Origin: Inonotus obliquus
Lineage: Eukaryota > Basidiomycota > Agaricomycetes > Hymenochaetales > Hymenochaetaceae
Assembly (NCBI GenBank): GCA_032164295.1
Contig: JAJHTX010000006.1
Span: forward strand, 2,852,001-2,916,000
Direction of reading: 5' to 3'
Length of the DNA: 64,000 bases
The notes beneath the pieces were generated by a model. The model ran no database searches. It was not told the DNA's origin and saw only the letters and a program-made list of their open reading frames with translations. Of this stretch, positions 1 to 64,000 are shown piece after piece. The translations under genes were made by a program, and so were the position numbers. Numbering within the stretch: the first letter of the stretch is position 1; the number at the start of each line of letters is the position of its first letter.

Positions 1-98
1 AGGACGGCAGAAGTACCGTGGTCTGAAGAGAAGTAAGAAGCGGTAGAATCGCAGAATTAAGCCCATATCAATCGTAGCCTCCGGTATTACCCTTTACC
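1..98. other. Foreign sequence at left edge, breaking composite element copy 1
   Basis: Homology to composite copy 2 (from about 54099) begins only at position 99. The first 98 bases do not match the expected outer arm, so an unidentified insertion or rearrangement reaches the window edge. The stretch contains GGTATTACC- and TACCG-like words, as does the insertion at 30893-33537, which may mean the same family, but this is weak. Confidence 0.4.
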
Positions 99-800
99 GA
101 TCCAGAGAACAGGGCCCAACGACAACCTCCTCTTAGTTCATCTGCTACAAATACGGTCTGGCCCAGCTTGAGAAAGGAAGCCACATTAAGCAGGGTGCTC
201 GCAGTTGGTGAAGTTCAATATGATATGTTGTTGCAAGTATGGAGTTACGAGCCTCTGTAATGCATCCCAAGGCATTCCAACATGTCTTTGTCCTGTAGAA
301 GCAGTGAGAACATAATGGGGTATAGTTTACAACTTTCATACTTGCTGTGGACAGTTGCCCCCCTTTCTCTCTGAGGATCGGCCCGATCATAAACCCAGCA
401 AGAGTAACTTGCTATTTCATGTTTAGTGTGCTGCGGTCAATCCCACACCAACTGTCACGTGATCAGCAAGATTCCAGAAGTACAGACCGAGTTGCTTATA
501 AGGCCAGTTCACTATTTGTCTCTTTTATAGCTCTAGATCGCATATCAAGTAAACTCAGTGATCCTGTCAGATGCTGAGACAGTGAGGATGATTATTGCCA
601 AGAGCATTGATCTCTCTGACGTCCAGTGTCTGTGAAAACTTGTGAAAGAGGCCGAGGCTGAGAAAATACACTGGTTGAGTATATGCAATAGGGATGGGGA
701 TAGGAGGTGATTGATTAGCAAGCAAGACGTGGCGTGTACACGTGCCTCTCGGGACACTTCGACACACCGCTCTCTCTACTCTACTACTGCTATTGTCATC

Positions 801-1860
801 ATGACTTATCACTCAAGGCTTTCCGATGACCTGAGAGAATGCATTGTAAAGATTCATGAACATGGGATTCGAGTCAGGCAGATTTCAGAATGGACGAGCA
901 TTTCGGAATGTACATTGTACAATATCATTCAGAAGTACAATCACAAAGGGACTGTTTCAATGGAGGTCCTGAAGAACCGCAGAAGGCTGAGAGCATTAGA
1001 TTATGTCAATACAAGGGTGAGTCATCATGCTAAAGAGTCAACTTGTACCCTTTTATACATGCTATATAGTTCCTGCTCAGCTCATTGGGATACCAAAATG
1101 ACGTCTATTTGGATAAACTAAAGAATATGTTGCAACAGAGACAAGGACGAGACGTCTCAGAATCAACCATATATAGGGCATTAAGGCACACAGGCTTCAG
1201 GCTAAAGAAGGTGGCTGCTTCATATCAAGCTCAGGTAGTGCAGGATATGCTGACACTGCATGTTTCGGATCTCAAAGATGGCGCTGGAACACAATGAAAC
1301 TCAATGCGTGTGCTATCAGGCTCGAATGGGATCTCATTACTCGTCCAAGCAGCTGGTGTTCATAGACAAAAGTGCTTGTAATTGCCGAACTTTTATCTGA
1401 AATTAAGCCTGGGCACTTGAGGGTAGGTAAGCTTGTCGGAAGCACTTCTTCATGAGAGGAAAGCAGTGAGTCGATCATTTAATTCCTTCAGACTGTCTAA
1501 TCTGCCTTCCATGCCTTCTGCATGCAGCTATTCATTGCTACTGGCAATCAGTCTTGATGGGATAGTTGACTGTGTGGCCATTGAGAATGCATTCAATGTG
1601 AACCTCTTTGCGGAATTAATTGCCAGTCTTTTGAACAAGATGGATCCATTCTCTGCACCAAGGTCCATGATTATGATAGACAACTGCTTGATATACAAGG
1701 CTCCTGAGATTCATCAGCTCATAGAGTCCAGATCAGCCTCATCCTTGTTATCTGCTCAATGTTGTGTTGATGTATACATAGGGGCATCAGACTGGAGTCT
1801 TTGGGTATTCAAACTACAATCCAGTCATTCTGTATCTTCTACTAGTGCACCTGAAATATA
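801..1860 (+). pseudogene. IS630/mariner transposase, left arm of copy 1 (broken, 3' truncated)
   Basis: This is a DDE transposase of the Tc1/mariner-IS630 type. Exon-like blocks are visible in order. A first helix-turn-helix runs from the ATG at 801 (SRLSDDLRECIVKIHEHG, then a TSISECTLYNIIQKY recognition helix). A second DNA-binding block is at 1085-1297 (VYLDKLKNML, then SESTIYRALRHTGF). The DDE core is at about 1433-1760, ending in a hydrophobic strand and MIDNCLIYKAPEIHQL, which holds the second catalytic Asp. The blocks are in different frames, and at least one join looks like an intron (GTGAGT donor near 1016). The third catalytic Glu region (SPDYN-IEL in the right arm) is missing: sequence diverges after about 1790. 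The same truncation occurs in copy 2, so it predates the split of the two copies. This gene is not functional. Confidence 0.8.
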
Positions 1861-2209
1861 GTAGCTGATTTGTCACTTGTACCTGTCTAGATTCTACCGT
1901 TTCTTTGTATTCTGCCTATATTGTCCTTTGCAAAGTGGAGGACAGAAGCTGCCAGTCCATAGCTGACTTGTACATCATCTTGTGTGGCCATGCCAAGTAG
2001 ATCTGACACTGATAGTTGTGCAAGCACCGGGTCAACCCATAGATAACCATTCTTCTTCAACACATCGGCAAATACCGTATAGTTGCACTGGTCTCAACCT
2101 CAGCTCTGTCATCCTCACAAGTCTTCAACTATACGTTAACCAGGAGATAGTTTCAGATTTTGTATAGCAAAGATGCACTTGTTCTTTTATGCTTTTTGGG
2201 TGTATGTGA
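1861..2209. other. Junction between left-arm transposase and minus-strand cargo
   Basis: This 350-base stretch is colinear with 55858-56212 in copy 2. The minus strand holds scattered open segments that may be 3' exons of the cargo gene, but I see no convincing domain or gene end. Confidence 0.3.
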
Positions 2210-3850
2210 TCATCTGCGGTAGCCATGCCGCTCTCTCGAGGATGAACTATTGCTGCACACCTTTCGATGGCAACAATTTCTGATATACAAGTGGCAAGGA
2301 CTGCAGTACTGATGATGCTTGTGACCACCTCTATAGGACTTGGGAGAACACCATTCTGAGCGTCGGTAACTTCTCCGTGATCTGCTCCTCTCTTGTCTCG
2401 CTCTCAGAGTGGATTCAGATTCACCATCACTACAGTCACTGCTCAATGAACCAGACTGTCTTTGATTGTTTTCTGATTCAGATAATCTCTGTGCATGTCT
2501 CGCCTCATTGTCAGAGTCCTGATTATTGTTGGCACGTATTGCTTCCTTCTCTGGTGGCTTTACACAGTTTGTCAACTTCAGTTGAGCAGGGATCTCTCAG
2601 GACGTTACACCTGGTGTACCAGCCAACTGTGTCATCGTCAAAATACTACTGGGCAGAAAATCTTGAACATCAGAACTCACAATTAGTCAAGCATGATCAG
2701 CATAACTCATCATATTATAATGTATATGCTTGCTGTTATAGTGGACCAGGCAGACGTTCTGTAGGTGCTTATTGCATACAAAATTTCTCTTGATTTTGTT
2801 TATAGTAGAGCCAAGAATCTCCTTCTGATTCATCTTCTTTTACTGATTTGTAGTTTGAGCAGTCGTGATTAGCTTAGTTGCATTTGCTGCATTGGAACAT
2901 TTCGGACCATCCTGGGTGATGATGTATCATCATATCAGATATGCACAGTAATTTGACAAAGGAGGGGGAAAATCACTGTTTCGTCGTTCATGTTGTGAAT
3001 AACAATCTCATAAGTGACATTTGGCTTCTTCTTCTTTTTCTGTTCTGTAATATACTCCTCAATGCCTCTCGCTATTTCATCAAGCTCTTCCTTGGAATAC
3101 AAATAACATGGTGTCACCTTTTGGACAGCGTCTTCTTGAACTAAGGGGCAGTGTAACCAAGTAAAACAGAGGTGTAATGACATTGAAGAATTTCTACAAC
3201 ATTCCTGCAAACAACATGGAGAGCATCCAATGAGCCAATTGTCAATCTCCGTAAACTATGTCTATCATTGACTAGAGCTGTAAAAGGAGTGTGTCGTTTA
3301 AATACATTGCTGGCAGGTTGGCATCTATCTTAGGCAGGTGTGGATGTCACGACATCATTTCTGCCACCTAGTAAATTACTAAGTCATACAAATACATCTC
3401 TAGAATGGCTTGCACATACCAGAAGAGAGTTCCAAATTAGAGAAAGTTATTGATTCCTCTTGATAAGTAGGATCTGCTTCTACATTTTCAATAATACTCA
3501 CAATATCTACTTGTGATAGTTCTTCTTGATCTTCATCCTCTTAATACATGAGGGTAAGATCGCTACGAGTACCTATAACTTGAGATTCAACCTAAAAAAA
3601 GAAAATATCTATTAGACTGGCATTTTTGTTGCTTGGTAACTATCTAAACCCCTTCCTTGGTATTTTCAATGGGCTTTTTAGGGTGTCTCCACTTTGGCAA
3701 GTTTTCAGATTGGGACCCTTTTCTCTTTGCAGCCCTGGCCTTTACCACTGTAGCATTGGGCTTTGCAGCTACTCTCATCTTTTGTACCGCTCTGCCTTTG
3801 CAGGCCACAGGTGCCTGCTCTAGTAGATTCTTTCTTCCCCTAGAAGTCAT
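2210..3850 (-). pseudogene. Left cargo gene of composite element, copy 1 (function unknown)
   Basis: This minus-strand multi-exon gene is colinear with copy 2 (56213-57851). The likely start is ATG at 3850, giving a strongly basic N-terminus rich in Lys, Arg and Ala. A probable intron follows PIENTKE, with acceptor TTTTTTTAG near 3590. Later blocks are an acidic exon, a helix-rich segment ending in EELDEIARGIEEYITEQ followed by a Lys run (2935-3210), a Cys/His zinc-knuckle-like cluster near 2880, and an Arg/Ser-rich C-terminal block (2210-2575) with SRSRRSYRRSEW. I do not recognise the family. Basic, zinc-knuckle-like and RS-rich parts suggest nucleic-acid or RNP binding, which is inference. 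The frame is interrupted in several places. Confidence 0.5.
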
Positions 3851-4011
3851 TATGATGTTGAGGTGAAAAAAAGAAAAGATGGTAGAGGGGTGGTTTCTGA
3901 AATGACATGACAATATTTTCTTATGTTTCCATGGCAATTTTTGCTACTTTAAGAATGCTCTTTTACATACTCAAATTTCTGCGTCTTTTATACTTCTTAT
4001 AGTACTTGCGC
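3851..4011. promoter_or_regulatory. Divergent promoter half, left of the Gypsy-1 insertion
   Basis: This lies between the starts of the two divergent cargo genes and continues at 18044 on the far side of Gypsy-1. The equivalent uninterrupted region in copy 2 is 57852-58294. No clear core promoter motif is assigned; the role comes from gene orientation only. Confidence 0.35.
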
Positions 4012-5704
4012 TGTCGTGCTGGGATGGTATTGGCTGTTGAATAACTAAGTACACTCCCACTGAGTCAATCAGTCTAATTATCTAGGCGGGTAGTCTTCCC
4101 AGTTGTTCGTTGAAGCTATAGGCAACTTGTTGTAGTTGGAGGGTTGAGAGACTCGAGTTCGAGTAGAGAGATGTAGAGTGAGTGAGAGATGAGTCTTTAT
4201 CCAATTCTCTTGAAAGCGAGTGATAGGTCACAATGGGTGAGGAGCAATTAAATTGTCCACACCGAGGTAGGCAATGACAAGCTATGCAGAATAGATGTCA
4301 ATGTCTAGAGGGACACACACACTTGAAGTCTCGAGATATCAGATATCGACTTTGAGAGGGGTTTATCACCAATGTCCAATTGGAACAGAGGCAATACAAT
4401 ACCTTTGACTAGTACTAAACTAGTCCTTGAGCAATGCAGTTACCTAGTCTTAAGCTGTGGTCAACTGTATGCGACGAAACCTTGACTTAACTTGCAAATA
4501 GTGTGACAAGAGGTCACAGAGTGATGTGAGCTTGTCTTGTTCTAGGGGAAACTTGTACTTGATCTGGGGGTGTCTCTGGTGAGTTATTCTATGCTCCTCT
4601 GGGGGGCTACATGCTGGTCCTTAAATACTAATTCCAAGACCAATTTACATAATCCACAGCATAAGCTAAAAATAGATCTGCATCAACCACATCATCAAAA
4701 TTTGATGTCTCCTTCCAAAGCTATGCATCAAATACTCCAAATCAAGTGATATGTATTAATGCATCAATGAATTACTTGATGAATGATGTGCATCAATGCA
4801 TGACTTGATCAATGCTGTGCATCAATGAATTACTTGATAGATGCTGTGCATTAATGAGTTATTTGATGAATGATGCGCATCAATGAGTTACTTGATGAAT
4901 GATGTGCCATCAATGAGTCAATTGATGAGTCCAGAATATGGTTCAAGGTGATGACCTGATCAATGATCTAATCGATGACTTGATGAATGACCTAATGGAT
5001 GATCTAATCGATGACCTAATGGATGAGATAATCGATGACCTGATGGATGATATAATCAATTACCCGATTTGGGCTTATTTGGTTTTTGGTATCTGGAATG
5101 TGGTCTTTGGTTTTTCCAGAGCGATGTATCGGATGGCTTCTTAAATAAGACCAAATGAATGGTGCAACCGGTGGTTCTTGAACCTTCATTTCTGCTTCTA
5201 GAGCGTGACCATATAAAAAATGGTTTGTTTATCTATCGCCGCTCGAGTTCCTTTTCTGCAATTCTTTGTTCTAATGCCACCTTCACGACTTCGTACATGA
5301 CTTCACCATCTGCTCTGCCATGCTTCTGAACTTCTCAGGCTGGTTTTTGTGTATCGTCGCGCTTCCTCTAACCTGATTCAGTGAGTTACTTTCTCGACAC
5401 TTTGCGATCTTTATACTTAATAGCACAAAGAGTGTTTGTGGAGACGACTATAATGATCGAGGAGGAGTGGGTCGAGTGGGTACCGGTGCTTGTTACTAGA
5501 CGAGTTGTGCTCAAGGCTTGATAGTAAGCTTGGCACTTTCCATCGGCTTTCGATTTACTAACTTGTGTGCAGAATTACGAGTTACTGCGACATCCGATAT
5601 TTCTTGTTTATCCTTTCTGATGTCCTACTATGTTCTTGCTTTCGATAGTGTAAAGCGTGCCAATATTACGATTGTTTATGTCCAGGCAATATCCTGGCCT
5701 GACA
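4012..5704 (-). repeat. Gypsy-1 3' LTR (relative to element)
   Basis: This begins TGTCGTGCTGGGATGG and ends CTGGCCTGACA, giving TG...CA termini. It is almost identical to 16322-18043, with one tandem-repeat unit fewer. Related LTRs occur at 46681-48266 (solo) and, split and degenerate, at 40934-41735 plus 48895-49702. Confidence 0.93.
4680..5065. repeat. Tandem repeat tract inside the Gypsy-1 LTR
   Basis: A-T rich degenerate repeats first follow the pattern of GCATCAATGAGTTACTTG with about 29-base spacing, then a shorter array of GATGACCTAATCGATGA-like words with about 12-base spacing. The 5' LTR has one additional 29-base unit near 17213-17241, which accounts for the LTR length difference. 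The array also gives spurious ORFs of repeated DD-L-I-D peptides. Confidence 0.75.
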
Positions 5705-5831
5705 TCCGCCCAACACTTGAAATATCAACTGTCCCCAGTTGCAAACTTCCTAAAACAAATCCTCCTAAAGAGCTGATATCCGATTATTCTGAAAGAATAT
5801 TGATATATTAGCTCGCTGCTTCTTTTGTGCC

Positions 5832-6725
5832 TTGTTCTTCTTATATAAGCGATCTTCTCAAATGTTTGCGCCTTCGAGTGAGTTCACTGTTGACTTCTTT
5901 CTTCGCCACTCACTATGTCCTTTATACTCCCTTCCTTCTTCGCTGCACCTAATCTTTTTGACTAGTATCGAACTGGGCTTCCTACTTCTCAATTTGTTCT
6001 ATCGACCCCTGATAATGATATTCTCTCTGCGATCTATGTTGCCAAAGTTGATCCGGGTGAGTGCCCTTTCCAATATATTTGTACCTGTAGCTTTGAGTCA
6101 ATGATGTACTACTGGATCTTCGACTGTCCACCTCCTTCTCTCACCGACCTGTTTTACTTCTTCTGTCTTCGAGTCAATCTTTTTTCTCCCTTCTGTCAAT
6201 GTGCATGTCTTGAAACGTGTGGGTTTGGCACTCATGCCGAAAATTGTCCGGTTTGCATCGTCCAGGTTCAGCTCATTGTGAGTAGTCAAATTGTGTTGAT
6301 CTTACTTGCTCTTTCTTCTAATTCTTTGCTTATAGAACCGTGCCCGCTGCATGCATATACATGGCTGTAGCCTTGGTTTCCATGCCCGTCTAGGTTATCT
6401 GTGCACTTCTTCTACTCAACCGGTCACCAAAGGAGAGTCTGAGGTTTTGTTCAAGCTCCTTCGATGGGAGAATGATCCTTCTGCTCGCACTTTCATGTTA
6501 TCGAACCTTTCCGAAACTCGTTATTTACTGGCTTCCTATTTCACTCCTGAGACGCTTCCTTCTTTTGAGTATTTGTCCATGCTCGATGCAACTAACACTC
6601 CCGTTACTGCATATGCCATTGATCCTTCTTCAACTTTCTTGATTCAATTGACTTCTTCCTCTGCATCATCATCATCACTTCCTTCAAATGACTCCACTTC
6701 TTCCTCATCTACAGTGTGCAACTGA
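5832..6725 (+). other. Opposite-strand, probably spliced ORF region at 3' end of Gypsy-1
   Basis: A run of plus-strand open segments lies opposite the retrotransposon genes and overlaps the integrase 3' end from 6644. Splice-like GT...AG pairs are visible, for example a donor GTGAGT near 6057 with acceptor CTGTAG near 6090, and a donor GTGAGT near 6279 with acceptor TTATAG near 6335. A Cys/His cluster resembling a zinc-binding motif (CACLETCGFGTHAENCPVC) is encoded at about 6200-6260. A Ser-rich low-complexity tail follows near 6640-6720. I do not recognise the protein. Introns on this strand would not be removed from the element's own sense RNA, so a captured gene fragment or a family-specific antisense gene is possible. 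It could also be chance open frames. Confidence 0.4.
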
Positions 6726-8239
6726 TTCTGTTCCTTCTTCTTCTTTTCTTCTTTGCGCAATTCTGAACTATCCTCCTTCCATTCCATTAGCAGTTTCTGT
6801 AATGCCTCCTTATCTCGTGCGATATATGGGACAAGTCTGAATGCTGCTACCTTATTCCGTTGCACTCCTCCATTTACTTCTTGAAGGTCATATGCTCCTC
6901 CCTGAGTATGACGAATTACGACAAATGGTCCTAAGTATCGAGGTTTGGTCTTTCGATTCATTTCCTTTTCGACTTGTGTGTTTCTCATTAGTACAAAATC
7001 TCCTGGCTCGAATTGATGAGTACTGAGTCTTTTGGCAAATTGTCGCTCAAAATGCTCTTTTGACTTGAACCGCATTTCTGTTAATGTCTTAGCTGCTTGT
7101 TCCAAGTCTTCCTCTCTCTTCTCCAGCTGTCGAATTCGCAGAGCCAAAAAGTCTTCTGTCAACATATTGTCTGTGAATCCTTGTACTAGAAATGTGGCTT
7201 CGAATAAATCGAGAGGTAGTACTGGTTCGACACCATGAAGTAGAAAGAATGGACTGAATCCAGTTGAGCGAGTTATCGTGATCTTGTCTGCAAAGAAGGC
7301 AGTATGTACTTTGTTAGGCCATGATACGATCTGACCTTCACATGCCTTGACAATCGATTCTCGGATTATAGCATGACTTCTTTCGACTACTCCATTGGCT
7401 TTTGAGTTGTATGCTGAGATTTTTACTTGAGGGATTCCATATTGATTCATCAACTTGGTAAATGCTCCCTTCACCTCAGGTCCATTGTCTGTTACTACCC
7501 TTCCAACTGCTCCATACCGGCATAAGATATCTTCCCAAAAGAACTTAGCTAAGGCTGCTGCATTTGATTTCTTCAATGCACGACCCTCGCAAGCTCGAGT
7601 TAGGTCATCTCTTGCTGCTACAATATACCTGAATCCTTTTGCTACAGGCATGTTCATTACGTCGACATGTATCTTCACAAAGATTGTTACCGGGGTTGAC
7701 ATAATGAGAGGAATTTCCACCTTCTTAGTGCTTTGAACTTGGCATTCATTACACAATTGTACATGATGTTTCACATGTGATCTCATGAATGGCCAATAGA
7801 ATCTCCGTCTGAGAAGTTCATAGGTAGCGAATTCTCCTCTATGTCCAAGTTCTTCATGTGCCTTTACCATGATCTCAAATCTTTCCTCTAGATCAAAGAT
7901 AACTTTGAGAGGATTATCTCTTCCTTTCTTGTACATAGTCTTGTCTTGCGTGTAGAAATGCAATGCTTTCTTCAAGAATCTCTTCCTATCCTCCACTCGA
8001 GTGAATTCTGGTATTTTGAGAGTAACCAAAAATCGGAATATCTCTAAAAGATATTTATCTTGATCCTTTGTGGAGGTAGTAAATGACGAATGTTCTTCTT
8101 CATTGGTAGAACCGAATGGTACACCAGTAACCATTAATGCGATCTCGTCCAGGAATTCATCGTCAAATTCTTCAAAATCTTCCTCTAATAGTATTCTTCG
8201 AGAAAGACCATCTGGCTCTTTAAACCGTCGCTGATACAT
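6644..8239 (-). CDS. Gypsy-1 integrase (with RNase H tail)
   Basis: This 531-codon open segment encodes the integrase that inserts retrotransposon cDNA. It starts within the end of RNase H (GLSRR), followed by an HHCC zinc domain (HEELGHRG, then LCNECQ). The retroviral integrase core has its first Asp in VDVMNMP, its second in VVTDNGPEVKG and its Glu in ANGVVERSH, so the D,D,E triad is intact. A C-terminal region with PGDFVLMRNT and a conserved YLGPFVVI strand follows, then an acidic tail. It is offset by one frame from the preceding RT block (stop at 8271), so a small indel separates them. Unlike gag and RT it has no premature stop. No chromodomain is visible. The initiating ATG is nominal, since the protein is normally released from a polyprotein. 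Confidence 0.9.
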   Translation of the reverse strand: MYQRRFKEPDGLSRRILLEEDFEEFDDEFLDEIALMVTGVPFGSTNEEEHSSFTTSTKDQDKYLLEIFRFLVTLKIPEFTRVEDRKRFLKKALHFYTQDKTMYKKGRDNPLKVIFDLEERFEIMVKAHEELGHRGEFATYELLRRRFYWPFMRSHVKHHVQLCNECQVQSTKKVEIPLIMSTPVTIFVKIHVDVMNMPVAKGFRYIVAARDDLTRACEGRALKKSNAAALAKFFWEDILCRYGAVGRVVTDNGPEVKGAFTKLMNQYGIPQVKISAYNSKANGVVERSHAIIRESIVKACEGQIVSWPNKVHTAFFADKITITRSTGFSPFFLLHGVEPVLPLDLFEATFLVQGFTDNMLTEDFLALRIRQLEKREEDLEQAAKTLTEMRFKSKEHFERQFAKRLSTHQFEPGDFVLMRNTQVEKEMNRKTKPRYLGPFVVIRHTQGGAYDLQEVNGGVQRNKVAAFRLVPYIARDKEALQKLLMEWKEDSSELRKEEKKKKEQNQLHTVDEEEVESFEGSDDDDAEEEVN

Positions 8240-8270
8240 GTATCAGTTTAAAGTCGAATAATAATATTCC

Positions 8271-10003
8271 TTAGATCCATCGATTTATGGTTGCATTAGG
8301 TTGTAAGTCCGGCTCATTGAGCATTCCTTTAATATACTTTGCATCCACTTCAACTTGAAGATTCTTGACTCCAAATATGTAAAGACGATAATGGCGTAGA
8401 GCTCTGAAGAGTCCATAAAGCTCTAGTTTGGGTTGTGAATATCTCGATTCCCGTTCATTCATTGGTAGAGATCCATATCGTGCTGGTCTTCTCCTTCCAC
8501 TTTCATCTTCTTGGGATAGAATAAACCCTACTGTGATAATGCTTGAGTCCACAGATAATACCATGGGTAGTTCTGAGTTATAGTCGATTGGATGTAATGC
8601 TGGAGCTGATGTTATTAGCTTCTTCATAGTATTGAAGGCTTGTTGTCTTCGCTCATCCCATACGAACTCCGTTGTGCTTCTTGTAAGCTCAGTTAGTGGC
8701 CTTGCTATTGCTGAATAATTCTGGATCCAAATGCGAACAGTGCCGCATAGACCTAGAAATCTACGGACTTCTTTGACAGTTGTCAATGGTGGCCATGTTA
8801 GAATCTTCTGTACTTTGCTGTCATCAGGTAACCGTCCTTCTGGAGTACATTTTTGTCCTACGATGATTACTTCAGGCCTTGCTACCTGAGTTTTCTTGGG
8901 CGAGAATGTAGCTCCTGCATGTCCTACTCGATGCATTATTCTATGCACATCATTTGCATGTTCCCAAATAAATCAGCGAATTCCAGAGTTTTCAGCTAAT
9001 GTCTCTGGGTTTCCATCTTCCTTAAGGTACATGCTGGTAGGTCCTTTGATAGGTAAATCGTCAATAAAGATATTGGCAATATCGGGGATCTCTTGTTTAG
9101 GAATAAACACCATACATTTCTGAAATTCTGCAGGCGAGTTTGTGAATCCCATTGGCATGGATGTGATTCGCAATAGGCCCAATGGTGTATAAAACGAAGT
9201 TAGATCGCGACTTTCAGGTGCTAATTTTCGAGCGTCAAATCCCCAAAATAGATCAAAAACCGTATAACATGATCAACCTGCAAAAGGTTCCACAAAGTCA
9301 TCCAACACTGGTGGTAAACCTGCATCTCGAATAGTTACTGCATTTAGGACTTGAAGGTTATGCACAATTCTGAGCTTTCCATTCTTCTTGGCTACACTGA
9401 ACCATCGAGATCGATACGATGCCTGGCTTGGTTCATATACTCCTGCCTTGATCTTCTCTTTTAACATTCGAATAATTTCATCCTTAGCGGCAGGTAGGAT
9501 TGGAATATTCTTGTGCTCCCATGGGATATGTGGGATTACAGGAATAATGTATGGTGAGAAGTAGTCTTCTCGGAACGTTCCTCGATGTGTTTCTTCAAAG
9601 GCTAGAGTCCGTTCATTGATCTTGAATATATGTGTGAATAATTTTTCTTCCTCAGGCCATAAGAATCCATCATCGTTGATGTGCAATTCTTTTAGCCTTT
9701 CCAATGTCAACCTTTCCGAAGGTTCAAATTCTGGTGGGTGCATTGAAAGATTAGGTAACGTGAGTAGTGGATCTTCTGGAAACTGTCGAGTGACCCGTGC
9801 ATCTTCAGGAAATATTCCTGGAATTGGTTTGACTTTCCTATCCACTCGCTTGTATGCTGTAAAACTTTCTTTCATCATCCCTTTCCTTTCTTCGAGTTCT
9901 CCTATCCTTGCCATAAATACTTTGCCTTGCCGATGCTCATTTCCTTGAAAGTTATTTTCTCTGAACTCCTTCTCCCGATTTGTGAAAGTTAAATTGTGAG
10001 ACT
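8271..10003 (-). pseudogene. Gypsy-1 reverse transcriptase / RNase H (premature stops)
   Basis: This is one frame, read from about 10003 down to 8271, covering the RT linker, fingers and palm, then RNase H. Visible parts are KRVDRKVKPIPGIFPEDAR, YRSRWFSVAKKNGKLRIV, motif A (YTVFDLFWGFDAR) with its Asp kept, the catalytic FIDDLPIKGP, FLGLCGTVRIWI in the connection, and RNase H with VLSVDSS. The frame is broken by TGA after FAG at 9273, TGA after GIR at 8973 and TAA after NRWI at 8271. The two TGA codons stand where the family has Arg (CGA) and the TAA where it has Gln (CAA), as expected for C-to-T changes; this comparison is from knowledge of the family. It is related to Gypsy polyproteins widespread in Agaricomycetes. 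Confidence 0.88.
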
Positions 10004-10438
10004 CGACTCAGGTCCAAAGATCCTGAAATAATAAAAAATGTCTGAAAGTCCTAAGAGAAATTGATCCTATCCTAATTCCAAACTTAAAAAACGTTAGAAA
10101 AATAAAGAAAATAATTTTTTCTAATTTATCTGAGAGTGAGAACCATAATACGAAAGTCAGAATGTCCAATACTTCAAAACAACTAATTTTGTACCATTTA
10201 TTTAAGTGGGGGTTGATTGGTGATGAAAAGAAATTATGAATAAAGTGGGGGTTGATCAATAAATAAATAAAAACATTTAGTGAGGGGTGATTGCGCATTT
10301 GAAAATTATGAGTCAGAAATAAATGGCAAATTTCCAAATTTAGACATGGTAGGTGGGTAGAGGCTGAGTCGAAAGGCCAATTCCCAAATTGGAATAAATG
10401 GAGAAATGAGCATTGAAAATGAGTGAGCACCGGCGCAA
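10004..10438 (-). other. AT-rich spacer between Gypsy-1 accessory ORF and RT
   Basis: This is a low-complexity A/T-rich stretch with runs such as AAATAAAGAAAATAATTTTTTC. A 140-codon minus-strand opening (10008-10430) is in frame with RT and ends next to a TGA at 10008, but its Phe/Leu/Ile-rich composition looks non-coding. It may be an intron or a leader for RT translation. Confidence 0.4.
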
Positions 10439-12235
10439 TTAAAAAGGACTAATATTAGAGGAAGAGAGGTTCCACTCATCTACATTGGAACTGATTCCAC
10501 TTTCATACCCTAGTGAGTCAGGTGATGTTGCTCCATCTCTGTTGTTGCGTAGCGTTACTGGTTGAGGAAGTACCTCCCAATCTTCTTCTGGCAACCTGGC
10601 ATGAGCAATCTCATCTATCAACTCCGTAATTGGGTCATAAGAAAGGTGTGGTCCAATAGTGTAACTCTCCTTGCATAGGTCATGTGCGTGGGCAATGGCT
10701 TCGTTGAGACAGACTAACCATAGGTATTCTTCTTCTCTGAGGATCTGGCATCCCTTCAACAGAGCAGGAATGTACAATTCCAGGTCTTGAGCAACAATGT
10801 GAAAACATCGGCACATATGGAGAGAAGTGGTTCCATCCCGGTGCATCTCCATCCTGGTCATAGGTTCCATGAGCTCGGAGCTGTAGTCATGTTCTAGCAA
10901 CTTGGTTGCGTACTCCACCAGCATTTTCTTCACTCTCTCCCATTCTTTCGACAACTCTTCTAACATCTCTGGTGGCATCAAAGCCTAATATCTTCCATTA
11001 CAGTCACAATCTGCAAGTGAAAGCTGAAGGTGGAGGTCGATAAGGTGTATCCAGAGCTGAATGGTTTCATCACGAAGGGGCCAGTCACTGTACTGGGCCA
11101 ACGAAGCATAAAGAAGGTAGGAGCCCATCTGGTGTTGGATAGGCAGTGTGCTGATGGACCTGTGTACTCGTGCTTCAAACTGATCCAACCTCAACACTGT
11201 TCCTTCATATGGTATGGCTTGTCCTTCCAAAAATCGTGCAGTGCTGATACCATCTTCAGTGTCAACAGGTTCAATTGGTGTCTATTTGATGCCCCGGGGT
11301 GACAGAAGAAGAGTACCGGTCTTGTTCATGGAGCTGTCGTGCACTTTCTGCATGTAGTATGCGAATTCTGAGGTAGGGAGTTGAAGTGCTGGGACCATTC
11401 TGGCGCAAAGGGCATCCAGCAGCTGGTTAGCAGTCTCTACTTGGTCTGGAGGTAGGACGTCTACGTGTGGGTGTAGAATGGTATGGGTTTCTGTGCCGTC
11501 TGGGGTCTGGCTTGTCAACGTAGCAATTCTTCCTTCTACCATTACTGAATCTGACTCTCCCACTTTCATACGTTCGAAAATTTCCACCAATTCTTCGACA
11601 TTAACTGTCTCCGAGAGAGTCTGAGGGGTATTAGGGGGTGTCAAGAGGGTGGATGGGTTGTTAGAGGACATTTGGAGTGGTAGAGGGCTTGCTTTCGTGA
11701 GTTGAATGCACAGTATCACTAAAACTAGAGTATTGACGAAAAACGACAGCATACTTATTTTCTCCTTAATAACTGGTCTCCATCCTTGGCTTGCTGTCAT
11801 CCTGGCCTTGTCCTCAGTCTGTGTACTGCGCTTCGGACCGTCATTTTCGTTTGCAATGTCTTGGGGAAGGTTTCCGGCTATGTGCACTGCATTCCTATCT
11901 TTCCGTGCATCTATCACCTCTGGTAAGCTTTCCTTTCTGTTCCGCCTATTAATTCTGATTCTTATGATTATAGAATCGTCATCTGCATCCTCAGCACTTC
12001 CTTCACAACCATCTGAATGGTCTGCAACTGTTATTTGCGTGCTAGAGGAGACAAGAAAGTCGGATTTGGGGTTTGAGTGGTTCTGAGCTTCTGGGCTGTC
12101 TTTGAGGTGTTCTCTTGTGTCTCCTGTGAGTTTCTGGTGTCTATTGTCGACTTCATACACTAACCTACTGCCCTGGGTGTCTCTGAGGTCTAGTGCATTT
12201 GTCTGTGGGCTGGGGAAGGTGTGGGGATGTGCCAC
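10439..12235 (-). pseudogene. Gypsy-1 accessory ORF of about 600 codons, function unknown
   Basis: A long open frame lies between protease and RT, where simple Gypsy elements have none. Three blocks share one frame: 11282-12235, 10985-11230 and 10439-10981. They are separated by a TAG at 11282 (likely CAG to TAG) and a TAG at 10985. The N-terminal part is polar and acidic. A single hydrophobic segment (FFVNTLVLVILCIQL) near residues 170-185 looks like a membrane span or late signal sequence. The C-terminal two thirds are helical and well conserved in appearance, with LLSPRG, LRLDQFEARVHRSIS and LHMCRCFHIVAQDLELYI. Stops through a shared frame suggest it was under selection before decay. I assign no function. 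A family-specific accessory protein is more likely than an envelope, since no envelope features are visible. Confidence 0.6.
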
Positions 12236-12574
12236 ATCACCATATCTGTGTCGTCATTCACCTCCCTGCATCTCGGTCAAATCTTCATCGATATTCGTCG
12301 TCTTAGGCTCGTTCGATTCGCGCTGACAAGGGCTTTCGATCGGTGTATCATACGTGTGGTTTGGTGCGTTCGGTCGTGTCGGATTGTGATGTTAGGTCTG
12401 ATAGGGGGTGGTACACAGGTGTGTGTTCACAAACTCTGAATTTCCCTTCTCAATTACTGATCTCTTTCCTTGTGCCACTGTCTGTATGGGTGTACTTGAC
12501 ATTCGCATGGTCTTTGGGGGTCTGTCAATGCTGCTTTCCTTGCTACTTGAAGGTCTTTTACGGTTAAAAATCTC

Positions 12575-13051
12575 TCATTTCGATTTTGGCCATATCTCCT
12601 TCATTTCTTGGTCATTCTTGGTCATTCTAGGCTTGTTCTGTTTGTGTCGACATCCCTTCCCATGAGATGGGTCTGGTTGTAGCATGTGAGTCCTATTTCC
12701 ATGCTGTCTGTTCCATATCTGAGTCGCATTTTTTGGATTTACTAGATTAGGCCATAACTTGACCGGGTGGCGTTCGTTTCTCTTCCTTATGATATCGTTG
12801 GAATTATCCCATCGAGAGCTATCGGATCGGCTACTTGATTGCACAAATCCATCCATCGGTCGTTCAGCAATGCTAACTTTGAGCTTCCTTTTTCTCCAAC
12901 GCGGTTTCTTCCGTAACTTTGTCGGATCGGCACCGTACAAATTGTATGATGGCTTGGAATGATCAAACGGATCACGGCTTTCCAACGGCGGTTCAATGAC
13001 TGTGATCGGAACTGAACTCGCGGAGATATGAGATTTTGGAGATTTATGCAT
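12575..13051 (-). other. Basic ORF upstream of Gypsy-1 accessory gene
   Basis: A 158-codon minus-strand open frame lies between the protease block and the accessory ORF. It is Lys/Arg/Asn-rich (LRKKPRWRKRKLKV, then RKRNERHPVKLW) and has no recognised domain. It may be an upstream exon of the accessory gene, a nucleic-acid-binding segment of the polyprotein, or chance. Confidence 0.3.
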
Positions 13052-13254
13052 TTTTGGCTGTACTGACTTCTTCCCTTTATGCTTGTAGGCTTCCCCCCTC
13101 TAGTTTCCTGCTAGATATTCCTCACAGAGCGGTTCCCTGTCATTGTGGACTACCTGGAGGGTCCCTGAGGCTGTATGAGGTGAGCCGATTTCGTGAAAAT
13201 CCGAAAATAGTGCATTTAATAATAGATTGATCTCGTTTTCATAGTGATCTGACT

Positions 13255-16194
13255 CTATTTCCTTGGAGGAATAGAGTTCTTCGACATCATTAGAGTTGGG
13301 AATGGCTGTGACGTGCTAGCTTCTTGTCCATAATGATGGTGTTTTGAGTATCCTTCACTTCCGACACTCAATATACTTGATATTTCATCATCTGAATCTC
13401 GTAATTCTTCCTTCTTAGTCATTCCATGCTCATGCACACTTTGTGATGGCTGGTCTGGCTTCGTCTTCATGGTCTGAAGATCACATTGATCACTCTCATA
13501 ATCCGACTCTTGACTGAACTTTGGTTTCTTTGGAGCCGTAAGTGACTCTAGACTGTCTGTTTCTCCTGAGCCTCTCATTCGCTTTCGATAAATCCTGATA
13601 TTAGGTAATTCTGAGTCACTTCGAGCTTCTTTCTCTTCTCTGTCTTCTTCATCCTCTATCAATGTCAAATTCCTTGGCACTGATCTTTCTCCTGTTTCGA
13701 TTTCCCATTCCTTGACAATATATTGAGTCGATGAGGGTGGAACTGAAAATGCAGTATATGCAGTCCCTTCTTCATTTCGAACTTCTTCCAATGCCTTCTC
13801 TCTTGTCTGAGTGAACTTCTCAAATAGAGCTTGGTAATCATCCTGATCATCGATATTAGGTTGAGCAGCGAACCATGTTGATGGATCATAGTCCCATGAC
13901 TCATTGCTTCCATCAGGAGTTACTAGCATCTCATATCTAGTCTTCGATCGAGTTGGATCTTCAGGGTCCTTAAATTGGAGATATGTGTCATTAGGCTGTT
14001 CATCGATGGAGATAAGGTTTCCTCTCTGCCATGGTCTTCCAAGCAGTAAGTCGAATGGAACTTGGCTTCCAACATAGATGTTGCCTATGGTAATGATGCT
14101 TCCAATGTCAAGTCGAACTCCTGTGAGTAATCCTTTTAACATTCCTTGTCCTCCATTGGCATCGTTCATATTCATCTTCTGAGTTTTGTCAATGGGTCTT
14201 TGGATGAGCTGTGCGAATTGACTATGACAGATGTTCATTTGCGAACCGGTATCGAGAATAGCATTAATGTCATGTCCACCGCAATTGACTGTTAATCGAA
14301 TGAGTCTGCCATAAGTCTTGGCAATCACTGGACGAGTCCAGAATGCTTCTGAATTATCCTCTAAATCTTCTTCAACGATATTGGCTCTCATCATCATTTC
14401 TGGAGCGGGTTTGATTGTCTTATACTGAAGCTTATCAGCAATAATCCGGGCTAATCCGGGAGAAGCTCCAAGAAGATCTCGAGTTGAGATAAGTTGATCC
14501 TGGGAAAGGATTTTGTCAGCGACTGTCTGAAGATTAACACTGGCTGACATCTCCGACTGGCGTGGTGTACGATGTGCTGTTTGCGACTTGTCTCCCGTAG
14601 GTTCTTCTTTGCCAGTTGATACTCTCGAACTATTCCTTGGGTCAATCTTCTGTACCAACTGCTCATCAGTCATAGTGATATCTTTGACACTTGGCTGAGT
14701 CTTGGCTGGTGGACTGATTGTCTCTGCTTGCAACTTTCGAGGTATACGATCAATAACAACTTCTGGTTCTGCTCTCCTTGATGGTCTCGACTGAGTGGGT
14801 CTTTCCATTACATCCTTGCGCTTGTGATTGGTTGTCTTCTGAGAACGAGTTATCGGATATCCAATCTCATCTTCTTCTGGGTGCGCATATAATGTCTCGC
14901 TAGTTTCCGATGACGATTGACATGTGATGAAGTTGACCTTGCTTTCTGCTGAGTGTTGGCGTTTAGCAGCTTGGACTAATGATTCTCCAAATGCTCGCCT
15001 GATCACTTCTCCATTTCTCATGCAAAGTTTCCCTGAGTTATCAAACTTGGCAATTCCTTGGGAAATAATGTTCTTCACCTCTGAACATGTTCGAAGTCCA
15101 TGTCCCATTTGTCCACATCCAAAACAATTACGATAGGGAGCTCTCTCGATGTTTCCACCTCAAGGTTTATTCTTCTCTTGATCTGGCTGAGTCTCGACAC
15201 GATTATTGGACCTAAGATCTGGAGAACGAATGGCTTGTGCAACTAAAGGGTCGAGTTTGACTGCTTTGTAGTACAAAAGACCATACTTTGGATCTGATAT
15301 GGAGAGCTTCGACATTTGTTCGATCAGCTTCTCTACCTCATCAGGTTCTGTCTTCTTCATCCTATCCTGAGCTCTTCTCAACTTCGAATCAGTCTTGCCA
15401 ATCTTTGGAGACTGAGTTTCCCTTATCCTATCGGATACGATCTTGACCTCATTCTCATCTTCCTTCTCATTACTTCCGAGGTCATCTTCAGGTTCATTTC
15501 TGAATGGGTTTGGAGTTTCCTTCTTTTCCTCCCCATCAAGTATATCGAACCTGTCTGCATTTAACATCGACTCTGCAGCATTCCATATCTGCTCCAAATC
15601 AAAAGGTTCAGCCATGTTATGGTCTGGATTCTTTAGTAAGAGTCGATTCTCTAGGTGTGCTCGAGTGTAGTCATAGAGTCCATTCCAAAAATAGATGGCC
15701 TGTTCCTCCTTGGTTATTTTCTTGTGAGCGAATAGCCATCCTCCTATCTTGGTAAACTCTCTGGAATACTGCGTGAATTGTTTCCAGCTCTTGACTCTCG
15801 AGTCTCAATTAGCGTACATGAATCTCTTAAGATCCATCTTTGTATATCTCTTCTCATTGAGCTGGGCATTGAATAGCCTTAGCAGTTGAGTCTTGAGATT
15901 CTTCTAATTGGGTATAACAAAATCATTAAGACCTTCGATCACCTGGATTACCTGCCTTGAGCAGTATCGAGTGATGGTCTTGCACTTGTCTGTGTCAAGC
16001 GTGACATTGTACTTGGAACACAATTGTTCATAATATTCTAGAAAGGCCTTGACTTCTGAGAAATGTCCTGTGAATGTCTTGGGAGCATTCTTTGAGGTCG
16101 AGTATGGCATGTCTAGAACCAATAACGATGTCTGATTGGTCGAGGGAACTTCTTCCTCATGATTGGTAGTCTGTGTAGCACTGTCAGTGGTCAT
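13255..16194 (-). pseudogene. Gypsy-1 gag-protease (single frame, three premature stops)
   Basis: One continuous frame of about 980 codons encodes capsid-like, nucleocapsid and protease parts. The ATG at 16194 starts a polar leader, then helical gag sequence (FLEYYEQLCSKY). A charged linker follows at 15160-15615. A CCHC zinc knuckle (CFGCGQMGHGLRTC) is at about 15085-15135. The aspartic protease has the active site AILDTGSQMNIC near 14240 and the flap/hydrophobic strand FDLLLGRPWQRGN near 14030. The C-terminal tail to 13255 is Ser/Asp/Glu-rich. In-frame stops are TAG at 15904-15906, TGA at 15805-15807 and TGA at 15160-15162. All three blocks keep the same phase, so the damage is point mutation only. 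Protease sits at the end of gag rather than the start of pol. Confidence 0.88.
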
Positions 16195-16298
16195 GATAAC
16201 AATGCAAATGACTTAGCGAAAAAATTCTTCTTTGCTCTGATCGATGAGCGATGATGGTAAAAACTTGATATGAATGCAACCACAACTATCGAATAGCT

Positions 16299-16316
16299 GC
16301 CCTGCGGTGGTCACCA
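16299..16316 (-). other. Gypsy-1 primer-binding site candidate
   Basis: Reading on the minus strand five bases inside the 5' LTR edge gives TGGTGACCACCGCAGGGC. It starts with TGG, complementary to a tRNA 3' CCA end. The tRNA species was not identified. Position and the TGG start support the call. Confidence 0.65.
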
Positions 16317-16321
16317 AGTTT

Positions 16322-18043
16322 TGTCGTGCTGGGATGGTAATGGCTGTTGAATAACCAAGTACACTCCCACTGAGTCAACCGGTCTAATTATCTAGGCGGG
16401 TAGTCTTTCCAGTTGTTCGTTGAAGCTATGGGCAACTTGTTGTAGTTGGAGGGTTGAGGGACTCGAGTTCGAGTAGAGAGATGTAGAGTGAGTGAGAGAT
16501 GAGTCTTTATCCAATTCTCTTGAAAGCGAGTGATAGGTCACAATGGGTGAGGAGCAATTAAATTGTCCACACCGAGGTAGGCAATGACAAGCTATGCAGA
16601 ATAGATGTCAATGTCTAGAGGGACACACACACTTGAAGTCTCGAGATATCAGATATCGACTTTGAGAGGGGTTTATCACCAATGTCCAATTGGAACAGAG
16701 GCAATACAATACCTTTGACTAGTACTAAACTAGTCCTTGAGCAATGCAGTTACCTAGTCTTAAGCTGTGGTCAACTGTATGCGACGAAACCTTGACTTAA
16801 CTTGCAAATAGTGTGACAAGAGGTCACAGAGTGATGTGAGCTTGTCTTGTTCTAGGGGAAACTTGTACTTGATCTGGGGGTGTCTCTGGTGAGTTATTCT
16901 ATGCTCCTCTGGGGGGCTACATGCTGGTCCTTAAATACTAATTCCAAGACCAATTTACATAATCCACAGCATAAGCTAAAAATAGATCTGCATCAACCAC
17001 ATCATCAAAATTTGATGTCTCCTTCCAAAGCTATGCATCAAATACTCCAAATCAAGTGATATGTATTAATGCATCAATGAATTACTTGATGAATGATGTG
17101 CATCAATGCATGACTTGATCAATGCTGTGCATCAATGAATTACTTGATAGATGCTGTGCATTAATGAGTTATTTGATGAATGATGCGCATCAATGAGTTA
17201 CTTGATGAATGATGCACATCAATGAGTTACTTGATGAATGATGTGCCATCAATGAGTCAATTGATGAGTCCAGAATATGGTTCAAGGTGATGACCTGATC
17301 AATGATCTAATCGATGACTTGATGAATGACCTAATGGATGATATAATCGATGACCTAATGGATGAGATAATCGATGACCTGATGGATGATATAATCAATT
17401 ACCCAATTTGGGCTTATTTGGTTTTTGGTATCTGGAATGTGGTCTTTGGTTTTTCCAGAGCGATGTATTGGATGGCTTCTTAAATAAGACCAAATGAATG
17501 GTGCAACCGGTGGTTCTTGAACCTTCATTTCTGCTTCTAGAGCGTGACCATATAAAAAATGGTTTGTTTATCTATCGCCGCTCGAGTTCCTTTTCTGCAA
17601 TTCTTTGTTCTAATGCCACCTTCACGACTTCGTACACGACTTCACCATCTGCTCTGCCATGCTTCTGAACTTCTCAGGCTGGTTTTTGTGTATCGTCGCG
17701 CTTCCTCTAACCTGATTCAGTGAGTTACTTTCTCGACACTTTGCGATCTTTATACTTAATAGCACAAAGAGTGTTTGTGGAGACGACTATAATGATCGAG
17801 GAGGAGTGGGTCGAGTGGGTACTGGTGCTTGTTACTAGACGAGTTGTGCTCAAGGCTTGATAGTAAGCTTGGCACTTTCCATCGGCTTTCGATTTACTAA
17901 CTTGTGTGCAGAATTACGAGTTACTGCGACATCCGATATTTCTTGTTTATCCTTTCTGATGTCCTACTATGTTCTTGCTTTCGATAGTGTAAAGCGTGCC
18001 AATATTACGATTGTTTATGTCCAGGCAATATCCTGGCCTGATA
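16322..18043 (-). repeat. Gypsy-1 5' LTR (relative to element)
   Basis: This starts TGTCGTGCTGGGATGG and ends TGGCCTGATA, where the last dinucleotide is TA instead of the CA in the partner LTR, a C-to-T change. It is about 99 percent identical to 4012-5704 apart from one extra 29-base repeat unit. Confidence 0.93.
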
Positions 18044-18330
18044 GCGCATTCACCAACAACTGATTGTTTGGTTGCACATGTACATGTATATACAGTACCA
18101 TGTGTGCCAAGCATCCAATACATTAGGGTACACCTTCCCACAGGGCAGAACAGGTGGAACAGGAACCTTGATAAGTCACTAGTTTTCCATTCCTATTCCC
18201 ATTGCCACTCATCATATCAGTCTAGTGCTAGCATCCTGCCCAGTTTTATAGGTATGTGAGCTTCCTCTTGACATTGACATGCATGTTGAATGCCAGTATA
18301 GCATATCGGTCTCAGCAGGAAGAAGAGAAG
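18044..18330. promoter_or_regulatory. Divergent promoter half and 5' region of right cargo gene, copy 1
   Basis: This continues the cargo intergenic region after Gypsy-1 and matches copy 2 from 58013. It contains a likely small intron: GTATGTGAGC at 18252, acceptor TGCCAG near 18296. The equivalent of the copy 2 ATG at 58295 is ATA here (18331-18333). Confidence 0.45.
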
Positions 18331-20288
18331 ATAGCTACTTCAGGTTTGATTGTTATTGATATCGGTGACAATAGATCTGATTGCTTGATCAACAGTCCAG
18401 CGGACGCTTCCAGCAGGAAGGAAGGTCACCAGAAAGCTATAGTCTCTGTGCCTGTGCCCGAGCTCAATAGTAACAAATAACAATGATTGTATGTGTCTCA
18501 ACCTTGCTCCTAGCCTAGATCTGGTCCTAATATATTTCCAGTGGATGACACCAAGAAACTGAAGGAACAGGCAGACAAAGCTTGAATAAACCTAGCCTAG
18601 GAGAAGGTAATAAGTGACATTGACCCTCTACTTATAAGGATAATCGGCAAGTTGGATGCCCAGAACAAGGCACATAAAGAAACTCAGGCTGAGTTAGAGA
18701 AACTCAAGAGAAAGCAGAAGGATCTAGCTACCAGATGTGAATTAAATGAAGTAAGGTCAAGGAACGATACTGTTGGAATTTAGCCTGCAGAGAGTGTGCT
18801 CAATCTGGAAGAGATGGTCTTGATGAATGTGAGTTTCATGTGACGAGTGATAACTGTTCAAATAACATATTTTTAGAACATTGCCAGAAGCGACTACATA
18901 TTCTATCATAACTTCTCTGACAATGTTATGCATGCTATTTATAATAGCACCTGTGTAGTCCTGTCGATGACGTTTGTTGCTAAAGCTGGAATCGAGCTAC
19001 TGTAGCAAGTGTTCCTCTCAATAGGCAGATTCGACGAAGAGACATTTTGGAAGCAGTGACTTGCATGCTTGAATTTCAAATTGCCGCTGCAAAAGGAAGA
19101 AGTGGTGGGATCCTGGTGCGATGTGAAGCTAAAGTCATTGCAAGAACATATATCTTATGCAGCAACTATAGAGCGGTCACCAACGCAAAACCAACTTTGG
19201 CAAGTTTTGACTTACATGCTTCAAGATACCAAGAAACCACTCGAGGACAAAATCAAGAAAGAGGTTGAGGGTCTCAAAGCTGAGGAGGCAGAGGATAATT
19301 GACACAATGACAAAGCAGCAGGGTATTGGAAAAAACTTACTGACAAGTACAATATTGATCCCACTGGTAACCTTTTGAAAGTGGATGACGTTAAAGTAGT
19401 GCCAATTGATCCTAAGGACAATAAGCAGCTCAGTGACATTATCACTGATTGTGACATCTTGAATGGCTTCCAACTTTTGACAGAATACAACAAAGATGCT
19501 TACAAGACATGGGTGTACTATAAATTCTACATTGAGAAAGCATAAGAGACAGCTAATAACATTGGCAATTGCAAGATGCAACTCGCTAAATTAGAGAGTA
19601 TCTACTACTTGATATTGTGGGCTTCTACAATTCTAGAGGATGATAACTTGATACAGTTCTTCCTTACTGATCGCTCGCACATCTTTAGGATCTCAGAAAA
19701 CCTTTCCACCCATCCACACAACAGTTTCAAGAGGACAATGCAGGCTATAGAGCGGATTGATCTAAGACTTCAAAAGTTCGAAGGTCATGATGGAGAAGCG
19801 AGGTTTCATACTAGTAATGCCAAATAGAAAATGGCAACACTTACCACAGCATACAAGAAGCACTAGCCAGCTAATATGAACGATTTCATCTTTTACCTGC
19901 TCAAAGTTGCACAGGGGATTTGGCATGAGATTCCAGAGGAAACTCAGGGATTATCGGCCTTATTATTGAAAAGCTTCTCCCACGAAGAAACAGTCAAGGT
20001 TCTTCTAAGACTGGAAAACAGTGATTTCGATAAGAAGGCTTTTGAGAATCAGTAGCTTCGCTCCTTTAACATCAGCAATATAAACAACCTCTTGTCTGAC
20101 AACTACATTTGCAAGTCGAAATCCATTTAATGTGCTAAGCAGCGCAGAGAGTGGAGATTTTGGTTCTGATGTAGCAGAAGGTTCAAATTTAGATTCAGGG
20201 GCACTACCAAGCCCACCACTATCACAAACTCTGATGAGTAGCAAGAGCAAGAGCAAGAATCTATAGATGAAGATGTTCCCATGCAAAG
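18331..20288 (+). pseudogene. Right cargo gene of composite element, copy 1 (split by Gypsy-2)
   Basis: This is the plus-strand counterpart of the copy 2 gene at 58295-60292. The start codon is ATA in place of ATG. Visible parts include a coiled-coil-like Lys/Glu/Gln-rich block (EKLKRKQKD near 18700), an intron with donor GTGAGTTTCATG near 18830 and acceptor TTTTTAG near 18877, and helical blocks at 19069-19302 and 19576-19827. Some codons here are better preserved than in copy 2, where copy 2 has stops: TGG at 19049 and CAA at 19467 against TAG and TAA. Others are worse (TAG at 18781 against CAG). Gypsy-2 interrupts the 3' end with duplication CAAAG; the last codons and stop lie at 27274-27314 (SGSKERK-like basic tail). 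Function is unknown. Confidence 0.6.
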
Positions 20289-20859
20289 TGTTACGCTCTG
20301 CATCGTTAGGAGCATCGATCACGAAGATCTAGGATGTCGACGAACACAAATGAACGAGCTACCACTTAATCACAAGTGACCGTAGTCTGCGACGTAGGTG
20401 ATAGTACTAGATTAGCACATCTAACTAAGGTACAAGTATTTGTACGACTTACCTGCGACGTAGGTGATAGTACTAGAACAAGAGAGTGGGGAATCCCTAA
20501 CTCTCTGATCCAGCCTTATATACACTTTGGTTGCGGGTAAGTTCTACTCTAAATAGGTGCTGACTAGCAGCAAGTAAATATGAACAAACAAACAACGGGG
20601 CCTGACGAGTCAGCAAGAATGAGTAAAGATGAGTAAGTGTCATCGGGTTAAACGGAAAGAAGAATAATGAGTCAGCAAGAATGAGTAATAATAGAATGGG
20701 AAAAAGAATGAAAGGGAATGGCGGGATGAAGTTGTTATAGATTGTAATTAGCTAAGCCTGTATGTATTAAGTAAGGAATGTGGTTAAAAGGAGTGTAAAT
20801 ATGCATTGATGAAAATAAAAGAAAGGCCATATAAAGAGAAGGGAAAAGGCGTCGTAACA
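20289..20859 (-). repeat. Gypsy-2 3' LTR (relative to element)
   Basis: Begins TGTTACGCTCTGC and ends GTCGTAACA, giving a TGTTAC/GTAACA terminal inverted repeat. Length 571 bases, matching 26698-27268. Confidence 0.95.
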
Positions 20860-20876
20860 TTACCCCCTCTTCAAGG
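20860..20876 (-). other. Gypsy-2 polypurine tract
   Basis: On the minus strand the sequence just before the 3' LTR reads TTGAAGAGGGGGTAA. The purine run AAGAGGGGG is the expected plus-strand primer site. The pol stop codon TAA (20860-20862) overlaps it, so coding runs to the LTR edge. Confidence 0.75.
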
Positions 20877-23800
20877 TTGGGCGTCCCGACCAACCCTTCG
20901 AACAATCCAGCTCAGTATACTGGAAGATTGGCTTAAATGTCTTCATTCCTCGTGGGATGAAAGCTCGGGGAGCGCCTGGGTGTTTCTTGTAAAAGTCATC
21001 GATGGCCTCATTAGAGTTTGGAATGAGGTTATCGCGTGGTTCCCAAGTGGTTTCATCGTAACCCTTCCATCTGACAAGGAATTGAAGCTTTCCTCAATGT
21101 TTGCGTGAATCCAGAATTTCATCGACCTCATATTCTTCCTCTCCATCGACGAGTTCTGGCGGAGGTGGAGGCGGCTTCTTCTGTCCTTTGAAAGTTGGTT
21201 TGACGTATGGTTTGAGGAGTACTTTGTTGAAAACTGGATGTACCTTCTTCCATGTCTTGGGCAGCTTTAGTTTGTACGCAGCTGCTCCAACTTTTTCTAT
21301 GACGTCGAAGGGACCATACCATTTGTCCGCAAACTTTCGAGTGGGCCTGACCGTAGTGATATTTCGTCCTTCCAGCATAACCTTGTCTCCAACCATATAT
21401 TCTACGACATCAGCCGCTTGTCGATCATGCACCTTTTTCATCACGTCGTTTGCTTTTACCAGATTGTCCTTTGCTTGAGAATGTGCTTGTTTAAGTTCTT
21501 TAGCGAATTCTTCAGTTGACAGATTATTGGACGTCGTGTGAATTGTCCCTAGATCGAGAGAATTAAGACCGGTATTAACAAAGAAAGGAGACATTTTAGT
21601 CGACGAATGTTCCCGGTTGTTGTACGCGAACTCCGCAAGGGCTAGCCACTCTGACCAATCCGACTGTCGATGGTTAACGTACATCCTCAGGTACAGTTCA
21701 AGTTCTTGATTAACTCGTTCTGTTTGTCCGTCCATTTGAGGATGGTATGCCGTCGATGGGTTTCCTTCAATATGAAGTAGCTTGTACAGTTCCTTCATAA
21801 AATCAGCATTGAATTGAGGACCTCGATTGTGGACGATCTTTTTCGAAAGTCCATGTAGCCTGAAGACATGATCACGGTAGAGTTTCGCCATTCCTTGAGC
21901 TGTGATCTTTGTTGTCGTCGGGATTGCATGTATTTGTTTTGAAAACTTATCAACGATAACACAAATTGCATTGTACCCATTCGACTCGGGGAGTTCACCA
22001 ACAAAATCAACCGATATTGTCTGCCATGGACCTTCTGGAACGTCATGTGGATGTAAGGTTCATCGTTTGGGTTGTCTAGACAATTTGGTTCTCTGACAAA
22101 CGTCGCATCCTCTTATGTATCTGAGGACGTCGGGTAGCATTCCAAACCACCAGAACTTTCGACCGATGGACCTCAATGTCTTGGTCTGACCTGGATGTCC
22201 AGCTAATGGAGAGTCATGGTATTCTTTTAAGACGTCTTCGACGAATTCCGTTGGAACAACGAGTCTACCATCTATTCTTGGCTCCAATCCTTTACTTGCA
22301 TCTTTGATCTTCTGTTCCAGTGTTGTGCGAGACATTTCGATGATTGCCCTAGTTTTGAACCATTCATCATTCAATAGCTGTAGTCTGCGATTATCCTCCT
22401 TGCCATCGTCATAGTCGTATCGGCGAGAGAGAGCATCAGCCTTTGTCATTGTTGTTCCAGGCTTATGGACAAACGTGAAATCGAATTCAGACAGGAATAG
22501 CGACCAACGGGCTTGTCGACGATTGAGATCTTGAGGCTTTCGGAAGTACGTCAGATTGGCATGATCCGTCCAGAGTTCAACAGGATGTTTAGCGCCTAAG
22601 AGATAATGTCTCCACTCTGTTAGCACTTGGACGACTGCAAGAAGTTCCTTGTCGTAAATCTGGTAATTTCATTCTGCCGCTGACAATGTCTGTGACCGAT
22701 AAGCAACCACCTTCCATGTGTCTCGTTGTTTCTGAAGTAAAACTCCTCCAGTCGCAAAGTCTGACGCGTCGGTTTCTACTCGGAAAGGGTCATCGTCGTT
22801 TGGAATCATTAAGATGGGAGCAGTTGTCAGCCTCTTCTTGATCTCTTCAAATGCTTCCTGTTCAATGGAAGTCCATTCCCAAGAGACGTCTCCAGTCAGT
22901 CGATTTAACGGTCTGACAATAGCACTATATCCTTTGACGAATCGTCGCAACCAGTTGCCTAGCCCAAGAAACTGTTGTAGCTGATTCTTGTTCTTTGGAG
23001 GAGGCCATTTTGCGACGGCATTGATCTTTGCAGGGTCCATGCGCACTTCACCATTACCAAGGATGTAACCGAGGAACTTTACCGTTGACACTTCGAACTC
23101 ACACTTCGCCGGCTTCAAGTACAGTCTATGCTCCCTCAGCACACTGAATACTTGTTTAACCAGCCGTCGATGTTCATCCTGATAATCCAAGAAGATGAGG
23201 ATATCGTCGAGATAAATGACGACCTTCCCTTGTCCGATCAAGTCCCTAAAGATGTTGTTGACGAACATCTGGAAAGTTGCAGGTGCGTTACATAAACCGA
23301 AGAACATGACAGTGGGCTCGAACAGTCCCTCGTTTGTTCTGAAGGCTGCCTTCCATTCGTCGCCTTCCCTGATACGGACATTGTAGTATCCCCATCTAAC
23401 GTTGAGTTTTGTGATAAACCGTGCTGTCTTGACCTTGTCAACAAGTTCGCCAATGAGCGGTAATGGGTACTTGTTCTTTATTGTACCCTCGTTGAGCTTC
23501 CTGTAATCTTGGATCGCTCGTAACGAGCCATCTGCCTTTTTAATGAAAAAGAAGGGAGATGCCATGGGTGATGACGATTCACGTATACGACCCGACTTTA
23601 GGTTCTCGTTAATGAAGGTGCGTAGTTCTTCACGTTCCTTCATGTTTAGCGGATAAACCTTGCAGTCTGATGGTTTGAAGTCCGGTTTGAGGTCAATGAC
23701 GTGGTCCCATATTCTATGCTCGGGTAACCACTCAAAGTTTTCCTCACTAAAGACATCGGCGTATTCATCCAAATAGGCTGGCCAAGACAATTCCCTGCGC

Positions 23801-24487
23801 TGAGGAATAACATATCGAGCTTTCGGAACGTCATGTTGCTTGCACGTTATCGGACATTCGTTGAAGTCTATGCATCCCAATTTCCAATCAATTGACGGAT
23901 TATGCCGGTTTAGCCATGAATATCCAAGGAACAGATTTGTTGATGCAATGGTGAGAACAGGCAAACGAAGCCGTTCCTTGTGGTTTTCGATTCAAAGGTT
24001 AAGCTCGACATAATGTGTCATCTTGCCTCCTTCGTTTACTGTTCTATTGGTGTTCGTGACATTTGTTGAATACGGGAGTTCTTTCGTCAGAATTTGATAA
24101 TGTTTGACGAAGCCAGCATCGATATAGGAGTCCGTACAACCTGAGTCTATCAACGCATGAGCATCTAACACTCTTCCATCATCAAGAATCAAATCAACGT
24201 ATAGGTCCAGCTCCTGCCGATATCCTGTCTTGTTTTCCTCTTCCATTTTTCTAACGACTGGGCCTTTGACAAGTTTGTCGAGGAGAAGCCCAAAGTCATC
24301 ATTGTCGAATTCTTTTCCTTCCGATTGTTCACTCTGTGTTTGATTTTTTAATTCGCCAGTTTTATTCGAGACTGTTTCATCTAATAGTGGTACATTTGAC
24401 GAATTATAATTTACTGGGGAGTGTAACGAATCGTCCGAGAAGCCTAAGCTAGAGACATCAACGTCATCTACTGGCTGTTCGAAAAAT
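20860..24487 (-). pseudogene. Gypsy-2 pol: protease-RT-RNase H-integrase-chromodomain
   Basis: A single minus-strand frame of about 1200 codons. In order: an acidic linker, protease (HALIDSGCTDSYID, 24130), RT with KKADGSLRAIQDYRKLN and YLDDILIF (23205), RNase H (VETDASDFATGG), an HHCC zinc domain (CDVCQRTK), the integrase core, and a C-terminal chromodomain starting YEVDEILDSRKH. In-frame TGA codons are at 23992, 22669, 22060 and 21094, each plausibly from CGA. RT motif A reads KLNVRWGY with Asn at 23401-23403 where Asp is catalytic. Integrase reads IVHNRGPQF with Asn at 21826-21828 where the second catalytic Asp belongs. Both are GAY to AAY changes. A chromodomain directs integration to marked histones in related chromoviruses. 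The frame overlaps gag in the -1 register. Confidence 0.9.
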
Positions 24488-25838
24488 CCTCGCCGTCGGG
24501 ATTACTTTCATCGACAGCTTCTTCTGCTTCAACCCTATGCGCTGCTGCTGACGCTATGTCGGCTTCTGCGAACAATTTGTTGCGGAGTAATTCCTTCATT
24601 TTGTCGGAGAGTTCAGCAACGACGGCTCGGACGGCTTGTGGGGTTTTCGGTGTCTTGCAGAACCTGGCTATGTGCCCCGGCTTCCCGCATTCCCAACACA
24701 CTCCATCACGTCGAAGACGTTGGAGGCTAACCTGCATTGGTTCGCCTTGTCCTCCAAACGTGACACCCGTTGCGTCTCTTTTGTTGCCGCGCGGCGGGTC
24801 GAATAGGGTCGGCTTTTGCAGTGCCGGCTGGAAGGTTTGTCGACGCGGAGGTTGCTGTGTTGGAGCGTTCTGTCGTCTTAGCTGACGAACCTCTTTTTCT
24901 TTTGCATCGAAGGTGATGGCATACAACTTCATTTCGTCGTATGTCTTAGGGTAGGTAGGTAGACGAATAATTGCTGTTGCAACTTCTTTGCACAGAGCCT
25001 TCTTCAGCTGCAGTAATACAACGTTAAGGTCACTCGTCACAATACCCACTTGACTCATCGCGATTTCAAAATTTGCAAGGAAGATGCTCATGTCGGCGTT
25101 TCCTTGACACATTTCCATCCATTGGGTATACGCCTGCTCTTTCTCTCCAGGGTCCTTGAATGACTGGTCGAGTTTCTCGAGGAACTTGTCGAAAGCATTG
25201 ATGATCTTAATTGCTCCTTTTGCATCTGTTATTCCGTCATAGTAGTTCTGAGCCCATGTCGACGCTGTTCCTTCTTTCATATACGAGAGGATGAACAAGA
25301 TCTTCTTCTTGTCTGTGACAAAGATCAAATTAGTGTCATCGGCGCTGATGTACGCCAGACATTCTCGACAGAATCGGAGGTAGTCCTTTTCTCCAGTGAA
25401 GGGTGTCGGCGGTGCGATCCCGAGATCTTTCATTGTCAATGACTTGGTCGCTTTGTTTTGAGCAGTCATTGCCGTCGCGACTAGGACGGCGAAGTCTTTA
25501 AGCTGATCTGCGGTGAACGACAACATTGTTGTTCGAGGATTCGAGGGGGTTCTCTGTAATCCAAACGCAGTTGATGTCGAAGGTAGCGATGGTGACGAGA
25601 GAGCGGGAGATTGAGGAGGCAGTGTGGGGGCAGAAGTTGACTGCGCTGGAGTCTTCGGTTTTGACCACTTGAAGATACTCTTATGTTCGTCAGTCTCCCA
25701 CGACACCCAAGCCTTGTTTGTCTCCGACCACCAGGCAGTTACTCTTTCGCCATTTCTTTGAGTGATAAGGGCCTTGTCTTCTTTGTCTATGACAGCACCT
25801 TGCGGAAGTGCAGCTAACTGTTCCGCTGAAAGAGTCAC
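24468..25838 (-). CDS. Gypsy-2 Gag (capsid and nucleocapsid)
   Basis: A 456-codon open frame encodes the structural protein of the particle. The N-terminal part has a Pro/Ser-rich linker (residues about 60-105), then an alpha-helical capsid-like retrotransposon gag domain (FTGEKDYLRFCRECLAYI through NAFDKFLEKLDQSF, residues about 150-330). A CCHC zinc knuckle, CWECGKPGHIARFC, is near residue 385. The listed start is a GTG-type codon, and related gag sequence continues upstream in another frame (26091-26375), so the true N-terminus is uncertain. The stop at 24468 is followed in the -1 frame by pol. A run of five T residues on the minus strand (24482-24486) lies in the overlap and is a candidate frameshift site. 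Confidence 0.85.
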   Translation of the reverse strand: MTLSAEQLAALPQGAVIDKEDKALITQRNGERVTAWWSETNKAWVSWETDEHKSIFKWSKPKTPAQSTSAPTLPPQSPALSSPSLPSTSTAFGLQRTPSNPRTTMLSFTADQLKDFAVLVATAMTAQNKATKSLTMKDLGIAPPTPFTGEKDYLRFCRECLAYISADDTNLIFVTDKKKILFILSYMKEGTASTWAQNYYDGITDAKGAIKIINAFDKFLEKLDQSFKDPGEKEQAYTQWMEMCQGNADMSIFLANFEIAMSQVGIVTSDLNVVLLQLKKALCKEVATAIIRLPTYPKTYDEMKLYAITFDAKEKEVRQLRRQNAPTQQPPRRQTFQPALQKPTLFDPPRGNKRDATGVTFGGQGEPMQVSLQRLRRDGVCWECGKPGHIARFCKTPKTPQAVRAVVAELSDKMKELLRNKLFAEADIASAAAHRVEAEEAVDESNPDGEDFSNSQ

Positions 25839-26090
25839 TTTGTCAACGTAGGAGGTCTTCCTCCTTCACTTCGATTTTGAGCTCTTCGAGTTTTATTTCA
25901 ACTTCTTCCTGCTTTACTTCAACGATTGGACATTGGGGACGGTATTTGAGTTTTACGGGATAGCAACGTCCGTATTTGTCGGTTGTTATAACGATGTCGT
26001 TCGGGTCGTAGTCAAGCCAATTGAATGGGATGATATACGACTTGGGTTTATGATAGTCCTGACGACGTCGTCGTTGAGGAGCCAGGTTGT

Positions 26091-26375
26091 TTATCGTTGA
26101 AAATCAGAGGAGTATTTGTTCAACGCTGGCGTCCACAGCTCGTCAATGCGAAATGTTGGTGTCCAGGAAATGAGCACTCGATGAAAGTGACGTGGGTCGT
26201 CGAAGTAAATGCCGACGTCAAACGGGACTAGGTGTTTGTTATCGTCGAGGTAGTACCCGAAGATAGCGTAGGTGGGATGAAGCTCGATTAAACTGATATA
26301 CTCGCAGAGGGAACACAGTACACCAGACATGCAACGTCGATCGACTCGACGTTCAGATAGCACGTGAACTCTCAC
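26091..26375 (-). pseudogene. Upstream gag-like ORF of Gypsy-2
   Basis: A 94-codon minus-strand opening between the 5' LTR and gag. It encodes a compact domain with Trp, Asp and aromatic residues (YYLDDNKHLVPFDVGIYFDD). A Glu/Lys-rich stretch (EVKQEEVEIKLEELKIEVKEE at about 25870-25930) lies between it and gag in shifted frames. It may be the original gag N-terminus or a separate ORF0. I do not recognise the domain. Confidence 0.4.
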
Positions 26376-26697
26376 GTCATCTCAGGGGGTTCAGCAACAC
26401 TTCGAAGAATGACTTTCCAACGTTCAATAACCGCTAGACACTACTGGGCTTTCTTGTTGCAAGCGACAACCGACAGTAGTGCTGTCAGAGAGAGGTGTCT
26501 TATCTACGTCGAACAAGGACTTGGGGCAACACTTCACGACAGTAGGTATATGAACGCCTCAGGGGTTCAACGACTATCCGCTGACCGACTTTGACAACGA
26601 GAGAAACAGAGGTAGAACGGAGGATGTTTGATACACATACGAGTTAGTTGTTGTTAACGTCGACAACTACGACACGAGTTAAAAGACTTTCTTGTTA
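26376..26697. other. Gypsy-2 5' untranslated leader
   Basis: This lies between the 5' LTR and the first gag-like ORF. Next to the LTR the minus strand reads TAACAAGAAAGTC, which lacks an obvious TGG primer site, so the priming tRNA or a self-priming mechanism is undetermined. Confidence 0.45.
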
Positions 26698-27268
26698 TGT
26701 TACGCTCTGCATCGTTAGGAGCGTCGATCACAAAGATCTAGGACGTCGACGAACACAGGTGAACGAGCTACTACTTAATCACAAGTGACCGTAGTCTGCG
26801 ACGTAGGTGATAGTACTAGATTAGCACGTCTAACTAAGGTACAAGTATTTGTACGACTTACCTGCGACGTAGGTGATAGTACTAGAACAAGAGAGTGGGG
26901 AATCCCTAACTCTCTGATCCAGCCTTATATACACTTTGGTTGCGGGTAAGTTCTACTCTAAATAGGTGCTGACTAGCAGCAAGTAAATATGAACAAACAA
27001 ACAACGGGGCCTGACGAGTCAGCAAGAATGAGTAAAGATGAGTAAGTGTTATCGGGTTAAACGGAAAGAAGAATAATGAGTCAGCAAGAATGAGTAATAA
27101 TAGAATGGGAAAAAGAATGAAAGGGAATGGTGGGATGAAGTTGTTATAGATTGTAATTAGCTAAGCCTGTATGTATTAAGTAAGGAATGTGGTTAAAAGG
27201 AGTGTAAATATGCATTGATGAAAATAAAAGAAAGGCCGTATAAAGAAAAGGGAAAAGGCGTTGTAACA
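26698..27268 (-). repeat. Gypsy-2 5' LTR (relative to element)
   Basis: Same termini and length (571 bases) as 20289-20859, differing by about 12 transitions. Followed at once by CAAAG, the target duplication. Confidence 0.95.
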
Positions 27269-27386
27269 CAAAGGGCATAAACAGAAAGTGAGTGGAAGCA
27301 AAGAGAGAAAGTAGTTTGTTCCTTTCCTGTAAATTCAGACCTAGACCTATGTCGCTTATACGTTTCTTTTTGTACCAATAGAATTA

Positions 27387-28467
27387 CTGCCTTTTTTATA
27401 TGTATTGTCACACTGTGATTTTGCCATTTTTGGCATCTTAAATCTCTCAAAATACAAACCTTGCTATATCTCCATAAAAACTTGACCATTTCGCATCATC
27501 TAAGTTGCTAAATTCATGTCTCAATTGTGCCGTTCGAAATGTAACAAATTTGAGTGAAATCAGTAGAGAATTGACTCTGAAATGGCGCAAAATGCTGTTT
27601 TTTCATACTTTTGTCTTCCACATTTTTTTCCTGCACTCAATTCTGGGTCTGCAGCACCCATAACTGTCTCAGAGCCCTCAGATGGAATAACTGTGAACTT
27701 AAAGAGTGAATTTGAGGTGTATTGTGAGCTGTATGTGCCAGTCTGAGTCATGCCTGAAATATAGAAATCTACCTATTCTCCCTGAGCTCCCCATGCCTCA
27801 GAACAAGCCAACTGAGGCCAAATTCATACATGTAAACTCACTCTGAGTGCCTTGGAAGAGGATTGAGTGCTTCTGAAGGCTGCTGTGCATAATGATGAGA
27901 AAAATAAGGTGGAAGAGACTAGGCATATGCACAATTCTCTCTGCCCTTCCTCAGCCTTCTAATCTAGGCATCAGCTCTAGGAAGGGCTCAGATAGCTTCC
28001 CATGCACTTAGAGTGAGTTTACATGTATGAATTTGGCCTCAGTTGGCTTGTTCTGAGGCATGGGGAGCTTAGGGGGAATAGGTAGATTTCTATATTTCAG
28101 GCATGACTCAGACTGGCACATACAGCTCACAATACACCTCAAATTCACTCTTTAAATTCACAGTTATTCCATTTAAGGGCTCTGAGACAGTTATGGGTGC
28201 TGCAGACCCAGAATTGAGTGCAGGAAAAAAATGTGGAAGACAAAAGTATGAAAAAACAGCATTTTGCGCCATTTCAGGATCAATTCTCTACCGATTTCGC
28301 TCAAATTTGTTACATTTCGAACGGCACAATTGAGACATGAATTTAGCAACTTAGATGATGCAAAATGGTCAAGTTTTTATGGAGATATAGCAAGGTTTGT
28401 ATTTTGAGAGATTTAAGATGCCAAAAATGGCAAAATCACAGTGTGACAATACATATAAAAAAGGCAG
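27387..28467. repeat. Foldback MITE M1 (1081 bases) with TA duplication
   Basis: A near-palindromic element begins CTGCCTTTTTTATATG and ends CATATAAAAAAGGCAG. The two arms of roughly 450-500 bases are inverted copies of each other, so the whole folds into a hairpin. TA flanks both ends (27385-27386 and 28468-28469). Copy 2 of the composite element has the unoccupied site at 60359-60370 (GAATTATATGAC), proving a TA-target insertion. Its arm sequence (TAAGTTGCTAAATTCATG and neighbours) is shared with M2-M5, though its outer termini differ. Confidence 0.92.
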
Positions 28468-28588
28468 TATATGACTCACTCTGATCAACAAAAAAAAACC
28501 TATTTCAAACACAACGTACATTGTATCCTGAGTGTCAAAAGAATGGCTGACAGTCTCTAGAAGTGACACAATAAGACTGAATATATAG

Positions 28589-29704
28589 TTACTCAATAAT
28601 TAATTGGTCTTCTTGCATCCGCAGGCCATGTTTCCAAGGTTTTGTCTTTATAAGCGAGAAGGCAAGCTCAATGAGATTGTAGTCTGATGAGTATGGAGAG
28701 AGAAACTCCAGTCTAGTGCCTCTATGTATACATCAGTACAACATTGGACAGAATACAATGATGAGGCTGACCTGGACTCTATGAGCTGACAGATCTCAGG
28801 AGTCTTGTATATCAAGCAGTTGTTCATCACAATTACAGACCTTGGTGCAGAAAATGGATCCATCTTGTTCAGAAGACTGACAATGAATTCTGCAAAGAGG
28901 TTCGCATTGAATGCATTCTCGATGACTACATAGTTAACTATCTCATCAAAACTGATTGCTGGTAGCAATAAATAGCTGCGCATGCAGAAGGTGTGAAAGG
29001 CAGATTAGACAGTCTGAAGGAATCAAATAATCAACTCACTGCTTTCCTCTTGTAAAGAAGTGCTTCCAACAAGCTCACCTAACCTCAAGTGCCTAGGCTT
29101 GATTTTGGATAAAAGTTCAGCAATCACAAGTACTTTTGTCTACAAACACCAGCTGCTCAGATGAGTAATGAGATCCCATTTGAGCCTGATAGTATGCGCA
29201 TTAAGTTTCATTACATTCCAGCACCATCTTTGAGATCTGAAACGTATTGTGTCAGCATATCCTGCACTACCTGAGCTTGACATGAAGCAGCCACCTTCTT
29301 CAGCCTGAAGCCTGTGTGCCTTAATGCCCTATATATGGTTGATTCTGAGACGTCTTGTCCTTGTCTCTGTTGCAACATATTCTTTAGTTCATCCAAATAG
29401 ACGTCATTTCGGTATCCCAATGAGCTGAGCAGGAACTATACAGCATGTATAAAAGGGTGTAAGTTAACTCTTTAGCATGATGACTCATCTCTGTATTAAT
29501 GTAATCTAATACTCTTGGCCTTTTGCAGTTCTTCAGGACCTCTGTTGAAACAGTCTCTTTGTGATTGTACTTCTGAATGATATCGTACAATGTACGTTTC
29601 GAAATGCCCGTACATTCTGAAATCTGCCTAACTCGAATCTCATGTTTATGAATCTTCACAATGCATTCCCTCAGATTGTCAGAAAGCCTTGAGTGGTGAG
29701 TCAT
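28589..29704 (-). pseudogene. IS630/mariner transposase, right arm of copy 1 (broken)
   Basis: This reads from ATG at 29704. The first helix-turn-helix (SRLSDNLRECIVKIHKHE, then TGISKRTLYDIIQKY), the second DNA-binding block (VYLDELKNMLQQRQGQ, 29211-29420) and the DDE core with NAFNANLFAEFIVSLLNKM and VIVMNNCLIYKTPEI (28800) are visible. The catalytic Asp is Asn here (MNNC for MDNC). Unlike the left arm, the 3' part is present: SSDYNLIELAFSLIKTK at about 28640-28680 contains the third acidic residue, ending at TAA 28589. Blocks lie in more than one frame, partly from introns, partly decay. Confidence 0.8.
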
Positions 29705-31613
29705 GATGACAATAGCAGTAGTAGAGTAGAGAGAGCGGCAAAGTGTCTCGAGAGGCACGTATACACACTGCATCTTACTTACTAATTGATTGTCCTCCTA
29801 CCTCTACTCCTAAGGTTCCTCAGTCTCAGCCTCTTTCACAAGTTTCTATGGACACTGGACGTCAGAGAGATTAATGCTCTTGGCAATAATCATTCTCACT
29901 GTCTCAGCATCTGATGGGATCACTGAGTTTACTTGATATACGATTCAGAGCCATAAAAAAGACAAATAGTAAACTGGCCTTATAAGCAACTCGGTCTGTA
30001 CTTCTGGAGTCTCGCTGATCGTACAACGGTTGGTGTGGGATTGACCGCAGCACACTAAACATGAAATAGCAAGTTACTCTTGCTGGGTTTGCAATTGGGC
30101 TAATCCTCAGAGGAAAAGGGAGGCAACTGCTCACAGCAAGTATGAAAGTTGTAAACTATACCCTATTACATTCTCACTGCTTCTACAGGATGAAGACATG
30201 TTGGAATGCCTTAGAATGCATTACAGAGGCTCGTAACTCCATACTTGCAACAACATATCATATTGAACTTCACCAACCATGAGCACCCTGCTCAATGTGG
30301 CTTCCTTTCTTAAGCTGGGCCAGACTGTATTTGTAGCAGATGAACTAAGAGGAGGTTGTCGTCGGGCCCTGTTCTCTGGGTCAGACATTACAGTATGTTT
30401 TGCTTATTCTGACAATGCAGCTACATGATATTTCTTGTGCATCCTACCATGTATAACTGCCTCTGTCTTAGCGCAAACTGTTAAGTAAAATTGATTCTTT
30501 ATATAGATGATTAGAACAGCAATATTGAGGGCTACTGCAACAATTATATTCAAACATGAATGAAACCTTTTGCAGTTTCCAAATTCATCACCCAGATTCA
30601 TACTAGGTAGAGGCAATTTTGTTGACTCAGACAATCTAGTCAATGGCAACAACTGGTGTGGTCTGTGGGGAGCATTGTGATGGCTAATACCTACAAGACT
30701 GTTTCCTTTCTTCTGAGGCCTATGCACAACAAATTTGCAAGATAGTAGCATGTATGGAAGCACATTTTTGAGTATATTTTTTATATGGTTGTATCATGTT
30801 TTCATGTGCAGTATTCAGTGAGTTATGAGCTTTGCATTGTCTGAAGAAGGAGGTGAGGTACATACTTGACATGATTGTGTTTCTTGTTTCGCCATGCTAA
30901 ATGTGCAAGATCGTGTCCGGTACTGAAATACTGAGACGAGAGGTATATGGTTTTAAGTGGAGGAGGGCTAATACATGCCAGTACTTAACCAGTATGGTCA
31001 CGGTACTTGTTGTCTATGAAAAGGGGGAGTTAATAGATAGGCCGGAAGCGAAGGGTATGTGATTCTGGTACAAAAAGGACAGGTCAGAATGTTGGAAAAA
31101 CTTCGGTATAAGTCGGTATAGGTCGGTACAAGGGAGAACATAGCAAAACAAAAGTCTAATACCGTGGGAAAAACCTCAGTACAGGTTGGTACAGAAGCAA
31201 AGAGGTCGGTTCGTGGAGGTATGTTGTCAAACGAAAAGGTCAGTACAAAAACAAAAGGGTGACATGCAGAATACGAAAGATAACAAAAGGTCAGTACCGT
31301 GGGAAAAAATGTTGGTACAGGTCGGTACTGCAAGAAAACAGCTAGTACGGGGCGGTATAGCAAGGGACTGAATGGGGGAGACTGGTAGATAAAGGTGTCG
31401 ACTGAGCTGGGAAGCAAACCTGAGCTCTCACATGGGAGGCTAACTCCGAAGGTTCACTTGAAATGGAACTAGGAAGGGACTGAGACAAAGCTCGAGACAA
31501 GACTGAGACAGAACTGAGAAGGGGGTGAGGAAACCCGAGCCCTCACGCTAGAGGCTAGCTCCTAAGATTATCTAGAGAGCTACTATGTATAGGAGGAGAT
31601 ATTTATACTACTA

Positions 31614-32096
31614 CAGTTGAACCTGTGGATAAGCATACCTGTGGATAAGCATAACCTGTACATAAGCATAGAAAATTTTGCCCACCGAGTTGGTAGACAG
31701 TAAAATCAGGGTCCAATAAGCATAATTCCATATAAGCATATAGCATAACGTTTTTGGGGAAGTCCTAATGAAATAATGCTTACTAGGAGGTAATCAGATG
31801 ATCTATTATTGCCTAATATAGAGGAAGTGTGACTAACTCCAACCTGGGACTAATTTTTTAAAGGCAACTAAGGATTAAGAAAGCAATTTTGCTTATCCAA
31901 ATCTGGCATATAGTATTCCAGAAACTGATATGTGAAAGAAATTGTAATTGTAAGTCACATGTCAATATTCTATGTTAATTAAATTTCCATTTTTTGAAGA
32001 ATTAGGTATTATGTAATGACGTTTACTAGCATAACCTGTAGTTAAGCATAGCCGAACCTGTCCACCGAGGGCTATGCTTATCCACAGGTTCAACTG
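31614..32096. repeat. TA-flanked MITE, 483 bases
   Basis: Terminal inverted repeats read CAGTTGAACCTGTGGATAAG inward from the left and the same from the right (CTTATCCACAGGTTCAACTG at 32077-32096). TA flanks both sides. Internal copies of the GTGGATAAGCAT motif are present near both ends. The interior is AT-rich and non-coding. Tc1/mariner/pogo-type by target and termini. Confidence 0.88.
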
Positions 32097-32111
32097 TATA
32101 CCGTAGTTAGC

Positions 32112-32930
32112 AGGGGGCATGTAGTGTAGTGAATACTATCACAGCTGCTGAAAGGTTACACACACCTTAGGTAAGCAGGGGGAGACCATGTGATCGAACC
32201 CTCTCATCCATGAAGCTCCAAGAATTGTTTAACAATTACCCACAAGGGTCCCAAAGTGGATAGGAGATTATAAATGAGGGAAAAGATAAGCAAAAACCAA
32301 CCGACACCAAGAGGTGAGAGGTCACCCTCTGCCTAGTTAGGCTTAAGTGGCTTCGGGCCATACTGCTAGGTGGTTAGTCCCTGTAGGGGGTAAGGCAGGT
32401 ACTGGTGTATTATGCGGATCTGTGCTATATGGCAATTACGAAGCAGGTGCACCGGAACGGGAAAGGCAAAAAGTACTGAAAAGGTCTTGATTTTCAACAA
32501 GAAATTTCAGAAATTGGAGCTTGGACCGTAGCGTGCTGGGCTAGAATCCCAACTCGCCTTGAGAGGACTTATCACCTGTCGGTCGGCGAGGCATTAAACA
32601 GCCCGGTTGGCTTAAGTTGATTCCATAATGCCGGGAACTGGGTCACCTAAGCCTTTATACGGTAATCCCCTCGCAAGGGCGGAATGCAATTGTGATCTAA
32701 GCCTACAGTTTATAATTTCTAAATATGTTTCTGTTACCCCTTCTAATTCCCCCACATCCTCAGCGTCGCACCCTTTAGTCCTTTCTTTAGAGCACCATAC
32801 TACTACCTTTTTCTCTGCTTTTCTTACTTCACCACTTATAGAGTTCCCACCACCATGTAGATTTTGTCTGCCGCGCACTTGTAACTAGAATTACTGACGC
32901 ACGTAATAAATACATTTAAAAAAAAAAAAA
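32112..32930 (+). repeat. Poly(A) retroposon, SINE-like or truncated LINE, 819 bases
   Basis: An 11-base direct repeat CCGTAGTTAGC flanks it (32101-32111 and 32931-32941). The 3' end has AATAAA then a 12-13 base A run (to 32930). The 5' end has possible RNA polymerase III boxes: GTAGTGTAGTG near 32121 (A-box-like) and TGATCGAACCC near 32192 (B-box-like). That suggests a tRNA-derived head, but 819 bases is long for a SINE. An 86-codon plus ORF at 32628-32888 has no recognised domain. Confidence 0.75.
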
Positions 32931-33779
32931 CCGTAGTTAGCTCATAAATCCAAAAGGAGAAATTAGAAAGAAAGATCAAAACAAAGAAAAGTCTGAAGAA
33001 AAATGTAACAAGGAAAGTGAATATTGCAGCGCCATCAGGGGGACAACAAGAAAGGGTTAAGGAGGACACAAGATACCAATGAAAGTGTAGCATATAGTAC
33101 CCCTGGATGAAAAGTTCTCAGAATAAGAGATTTGAACCTCTGCCAATTGATACCGATGCGTTCCTGGTAGTACCGGACCTGAAAACCTCAACGGATACTG
33201 ACCCTGAGCTTTCCCAAAGAACCGGCATGCATAGTCCAACCATCAGGAATGAATACCAGAGAGGGAGACGTCTGATCTATGTCATGAGAGCATGTCGAAT
33301 TGTCAATTTGTCTTGGTACCGGGTTTCTCGGCACTTGGCACTCTCGGTACTGGGTTTCTTGGCGCTTGGTACCAGTACCCTTGGCGTTCGGTACTTTGAG
33401 AAATAGGACCGACAGTTTCTCTAGGTGTGCTGGTAGATACTGGAAGGTGTAGATGGGACCGTACCGTAGCATGGGGTAAGTGTAGAATGGGATACCGGGC
33501 GCGATATCGAGCTCAGCCGCACGTGGTTCTCTTCAATGCACACATCACATTTCTGAGACATTTTTACACCATTGGAAGTGCATTTTTGAGTATATTTTTT
33601 ATGTATTTATATCAGAGTTTTACATGCAGTATTGATAGAGAAAATGGCTGATTAGTCTGTTTTCAACCTCTAAAGATATAATGTACGTCAAAAAAAAAGC
33701 ACGTGAGGGCCTAACTGCAAATGTTTTCATAAACAGCTGTAACATTAGATATTCAAAAAAGATGATTTGAAATAAGAAG

Positions 33780-35500
33780 CTATCAGGACTCATAGTTGAG
33801 GATCCAAAGGATAACTTCAAATGTTCTGCATGCACGCATGCCAAATTTAGACATACACCTATCTCAAAGGTCAGACTTTAGGATGAACCTGTACATACCT
33901 TTGGAGAAGAAATTCACTTGGATGTTTGGAGACCTGCATCTATATACACTATTGAAAATGGAAAATATGTACTTGCAATCATTAATGATACTGCTCACTA
34001 GCTTGACATGCTACTCATAGTTACAAAAGGAGAATTATTTGCAAAATACATTACTTTTGAAATATGTCAACAGTTGCAACATGGAGTCAAAATAAAGAGT
34101 GTACACTCTAATTGAGAGGTCAGACAACTTTAAAACTCACCTTAAGTGTTAAGAAATTATACAATAGTTTACCGTCCAAAATACTCTTGTACATAATAGT
34201 ATAGCTAAATAAGTCTATCTTACTATATTTAATGACATTTAAACTATCCTACTTGTGTCAGATCTATCCGAGTGGTTATGAGGATATGCACTGGACTATA
34301 TTGTCCATGTCTACAATCATACATGAGTGGGGTCATTGGGTTTACATTATAACTATAGCAAATTCAAAACTTAAACTGCATGCAGTCGAAGAACACTGGC
34401 TTAGATTTGATCTAAAATCGAATGATCATTGAATATACTAATTAAATAAAAAGAAGATATTGACAAAAGAAATGTCAACTTCTCCAAGACTGAGCTCAGA
34501 CTTATTGAGAGAGTATGAAGACAAAAACAATAGACCAATTTTTAACCAACTTAAACTTGCTATATCCAAATAATCATTGTCATCTACTCAAAGTGAATAT
34601 GAAGCCAAGTGTCAGTGTATATGGTCCCCATCTCTCTCTAGAGGAAGGAGAAATATGTGAAAAAGTCTATAAACCTGTTAATTCAAATATAGTCGCTAGG
34701 AAGTGTAAGTGAATACCTATATGGAAGATTTGTGAAGCAAGCAATGCATACTCAGACATACCTATTGTTCAAGCTATAAGCAAAATAAATAACTATAAAA
34801 CTACAATGGTAGCTTAATTTGAGTTGAAGGATTCAGTAACATTGTCAGAAGGTTAAAGAAGTAGAAACTGATTGAACTGCTATATGACAATCGAAGAAGA
34901 AATCAGATATCTTCAAGCTAGAGATTCCTGGTTGATTGTTGGTTACTCTAACAATATAAATATCATTAGGAACAAGTGAGTTTATATGATTAAATAAGAT
35001 ACGTATGGAAATCCAACTAGTTATAGGGCAAGACTGGTTGTGCAAGAGTTCATCTAAGTTGATGGAGTTGATTACTTCTCAGATCATACCTATGCATCAG
35101 TAAACAATTCAGCAGCTATGCATATGATCCTATCTGATATGACTAGGAAGTTTATCAACTCAATGTCAAATCTGTATACCTATATGGAAAATTGGGCAAT
35201 AACAAACAAATCTATATACAATCACCTTCTAATATTATAATGGATAGAATAATCATAAGATACTCAAGTTGAAAGTCACATTATACAGTCTTAAACAAGC
35301 TGGATGTCAATGGTACAATCTGTTGTATACTACTCTTTAAGAGATAGAATTTACTTGTTAAAGAAAAGCCATGCTGCTTCTGCTGATAATATTCAAATAG
35401 TTGCTTCAAAATCATTAAGCATGGTTGTAACCAAGAAGTGCATTGTCAAGAAACTCAAATTATCGATTCTGAGCTAATAAACTGGTTATTAGAAACATAC
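33780..35500 (+). pseudogene. Heavily decayed Ty1/Copia integrase-RT remnant
   Basis: Plus-strand reading gives short recognisable islands with many stops: CSACTHAKFRHTPI (end of the integrase zinc region, 33830), EIHLDVWRPASIYTIENGKY (integrase core strand, 33910), GVKIKSVHSN (second Asp region, 34090), then RT-like pieces near 34900-35200 (VNNSAAMHMIL and a YLYGKLG motif). The AT-rich composition and scattered stops make it much older than the Copia at 36266-40905. No ends were found. Confidence 0.7.
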
Positions 35501-35550
35501 ATTACTTGCAACTGGACAAATTACATCATTGCTCTCTCTCAAAAGGCCTA

Positions 35551-35911
35551 TATGTAAATGAATTTATTATGCACATCAGTAATTCTAGTTACAGGTGCAC
35601 GGTAGGCATAGCTACATAGTGCTGGAAACTCCAGGAGTAGTATAGGAATAAACACAAAGAATATAATAATAGTATAGTGTCTCTGAATGCACATATTTAG
35701 AGAGATTATATGGTGGAGTGAGTTTGTTTCAAGTGCGCATAACAATTAAATTCATCATTATGGATTTGGGGTACTCTCAGAAGCTGCAAGGGGGAACAAC
35801 ATAACATGTTCTGTATGTAACAGCAGGGGAATAGCTGAAAATACTGTAGTATTGAACTAGCCATTTCAGCAGAAGGGCAGAGGTTTGACCACTTAACCAT
35901 CTGGCCCCTCC
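35551..35911 (-). repeat. tRNA-derived SINE candidate, 361 bases
   Basis: This is flanked by an 11-base direct repeat CAAAAGGCCTA at 35540-35550 and 35912-35922. On the minus strand it begins with a tRNA-like head: an A-box-like GATGGTTAAGTGG about 12 bases in, and a weak B-box-like AGTTCAATACTAC about 35 bases on. The body is non-coding. It sits inside the decayed Copia region. No clear poly(A) tail is visible. Confidence 0.65.
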
Positions 35912-35951
35912 CAAAAGGCCTACATTTAGCAGATACTTGATTTTTATAGTT

Positions 35952-36265
35952 TTATCTGTCCACTAAGCCATCTGCCTTTCTCTTCAGCTTGAACATCCAT
36001 CTGCAGCCAATTGATTTTCTGCCAGCGGAAAGCCTCATGGACTGAAATATGTTGTTCTTAATAAGACTGACAAACTCCTGCATTATAGCTTCTTCCCAGA
36101 GATGTACATCAGATCTGCCTTTGATGTCCTTCCATTGGTATAGCTTGGATCTATATTGTTGTCTGGCTTGTGCAGAGAACACTTGCTGAAATCTGTTGGT
36201 TGATTGGAAGACATAATCAAAGACATTCTCAAATGGAATGTACATATCCTTCAGGCTTGCATTAG
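35952..36265 (-). pseudogene. Inverted Copia RT fragment
   Basis: The minus strand encodes DMYIPFENVFDYVFQSTNRF, then YQWKDIKGRSDVHLWEEA and GRKSIGCRWMFKLKRKADG. This is the same protein segment found at about 39110-39440 in the neighbouring plus-strand Copia, including the start of the RT domain. It abuts the LTR-like sequence at 36266 head to head, so a rearrangement or a nested insertion joined them. Confidence 0.75.
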
Positions 36266-36340
36266 TGTTGAATTGTGATCCTAACACATTCTCCATATTT
36301 ATTAACACATAGGCACACTTGTGCATCTTATGATTATTTG

Positions 36341-37027
36341 TGTTTCAATTTCACTGTTGCTTCTAGGTGGGAATCAGTTCACACCAAGTTATGAGTTTAT
36401 TGGATCACTTCTGGCTTCTGGAGATCACTTCTAGGCTTCTTTGGCGCATTTTTGAGACATTTTGAAGCTTCCTGACGCTTCCCAAGGTCTCTGTTACGCT
36501 GGGAATAGTTTCCGGCCCCTCCAGACGTCTCTGCAGCTTCCCAAGCCCTTATCAGCCTTAAATCTCCGAATTGCGATATCTCCACATCCAGCTATCCGAT
36601 CCCACTCAAATTTCGCACACATACTTGCTCCGTAGCCATCTACTGTCGTGCAAAAGCGCATCCCGATCGGTCTCTATTTCGTCGAGTTACAGCGATTTTT
36701 GCGTTCTGTACTGTTCAGCCCCTATTGCAGCTGCACACATTTTCACCTATTGTGGCTGAACTGCTGATCTGATTGACAGTCCACTTGGTACAATCCTACA
36801 GACTCTGAAGCTTGCCTGCCTGGCCTTAGTTTGCTGGTGCCTAGAGCCTCTCTGAGTCAGCAGTGCCTGCAGAAACTTAGCAGTCCAACAGACCAGCACT
36901 GTATCTGAATAAGTGCCCAATCTATCCCTACTTCGATTTTGCTCATATCTCACCTCCCTCTATCCGATCACGTGCCTGCTTTGTACACGAGCTCTTGCAC
37001 ACGTCAATTACCTCCTTACCAAGCACC
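36341..37027 (+). other. Copia 5' leader region
   Basis: Lies between the truncated 5' LTR and the gag ATG at 37028. Less AT-rich than its surroundings, with no open frame of note. A CACACCAAGTTATGAG stretch near 36382 could be the primer-binding vicinity, but no match is certain. Confidence 0.35.
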
Positions 37028-40000
37028 ATGTCCAACCCTGCAGGTGCTGACTCACAATCAGCATTTGCAAAGCTGGATACATCCAACTATGCAACTAGGA
37101 AGTTTGACATGCAGGCCCTCCTGCAGACCAAGATGCTATGGTGGCTTGTCAGTGGTCAACAGAAGCAACCTGATGAGGAGCAGAAGCCTGAACTAGTCAC
37201 GTGGCAGGTGAAGGCTGAGTGTGCAGCTGGTCTCATCTATCAGAACATAGACCAGAGCATGCAGATCCTTATTAGAGAGAACATTTCAGACTCTGTCATG
37301 ATGTGAAGTGCACTCAAGAAGCTGCATGAGCAGGACAATCCCACTGCACGCTTTCTGGCCCACCACTCCTTCCTGTCCATTCAGAAAAAAGAGAATGAGT
37401 CACTCAAGCAGCTCATCTCCAGAGCTGAAAGGACATTGCATGATGTCAGGAACACTCGCAAAGCAGACCTTACTTTAGAGAAGTTTGAGGAAGAGCTTGC
37501 ATGTGCTGTTCTGTGTCATTTTCTGCCTGAGTAGTTCTCTTCCTTCAGATCTGCTGTTCTTCTCAAGCCTGACTTTGGCTGGGAGGCACTTAAGTCATCC
37601 TTCATCCTTGAAGATGACAACAGGAGAGGTGTAGAACTACAGGCTGTTGCAATGCACATCTCTACCTCAGCTCAGAAACACTCTAAGGATATTACTTGTG
37701 AGTTCTGTGGCATTAAAGGACAACGTTGCTCAGGAGAAAGACTCTGATGCTGCTTAATCTGCTAAATTTGCTGGCAATGCAAGTACTCAAGACTACACCA
37801 ATCCCCACTCACCACTAATCTCTGATGCTAGATCTGACTGGATTGTTGACACAGGTGCCACTTGCCACATGACACCACACAGACACTGGTTCCACCACTA
37901 TGAACCAAAGCACATTCCAGTCAGACTTGCAAACAACTACATTATTTATTCAGTTGGTATGGGGACAGTGTGCTTCCAACCTTCACTAGGTGAAAATCCT
38001 GGACTGTTGCTGAATTTCATCATATACTCCATGTTCCAGATCTTAGAAACAACCTCCTCTCAGTCTTGTACTTAACTAGAACCAAATCCTATGTTGTCAC
38101 CATTCTCCACAATCAGATCCTCTTCAAACAACACAACACACTCCTCTTCACTGCAACCATTGCTTCCAACAATGCTGCAGCACTCAATGGGCATGTTGTG
38201 CCAATGTGTGCATACTCTGCATTCACAAGTACTTGTCCACTTGACTTTACCCTGTGGCACAGGAGGCTTGCACATCTCAACCACAGTGATGTGAAGCTGT
38301 TGCACAAGGAGCAGATGGTGAAGGGAATGGTGATCAAGTCCACAACTGCTCCAGATCACATCTGTGAGCCATGCATTGCAGGCAAGCAGCACAGGGCCAA
38401 TGTCTCCAGACTTGCATCTTATAGAGCAATTGCTCCACTTCAACTGGTCCACTCTGACCTCCATAGTCCACTCTCTGTCCAGTCCAGACACAGTTACAAG
38501 TACTGGATTACCTTCATTGATGAATCCAGTCGCTTCTGGACTGTCCTTCCACTCAGGAAGAAGAGTGATGCATTTGCTACATTCAAGCAGTTCAAGGCAT
38601 TTGCTGAGAATCAGCTTGGTGCAAAGTTCAAAGCTGCTAGAGATGACAAGGGAGGAGAGTACATGTCTACAGAGTGGTAGCAGTTCTGCCAGAGAGCAGA
38701 CATTCACAGGCAGTACAGCACACTCAACAGCCTCACAATGCAGCTGCATCATATTTCCACACAGAGTCATTCACAGTCCAATTTACCATCATCTGAGAAG
38801 AGAGCCAGAACTGCTTCTCAGTCCAAACCTTGGCCAGGCTCTAACTGGAGACCCAAACCAAGACCATTCACAGGTGGTTGGGATAGGTACACCAATCCTC
38901 TCATGCACTATCCTGGGAGGAGACTGCCTAGACCATCTGTGCCAGTTACACAGCCAGTGCCAAATTCAGAGCCAGAGCCTGGGGTGGTGCATCAGTCAGA
39001 TAAAGATGTGCACATGGACAGTGATTCTTCTGATGAACTGGATGTGATGTCTGAGTAGGAGATGCAGCCTGAAGCACCCATATTCTCTGCCCTAATGGAC
39101 TTTGGAGCCAATGCGGGCCTGGAGGATGTGTACATTCCATTAGAGGATGCCTTTGACTATGTCTTCCAATCCACCAACAAGTTTGAGCAAGTGTTCTCTA
39201 CACAAGCCAGACAGCAGTATGGATCTGAGCCATATCAGTGGAAGGACATCAAGAGCAGACCTGATGCACATCTCTGGGAAGAAGCTGCAATGCAGGAGTT
39301 TGTCAATCTCATTGAGATCTCATTGAGAATGGCACATTTCAGCCTGTGAGGCTTCCTGCTGGCAGAAAGCCAATTGGCTGCAGATGGGTGTTCAAGCTGA
39401 AGAGAAAGGCATCTGAGATGGCTCAGTGGACAGATATAAGGCCAGACTGGTTGCAAAGGGCTACTCTCAGTATTCTGGATTGGAGTTCTCTCAAGTGTTT
39501 GCCCCTACAGCCAAGTGGGCAACATTGAGAGCCATCCTTGCACTTGCTGCACTTGAGGATCTGGAGCTCTACAGTGTGGACATCTCCACTGCCTTTCTCA
39601 ATGGTGACATGGAGCATGATGTGTACATGCAGCAGTCTGAGAGGTTTGAAGAGTACTTTCCCATGTCTACAGGAAGGAGGATGCCAGAATTATCATTGCT
39701 GTCTATGTTGATGACATGACCATTGCTGCAAAGTCAAAACAGCAGTACCAGTTTGTGAGAGATGAGCTGGCCAAGCACTTCAAACTGCATGATCTGGGTC
39801 CTACATCCTTCCTACTTGGTGTGCACATTAAGAGAGACAGAAGCAAGTATTCCTTATCCCTCTCACAGAGACAGTACATTGTGGATGTGTTTGAGAGATT
39901 TGGGATGTCTGACTGCAGTCCTGTGAAGACCCTCATTGATGAGCATCATAAGCTCAGCAAGGCAATGGCTCCTCAGACAGAGCAGGAGACAGCCTACATA

Positions 40001-40644
40001 CAGACTGTGCCATATAAGCAACTGGTTGGTGCACTCATGTATCTGCTGTGGGGGTTCTGGCAAGATTCTCCTCCAATCCTGGTATTGCACACTGGAAGGC
40101 TGCAAAGCACCTGTGCAGATATCTGCAAGAGACAAAGGACTTCAAGCTCACCTGTACTCCAGATCCCTCTTCCTCTGAGCTGTTCACCACTTACTGTGAT
40201 GCAGACCATGGTGGCAATCAGAACAACAAGAGATCCACTAGTGGGATGGTGATCAAGATGGGAACTGGTGCAATCAGCTGGGCTAGCAAGTTACAGCCCT
40301 TTGTAACTCTGTCCACTACTGAAGCAGAATACATTGCTGCAGTCAGTGCAGGTCAGGAGATCATGTGGCTAAGGAATCTGTTCATAGAGTTTGGTTATAG
40401 CTTTGATGCACCCTCCTTCTTGAAGATAGATAACCAGTCTGCCCTGTCTGTTGCCCAGAATCCAGAGCACCATGGAAGGATGAAGCATCTGGATCTGAGG
40501 TTCTATTGGCTTAGAGATGGTGAGAATGTCTACAGGTATAGTCTTAGTGGGCATATAGTCTACTTTGACATGACCAGCCTTAACAACAAGGCCTTAGGAT
40601 GTGTCGAGGTGCAGCAGATGGTTGGACTTCTTGGACTTTCATAG
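37028..40644 (+). pseudogene. Copia gag-pol (gag, protease, integrase, RT, RNase H), broken
   Basis: Gag starts at ATG 37028 (MSNPAGADSQSAFAKLD) with helical gag sequence to about 37730. Protease active site WIVDTGATCHMT is at about 37840. GAG-pre-integrase LWHRRLAHLNHSDVKLL (38250) and CEPCIAGKQHR precede integrase HSDLHSPLSV with WITFIDESSRFW (38500). RT begins GCRWVFKLKRK (39380), with YKARLVAKGYSQ and SVDISTAFLNGD (39575), and YVDDMTIA (39705) in another frame after a deletion near 39655. RNase H has YCDADHGG and STTEAEYIA (40320), ending TAG 40642. Stops (TGA 37303, TAG 37532, TAG 38678, TAG 39056) and frameshifts break the frame. The second catalytic integrase Asp and Glu region is disrupted by a large deletion near 38680. 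Confidence 0.85.
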
Positions 40645-40660
40645 TTGAGAGATATGTCAG

Positions 40661-40672
40661 ATCAGGGGGGAG
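40661..40672 (+). other. Copia polypurine tract
   Basis: Sequence ATCAGGGGGGAG directly precedes the 3' LTR, as expected for plus-strand priming. Confidence 0.7.
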
Positions 40673-40905
40673 TGTTGAAATTGTGATCCTAATGCATTCT
40701 TCTTACTTATTAACACATATACACACTTGTGCATCTTAAGGTTATTTGTGTTTTATTTTGTTTCTCCTTTATTTCTATATTGTGATGACTTTTAGTCACA
40801 TTCTGATTATAATCTACACTCAAAGCGGCTGCAGTGAATGACACTCTCTACATCTTGTGCTCATCCACTGCATACAGTGTGTTTAGGTTGCTGCTGCTCA
40901 CAACA
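40673..40905 (+). repeat. Copia 3' LTR
   Basis: Begins TGTTGAAATTGTGATCC and ends CTCACAACA, giving a TGTTG/CAACA inverted terminus, 233 bases. The first 75 bases match 36266-36340. Confidence 0.8.
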
Positions 40906-40933
40906 GGCTTGCTACGTTTATGAGGTGTAGTGT

Positions 40934-41735
40934 TGTCATGCTGGAAGGGTATTGGCTGTTGAACAACCAAGTACACTCCCACTGAGTCAACTGGTCTATT
41001 TGTCTAGGCAGGTAGTCTTCCCAGTTGTTCGTTGAAGCTATAGGCAACTTGTTGGAAGGTTAAGGGACTTAAGTTTAAGTAGAGATGTATAGTGAGTGAG
41101 AGATGAGTCTTTATCCAATTCTCTTGAATGCAAGTGATAGGTCACAGTAAGTGAGGAGCAATAAATTGTCCATACTGAGATAGTTAACAGCAAGCTATGT
41201 GAGATAGATGTCAATGTCTAGAGAGACACACATACTTAAAGTCTTGAGATACTAGATATCGACTTTAAGAGGGGTTTATCACCAATGTCCAATTGGAACA
41301 GAGGTAATACAATATCTTTGACTAGTACCAAACTAGTTTTTACTTAAGCAATGCAGTTACCCAGTCTTCTCTGAGCTGTGGTCAACTGTATGCAACGAAA
41401 CCTTGACTTGAAATAGTGTGACAACAAGTCACAGAGTGATGTGAGCTTGTCTTGTTCTTAGATTGCTGGAGCTATAAGTTATTGCTCCTCTGGGGGGCTA
41501 TATGCTGGTCCTTATATACTAATTCCAAGACTATTTTACATAATCTACAGCATAAGCTAAAAATAAATCTGCATCAACCACAGGATTAAACTTTGATGTC
41601 TCCCTCTAAAGCCGTGCATCAAATGTTCTAGATAGAGTAATATACATCAATGCATCATTTGATACATGATATGTATCAATGAGTTATTTGATAAATGATA
41701 CAACATCAATGATTTACTTGATGAATGATGTGCGT
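40934..41735. repeat. Degenerate Gypsy-1-type solo LTR, first part
   Basis: Starts TGTCATGCTGGAAGGGTATTG, a mutated form of the Gypsy-1 LTR start. It runs to the tandem-repeat region and is cut at TA by the mariner element; it resumes at 48895. Preceding bases GTGT and following bases GTGC (49703) fit a decayed 4-base duplication. Confidence 0.82.
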
Positions 41736-42112
41736 TACAGTGATTGTAGAAAACCTTGTCTGAGAGGTGCTTTTTCTTTTTTTGGTGTGTCTGATTAAAA
41801 AGGAAAATCTGGACGAAGGTAGTAGCCCCTATCCCTGGGGTGTGATCAGCGTGTGTCCACCACATGACCAAGGGTACAGCCTAGTACAGCTGATGGGTAA
41901 GTCACGTGAATTATGTAACAATCAAATTCCCTTATCGAGTGAAGATTTTCTTCGATTTTTTACATATATGGCAAGGTTTGATGATTAGTCATGCATGTGA
42001 CTTACCCATCAGCTGTACTAGGCTGTATCTGTTTGCGTAACATCTCCTCTCAGTCCTTCCCCTCCCTCCTTCCCTCCTCTTTCAGTTGTTTCATGTGTTC
42101 TCAAATTCTACG

Positions 42113-44810
42113 ATGGAAGGAAGTGACGCTGGAAGGGGCTCAGAGAGCTTAGGGAGGTCATTTGTGTTAGTGGATAGTGATGATACGGTACAAGGGCAGA
42201 GTGTTGGAACAGATGGTGTGTCATTCACCTGCTTCTTGTCTTCTAGTGCTTACTGGTCTTTAGCATTCTTTATTCGCTATAACCCTACTTATAGTACTGA
42301 GAGCATAACTAGACTACAGGCTTCTTTGACAGCTAACCTGCATTCAGAATTTATACTTTCGATGTCCGGTGCTGCATATACCCAACATGGACCTCCACTG
42401 TCAGCTACTCCGAGTGCTTCCAGTGAGGAGGGACTGTTCTCTCCATTTGCACCATCACTCTTCAGTGACCCTCCAACAAAGTTAAAGTGCAAACAAGCAG
42501 ACACAGTCACGGAACATGCACTGGAATCTACCTCTCAAGCCTCCAACTCAATTAGCTACCATGTCTTTCTGCTACTTGTTCTCTCTAGTATTTTAGTTGG
42601 TACAGGGCAAAAGGTAAAGGTGCAGAAGCCAGAGAAACTGAAGCGAGGTCCTATTGAGGTGATGTGTAGCTTAGACTGGAATAGGTTTATTTGTGCTATT
42701 GCGGAGTGCATTCATGCCCGGTCTGAGCTACAGGAAATTCCATAAGAATTTAGACACATGATTTTCGCTATTTTCGGCCCCTCCTGTACCTTAGAACACA
42801 AAATAAATTGTATCTCACTCAATTCTTGATTGCTTTGCGCCATCTAAGTTACTAAATTCATGCCCCGATTGTGCGGTCCAAACTGTAAGAAACCCGAGTA
42901 CAATCGGGCAAGAATTGACCCCAAAATGGCACAAAATGTCATTTTTTTATGTATTTCTCATGTACATTTTCTCCTGCACTCAAGCCTAAGTCTGCAGCAC
43001 CCACAAGTGTCTCAAAATGCTCAGATAGAATAACTGTGAATTTAGGGCCTGCATTTGAGATGTATTCGAAGGTGTGTGTGCCAGTCTGGGGGCATGCCTG
43101 GAAGGCAGAAATGCCCTCTCATCTCTCAAGCTCCCCATGCTCTGGAAAAAATGTCTAAAGCCAAATCCATGCATAGAAACTTATTTAGAGTATATTAAAT
43201 TATATTTGAGCCATTCCTAGAGCAAATGGATATGTTGGGAAGCTGGGGAAAGGCAGGGAAGCATAGTGCATATGCTCTGTCTCCCCCACCTCAAACAATG
43301 CACTAATCCTCATAGCAGACATGAGAAGTACTCAAATCACTTTCAATAGGCCCAGAATGAATTTACATGTATGAACTTGGCCTCAGATATCTCTTTATAA
43401 GACATGGGGAGCCTGAGAGATAAGGGAGCATTTCTGCTTTTCAGGCATGCCTCAGAGTGGCACCTATAGCTCAATACATATCCCAAATGCAGTCCCTAAA
43501 TTTACAGTTATTCCATCTGAGAATTCTGAGACACTTGTGGGTGCTGCAGACCCAGAATTGAGTGTTAAAAAAATAGACATGAGAAATACATGAAAAAATG
43601 ACATTTTGCACTGTTTCGGGGTCAATTCTTGCCCGATTGTGCTCGGGCTTGTTACAGTTCGGACCGCACAATTGGGGAATGAATTTATCAACTTAGATGA
43701 CATGAAACAATCAAGAATTGAGTGATATACGATTTATTTTGTGTTCTGAGGTACAGGGGGGGCCAAAAATGGCAAAAATCATGTGTCCAAATTCTTATGG
43801 AATTTCCTGTAATAGACTATTCTAATATAGAATGGAAACCAAATACACCTGCTAACTCTCAGTTTATATTGCTCAGCTCTCAGGCTGTTTATGACTATAT
43901 TATCTTGACTATCGCCGGACATAGTGCAAAATCCAAGAAGGGCATGTCATTTGCAATTATGGTGCAATTTCCAGCCCCGAAAGCAGAAGTAAGCTTGTAA
44001 ACATCTATTTTCTTTTAACTTCTAATTGAAACCTCTTCAACTACAGAGCTGGAAGATACCTACATCTATACCTGGCCCTTCTCAAGCTGTGTTGTCACTT
44101 TAGGACCAAAAACGGCCACTTTTGAGAAACGTAAGTTACATTTTTTTTGTTTGATCACATATATATTACTTATGCATATCTCTACTTCAGGGAGATATTA
44201 ATGATGACATCCAAGATATCATAAAAGAGCTAGAAGAGATCTACACTATTAAAAACTGTTCTACGCATCTCAAAATTCCTTGCACTCAACACCATCCCTC
44301 GGGGTTTCATTTTAATATGACAAAACAATGTATCATGGCATTCGCTAAGCTTATTGTATGCATGTTCTTTCTGCACTGCAACTGTACTTATATTTATTAT
44401 AGAATGGTGATTCAAATCTGTATGACAAGTGCACTATTCTGATTGGCACTCTGTTCTTCAAGAAAGAGAATCGAATCATGAAACTCAGTGTTATTACATC
44501 ACCAACTTCCTCATCTATTCTGTCCACTTCTATTACACCTTCTGCACTACAGCATCATCATTCCACTACATCACACTCATCTAATGATGAGTTTCATGTT
44601 TGTTCCTCATCTCCATTACTTGGTGAAACAATCTTGTTAGATGAGTTTGTAGATAAATATCATCTCAACACATCCATTACTCATTTACTTCAGAAACTTG
44701 TATATACCCCCGGGGTGCATAAAGGGCTTGAAGGCGAGAACAATCAAAGAGGCAGGCTTTACACCATTAAGTTGGAAGCCAGTAGCAAAGGCTGCTCATA
44801 CATATTATAA
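42113..44810 (+). pseudogene. Accessory gene of mariner-2, five exons, function unknown
   Basis: After removing MITE M2 plus one TA, the frame continues from 42730 to 43812 without a break. Exons are 42113-42730 joined to 43812-43988, 44047-44130, 44191-44355 and 44403-44810, all with GT-AG introns of 47-60 bases and phase 0. I count about 483 codons with one internal TAG (44100-44102, likely from CAG). The N-terminal part is Ser/Thr-rich and may hide another intron. The middle has AGHSAKSKKGMSFAIMVQF. Exon 4 has an acidic helix followed by a Cys/His-rich stretch (NCSTHLKIPCTQHHPSGFHF). The last exon is Ser-rich then ends SSKGCSYIL. I do not recognise a characterised family. Exon structure and intact phase argue it was functional in the element. 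Confidence 0.75.
42731..43809. repeat. Foldback MITE M2 (1079 bases), inside exon 1 of the accessory gene
   Basis: Begins CAGGAAATTCCATAAGAATT and ends AATTCTTATGGAATTTCCTG, with TA at 42729-42730 and 43810-43811. Arms of about 430 bases are inverted copies. It has no coding capacity and presumably depends on a mariner-type transposase in trans. Confidence 0.93.
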
Positions 44811-45335
44811 AATTGCACCTCGCATGTAATAGATAGTTATCTTTATTTAGTTATAAACTACTCTTGATTATTCTCCTGAAACTTATAGACTGTATGTCTG
44901 AACTATGCCTTTGCCATATCTCCTGTAATGTAGGTTGCAGCTTCATAAAGTGCAAACTCGGGATCTTCAGCATCTTGCATTTGCTTCTAGTTATGACGCA
45001 GATAAGCTTTGACTACAACATATCAGACAAAAAAATTGAAAATATAAAAATAACTTACAAACACTAAAACTCTCCTCAATTAGATTAAAATCTGAAGATT
45101 ATGCTGGTAGAAAACGCAACTGACATCCTTGTAAAAAATAGTGTAAATTAGATAAGCTGAAAATATAGAAAGGTAACAAACCTGCTTCTTCAACTATTTC
45201 TCTTAGCTCAGAGCCTTTATGTATTGTGCAATTATCCAGAACAAGAATACTATTATCTGATGGCCACCAATTCATGCGAGGCAGCTATAATATAAGATTA
45301 GTATATAAGAATATAAAACAAAAGAGCACATACTA

Positions 45336-46412
45336 CAGAGAATTCCATAAGAATTTGGACATGTGATTTTTTCCGTTTTCGGCCTCTCGAGTACCTCAGA
45401 ACATAAAATAAATCATACCTTACTCAATTCTTAACCATTTCATGTTGTCTAAGTTGCTAAATTCATGCCTCAATCGTGCCGTCCAAACTGTAGCAAACCC
45501 AAGAACAATCAGGCAAGAATTGACCCCAAAACAGCGCAAAATGTCGTTTTTTCATGTATTTCTCATGTACATTTTTTCCTACACTCAATTCTGGGTCTGC
45601 AGCACCTACAAGTGTCTTAGAATGCTCAGATGGAATAACTGTGAATTTAGAGACTGCATTTGGGATGTGTATTGAGCTGTAGGTGCCAGTCTGAGACATG
45701 CCTGAAAAGCAGAAATCCCCCCTCATTCCTCAAGCTCTTCATGCCCTAAAAAAATACCTGAAGCCAAATTCATGCATAGAAACTCATTTAAAGTATATTG
45801 AAATGTATCCAAGTCTCTTCCAGAGCAAATGGATATGTTGGGAAGCTGGAGAAAGGCAGGGAAGCATGGTGCATATGCTCTGTCTCTCCTACCTCAAACA
45901 ATGCACTAATCCTCATAGCAGACATGAGAAGTACTCAAATCACTTTCAATAGGCCTAGAATAAATTTACATGTATGAACTTGGCCTCAGATATCTCTTTA
46001 TAAGACATGGGGAGCCTGAGAGATAAGGGAGCATTTCTGCTTTTCAGGCATGCCTCAGAGTGGCACCTATAGCTCAATACACATCCCAAATGCAGTCCCT
46101 AAATTTACAGTTATTCCATCTGAGAATTCTGAGACACTTGTGGGTGCTGCAGACCCAGAATTGAGTGTTAAAAAAATAGACATGAGAAATACATGAAAAA
46201 ATGACATTTTGCACTGTTTCGGGGTCAATTCTTGTCCGATTGTGCTCGGGCTTGTTACAGTTCGGACCGCACAATTGGGGAATGAATTTATCAACTTAGA
46301 TGACATGAAACAATCAAGAATTGAGTGAGATATGATTTATTTTGTGTTCTGAGATACAGGGGGGGCCAAAAATGGCAAAAATCACGTGTCCAAATTCTTA
46401 TGGAATTCTCTG
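45336..46412. repeat. Foldback MITE M3 (1077 bases), at an exon-intron junction
   Basis: Begins CAGAGAATTCCATAAGAATT and ends AATTCTTATGGAATTCTCTG, with TA at 45334-45335 and 46413-46414. Closely related to M2. It lies exactly where the mariner-2 transposase exon meets the GTATGTGC donor of the next intron. Confidence 0.93.
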
Positions 46413-46680
46413 TATATCCTCTGCAATAAACTTGATAAACTCAGTACTATCAACTGAACCTTCAACAACATGTTAATTCAAGTAACCATCAACTGTTAGA
46501 GCTGCGACCATGCTGTAACGCTGTCTATGAACAAATGATGCACTGATTTTAGCAGGTCTGCCATGAAGAGAATGTCCATAATGATAGTATATTGTATGAT
46601 TGTCTTTGCTCATCTCGTCAACAAATACAAGTTGTTCAGCAACCCAGTTGTCTGTTGCATACTGGCAAAAATGAGTGCGT

Positions 46681-48266
46681 TGTCGTGCTGGGATGGTATT
46701 GGCTGTTGGATAACCAAGTACACTCCCACTGAGTCAACCGGTCTAATTATCTAGGCGGGTAGTCTTCCCAGTTGTTCGTTGAAGCTATGGGCAACTTGTT
46801 GTAGGGGGAGGGTTGAGAGACTCGAGTTCGAGTAGAGATGTAGAGTGAGTGAGAGATGAGTCTTTATCCAATTCTCTTGAAAGCGAGTGATAGGTCACTG
46901 TGGGTGAGGAGCAATTAAATTGTCCACACTGAGGTAGGCAATGACAAACTATGCAGAATAGATGTCAATGTCTAGAGAGACACACACACTCGAAGTCTCG
47001 AGTTATTAGATATCGACTTTGAGAGGGGGTTTATCACCAATGTCCAATTGGAACAGAGGCAATACAATACCTTTGACTAGTACCAAACTAGTCCTTGAGC
47101 AATGCAGTTACCCAGTCTTAAGCTGAGATCAACTGTATGCGACAAAACCTTGACTTGACTTGCAAATAGTGTGACAAGGGGTCACAGAGTGATGTGAACT
47201 TGTCTTGTTCTGAGGGGGAACTTGTACTAAGTTAGTTCTATGGGGAGTTATTCTCTCTCTTCCTCTGGGGGGCTACATGCTGGTCCTTAAATACTAATTC
47301 CAAGACCAATTTACATAATCCACAGCATAAGCTAAAAATAGATCTGCATCAACCACATCATCAAAATTTGATGTCTCTTTCCAAAGCTATGCATCAAATA
47401 CTCCAAATCAAGTGATATGTATCAATGTATCAATGAGTTACTTGATGAATGACGTGTCATCAATGAATCAATTGATGAGTTCAGAATATGGTTCAAGGTG
47501 ATGACCTGATCAATGATCTAATCGATGACTTGATGAATGACCTAATGAATGATATAATCGATGACCTGATGGATGATATAATCAATTACTTGATGGACGA
47601 TATAATCAATGATCTGATGGATGATATAATCGATTACCCTATTTGAGCTTATTTGGTTTTTGGTATCTGAACTGTGGTCTTTAGTTTTTCCAGAGCGATG
47701 TATCGGATGGCTTTTCAGATAAGACCAAATGAATGGTGCAACCGGTAGTTCTTGAACCTTCATATCTGCTTCTAGAGCGTGACCATATAAAGAATGGTTT
47801 GTTTATCTATCGCCGCTCGAGTTCCTTTTCTGCAATTCTTTGTTCTAATGCCACCTTCACGACTTCACCATCTGCTCTGCCACACTTCTGAACTTCTCAG
47901 GCTGGCTTTTATGTATCATCGCGCTTCCTCTAACCCGATTCAGTGAGTTACTTTCTTAACACTTTGTGATCTTTATGCTTAATAGCACGAAGAGTATTTG
48001 TGGAGACGACTATAATGATCGAGGAGGAGTGGGTCGAGTGGGTACCAGTGCTTGTTACTAGACGAGTTGTGCTCAATGCTTGATAGTAAGCTTGGCACTT
48101 TCCATCGGCTTTCGATTTACTAACTTGTGTGCAGAATTACGAGTTACTGCAACGTCCGATATTTCTTGTTTATCCTTTTTGATGTCCTGCTATGTTCTTG
48201 CTTTTGATATGATAAAGCGTGCCAATATTACGATTGTTTATGTCCAGGCAATATCCTGGCCTGACA
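46681..48266. repeat. Gypsy-1-type solo LTR with 4-base duplication GCGT
   Basis: Begins TGTCGTGCTGGGATGG and ends TGGCCTGACA, 1586 bases, with fewer internal repeat units than the Gypsy-1 LTRs. Flanks are GCGT at 46677-46680 and 48267-48270. No internal retrotransposon sequence remains, so LTR-LTR recombination removed it. Removing it and one GCGT restores the mariner-2 transposase frame. Confidence 0.92.
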
Positions 48267-48894
48267 GCGTTGTTCTTCATCATGTTTAGCTATAGCTTTA
48301 CAAAGAAGCTTATAAGTGATGTCAGCGTCACAAAGATGTTCATCAAGAGCAGAGCGTGAAATTCCAATATCATGTGCAATAATCAATCATTCCTGAATTT
48401 CATCAAAATAAAGCTTAGGAGATTCCTCAAGTAAAGTATAAAGATCATGAGCTTGGTCTGGATTGAGAAGCTTGGGACGGTTACAGAATGGATTGATAGA
48501 GAGAATAACTGAGCCATAACTCTTTAAGTTTCTTTCCCATTGAGCAAGACTCTTTGGATGAAATCCTAGAATAGCACATATATCATCTGATATATAACCT
48601 TTATTATGCAGCCAGATTCCACAGAGTTTTAGATCCTTAGAAATCTTATGAAATGGTATAGAGGACAAATAGCAATGAGAATGGGAGAAGATGATGGGGT
48701 GGTAACAAGTGAGGGAAAGATTGGTAATGTGCATTACTCCCAGGCTCCTAGGCATACACAGAGACACACGTCGATCATACTTTACCATCTGGGGTTAAGG
48801 TTAACTACTTTCAGACAGATTTTCCTTTTTGGTCAGACACACAAAGAAAAAGAAAAAAAGCACCCCTCAGACAAGGTTTTCCAGAATCAATGTA

Positions 48895-49702
48895 ATGAAT
48901 CAATTGATAAGTCTAAAAATAGTTCAAAGTAATAATCTCAGATGAGCGATGATCTAATTGATGACCTGATCAGTGATCTAATCAATGACTTGATTGATAA
49001 TATAATTGATAATCTAATTGATGATATAATCAATGACCTGATGGATGATATACTTGATTATCTAATTTGAGCTTATTTAATTTTTGATATCTAAACTGTG
49101 GTCTTTGGTTTTTCCAGAGTAATGTATTGGATGGCTTCTCAGATAGGACCAAATGAGTGGTGCATCTGGAGGTTCTTGAACCTTCATGTCTGCTTCTAGA
49201 GTGTAACTATAAACAATGATTTGTTTATTTGTCACCACTTGAGTTCCTTTTCTGCAATTCTTTGTCCTAATATCATCATTACAACTTTGTACACAACTTT
49301 ACCATCTGCTCTGCTATGCTTCTGATCTTCTCAGGCTGGCATTTATGTATCGTTGTGCTCTATCCAACCTAATTCAGTGAGTTACTTTCTCAACACTTTG
49401 CAATCTTTCTGCTTATCAGCACAAAGAGTATTTATGGAGACAACTATAATGATTGAGGAGAAGTGAGTCAAGTAGGTACCGGTGCTTGTTACTAGACAAG
49501 TTGTGCTCAAGGCTTAATTGTAAACTTGACACTTTCAATTGGCTTTCTATTTACTAACTTGTATATAAAATTGCAAGTTACTATAACATCCAATATTCTT
49601 TGTTCTTACTCTTTCCAATATCCTGCTATATTCTTTCTTCTGATAGTGTAAAGTGTATCAATATTACGATTATTTATGTCCAGGTAATATCCTGGCCTGA
49701 CA
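48895..49702. repeat. Degenerate Gypsy-1-type solo LTR, second part
   Basis: Continues 40934-41735 after the mariner-2 insertion and ends ATATCCTGGCCTGACA at 49702. Strongly AT-shifted against the other LTR copies, so it is the oldest LTR of this family here. Confidence 0.85.
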
Positions 49703-50119
49703 GTGCAGCAAGGACCTGCAGATAGTTGAGTCTAAGACTTCTTTGGTGAATTTTTCTTACAGTATGTCTCACAGTTCATCAATGTAGTAATTGTCATGGT
49801 TGCTCAACGTGCTACAAAGGAACTAGATAGCAGTAGATAGTGTGAATTGATGAGTAAGTAACACAGGCTTATAACCAAAGTTTACTTAAGTGTGACCATA
49901 ATCAAGGCTTCTCGGCCTTCTGCAAGAGCTACCTCCCTGTGTAGCAACAGTCTTCAAATGTTTGTCAGCTATAACTTAGTAAACTGTTAACTCTGAGATC
50001 TCTGTCAGCCTTGCGATCTTAGACATGCAGAGCTTCTTGTTCATAGTGACGATGCACTCCTGTAAATTATTTAAGAGTTGTCTCACCTTTGAACAGTGTC
50101 GTATGAATTATGCCCAGAG
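49703..50119 (-). pseudogene. Decayed mariner relative (mariner-3), transposase N-terminus
   Basis: Minus-strand reading gives ECIVTMNKKLCMSKIARLTE, then ISELTVY and GGSSCRRPRSLDYGHT, and after an intron-like gap YYIDELRDIL-type sequence and LDSTICRSLLH. These align in order with the first and second DNA-binding blocks of the composite-element transposase (ECIVKIHEHGIRVRQISEW; DVYLDELK; SESTIYRALRH) but with stops and substitutions. It is cut at 49703 by the degenerate solo LTR; a short continuation may exist at 40906-40933. Confidence 0.65.
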
Positions 50120-51029
50120 GGTGGATGGAGTGTAGATGGTAGTTAGTGATTATTGTCAGATATTATATCATCTGCACTAGCTTATGTCTGGTTACATCGA
50201 CTAGTCCTTTACCTGCCTGTACTCCTGCAACTTATGGAGACAAAGACAAACCTGAATAGCTCATCAAATATCAGATCAGCTTAGATGGAGAGTGCATTGA
50301 GTACTGGCAAGCAATAGATACAGATGAGCCAATAGTGCAACGAGAAACAATCTGATAAGCAGTTTCTAGTGTCTTATTCTGCAGGCATAGCAGCAATGAT
50401 TTTGGTATTTTATAGCAGGTACTCAATTTCTCGACTGCTGGTAAAGAGATTCAGATGCACCTTTGTGTAACTTTCTAAGTCCTTGCATTGTTAGCTCATC
50501 CTCCCAATAACAGAACTTTATATTCTATGTATACAAGGAATTACTAACTACCGGGCCTCAAACATATGCCTTACCACAACTGCTCTTCTTTAGGGAATAG
50601 CCTATCAACACTGGTCCTTTATTTATACCTGCACCTACTAACTTCTCTGCCTCAACCTTGTGTCCCTTCTTTCCCACTGATAGGTCATTCACAACATCAG
50701 TGAATAATATCTCTCAAGTCTCTCCTACTATCTTGCAAGATTTTACCAAGTTGCCTGAGCCTCTTATAAGCAGTAAATAGAACAATTTTGATTTATCTGT
50801 CATGGGGCTTGCATCATAGAACAACTCATTCACTACAAGTATATGTCCCACTTATTTAACTCAATTTGTATATATTCTAAAAGTGCCCATCAATAGATGA
50901 ATTTTAGCTGTCAAAATGCCTGAGTTATGAGTGATGTACCACTAAGGGAGAGAAATCTACATATTGACATGCTAGAAGACTAACTCTCTCTACTGTGAAG
51001 GAAATCTCACTCGACCATCAAAATATGTG
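50120..51029. other. Anciently decayed sequence, probably outer part of mariner-3
   Basis: No open frame or recognised domain. The order of weak similarities (sequence upstream of the transposase, then subterminal repeats) follows the arm of the composite element, so this is likely its diverged counterpart. Otherwise nothing is visible. Confidence 0.35.
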
Positions 51030-51479
51030 CATAGATACCTTCCATCCTAGAATGAGTTTAGCTGCTCAAACAAGACTTTATGAGTGGTATTTCATAAGCT
51101 ATAATATTTGTGCTGTCTGAGGGAGGAGGTGAGGTAATAACTTGAGGGGGTTGTCTTTTTTGTTCTGCCACATACACAACACATCTTTTGTACATTTTTA
51201 TACCATTAGAAGCATACTTTTAAGTACTTTTTTTACATGGCTGTATCAGATTTTTACGTGCAGTATCCACTAAGTTATAAGCTTTGCATTGTATGAAGGA
51301 GAAGGTTAGATACATACTTGACACAATTGTAATTTTTGTTCTGCCACATACACATCATATCTCTTGTATATTTCTACATTGTTAGAAGCACATTTTTGAT
51401 TATTTTGTTTACATAGTTATATCAGATTTTTACGTGCACAATTTCTACATTATCTAAAGGAGGAGGTGAGGTACACACT
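51030..51479. repeat. Subterminal tandem repeats, about 177 bases per unit
   Basis: Units starting GAAGC at about 51209 and 51385 share a TATATCAGATTTTTACGTGCA-like core and an AGGAGGTGAGGTA stretch. The composite element has the same arrangement near its ends (about 62671 and 62850, spacing about 179). This links the mariner-3 remnant to the composite family. Confidence 0.65.
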
Positions 51480-51481
51480 TA

Positions 51482-53315
51482 CAGGGAAATGCATAATACA
51501 GAGAATTCCATAAGAATTTGGACACATGATTTTTTCTGTTTTCGGCCCCTTCAGTACCTCAGAACACAAAATAAATCATACCTCACTCAATGTTTGACTG
51601 TTGCACACCATCTAAGTTTCTAAATTCATGCCCTGATTGTACCGTCCAAACTGTAGCAAACCAGAGCAAATTTGGGCAAGAACTGACCCCGAAATAGTAT
51701 AACATGTTGTTTTTTTATGTATTTCTTATATACATTTTTAGGAACTGCATTTGAGATGTATGTTGAGCTGTAAGTGCTGGTCTGGAGACATGCCTGAAAG
51801 GCAGAAGTGCCCCCTCTCTTCTCATGCCCTGGAAAAAATATCTGAAGCCAAATTCATGCATGGAAACTTGTTTAGAGTATATTCAAATATATCTGGGCCT
51901 TTCCCAGAGCAAATGAATATGTTGGGAAGTTGGAGAAAGGCAGGGAAGCATGGTGCATATGCCCACCTCAAACAATGCACCAACATTCATAGCAGATATG
52001 AGAAGTGCTCAAAATCACTTTCAATAGGCATAAAATAAATTTACATGTATGAACTTGGCCTCAGATATCTCTTCTTGGGGCATGAGAAGCTTAGAGATAA
52101 GAGGGGATTTCTGCTTTTCAGGCATACCTCAGACTGGCACCTACAGCTCAATATAATTTATTTTGTGTTCTGAGGTACTAAAGGGGCCGAAAACGAAAAA
52201 ATCACGTGTCCAAATTCTTATGGAATTCCTTGTAATTTGGACACATGATTTTTTCCATTTTTGGTATTTTCAGCAACTCCCAACACAAACCTCTCCATAT
52301 CTCTACCAAAACATGAACATTTTGCATCATCTAAGTTGCTAAATTCATACCTCAATCGTGTCGTCCAAACTGTAGCAAACTCGAGTAAAATTGATTAAGA
52401 ATTGACCCTGAAATGGCACAAAATGTCATTTTTTCATGTATTCCTCATGTACATTTTTTCCTGCACTCATTCTGGGTCTGCAGCACTCACAAGTGTCTTA
52501 GAATGCTCAGATAAAATAACTGTGAATTTAGAAACTGCACTTGAGATATGTATTGAGCTGTAAGTGCCAGTCTGAGGCATGCCTGAAAAGCAGAAATGCC
52601 CCCTCATCCCCCAAGCTCTCCATGCCCCAAGAAGAAATATCTGAGACACATTTCATACATGTAAATTTATTCCAGGCCTATTGAAAGTGATTTGAGCACT
52701 TCTCATTTTTTTTATGAGGATTAGTGCATTGTATGAGGATTGGTACATTGTTTGAGGTAGGGGAGACAGGACATATGTACCATGCTTCTCTGCCTTTCCC
52801 CAGCTTCCCAACATATCTATTTGCTCTGAGAAAGGCTTGGATACATTTGAATATACTCCAAACAAGTTTTCATGTATGAATTTGGCTTCAGGTACTTTTT
52901 TTAAGAGCATGGAGAGCTTGGAGGATGAGGGGGCATTTCTGCTTTTCAGGCATGCCTCAGACTGGCACTTACAGCTCAATACATATCTCAAGTGCAGTTT
53001 CTAAATTCACAGTTATTTTATCTGAGCATTCTAAGACACTTGTGAGTGCTGCAGACCCAGAATGAGTGCAGGAAAAAATGGACATAAGGAATATATAAAA
53101 AAACGACATTTTGCACCATTTCGGGGTCAATTCTTGCCCAATTTTGCTCGGGTTTGTTACAGTTTGGACGGCACAATTGAGGCAAAAAACTAGCAAATTA
53201 GATGACGTGAAATGGTCAAGAATTGCGTGAGATATGATTTATTTTGTATTCTGAAGTACTAAAGGGGCCAAAAATGACAGTTTGGCACGTGTCCAGATTT
53301 TTATGAATTTCCCTG
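51482..53315. repeat. Foldback MITE M5, about 1.1 kb, containing M4
   Basis: Begins CAGGGAAATGCATAATA, is interrupted by M4, resumes at 52235 with ATTTGGACACATGATT, and ends GAATTTCCCTG at 53315. TA is at 51480-51481 and 53316-53317. Without M4 it is about 1.1 kb, matching M1-M3. Confidence 0.88.
51499..52232. repeat. Foldback MITE M4 (734 bases), nested in the terminal repeat of M5
   Basis: Begins CAGAGAATTCCATAAGAATT and ends TTCTTATGGAATTCCTTG, with TA at 51497-51498 and 52233-52234. It is shorter than its relatives because of an internal deletion. It inserted 17 bases inside the left terminus of M5. Confidence 0.88.
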
Positions 53316-53389
53316 TAATGTTGGCTTCACATGGACCAGGAGGTAGATGTTAGAAAGACAATATAACTCACTATTACTAAGTCTAATTA

Positions 53390-55803
53390 CAGCTGTTTGC
53401 AAAAACATTTGCAGTCAGCCCTTATGTGCTTTTTTTTAACACGCGTCAGGCCTTCAAAGGTCGAAAACGGACTAATCGGCCATTTTCTCTGTCAATACTG
53501 CACATAAAACTCTGATATAAACACGTAAAAAATGTACTCGAAAGCACACTTCTAACAGTGTAAAAATGTCTCAGAAATGTGATGTGTGCATGACAGAACA
53601 AGAAATACAATTGCATCAAGTATGTACCTCACCTCCTTCTTCAGGCAATACAAAGCTTGTAACTCACTGAATACTGCATGCGAAAACATGATATAACCGC
53701 ATAAAAAATACACTCGAAAATGTGCTTCCATACATGCTACTATCTTGCAAATTTATTGTGCATAGGCCTCAGCAGAAAGGAAACAGTCTTACAGGTATCG
53801 GTTATCACAATGCTCCCCGCAGACTGCACCAGTCATTGCCATCAACTAGATTGTCTGAGTCAACAAAATTGTCTCTACCTGGCATGCATCTGGGCGATGG
53901 ATTTGGAAACTGCAAAAGGTTTCATTCATGTTTAAATATAATTGTTGCAGTAGCCCTTAATATTGCTATTCCAATCACCTATATAAAGAATCAATTTTAC
54001 TTAACAGTTTGCGTCAAGACGGAGGCAGTTATACATGGTAGGATGTGCAAGGAATATTATGAAGCTACCTTGCCAGGATAAGCGGAACATACTGTAACGT
54101 CTGATCCAGAGAACAGGGCCCGACGACAACCTCCTCATAGTTCATCTGCTACAAATACGGTCTGGCCCAGCTTGAGAAAGAAAGCCACATTAAGCAAGGT
54201 GCTCACAGTTGGTGAAGTTCAATGTGATATGTCATTGCAAGTATAAAGTTACAAGCCTCTGTAATGCATCCCAAGGCATTCCAATATGTCTTATCCTGTA
54301 GAAGCAGTGAGAATATAATGGGGTATAATTTACAACTTTCATACTTGCTGTGGACAGTTGCCCTCCTTTTCTCCTGAGGATCAGCCCGATAGTGAATGCA
54401 GCAAGAGTAACTTGCTATTCCATGTTTAGTGTTCTGTGGTCAATTCCACACCAACCATTGTGCGATCAGCGAGACTCCAGAAGTACAGACCGAGTTGCTT
54501 ATAAGGCCAGTTCACTATCTGTCTCTTTTATGGCTCCAGATCACATGACAAGTAAATCAGTGATCCCGTCAGATGCTGAGACAGTGAGAATGATTATTGC
54601 TGAGAGCATTGATCTCTTCGACATCCAGTGTCTGTGAAAACTTGTGAAAGAGGCCGAGGCTGAGGAAATACACTGGTTAAGTACATGCAATAGGGGTGGG
54701 GTTAGAAGGACGATCAATTAGCAAGCAAGACATGGCGTGTACATGTGCCTCTCAGGACACTTCGCTGTGCCACTCTCTCTACTCTACTACTGCTATTATC
54801 ATCATGACTCGCCGCTCAAGGCTTTCCGTCGACCTGAGAGAATGCATTGTGAAGATTCATGAACATGGGATTCGAGTCAGGCAGATTTCAGAATGGACAA
54901 GCATTTCAGAACATACATTGTACAATATCATTCAGAAGTACAATCACAAAGGGACTGTTTCAATGGAGGTCCTGAAGAACCGCAGAAGGCAGAGAGCATT
55001 AGATTACATCAATACAGAGGTGAGTCATTATGCTGAAGAGTCAACTTGCACCTTTTATACATGCTGTATAGTTCCTGCTCAGCTCATTGAGATACCAAAA
55101 TGACGTCTATTTGGATGAACTAAAGGATATGTTGCAACAGAGACGAGGACAAGACGTCTCAGAATCAACCATATATAGGGCATTAAGGCACGCAGGCTTC
55201 AGGCTGAAGAAGGTGGCTGCTTTATGTCAAGCTCAGGTAGTGCAGAATATGCTGACACTGTACGTTTCAGATCTCAAAGATGGCACTGGAACACAACAAA
55301 ACTCAATGTGCATATTATTAGGCTCAAATAGGATCTCATTACTCATCTGAGCAGCTGGTGTTCATGGACAAAAGTGCTTGTGATCACCAAACTTTTATCC
55401 GAAATCAAGCCTAGGCACTTAAGGGTAGACAAGCATGTCGGAAGCACTTCTTCACAAGAGGAAAGTGGTGAGTCGATCATTTGATTCCTTCAGACTGTCT
55501 AATATGCCTTCTATGCCTTTCGCATGCAGCTATTTATTGCTACTGGCAATCAGTCTTGATGGGATGGTTGACTGTGTGGTCGTCGAGAATGCATTCAATG
55601 CAAACCTCTTTGTGGAATTCATCACTGGTCTTCTGAACAAGATGGATCTATTCCCTGCACCAAGGTCCGTGATCGTGATAGATAACTGCTCAATACACAA
55701 GGCTTCTGAGATCCATCAGCTCATAGAGTCCAGATCAGCCTCATCCTTGTTATCTGCCTAATGTTGTTCTGATGTATACATAGAGGCATCAGACTGAAGT
55801 CTT
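53390..55803 (+). repeat. Left inverted arm of composite copy 2
   Basis: Inverted copy of 60607-63010. The outer 230 bases are only about 88 percent identical to the other arm, but from about 53621 to 55680 I find one mismatch in the parts compared by eye. Open frames at 53722-54081 and 54350-54637 are identical to those at 62320-62679 and 61764-62051. No separate gene is claimed for them. Confidence 0.9.
54804..55803 (+). pseudogene. IS630/mariner transposase, left arm of copy 2 (3' truncated)
   Basis: ATG at 54804 begins the first helix-turn-helix (SRLSVDLRECIVKIHEHG). A GTGAGT intron donor follows INTE near 55020. The second DNA-binding block is VYLDELKDMLQQRRGQ to RALRHAGFRLKKVA (55087-55350). 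The DDE core has DGMVDCVVVENAFNANLF and VIVIDNCSIHKASEIHQL (55680). Sequence departs from the right arm after about 55800, before the last catalytic Glu, so it cannot be active. The same cut occurs in copy 1. Confidence 0.83.
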
Positions 55804-56212
55804 TGGGGATTCAAACTACAATCCGGTCATTCTGTATCTTCTACTAGTGCACCTGTAATATAGTAGCTGATTTGTCACTTGTACCTGTCTAAATTCTACC
55901 GTTTCTTTGTATTCTGCCTACATTGTCCTTTGCAAAGTGGAGGACAGAAGCTGCCAGTCCATAGCTGACTTGTACATCATCTTGTGCGACCATGCCGAGT
56001 AGATCTGACACTGACAGTTGTGCAAGCACCAGGTCAACCCATAGATAACCATTCTTCTTCAACACATCAGCAAATACCATATAGTTGCACTGGTCTCGAC
56101 CTCGTTCTCTGTCATCCTCACAAGTCTTCAACCATATGTCAACCAGGGGATAGTTTCGGATTTTGTATAGCGGAGATGCACTTGTTCTTCTATGCCTTTC
56201 AGGTCTATGCGA
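55804..56212 (-). other. Region between left arm and left cargo gene, copy 2
   Basis: A minus-strand open segment at 55889-56131 (MKTCEDDRERGRDQCNYM at its start) may be a final exon of the left cargo gene. Domain unknown. Colinear with 1861-2209. Confidence 0.35.
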
Positions 56213-57851
56213 TCATCTGCAGTAGCCATGCTGCTCCCTCGAGGACGAACTATTGCTGTATACCTTCCGATGGCGACAATTTCTGACATACAAGCGGCAA
56301 GGACTGCAGTACTGACGATGCTTGTGACCACCTCTATAGGACTCAGGAGAACACCGTTCTGAGTGTCGGTAACTTCTCCGTGATCTGCTCCTCTCTTGTC
56401 TCACTCTCAGAGTGGATTCAGATTCACTATCACTACAGTCACTGCTCAATAAACTAGACTGTCTCCGATTGTTTCCTGATTCAGATGATCTCTGTGCATG
56501 TCTTGCCTCATTGTTAGAGTCCTGATTATTGTTGGCACATTGCTTTCTTCCCTGGTGGCTTTACACGGTCCATCAACTTCGGTTGAGTAGGGATCTCTCA
56601 GGATGTCACACCTGGTGTATCAGCCAACTGTGTCATTATTAAAATACTACTGGGCAGAAAATCTTGAACATCAGAACTTACAATTAGTCGAGCATGATCA
56701 GCATAATTCATTATATTATAATGTATATGCTTGCCGTTATAGTGGACCAGACAGATGTCCTGTGGGTGCTTGTTGCATACAAGATTTCTCTTGATTTCGT
56801 TTATAGTAGAGCCAAGAATCTCCTTCTGGTTCATCTTCTTTTACTGATTTGTAGTTGGAGCAGTCGTGATCAGCTTTGTTGCATTTGCTGCATTGAAACA
56901 TTTCGGACCATTCTGCGTAATGATGTATTATCATATCAGATATGCGCAGTAATTTGACGAAGGAGAGGAAAAATCACTGTTTCGTCGTTCATGTTGTGAA
57001 TAATAACCTCACAAGTGATATTTGGCTTCTTCTTCTTTTTCTGTTCTGTAATATACTCCTCAATGCCTCTCGCTATTTCATCAAGCTCTTCTTTGGAATA
57101 CAAATAACATGGTGTCACCTTCTGGGCAGTGGTCTTCTTGAACTAAGGGGCAGTGTAACCAAGTGAAACAGAGATGTAATGACATTGAAGGATTTCTGCA
57201 ACATTCCTGCAAACATCATGGAGAGCATCCAATGAGCCAATTGCCAATCTCCGTAAACTATATCCATCATTGACTAGAGCTGTAAAAGGAGTGTGTCGTT
57301 TAAATACATTGCTGGCAGGTTGACATCTATCTTAGGCAGGCGCGGATGTCACGATATCATTTCTGCCACCTAGTAAACTACTAAGTCATACAAATACATC
57401 TCTAGAATGGCTTGTACATACCAGGAGAGAGTTCTGAATCAAAGAAAGTTATTGATCCCTCTCAATAAGTAGGGTCTGCTTCCACATCTTCAATAATATT
57501 CACAATATCTACTTGTAATGGTTCTTCTTGCTCTTCATCCTCTTTATAAATGAGGGTAAGATCGCAATGAGCACCTATAACTTGAGGTTCAACCTGAAAA
57601 AAAAAATGTCTATTAGACTGGCATTTTCGTAGCTGGGTAACTATCTAAACCTCTTTCTCAGTATTTTCAATGGGCTTTTTAGAGTGTCCCCACTTTGGTG
57701 GGTTTTCAGGTCGGGATCCTTTTCTCTTTGTAGCCCTGGCCTTTACCACTGTAGCATTGGGCTTTGCGGCCGCCCTCGTTTTTCGTACTGCTTTGCCTCT
57801 GCAGGCCACAGATGCCTGCTCTAGCAGATTATTTCTCTTCCTAGGAGTCAT
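56213..57851 (-). pseudogene. Left cargo gene of composite element, copy 2 (function unknown)
   Basis: ATG at 57851 starts a basic N-terminus (MTPRKRNNLLEQASVACRG, then KARATKRKGSRPE). An intron runs from a GTTTAG donor to a TTTTTTCAG acceptor near 57600. The next exon is acidic (HCDLTLIYKEDEEQEE) with a TGA where copy 1 has CAA. Further in are LVNDGYSLRRLAIGSLDALH, then KEELDEIARGIEEYITEQ followed by five Lys (56990). A Cys/His cluster CSKCNKADHDC (56890) resembles a zinc knuckle with shortened spacing. The C-terminal part is Arg/Ser-rich (RSRRSYRHSERCSPESY, 56213-56449). An RNA- or DNA-binding structural role is a guess. It is broken by several stops and frame changes. Confidence 0.55.
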
Positions 57852-58294
57852 CGTGATGTTGAGGGGAAAAAAAAGAAAGGATGGCAAAGGTGGTTTCCGA
57901 AATGACATGACAATATTTTCTCATGTTTCAATAGCAATTTTTGCTACTTTAAGAATGCTCTTTTACGTACTCAAATTTCTGCATCTTTCGTACTTCTTAC
58001 AGTACTTGCATGTTCACCGACAACTGATTGTTTGGTTGCACATATACATGTACATACAGTATGGTGCATGCCAAGCATCTAGTGCATCAGGGTACACCTT
58101 CTCACGGGGCAGAACAGGTAGAACAGGAACCTTGATAAGCTACTAGTTCTCTATTCCCATTCTCATTGCCACCCATCACATCAGTCTAGCTTTTGCATCC
58201 TGCACAGTTTTATAGGTATGTGAGCTTCCTCTTGACATTGACATGTATGTTGAATGCTAGTATAGCATATCGGTCTCAGCAGGAAGAAGAGAAG
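57852..58294. promoter_or_regulatory. Divergent intergenic region between the two cargo genes, copy 2
   Basis: This separates the start codons of the two divergent genes. It includes CATGTTCACCGACAACTG at 58009, the empty counterpart of the Gypsy-1 site in copy 1, and a probable 5' intron of the right gene (GTATGTGAGC at 58215 to TGCTAG at 58260). No defined promoter element was recognised. Confidence 0.5.
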
Positions 58295-60292
58295 ATGGCT
58301 ACTTCAGGTTTGATCGTTATCAATGTCGGTGGGGACAGGTCTAATTGCTCGATCAACAGCCCAGCAGATGCTTCCAGCAGGAAGGGAGGTTCCCAGAAAG
58401 CCACAGTCCCCAAGCCCACACCTGAGCCCGATAGCAACAAATGACAACAATTGTATATGTCTCAACCTTACTTATAGCCTAGATCTGGTCCTTATATATT
58501 CTCAGCGGATGACACCAAGGAACTAAAGGAATAGGCAGACAATGCTCAAAAATGCCTAGCCCAGGAGAAGGAAATGAGTGTCATTGACTCTCTGCTCGTG
58601 ACGATAATCGGCAAGTTGGATGCCCAGAACAAGGCACATAAAGAAACTCAGGTCGAGTTAGAGAAACTTAAGAGGAAGCAGGAGGATTCAGCTACCAGAC
58701 ATGAATTGAACGAAGTAAGGTCAAGGAACAATACTGTTGGAATTCAGCTTGCAGAGAGTGTGCTCAATCTGGAAGAGATGATCTTGATGAATGTGAGTTT
58801 CATGTGACGAGTGATAACTGTGCAAATAACATATTTTTAGGACATTGTCAGAAGTGACTATATATTCTATCGTAACTTCTCTAACAATATTATGTGCACT
58901 ATTTACAATGGCACCTGTGCAGTCCTGTCGATGATGTTTGTTGCTGAAACTGGAATCAAGCTACTGCAGCAAGTGTTCCTCCCAACAGGCAGATTCTACA
59001 AAGAGACATTTTAGAAGTAGTGACTTGCATACTTGGATTTAAACCCGCTGCTGCAGAAGGAGAAAGAGGTCAAATCATGGCACAATGCAAAGCTAAAGTC
59101 ATTGCAGGAACATATATCTTATGCAGCAACTATAGAGCGGTCGCCAACGCGAGACCAACTTTGGCAAGTTTTGACTTTCATGCTTCGAGATACCAAGAAA
59201 CCACTCAAGGACAAAATCCAGAAAGAGGTTGAGGGTCTCAAAGCTGAGCAGGCAGAGAATAATTGATACAATGACAAAGCAGCAGGGTATTGGAAAAAAC
59301 TTACCGACAAGCACAATATTGATCCCACTGGTAACCTTTTGAAAGTAGATGATGTTAAAGTAGTGCCAATTGATCCCAAGGACAATAGACAGCTCAATGA
59401 CATTATCACTGATTGTGACATCTTGAATGGCTTCTAACTTTTAACGGAACACGATAAAGACACTTACAAGACATGAACGTACTATAAATTCCACATTAAG
59501 GAAGCATAAGGGACGGCTAATAACATTGGCAATTGTAAGGTGCAACTCGCTAAATTAGAGAGTATCTACTACTTGATGTCGTGAGCTTTTACGATTCTAG
59601 AGGATGATAACTTGATACAGTTCTTCCTTACTGATCGCTCGCACATCTTTAGGATCTTAGGAAACCTTTCCGCTCATCCACATGACAGTTTCAAGAAGAC
59701 AATGTAGGCTATAGAGCAGATCGATCTGAGACTTCAAAACTTCGAAGCTCATGACAGAGAAGCGAGGTTTCATACCAGTAGTGCCAAACAGAAAATGGCA
59801 ATGCTTACCATAGCATACAAGAAGCACCGGCCAGCCGATATAAACGATTTCATCTTTTACCCGCTCGAAGTTGCGGAGGGGATTTGGTATGGGATTCCAG
59901 AGGAAACTCGGAGATTATTGGCCCCATCATTGGAAATCTTCTCCCACAAAGGAACAGTCAAGATTGTTCCAAGACTGGAAGACAGTTATTTCGATAAGAA
60001 GGCTTCTGAGAATGTCAGCACATCTATTGGTAGCTTCGCTCCTTCAACGTCAGCAATACAGACAACCCCTCTTCTGACAACTACCTTTGCGAGTCAAAAT
60101 CCATTCAACGTGCTGAGCAGTGCAGAGAGTGGAGATTTTGATTCTAACATGGCAGAAGGTTCAAATTCAGATTCAGGGACATTGCCAAGCCCACCGCTGT
60201 CACAAACCCTGATGAGTGGCAAGGACAAGGGCAAGAGTGCATGGGTGAATATGTTAGACAAGAAAGCGAGCGGAAGCAAAAAGAGAAAGTAG
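58295..60292 (+). pseudogene. Right cargo gene of composite element, copy 2 (function unknown)
   Basis: ATG at 58295. The first exon is Ser/Pro-rich (SINSPADASSRKGG). A later coiled-coil-like block holds KLDAQNKAHKETQVELEKLK (58610-58690). An intron with donor GTGAGTTTC (58794) and acceptor TTTTTAG (58840) leads to DYIFYRNFSNN. A helical core continues at 59033-59266 (LQEHISYAATIERSPTRDQ) and beyond (WKKLTDKHNIDPTGNLLKVD). The last open block, 59795-60292, has EVAEGIWYGIPEETRRLL, a Ser/Thr/Pro-rich stretch and a basic C-terminus ending SGSKKRK, a likely nuclear localisation signal. At least eight in-frame stops separate the blocks; several are intact codons in copy 1 (TGG, CAG, CAA). About 600 codons in all. 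No known family recognised; not a transposase by motif. Confidence 0.6.
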
Positions 60293-60499
60293 TTTGTTCC
60301 TTTCCTGTAAATTCAGACCTAGACCTATGTCACTTATGTGTTTCTTCTTGTACCAATAGAATTATATGACTCACTCTGATCAACAAAACAAAATCCTATT
60401 TTAAACACAACATACATTGTATCCTGAGTGTCAAAAGAATGACTGACAGTCTCTAAAAGTGACACAATAAGACTGAATATATAGTTGCTCAATAATTGA

Positions 60500-61597
60500 T
60501 TAGTCTCCTTGCATCTGCAAGCTATGTCTCTGAAGTTTTGTCTTTATAAGTGAGAAGGCAAGCTCAATGGAATTGTAGTCCGGTGAGTATGAAGGGAGAA
60601 ACTCCTGTCTGACGCCCCTATGCATACATCAGAACAACATTGGGCAGATAACAAGGATGAGGCTGACCTAGACTCTATGAGCTGATGGATCTCAGAAGCC
60701 TTGTGTATTGAGCAGTTGTCCATCACGATCACGGACCTTGGTGCAGGGAATAGATCCATCTTGTTCAGAAGACCAGTGATGAATTCCACAAAGAGGTTTG
60801 CATTGAATGCATTCTCGACGACCACACAGTCAACCATCCCATCAAGACTGATTGCCAGTAGCAATAAATAGCTGCATGCGAAAGGCATAGAAGGCATATT
60901 AGACAGTCTGAAGGAATCAAATGATCGACTCACCACTTTCCTCTTGTGAAGAAGTGCTTCCGACATGCTTGTCTACCCTTAAGTGCCTAGGCTTGATTTC
61001 GGATAAAAGTTTGGTGATCACAAGCACTTTTGTCCATGAACACCAGCTGCTCAGATGAGTAATGAGATCCTATTTGAGCCTAATAATATGCACATTGAGT
61101 TTTGTTGTGTTCCAGTGCCATCTTTGAGATCTGAAACGTACAGTGTCAGCATATTCTGCACTACCTGAGCTTGACATAAAGCAGCCACCTTCTTCAGCCT
61201 GAAGCCTGCGTGCCTTAATGCCCTATATATGGTTGATTCTGAGACGTCTTGTCCTCGTCTCTGTTGCAACATATCCTTTAGTTCATCCAAATAGACGTCA
61301 TTTTGGTATCTCAATGAGCTGAGCAGGAACTATACAGCATGTATAAAAGGTGCAAGTTGACTCTTCAGCATAATGACTCACCTCTGTATTGATGTAATCT
61401 AATGCTCTCTGCCTTCTGCGGTTCTTCAGGACCTCCATTGAAACAGTCCCTTTGTGATTGTACTTCTGAATGATATTGTACAATGTATGTTCTGAAATGC
61501 TTGTCCATTCTGAAATCTGCCTGACTCGAATCCCATGTTTATGAATCTTCACAATGCATTCTCTCAGGTCGACGGAAAGCCTTGAGCGGCGAGTCAT
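60500..61597 (-). pseudogene. IS630/mariner transposase, right arm of copy 2 (most complete)
   Basis: Reads from ATG at 61597. First helix-turn-helix with VKIHKHGIRVRQISEWTSIS. GTGAGT intron near 61380. Second DNA-binding block VYLDELKDMLQQRRG (61051-61314). DDE core at 60544-60966 with VIVMDNCSIHKASEIHQL keeping the second Asp. In a shifted frame follow FLPSYSPDYNSIELAFSLIK (60560-60610), the block with the third acidic residue, and a stop TAA at 60500. The first catalytic region near QLVFMDKSACD (61030) is recognisable. It lacks few parts but contains frame changes, some of which may be introns. Confidence 0.85.
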
Positions 61598-63010
61598 GAT
61601 GATAATAGCAGTAGTAGAGTAGAGAGAGTGGCACAGCGAAGTGTCCTGAGAGGCACATGTACACGCCATGTCTTGCTTGCTAATTGATCGTCCTTCTAAC
61701 CCCACCCCTATTGCATGTACTTAACCAGTGTATTTCCTCAGCCTCGGCCTCTTTCACAAGTTTTCACAGACACTGGATGTCGAAGAGATCAATGCTCTCA
61801 GCAATAATCATTCTCACTGTCTCAGCATCTGACGGGATCACTGATTTACTTGTCATGTGATCTGGAGCCATAAAAGAGACAGATAGTGAACTGGCCTTAT
61901 AAGCAACTCGGTCTGTACTTCTGGAGTCTCGCTGATCGCACAATGGTTGGTGTGGAATTGACCACAGAACACTAAACATGGAATAGCAAGTTACTCTTGC
62001 TGCATTCACTATCGGGCTGATCCTCAGGAGAAAAGGAGGGCAACTGTCCACAGCAAGTATGAAAGTTGTAAATTATACCCCATTATATTCTCACTGCTTC
62101 TACAGGATAAGACATATTGGAATGCCTTGGGATGCATTACAGAGGCTTGTAACTTTATACTTGCAATGACATATCACATTGAACTTCACCAACTGTGAGC
62201 ACCTTGCTTAATGTGGCTTTCTTTCTCAAGCTGGGCCAGACCGTATTTGTAGCAGATGAACTATGAGGAGGTTGTCGTCGGGCCCTGTTCTCTGGATCAG
62301 ACGTTACAGTATGTTCCGCTTATCCTGGCAAGGTAGCTTCATAATATTCCTTGCACATCCTACCATGTATAACTGCCTCCGTCTTGACGCAAACTGTTAA
62401 GTAAAATTGATTCTTTATATAGGTGATTGGAATAGCAATATTAAGGGCTACTGCAACAATTATATTTAAACATGAATGAAACCTTTTGCAGTTTCCAAAT
62501 CCATCGCCCAGATGCATGCCAGGTAGAGACAATTTTGTTGACTCAGACAATCTAGTTGATGGCAATGACTGGTGCAGTCTGCGGGGAGCATTGTGATAAC
62601 CGATACCTGTAAGACTGTTTCCTTTCTGCTGAGGCCTATGCACAATAAATTTGCAAGATAGTAGCATGTATGGAAGCACATTTTCGAGTGTATTTTTTAT
62701 GCGGTTATATCATGTTTTCGCATGCAGTATTCAGTGAGTTACAAGCTTTGTATTGCCTGAAGAAGGAGGTGAGGTACATACTTGACGCAATTGTGTTTCT
62801 TGTTCCACCACACACACATCACATTTCTGAGACATTTTTACACCATTAGAAGCGTGCTTTCGAGTACAGTTTTTACGTGTTTATATCAGAGTTTTATGTG
62901 CAGTATTGACAGAGAAAATGGCTGATTAGTCTGTTTTTGACCTCTGAAGGCATGACGTGCATAAAAAAAAGCACGTGAGAACCAACTGTGAATGTTTCTG
63001 CAAACAGCTG
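60607..63010 (-). repeat. Right inverted arm of composite copy 2
   Basis: Inverted copy of 53390-55803. Ends CAAACAGCTG then TA. Contains two subterminal tandem units of about 179 bases (starting near 62671 and 62850). The transposase extends past the arm boundary to 60500. Confidence 0.9.
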
Positions 63011-64000
63011 TAATAACCTAAGCAATCCCAATATAAATTAGATACAGGAAAGGTTGAATGCAGTTACATGAGCACTATGATAGCCAATAATACCAGCAAC
63101 ACTGAGATCAGAAGTGTTATAGTACTATAGTATCCATAAATCAGCACACAAGATAACAGAGAAGCTACTTCAAGAGATACTGAAAGAAATAACATATACA
63201 GCAATAATAAAAGAACAATCAGACATAATGATTAGGAGACGATTCATCATAATGAATAACAAACCAAATACAACTATATATAAGGCTTATGGATAAGAAG
63301 TCGGATTACTCTCATACAATAATTATTACTTCCTAATGGCAATAGGAATACAGAATGTTGCTTCAAAAGAAGACAATCATAAATGCAATGTAACAGTACT
63401 GGACATTGATATTCTATACAGAAACAAATCTGAATATGTAGTAAGAGAGTCAGCCTTTAAGTAGACTGAGTATCTAGTCCGAAGGCTTAAGCAATTACTG
63501 ATAGGAGGAAGAACAGTTGTAGAAGTAAAGGAAGATCAACATAGAGGAATAATAAGGATCAAAGAAATCCAAGGTAGATTACTAGCAGATATAGCAGTAG
63601 CACCAGAATACGCTAGAGTGCAGCAGGTGATTAATAATATTGACACACCTAGGGCAATAACATTACTAAGATGACAAAGTGCAGGAACATAGACAGAGCC
63701 GATGCATATGTCTGTATGGCACATGACCTAAATATTACCAAGTATGGCAAAGTTTGCTTGACAGCTTTAATGCCGATCACATGGTATGAACCTTGACAAT
63801 GTAATGCACCACTAACACCAAATGAAGTGGTATAAAGCTAGGTGGGAGGAGAGAGAATACTAAGGAAAGGACTGGAAGGTAATGAAAGTATGACATAAGG
63901 TATTTAGAGTCATAAGAAAACAGATATGAGTGGAACTGATGTGAACAAGTCATAAAGCAATGCACAGCAGCTAGCATTAAGTATGATTAGGTCTAAAAGT
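63011..64000 (+). other. Unassigned, possibly decayed retroelement coding
   Basis: An A-rich plus strand. One frame at about 63370-63680 is open with two stops and encodes a Lys/Arg/Val-rich segment (RRLKQLLIGGRTVVEVKED, then GIIRIKEIQGRLLADIAVA). It looks protein-like, with alternating strands and charged turns, but I do not recognise it. No repeat boundary is visible except the composite TA target at 63011. Confidence 0.3.

Follow-up and report, generated by a model that had tools for sequence, protein, structure and literature searches.

A probable three-gene Tc1/mariner-IS630 transposon with gene-bearing 2.4-kb terminal inverted repeats in the fungus Inonotus obliquus

Introduction

Tc1/mariner is the textbook one-gene transposon. 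The Tec elements of the ciliate Euplotes have a Tc1/mariner-type transposase, three ORFs (one in the complement) and terminal inverted repeats (TIRs) of about 700 bp, a combination of long TIRs and three ORFs that was called highly unusual and for which the ciliate life cycle was offered as a reason (PMC7325037). The TBE elements of Oxytricha carry a Tc1/mariner transposase and two further ORFs of unknown function, with one ORF reversed and the 57-kD ORF the least conserved, and the TIR of TBE2.1 stops right before the transposase start codon (PMC4724952). TBE TIRs measure about 80 bp, and Tc1 elements are described in the same work as single-ORF elements of about 1300 bp (PMC7325037).

Here we describe a 9.6-kb unit at positions 53390-63010 of a 64,000-nucleotide stretch of Inonotus obliquus DNA (the window), in which inverted arms of 2.4 kb enclose two divergent genes, A and B. 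The closest known systems are the ciliate Tec and TBE elements. The unit shares long TIRs and three ORFs with Tec elements, but its TIRs are 2.4 kb and enclose the transposase gene itself, the hosts are unrelated, and the models of A and B have no Pfam match to a site-specific recombinase, at a sensitivity that does not reach distant homology. Gene B is the least conserved gene of the unit, as the 57-kD ORF is of TBE; the fungal TIR, unlike that of TBE, spans most of the transposase gene. A DDE_3 domain with D-34-E spacing, the TA duplication and TIRs are shared with eukaryotic Tc1-type (DD34E) elements, whereas the fungal units are 8-10 kb long with three genes. The Tc1-type element Minos has TIRs of several hundred bp. 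In the Tn10 and Tn5 composites, two inverted transposase genes, one defective, stand at the ends and the unit is moved by its outer ends. The fungal unit likewise has inverted end transposase genes, one defective, and moves by its outer ends, but no inner ends were found, so a single arm should not move alone, and gene A, at least, has the appearance of a conserved gene of the element. In Galileo/Foldback-type elements long TIRs are also the main feature, but Galileo is grouped with relatives of the P element whereas the fungal unit is of Tc1/mariner type (PMC3573991). No fungal element of such a layout was found in the titles and opening lines of abstracts among the matches listed in a literature search, which covered few subscription journals.

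Structure of the Unit

The features of the unit, its target site and an older copy are listed in window coordinates.

53348..53389, + strand: left part of the interrupted dispersed repeat (the target); ends in TTA, the last two bases being the TA duplicate; the joined flanks match across the joint
53390..55800, + strand: left arm, a long terminal inverted repeat, 98.3% identical to the right arm over 2415 bp
54804..55800, + strand: left transposase gene with HTH and DDE_3 parts but not the last exon (third catalytic residue absent); start codon set by eye
55889..57908, - strand: gene A, model approximate and decayed by stops; begins basic, with a middle rich in KKKK and conservation in the C-terminal part
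58295..60292, + strand: gene B, model approximate and decayed, start codon set by eye; fast-evolving and coiled-coil-like, with a basic tail
60413..61597, - strand: right transposase gene, DDE_3; last exon (LPSYSPDYNSIELAFSLIK) present, extending beyond the arm border into the interior
60601..63010, - strand: right arm, a long terminal inverted repeat, from inverted-repeat comparison with the left arm
63011..63160, + strand: right part of the interrupted repeat; opens with the second TA copy, from empty-site alignments
1..33739, + strand: copy 1, an older copy of the 9.6-kb unit, interrupted by nested insertions; its start, C6:2849681, lies 2.3 kb outside the window

The inverted arms are 99% complementary between 53431-55800 and 60601-62970; with the ends included, the 2415-bp alignment covers 53386-55800 and 60601-63014. 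The arms hold HTH and DDE_3 transposase segments, which bears out the first-pass annotation in its description of two inverted arms of about 2.4 kb, each with a transposase. Two sets of non-transposase open frames lie divergently between the arms, also as described there. The proposed terminus, CAGCTGTTTGCA, occurs without mismatch at 53390(+) and 62999-63010(-) only in the whole window, at the exact ends of the unit. Such terminal inverted repeats are a feature of the Tc1/mariner-IS630 (ITm) superfamily. The flanks of the window copy read TTA on the left and TAA on the right, and TTA directly precedes 17 of the 19 termini read, which were taken from BLAST matches extending to the end of the arm. 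The right flank of the C2 copy opens with TTA, not TAA.

The same annotation had compared the unit to a bacterial composite transposon. On that account, as in bacterial Tn10-like elements, two once-independent transposase elements in inverted orientation would mobilise the genes trapped between them, and each flanking element would have two ends of its own. The inner borders of the window-copy arms have no terminus-like sequence (14/30 and 13/30 bases), and a relaxed end pattern gave just two loose matches inside units, both in family B arms, among the loci read. A composite in the strict sense is rejected because inner ends were not found, and the comparison is weakened further by the arm without a last exon and by the selected-looking gene A, both described below.

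Insertion of the Unit and Target Site

When the flanks of the window copy were joined and searched, 39 of 40 matches ran uninterrupted across the joint, the remaining one being the copy's own right flank. All eight copies fetched as empty sites read straight through this point and have a single TA, against two at the filled site; the aligned sequence is TTAA in six and TTGA in two. The window copy was thus inserted whole, with duplication of TA as in ITm elements, and the empty sites place its movement at the outer ends. The TA duplication and the mobility as one unit had both been put forward in the first reading of this DNA. A clean empty site was obtained for one of five copies tested, namely the window copy and not C8a, C6 copy 1, C2 or C8b. 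The left-flank repeat of C8a runs across TTAA in six copies read, and the right flank is not its continuation; the matches to the two flanks of C6 copy 1 lie about 2 kb from each other in apparently one type of retroelement; and the C8b query had just 7 bases of right flank. Stops or nested insertions are present in the copies looked at.

The copies could instead have arisen by segmental duplication, through recombination in parts of the chromosomes that are rich in repeats. Units are clustered on their contigs, and two C5 units have mostly equal scores in inverted orientation, so that at least one such duplication is probable. Against this account stand the precise ends after TTA, the contiguity of the window-copy empty sites at base resolution, and the comparison of flanks that the first-pass annotation had itself proposed: 600-bp flanks of six copies are unrelated, the sole common sequence being a dispersed foldback repeat. 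Duplication is ruled out for the window copy by its empty sites and is highly improbable as the general origin of the copies, but it is still likely for the C5 pair.

Transposase Genes

In a Pfam scan of the arms, with one ORF per arm, HTH_23 scored over the cut-off (27.8 vs 24.6 bits) and HTH_SB under it, in agreement with the N-terminal HTH DNA-binding domain of the ITm superfamily. The C8a transposase model matched DDE_3 at E=2.4e-22. The closest protein found is P0001 of Sanghuangporus baumii (68% over 33% of the query); in it and in the C8a model the second D and the E are separated by 34 residues, the D-34-E spacing of ITm transposases. Searched against solved structures, the C8a model gave as its best match only Sleeping Beauty at E=0.32, with ribosomal-protein matches at E 0.4-0.95.

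The DDE exon is present in both arms of the window copy. The last exon of the right transposase lies at C6:2912527 (-), with the C-terminal match at C6:2912413-2912622. This exon, which holds the third catalytic residue, is confined to a single arm in each of the 13 family A and B units read, a pattern that speaks against two once-independent elements. The left arm lacks it in both copy 1 and the window copy (copy 2 of the earlier annotation, where a common 3' truncation of the left transposase had been noticed). Both family C units read have the last exon in both arms, as a composite would.

Genes A and B

Between families, dN/dS of gene A is well below 1, at 0.21 (window copy) and 0.26 (C2), each against C13a, and that of the transposase is 0.23 and 0.16, all calculated with stop codons skipped and transition bias uncorrected; the models of A and B are approximate. 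Gene A is apparently selected like the transposase and is therefore probably an element gene, not a captured passenger. It adjoins the same transposase type across families down to ~27% identity, which, with the apparent selection, also argues against trapped genes in a composite. Other relatives of gene A in the genome are weaker, mostly at ~27-40%, and many stand beside the same transposase type. The alternative that A and B are captured host genes is unsupported, since gene A travels with this transposase and looks selected.

Gene A has no Pfam family above the cut-off, and gene B has sub-cut-off matches only, several of them of coiled-coil type. When the C13a models of A and B were searched against protein sequences, none of the scored candidates reached E<=1e-3; distant relatives may be missed because the search requires shared 5-residue words, and one search scored the best 7996 candidates by shared words. 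Single-sequence structure predictions of two gene A pieces had mean pLDDT of 52.2 and 45.9, too low for a fold search. Family B gene B, compared with a family C unit on C2, gave no match better than E=0.97.

Copies and Families in the Genome

The 13 family A and B units read, window copy included, have a common layout. Arms and interior occur together in family A on C2, C3, C10, C11 and C6 and in family B on C5, C8, C11, C12 and C13, where arm pieces are ~68-80% identical to the window arm at the DNA level. This search of the genome had been suggested in the first-pass annotation, which would have been overturned by arms and interior that always occur separately; they recur together. Copy 1, placed there at 99-33739, is real and ends at 33739, but it starts outside the window. 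Its interior is interrupted at positions 2209/2213 by 14 kb of sequence that holds Ty3-type LTR-element genes.

Among neighbouring transposase pairs within 40 kb with gene A between, 22 of 25 face inward (+,-) and three are (-,-), where random orientation would give ~6 inward pairs of 25 (binomial P about 6e-11). Both the 40-kb cut-off and the gaps used for clustering were set by us, and two of the 22 form an apparent C5 inverted duplication and are not fully independent. Inward-facing transposase genes on either side of two other genes are also what a composite would have. Sixteen of the 62 listed transposase loci lie outside any inward pair, so stand-alone elements may exist, a further point for a composite; a casual look through the genome matches to the arm noticed no stand-alone arm element. 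Considering also the inner borders, the last exon and gene A, we regard a composite origin as improbable.

Proposed Mechanism

The unit is very probably a single autonomous-type Tc1/mariner-IS630 DNA transposon with three genes and very long TIRs that hold most of the transposase. The transposase would bind the outer ends, where CAGCTGTTTGCA follows TTA, and the whole 8-10 kb unit would be cut out, presumably in a cut-and-paste manner, or copied, and then inserted at TTAA with duplication of TA. One arm would code for the whole enzyme, and the mirrored arm, in families A and B, for a form that lacks the last exon and the third catalytic residue. Gene A, and less strictly gene B, would be maintained by selection, presumably as helpers or regulators of transposition.

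In this fungal lineage the element has three genes and paired arms, and its 2.4-kb TIRs bear genes and have a heritable border at the last exon. Two independent transposons do not seem to be required for a composite-like layout to form, and the lineage would offer a test of how TIRs of such length stay equal and of whether a truncated transposase inside a TIR regulates the full one.

Arm Similarity Within Copies

Gene conversion can take place between long inverted repeats. In the single-transposon reading, the arms would be equal at each insertion, probably because active copies undergo such conversion between their arms, and would afterwards decay separately, mostly by transitions. Alternatively, gene conversion after insertion, and not equality at insertion, keeps the arms alike. 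When all sites are used, the left and right arms pair as sisters within each of 11 copies, which fits equality at insertion and, with the general capacity of such repeats for conversion, would also fit this alternative. Within-copy arm identity is, however, as high as 99.9% in C13a and as low as 88.5% in C6 copy 1, which comes near the between-copy level, and this wide range indicates that similarity is not being maintained in old copies. We therefore consider conversion after insertion a possible but rather unlikely explanation.

More tentatively still, the units may represent a class of eukaryotic DNA transposon whose gene-bearing terminal repeats are re-equalised in each round of movement, in the manner of LTRs. 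Each family A or B copy would therefore have a complete transposase and a matched, catalytically dead partner that could serve as its built-in regulator, and family C, whose arms both have the last exon, would be the eukaryotic equivalent of a composite.

The differences between arms of one copy are mostly transitions (34 to 5 transversions in the window copy, 258 to 16 in C6 copy 1). With transversions only, the arms are sisters in 9 of the 11 copies; for C5, the within-copy transversion rate of 0.0140 exceeds the closest between-copy value of 0.0065.

Structure of the unit

The unit at window 53390-63010 carries TTA|CAGCTGTTTGCA at both ends. As the first-pass annotation had described, it has inverted arms of about 2.4 kb, each with a transposase gene, and two divergent non-transposase genes between them:

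Window 53386-55800: left arm, inverted relative to the right arm (98.3% identity)
Window about 55889-57908, minus strand: gene A, between the arms, decayed in this copy
Window about 58295-60292, plus strand: gene B, between the arms, decayed in this copy
Window 60601-63014: right arm, inverted relative to the left arm (98.3% identity)

Each transposase gene starts ~1.4 kb from the unit end, and the one ORF scanned per arm has Pfam matches to HTH_23/HTH_SB and DDE_3. Introns are apparent in the gene models. The nearest named transposase, from Sanghuangporus baumii, matches 33% of the query at 68% identity. Together with the introns and the Ty3-type element genes of the window, it suggests a basidiomycete host, perhaps one of the Hymenochaetales. 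By its DDE_3 domain, D-34-E, HTH, TA duplication and TIRs, the unit is a Tc1/mariner-IS630 element.

Recurrence across the genome

The window is C6:2852001-2916000. Searching the 36.07-Mb assembly (30 contigs) for the unit, as had been suggested, returned at least 50 matches to the arm query and at least 40 to the interior query. Arms and interior occur together, complete or partial and in the order arm-interior-arm, in family A (the window copy, an older copy ending at window 33739 that we term C6 copy 1, and copies on contigs C2, C11, C3 and C10) and in family B (C8a, C8b, C13a, C13b, C5, C12 and the C11b/C11c pair). These units are frequently interrupted by later insertions; further units on C4 and C9 and a second on C5 were left out of the mapped set. 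Clustering of the matches listed resolved 62 loci for the transposase and 32 for gene A. Gene A sits inside 25 neighbouring transposase pairs, 22 inward-facing and three (-,-), versus about six of 25 inward pairs expected at random orientation (P about 6e-11), where the distance limit (≤40 kb) was our choice and two C5 units resemble an inverted duplication. The layout is common, not universal, with 16 of the 62 transposase loci outside any inward pair. The two C5 units (C5:969757-976458 and C5:990224-996822) belong to family B, lie in inverted orientation with mostly equal match scores, and are probably a recent inverted duplication.

Insertion as one unit

Joining 57 bases of left flank to 148 bases of right flank of the window copy, with one TA removed, gave a 205-nt query that matched 40 places (40 of 48 candidates scored). 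All but one of these cross the joint at 80-86% identity (39/40), the remaining match being the copy's own right flank. The eight empty sites fetched and aligned are all uninterrupted at the joint. Six have ATTAATAACC there and two have ATTGATAACC; the filled site has one TA more than the six. The TA duplication noted in the first-pass annotation is thus borne out for this copy, as is its insertion as one unit. A TTAA target with TA duplicated accounts for the TTA that precedes 17 of the 19 termini read (exceptions, C2 right and C12 left).

The tests covered the window copy, C8a, C6 copy 1, C2 and C8b (C11a was left out), and the window copy gave the clean alignment. At C8a, all six copies of the left-flank repeat that were read run on through TTAA; the right flank of C8a is different DNA rather than the repeat's continuation, so material was lost or rearranged there. 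The flanks of C6 copy 1 (C6:2849531-2849680 and C6:2885740-2885889; TTAAC at the joint) match sites ~2 kb apart in apparently one LTR retroelement type, consistent with deletion or recombination at the insertion site. No repeat was found spanning the joint of the C2 flanks. The C8b query included just 7 bases of right flank, and its matches elsewhere extended no further than base 131 of the left flank. Segmental duplication including the flanks had been named as the alternative, yet the 600-bp flanks of six copies have nothing in common except a dispersed 1.08-kb foldback repeat.

Inner ends and the last transposase exon

The unit had been likened to a bacterial composite transposon, in which two independent elements, each with its own two ends, flank passenger genes. 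Inside the window unit (300 bp trimmed per end), the best match to the 30-nt terminus on either strand is an unconvincing 19 of 30, against maxima averaging 17.4 (highest 19) in 50 letter-shuffles; at the inner arm borders, the best matches up to 60 bases away reach just 14 and 13 of 30. A relaxed end pattern matched the outer ends, one foldback end (C8:784448) and, loosely, two sites inside family B arms. The DDE exon is present in both arms of family A and B units. By contrast, each of the 13 units read has the last exon, which holds the third catalytic residue, in one arm and lacks it in the other (C11b/C11c ends read as separate pieces), in agreement with the one-armed truncation previously described for copies 1 and 2. 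For the window copy and the loci read, we therefore reject a strict composite transposon; the likeness holds in that the unit works somewhat like one.

Two units of a third family, C, have the last exon in both arms:

C2:1078886-1080369/1084862-1086338: inverted repeats of a family C unit
C5:867127-868102/889997-890972: inverted repeats of a family C unit

Both are damaged at their outer ends, one of which (C5 near 866227) reads TTACAGTGAATTCC. The inverted-repeat border thus differs between families. Within family A it is inherited: the window, C2, C11 and C3 copies all have it at one place along the arm.

Pairing and decay of the arms

Across arm positions 1434-2381, the left and right arms of a copy group as sisters in every one of the 11 copies, with FastTree local support below 0.9 only in C6 copy 1 (0.787). 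With transversions only, nine pairs persist (C5 and C6 copy 1 fail). Within-copy arm identity ranges from 88.5% to 99.9%. Transitions dominate the differences in nine copies, C13a and C13b having too few to judge (transitions to transversions 0 to 1 and 7 to 3), and observed/expected ratios of 0.23-0.67 show depletion of CpG. This is explained most simply by arms that were equal at insertion and then decayed by deamination-like mutation. Equality could have come from gene conversion between the arms of active copies, or from repair copying one arm from the other.

Genes A and B and a possible mechanism

Compared with C13a, and so between families, gene A has dN/dS of 0.21 (window copy, 350 codons) and 0.26 (C2, 407 codons), near the 0.23 and 0.16 of the transposase, all rough ratios since dS is near 1. 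Within family B the values are 0.37-0.55 for gene A, 0.23-0.46 for the transposase and 0.45-0.82 for the faster-evolving gene B. Between families, gene B gave an equally rough 0.21 in C2 on only 82 codons and was saturated in the window copy. Stop-bearing codons (1-18 per comparison) were skipped. A Pfam scan of both gene models found no family above the cut-off, and a protein database search no match among the candidates scored. By sequence, both look like element genes.

Most likely, the complete transposase would act on the outer ends and move the whole unit into TTAA, and genes A and B would assist or regulate this. As the shortened transposase retains the DNA-binding part, it might, speculatively, act as a competitor of the full enzyme. 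The nearest architectures found are those of the ciliate Tec and TBE elements; no fungal counterpart was found in the literature searched, which is weak evidence of novelty.

Foldback elements and other repeats

The foldback repeat has 93 matches on both strands at several dozen genome places. Palindromic elements of ~1.08 kb with TTACAG-type ends include:

Window 42729-43811, 45334-46414 and 52234-53317: foldback elements
C2:1066963-1068053 and C8:783367-784451: foldback elements

Most of those read have family C-like ends (TTACAGTGAATTCCATAATAATTTGGACACG), and the C8 element has ends resembling families A/B (TTACAGCTATTTGCAG), which suggests that foldbacks are non-autonomous derivatives moved by the unit transposases. 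A foldback starts ~16-125 bp from the unit end in four of 12 flanks examined (window 52234-53317 beside 53390, and the right flanks of C2, C11 and C8), through shared target preference or nested insertion.

Between two foldbacks, at window about 45054-45330 (minus strand), lies a transposase fragment that has diverged (44% for the DDE part, 56% for the last exon). Nested in C6 copy 1, window 4010-18048 and 22669-25838 contain Ty3-type LTR-element genes (integrase, protease; RT/RNase H, gag). A different element, L022 (C8:744087-746252 and 748113-750278), has 2166-bp inverted arms of 99.9% identity and different ends (AATTCTAACACA).
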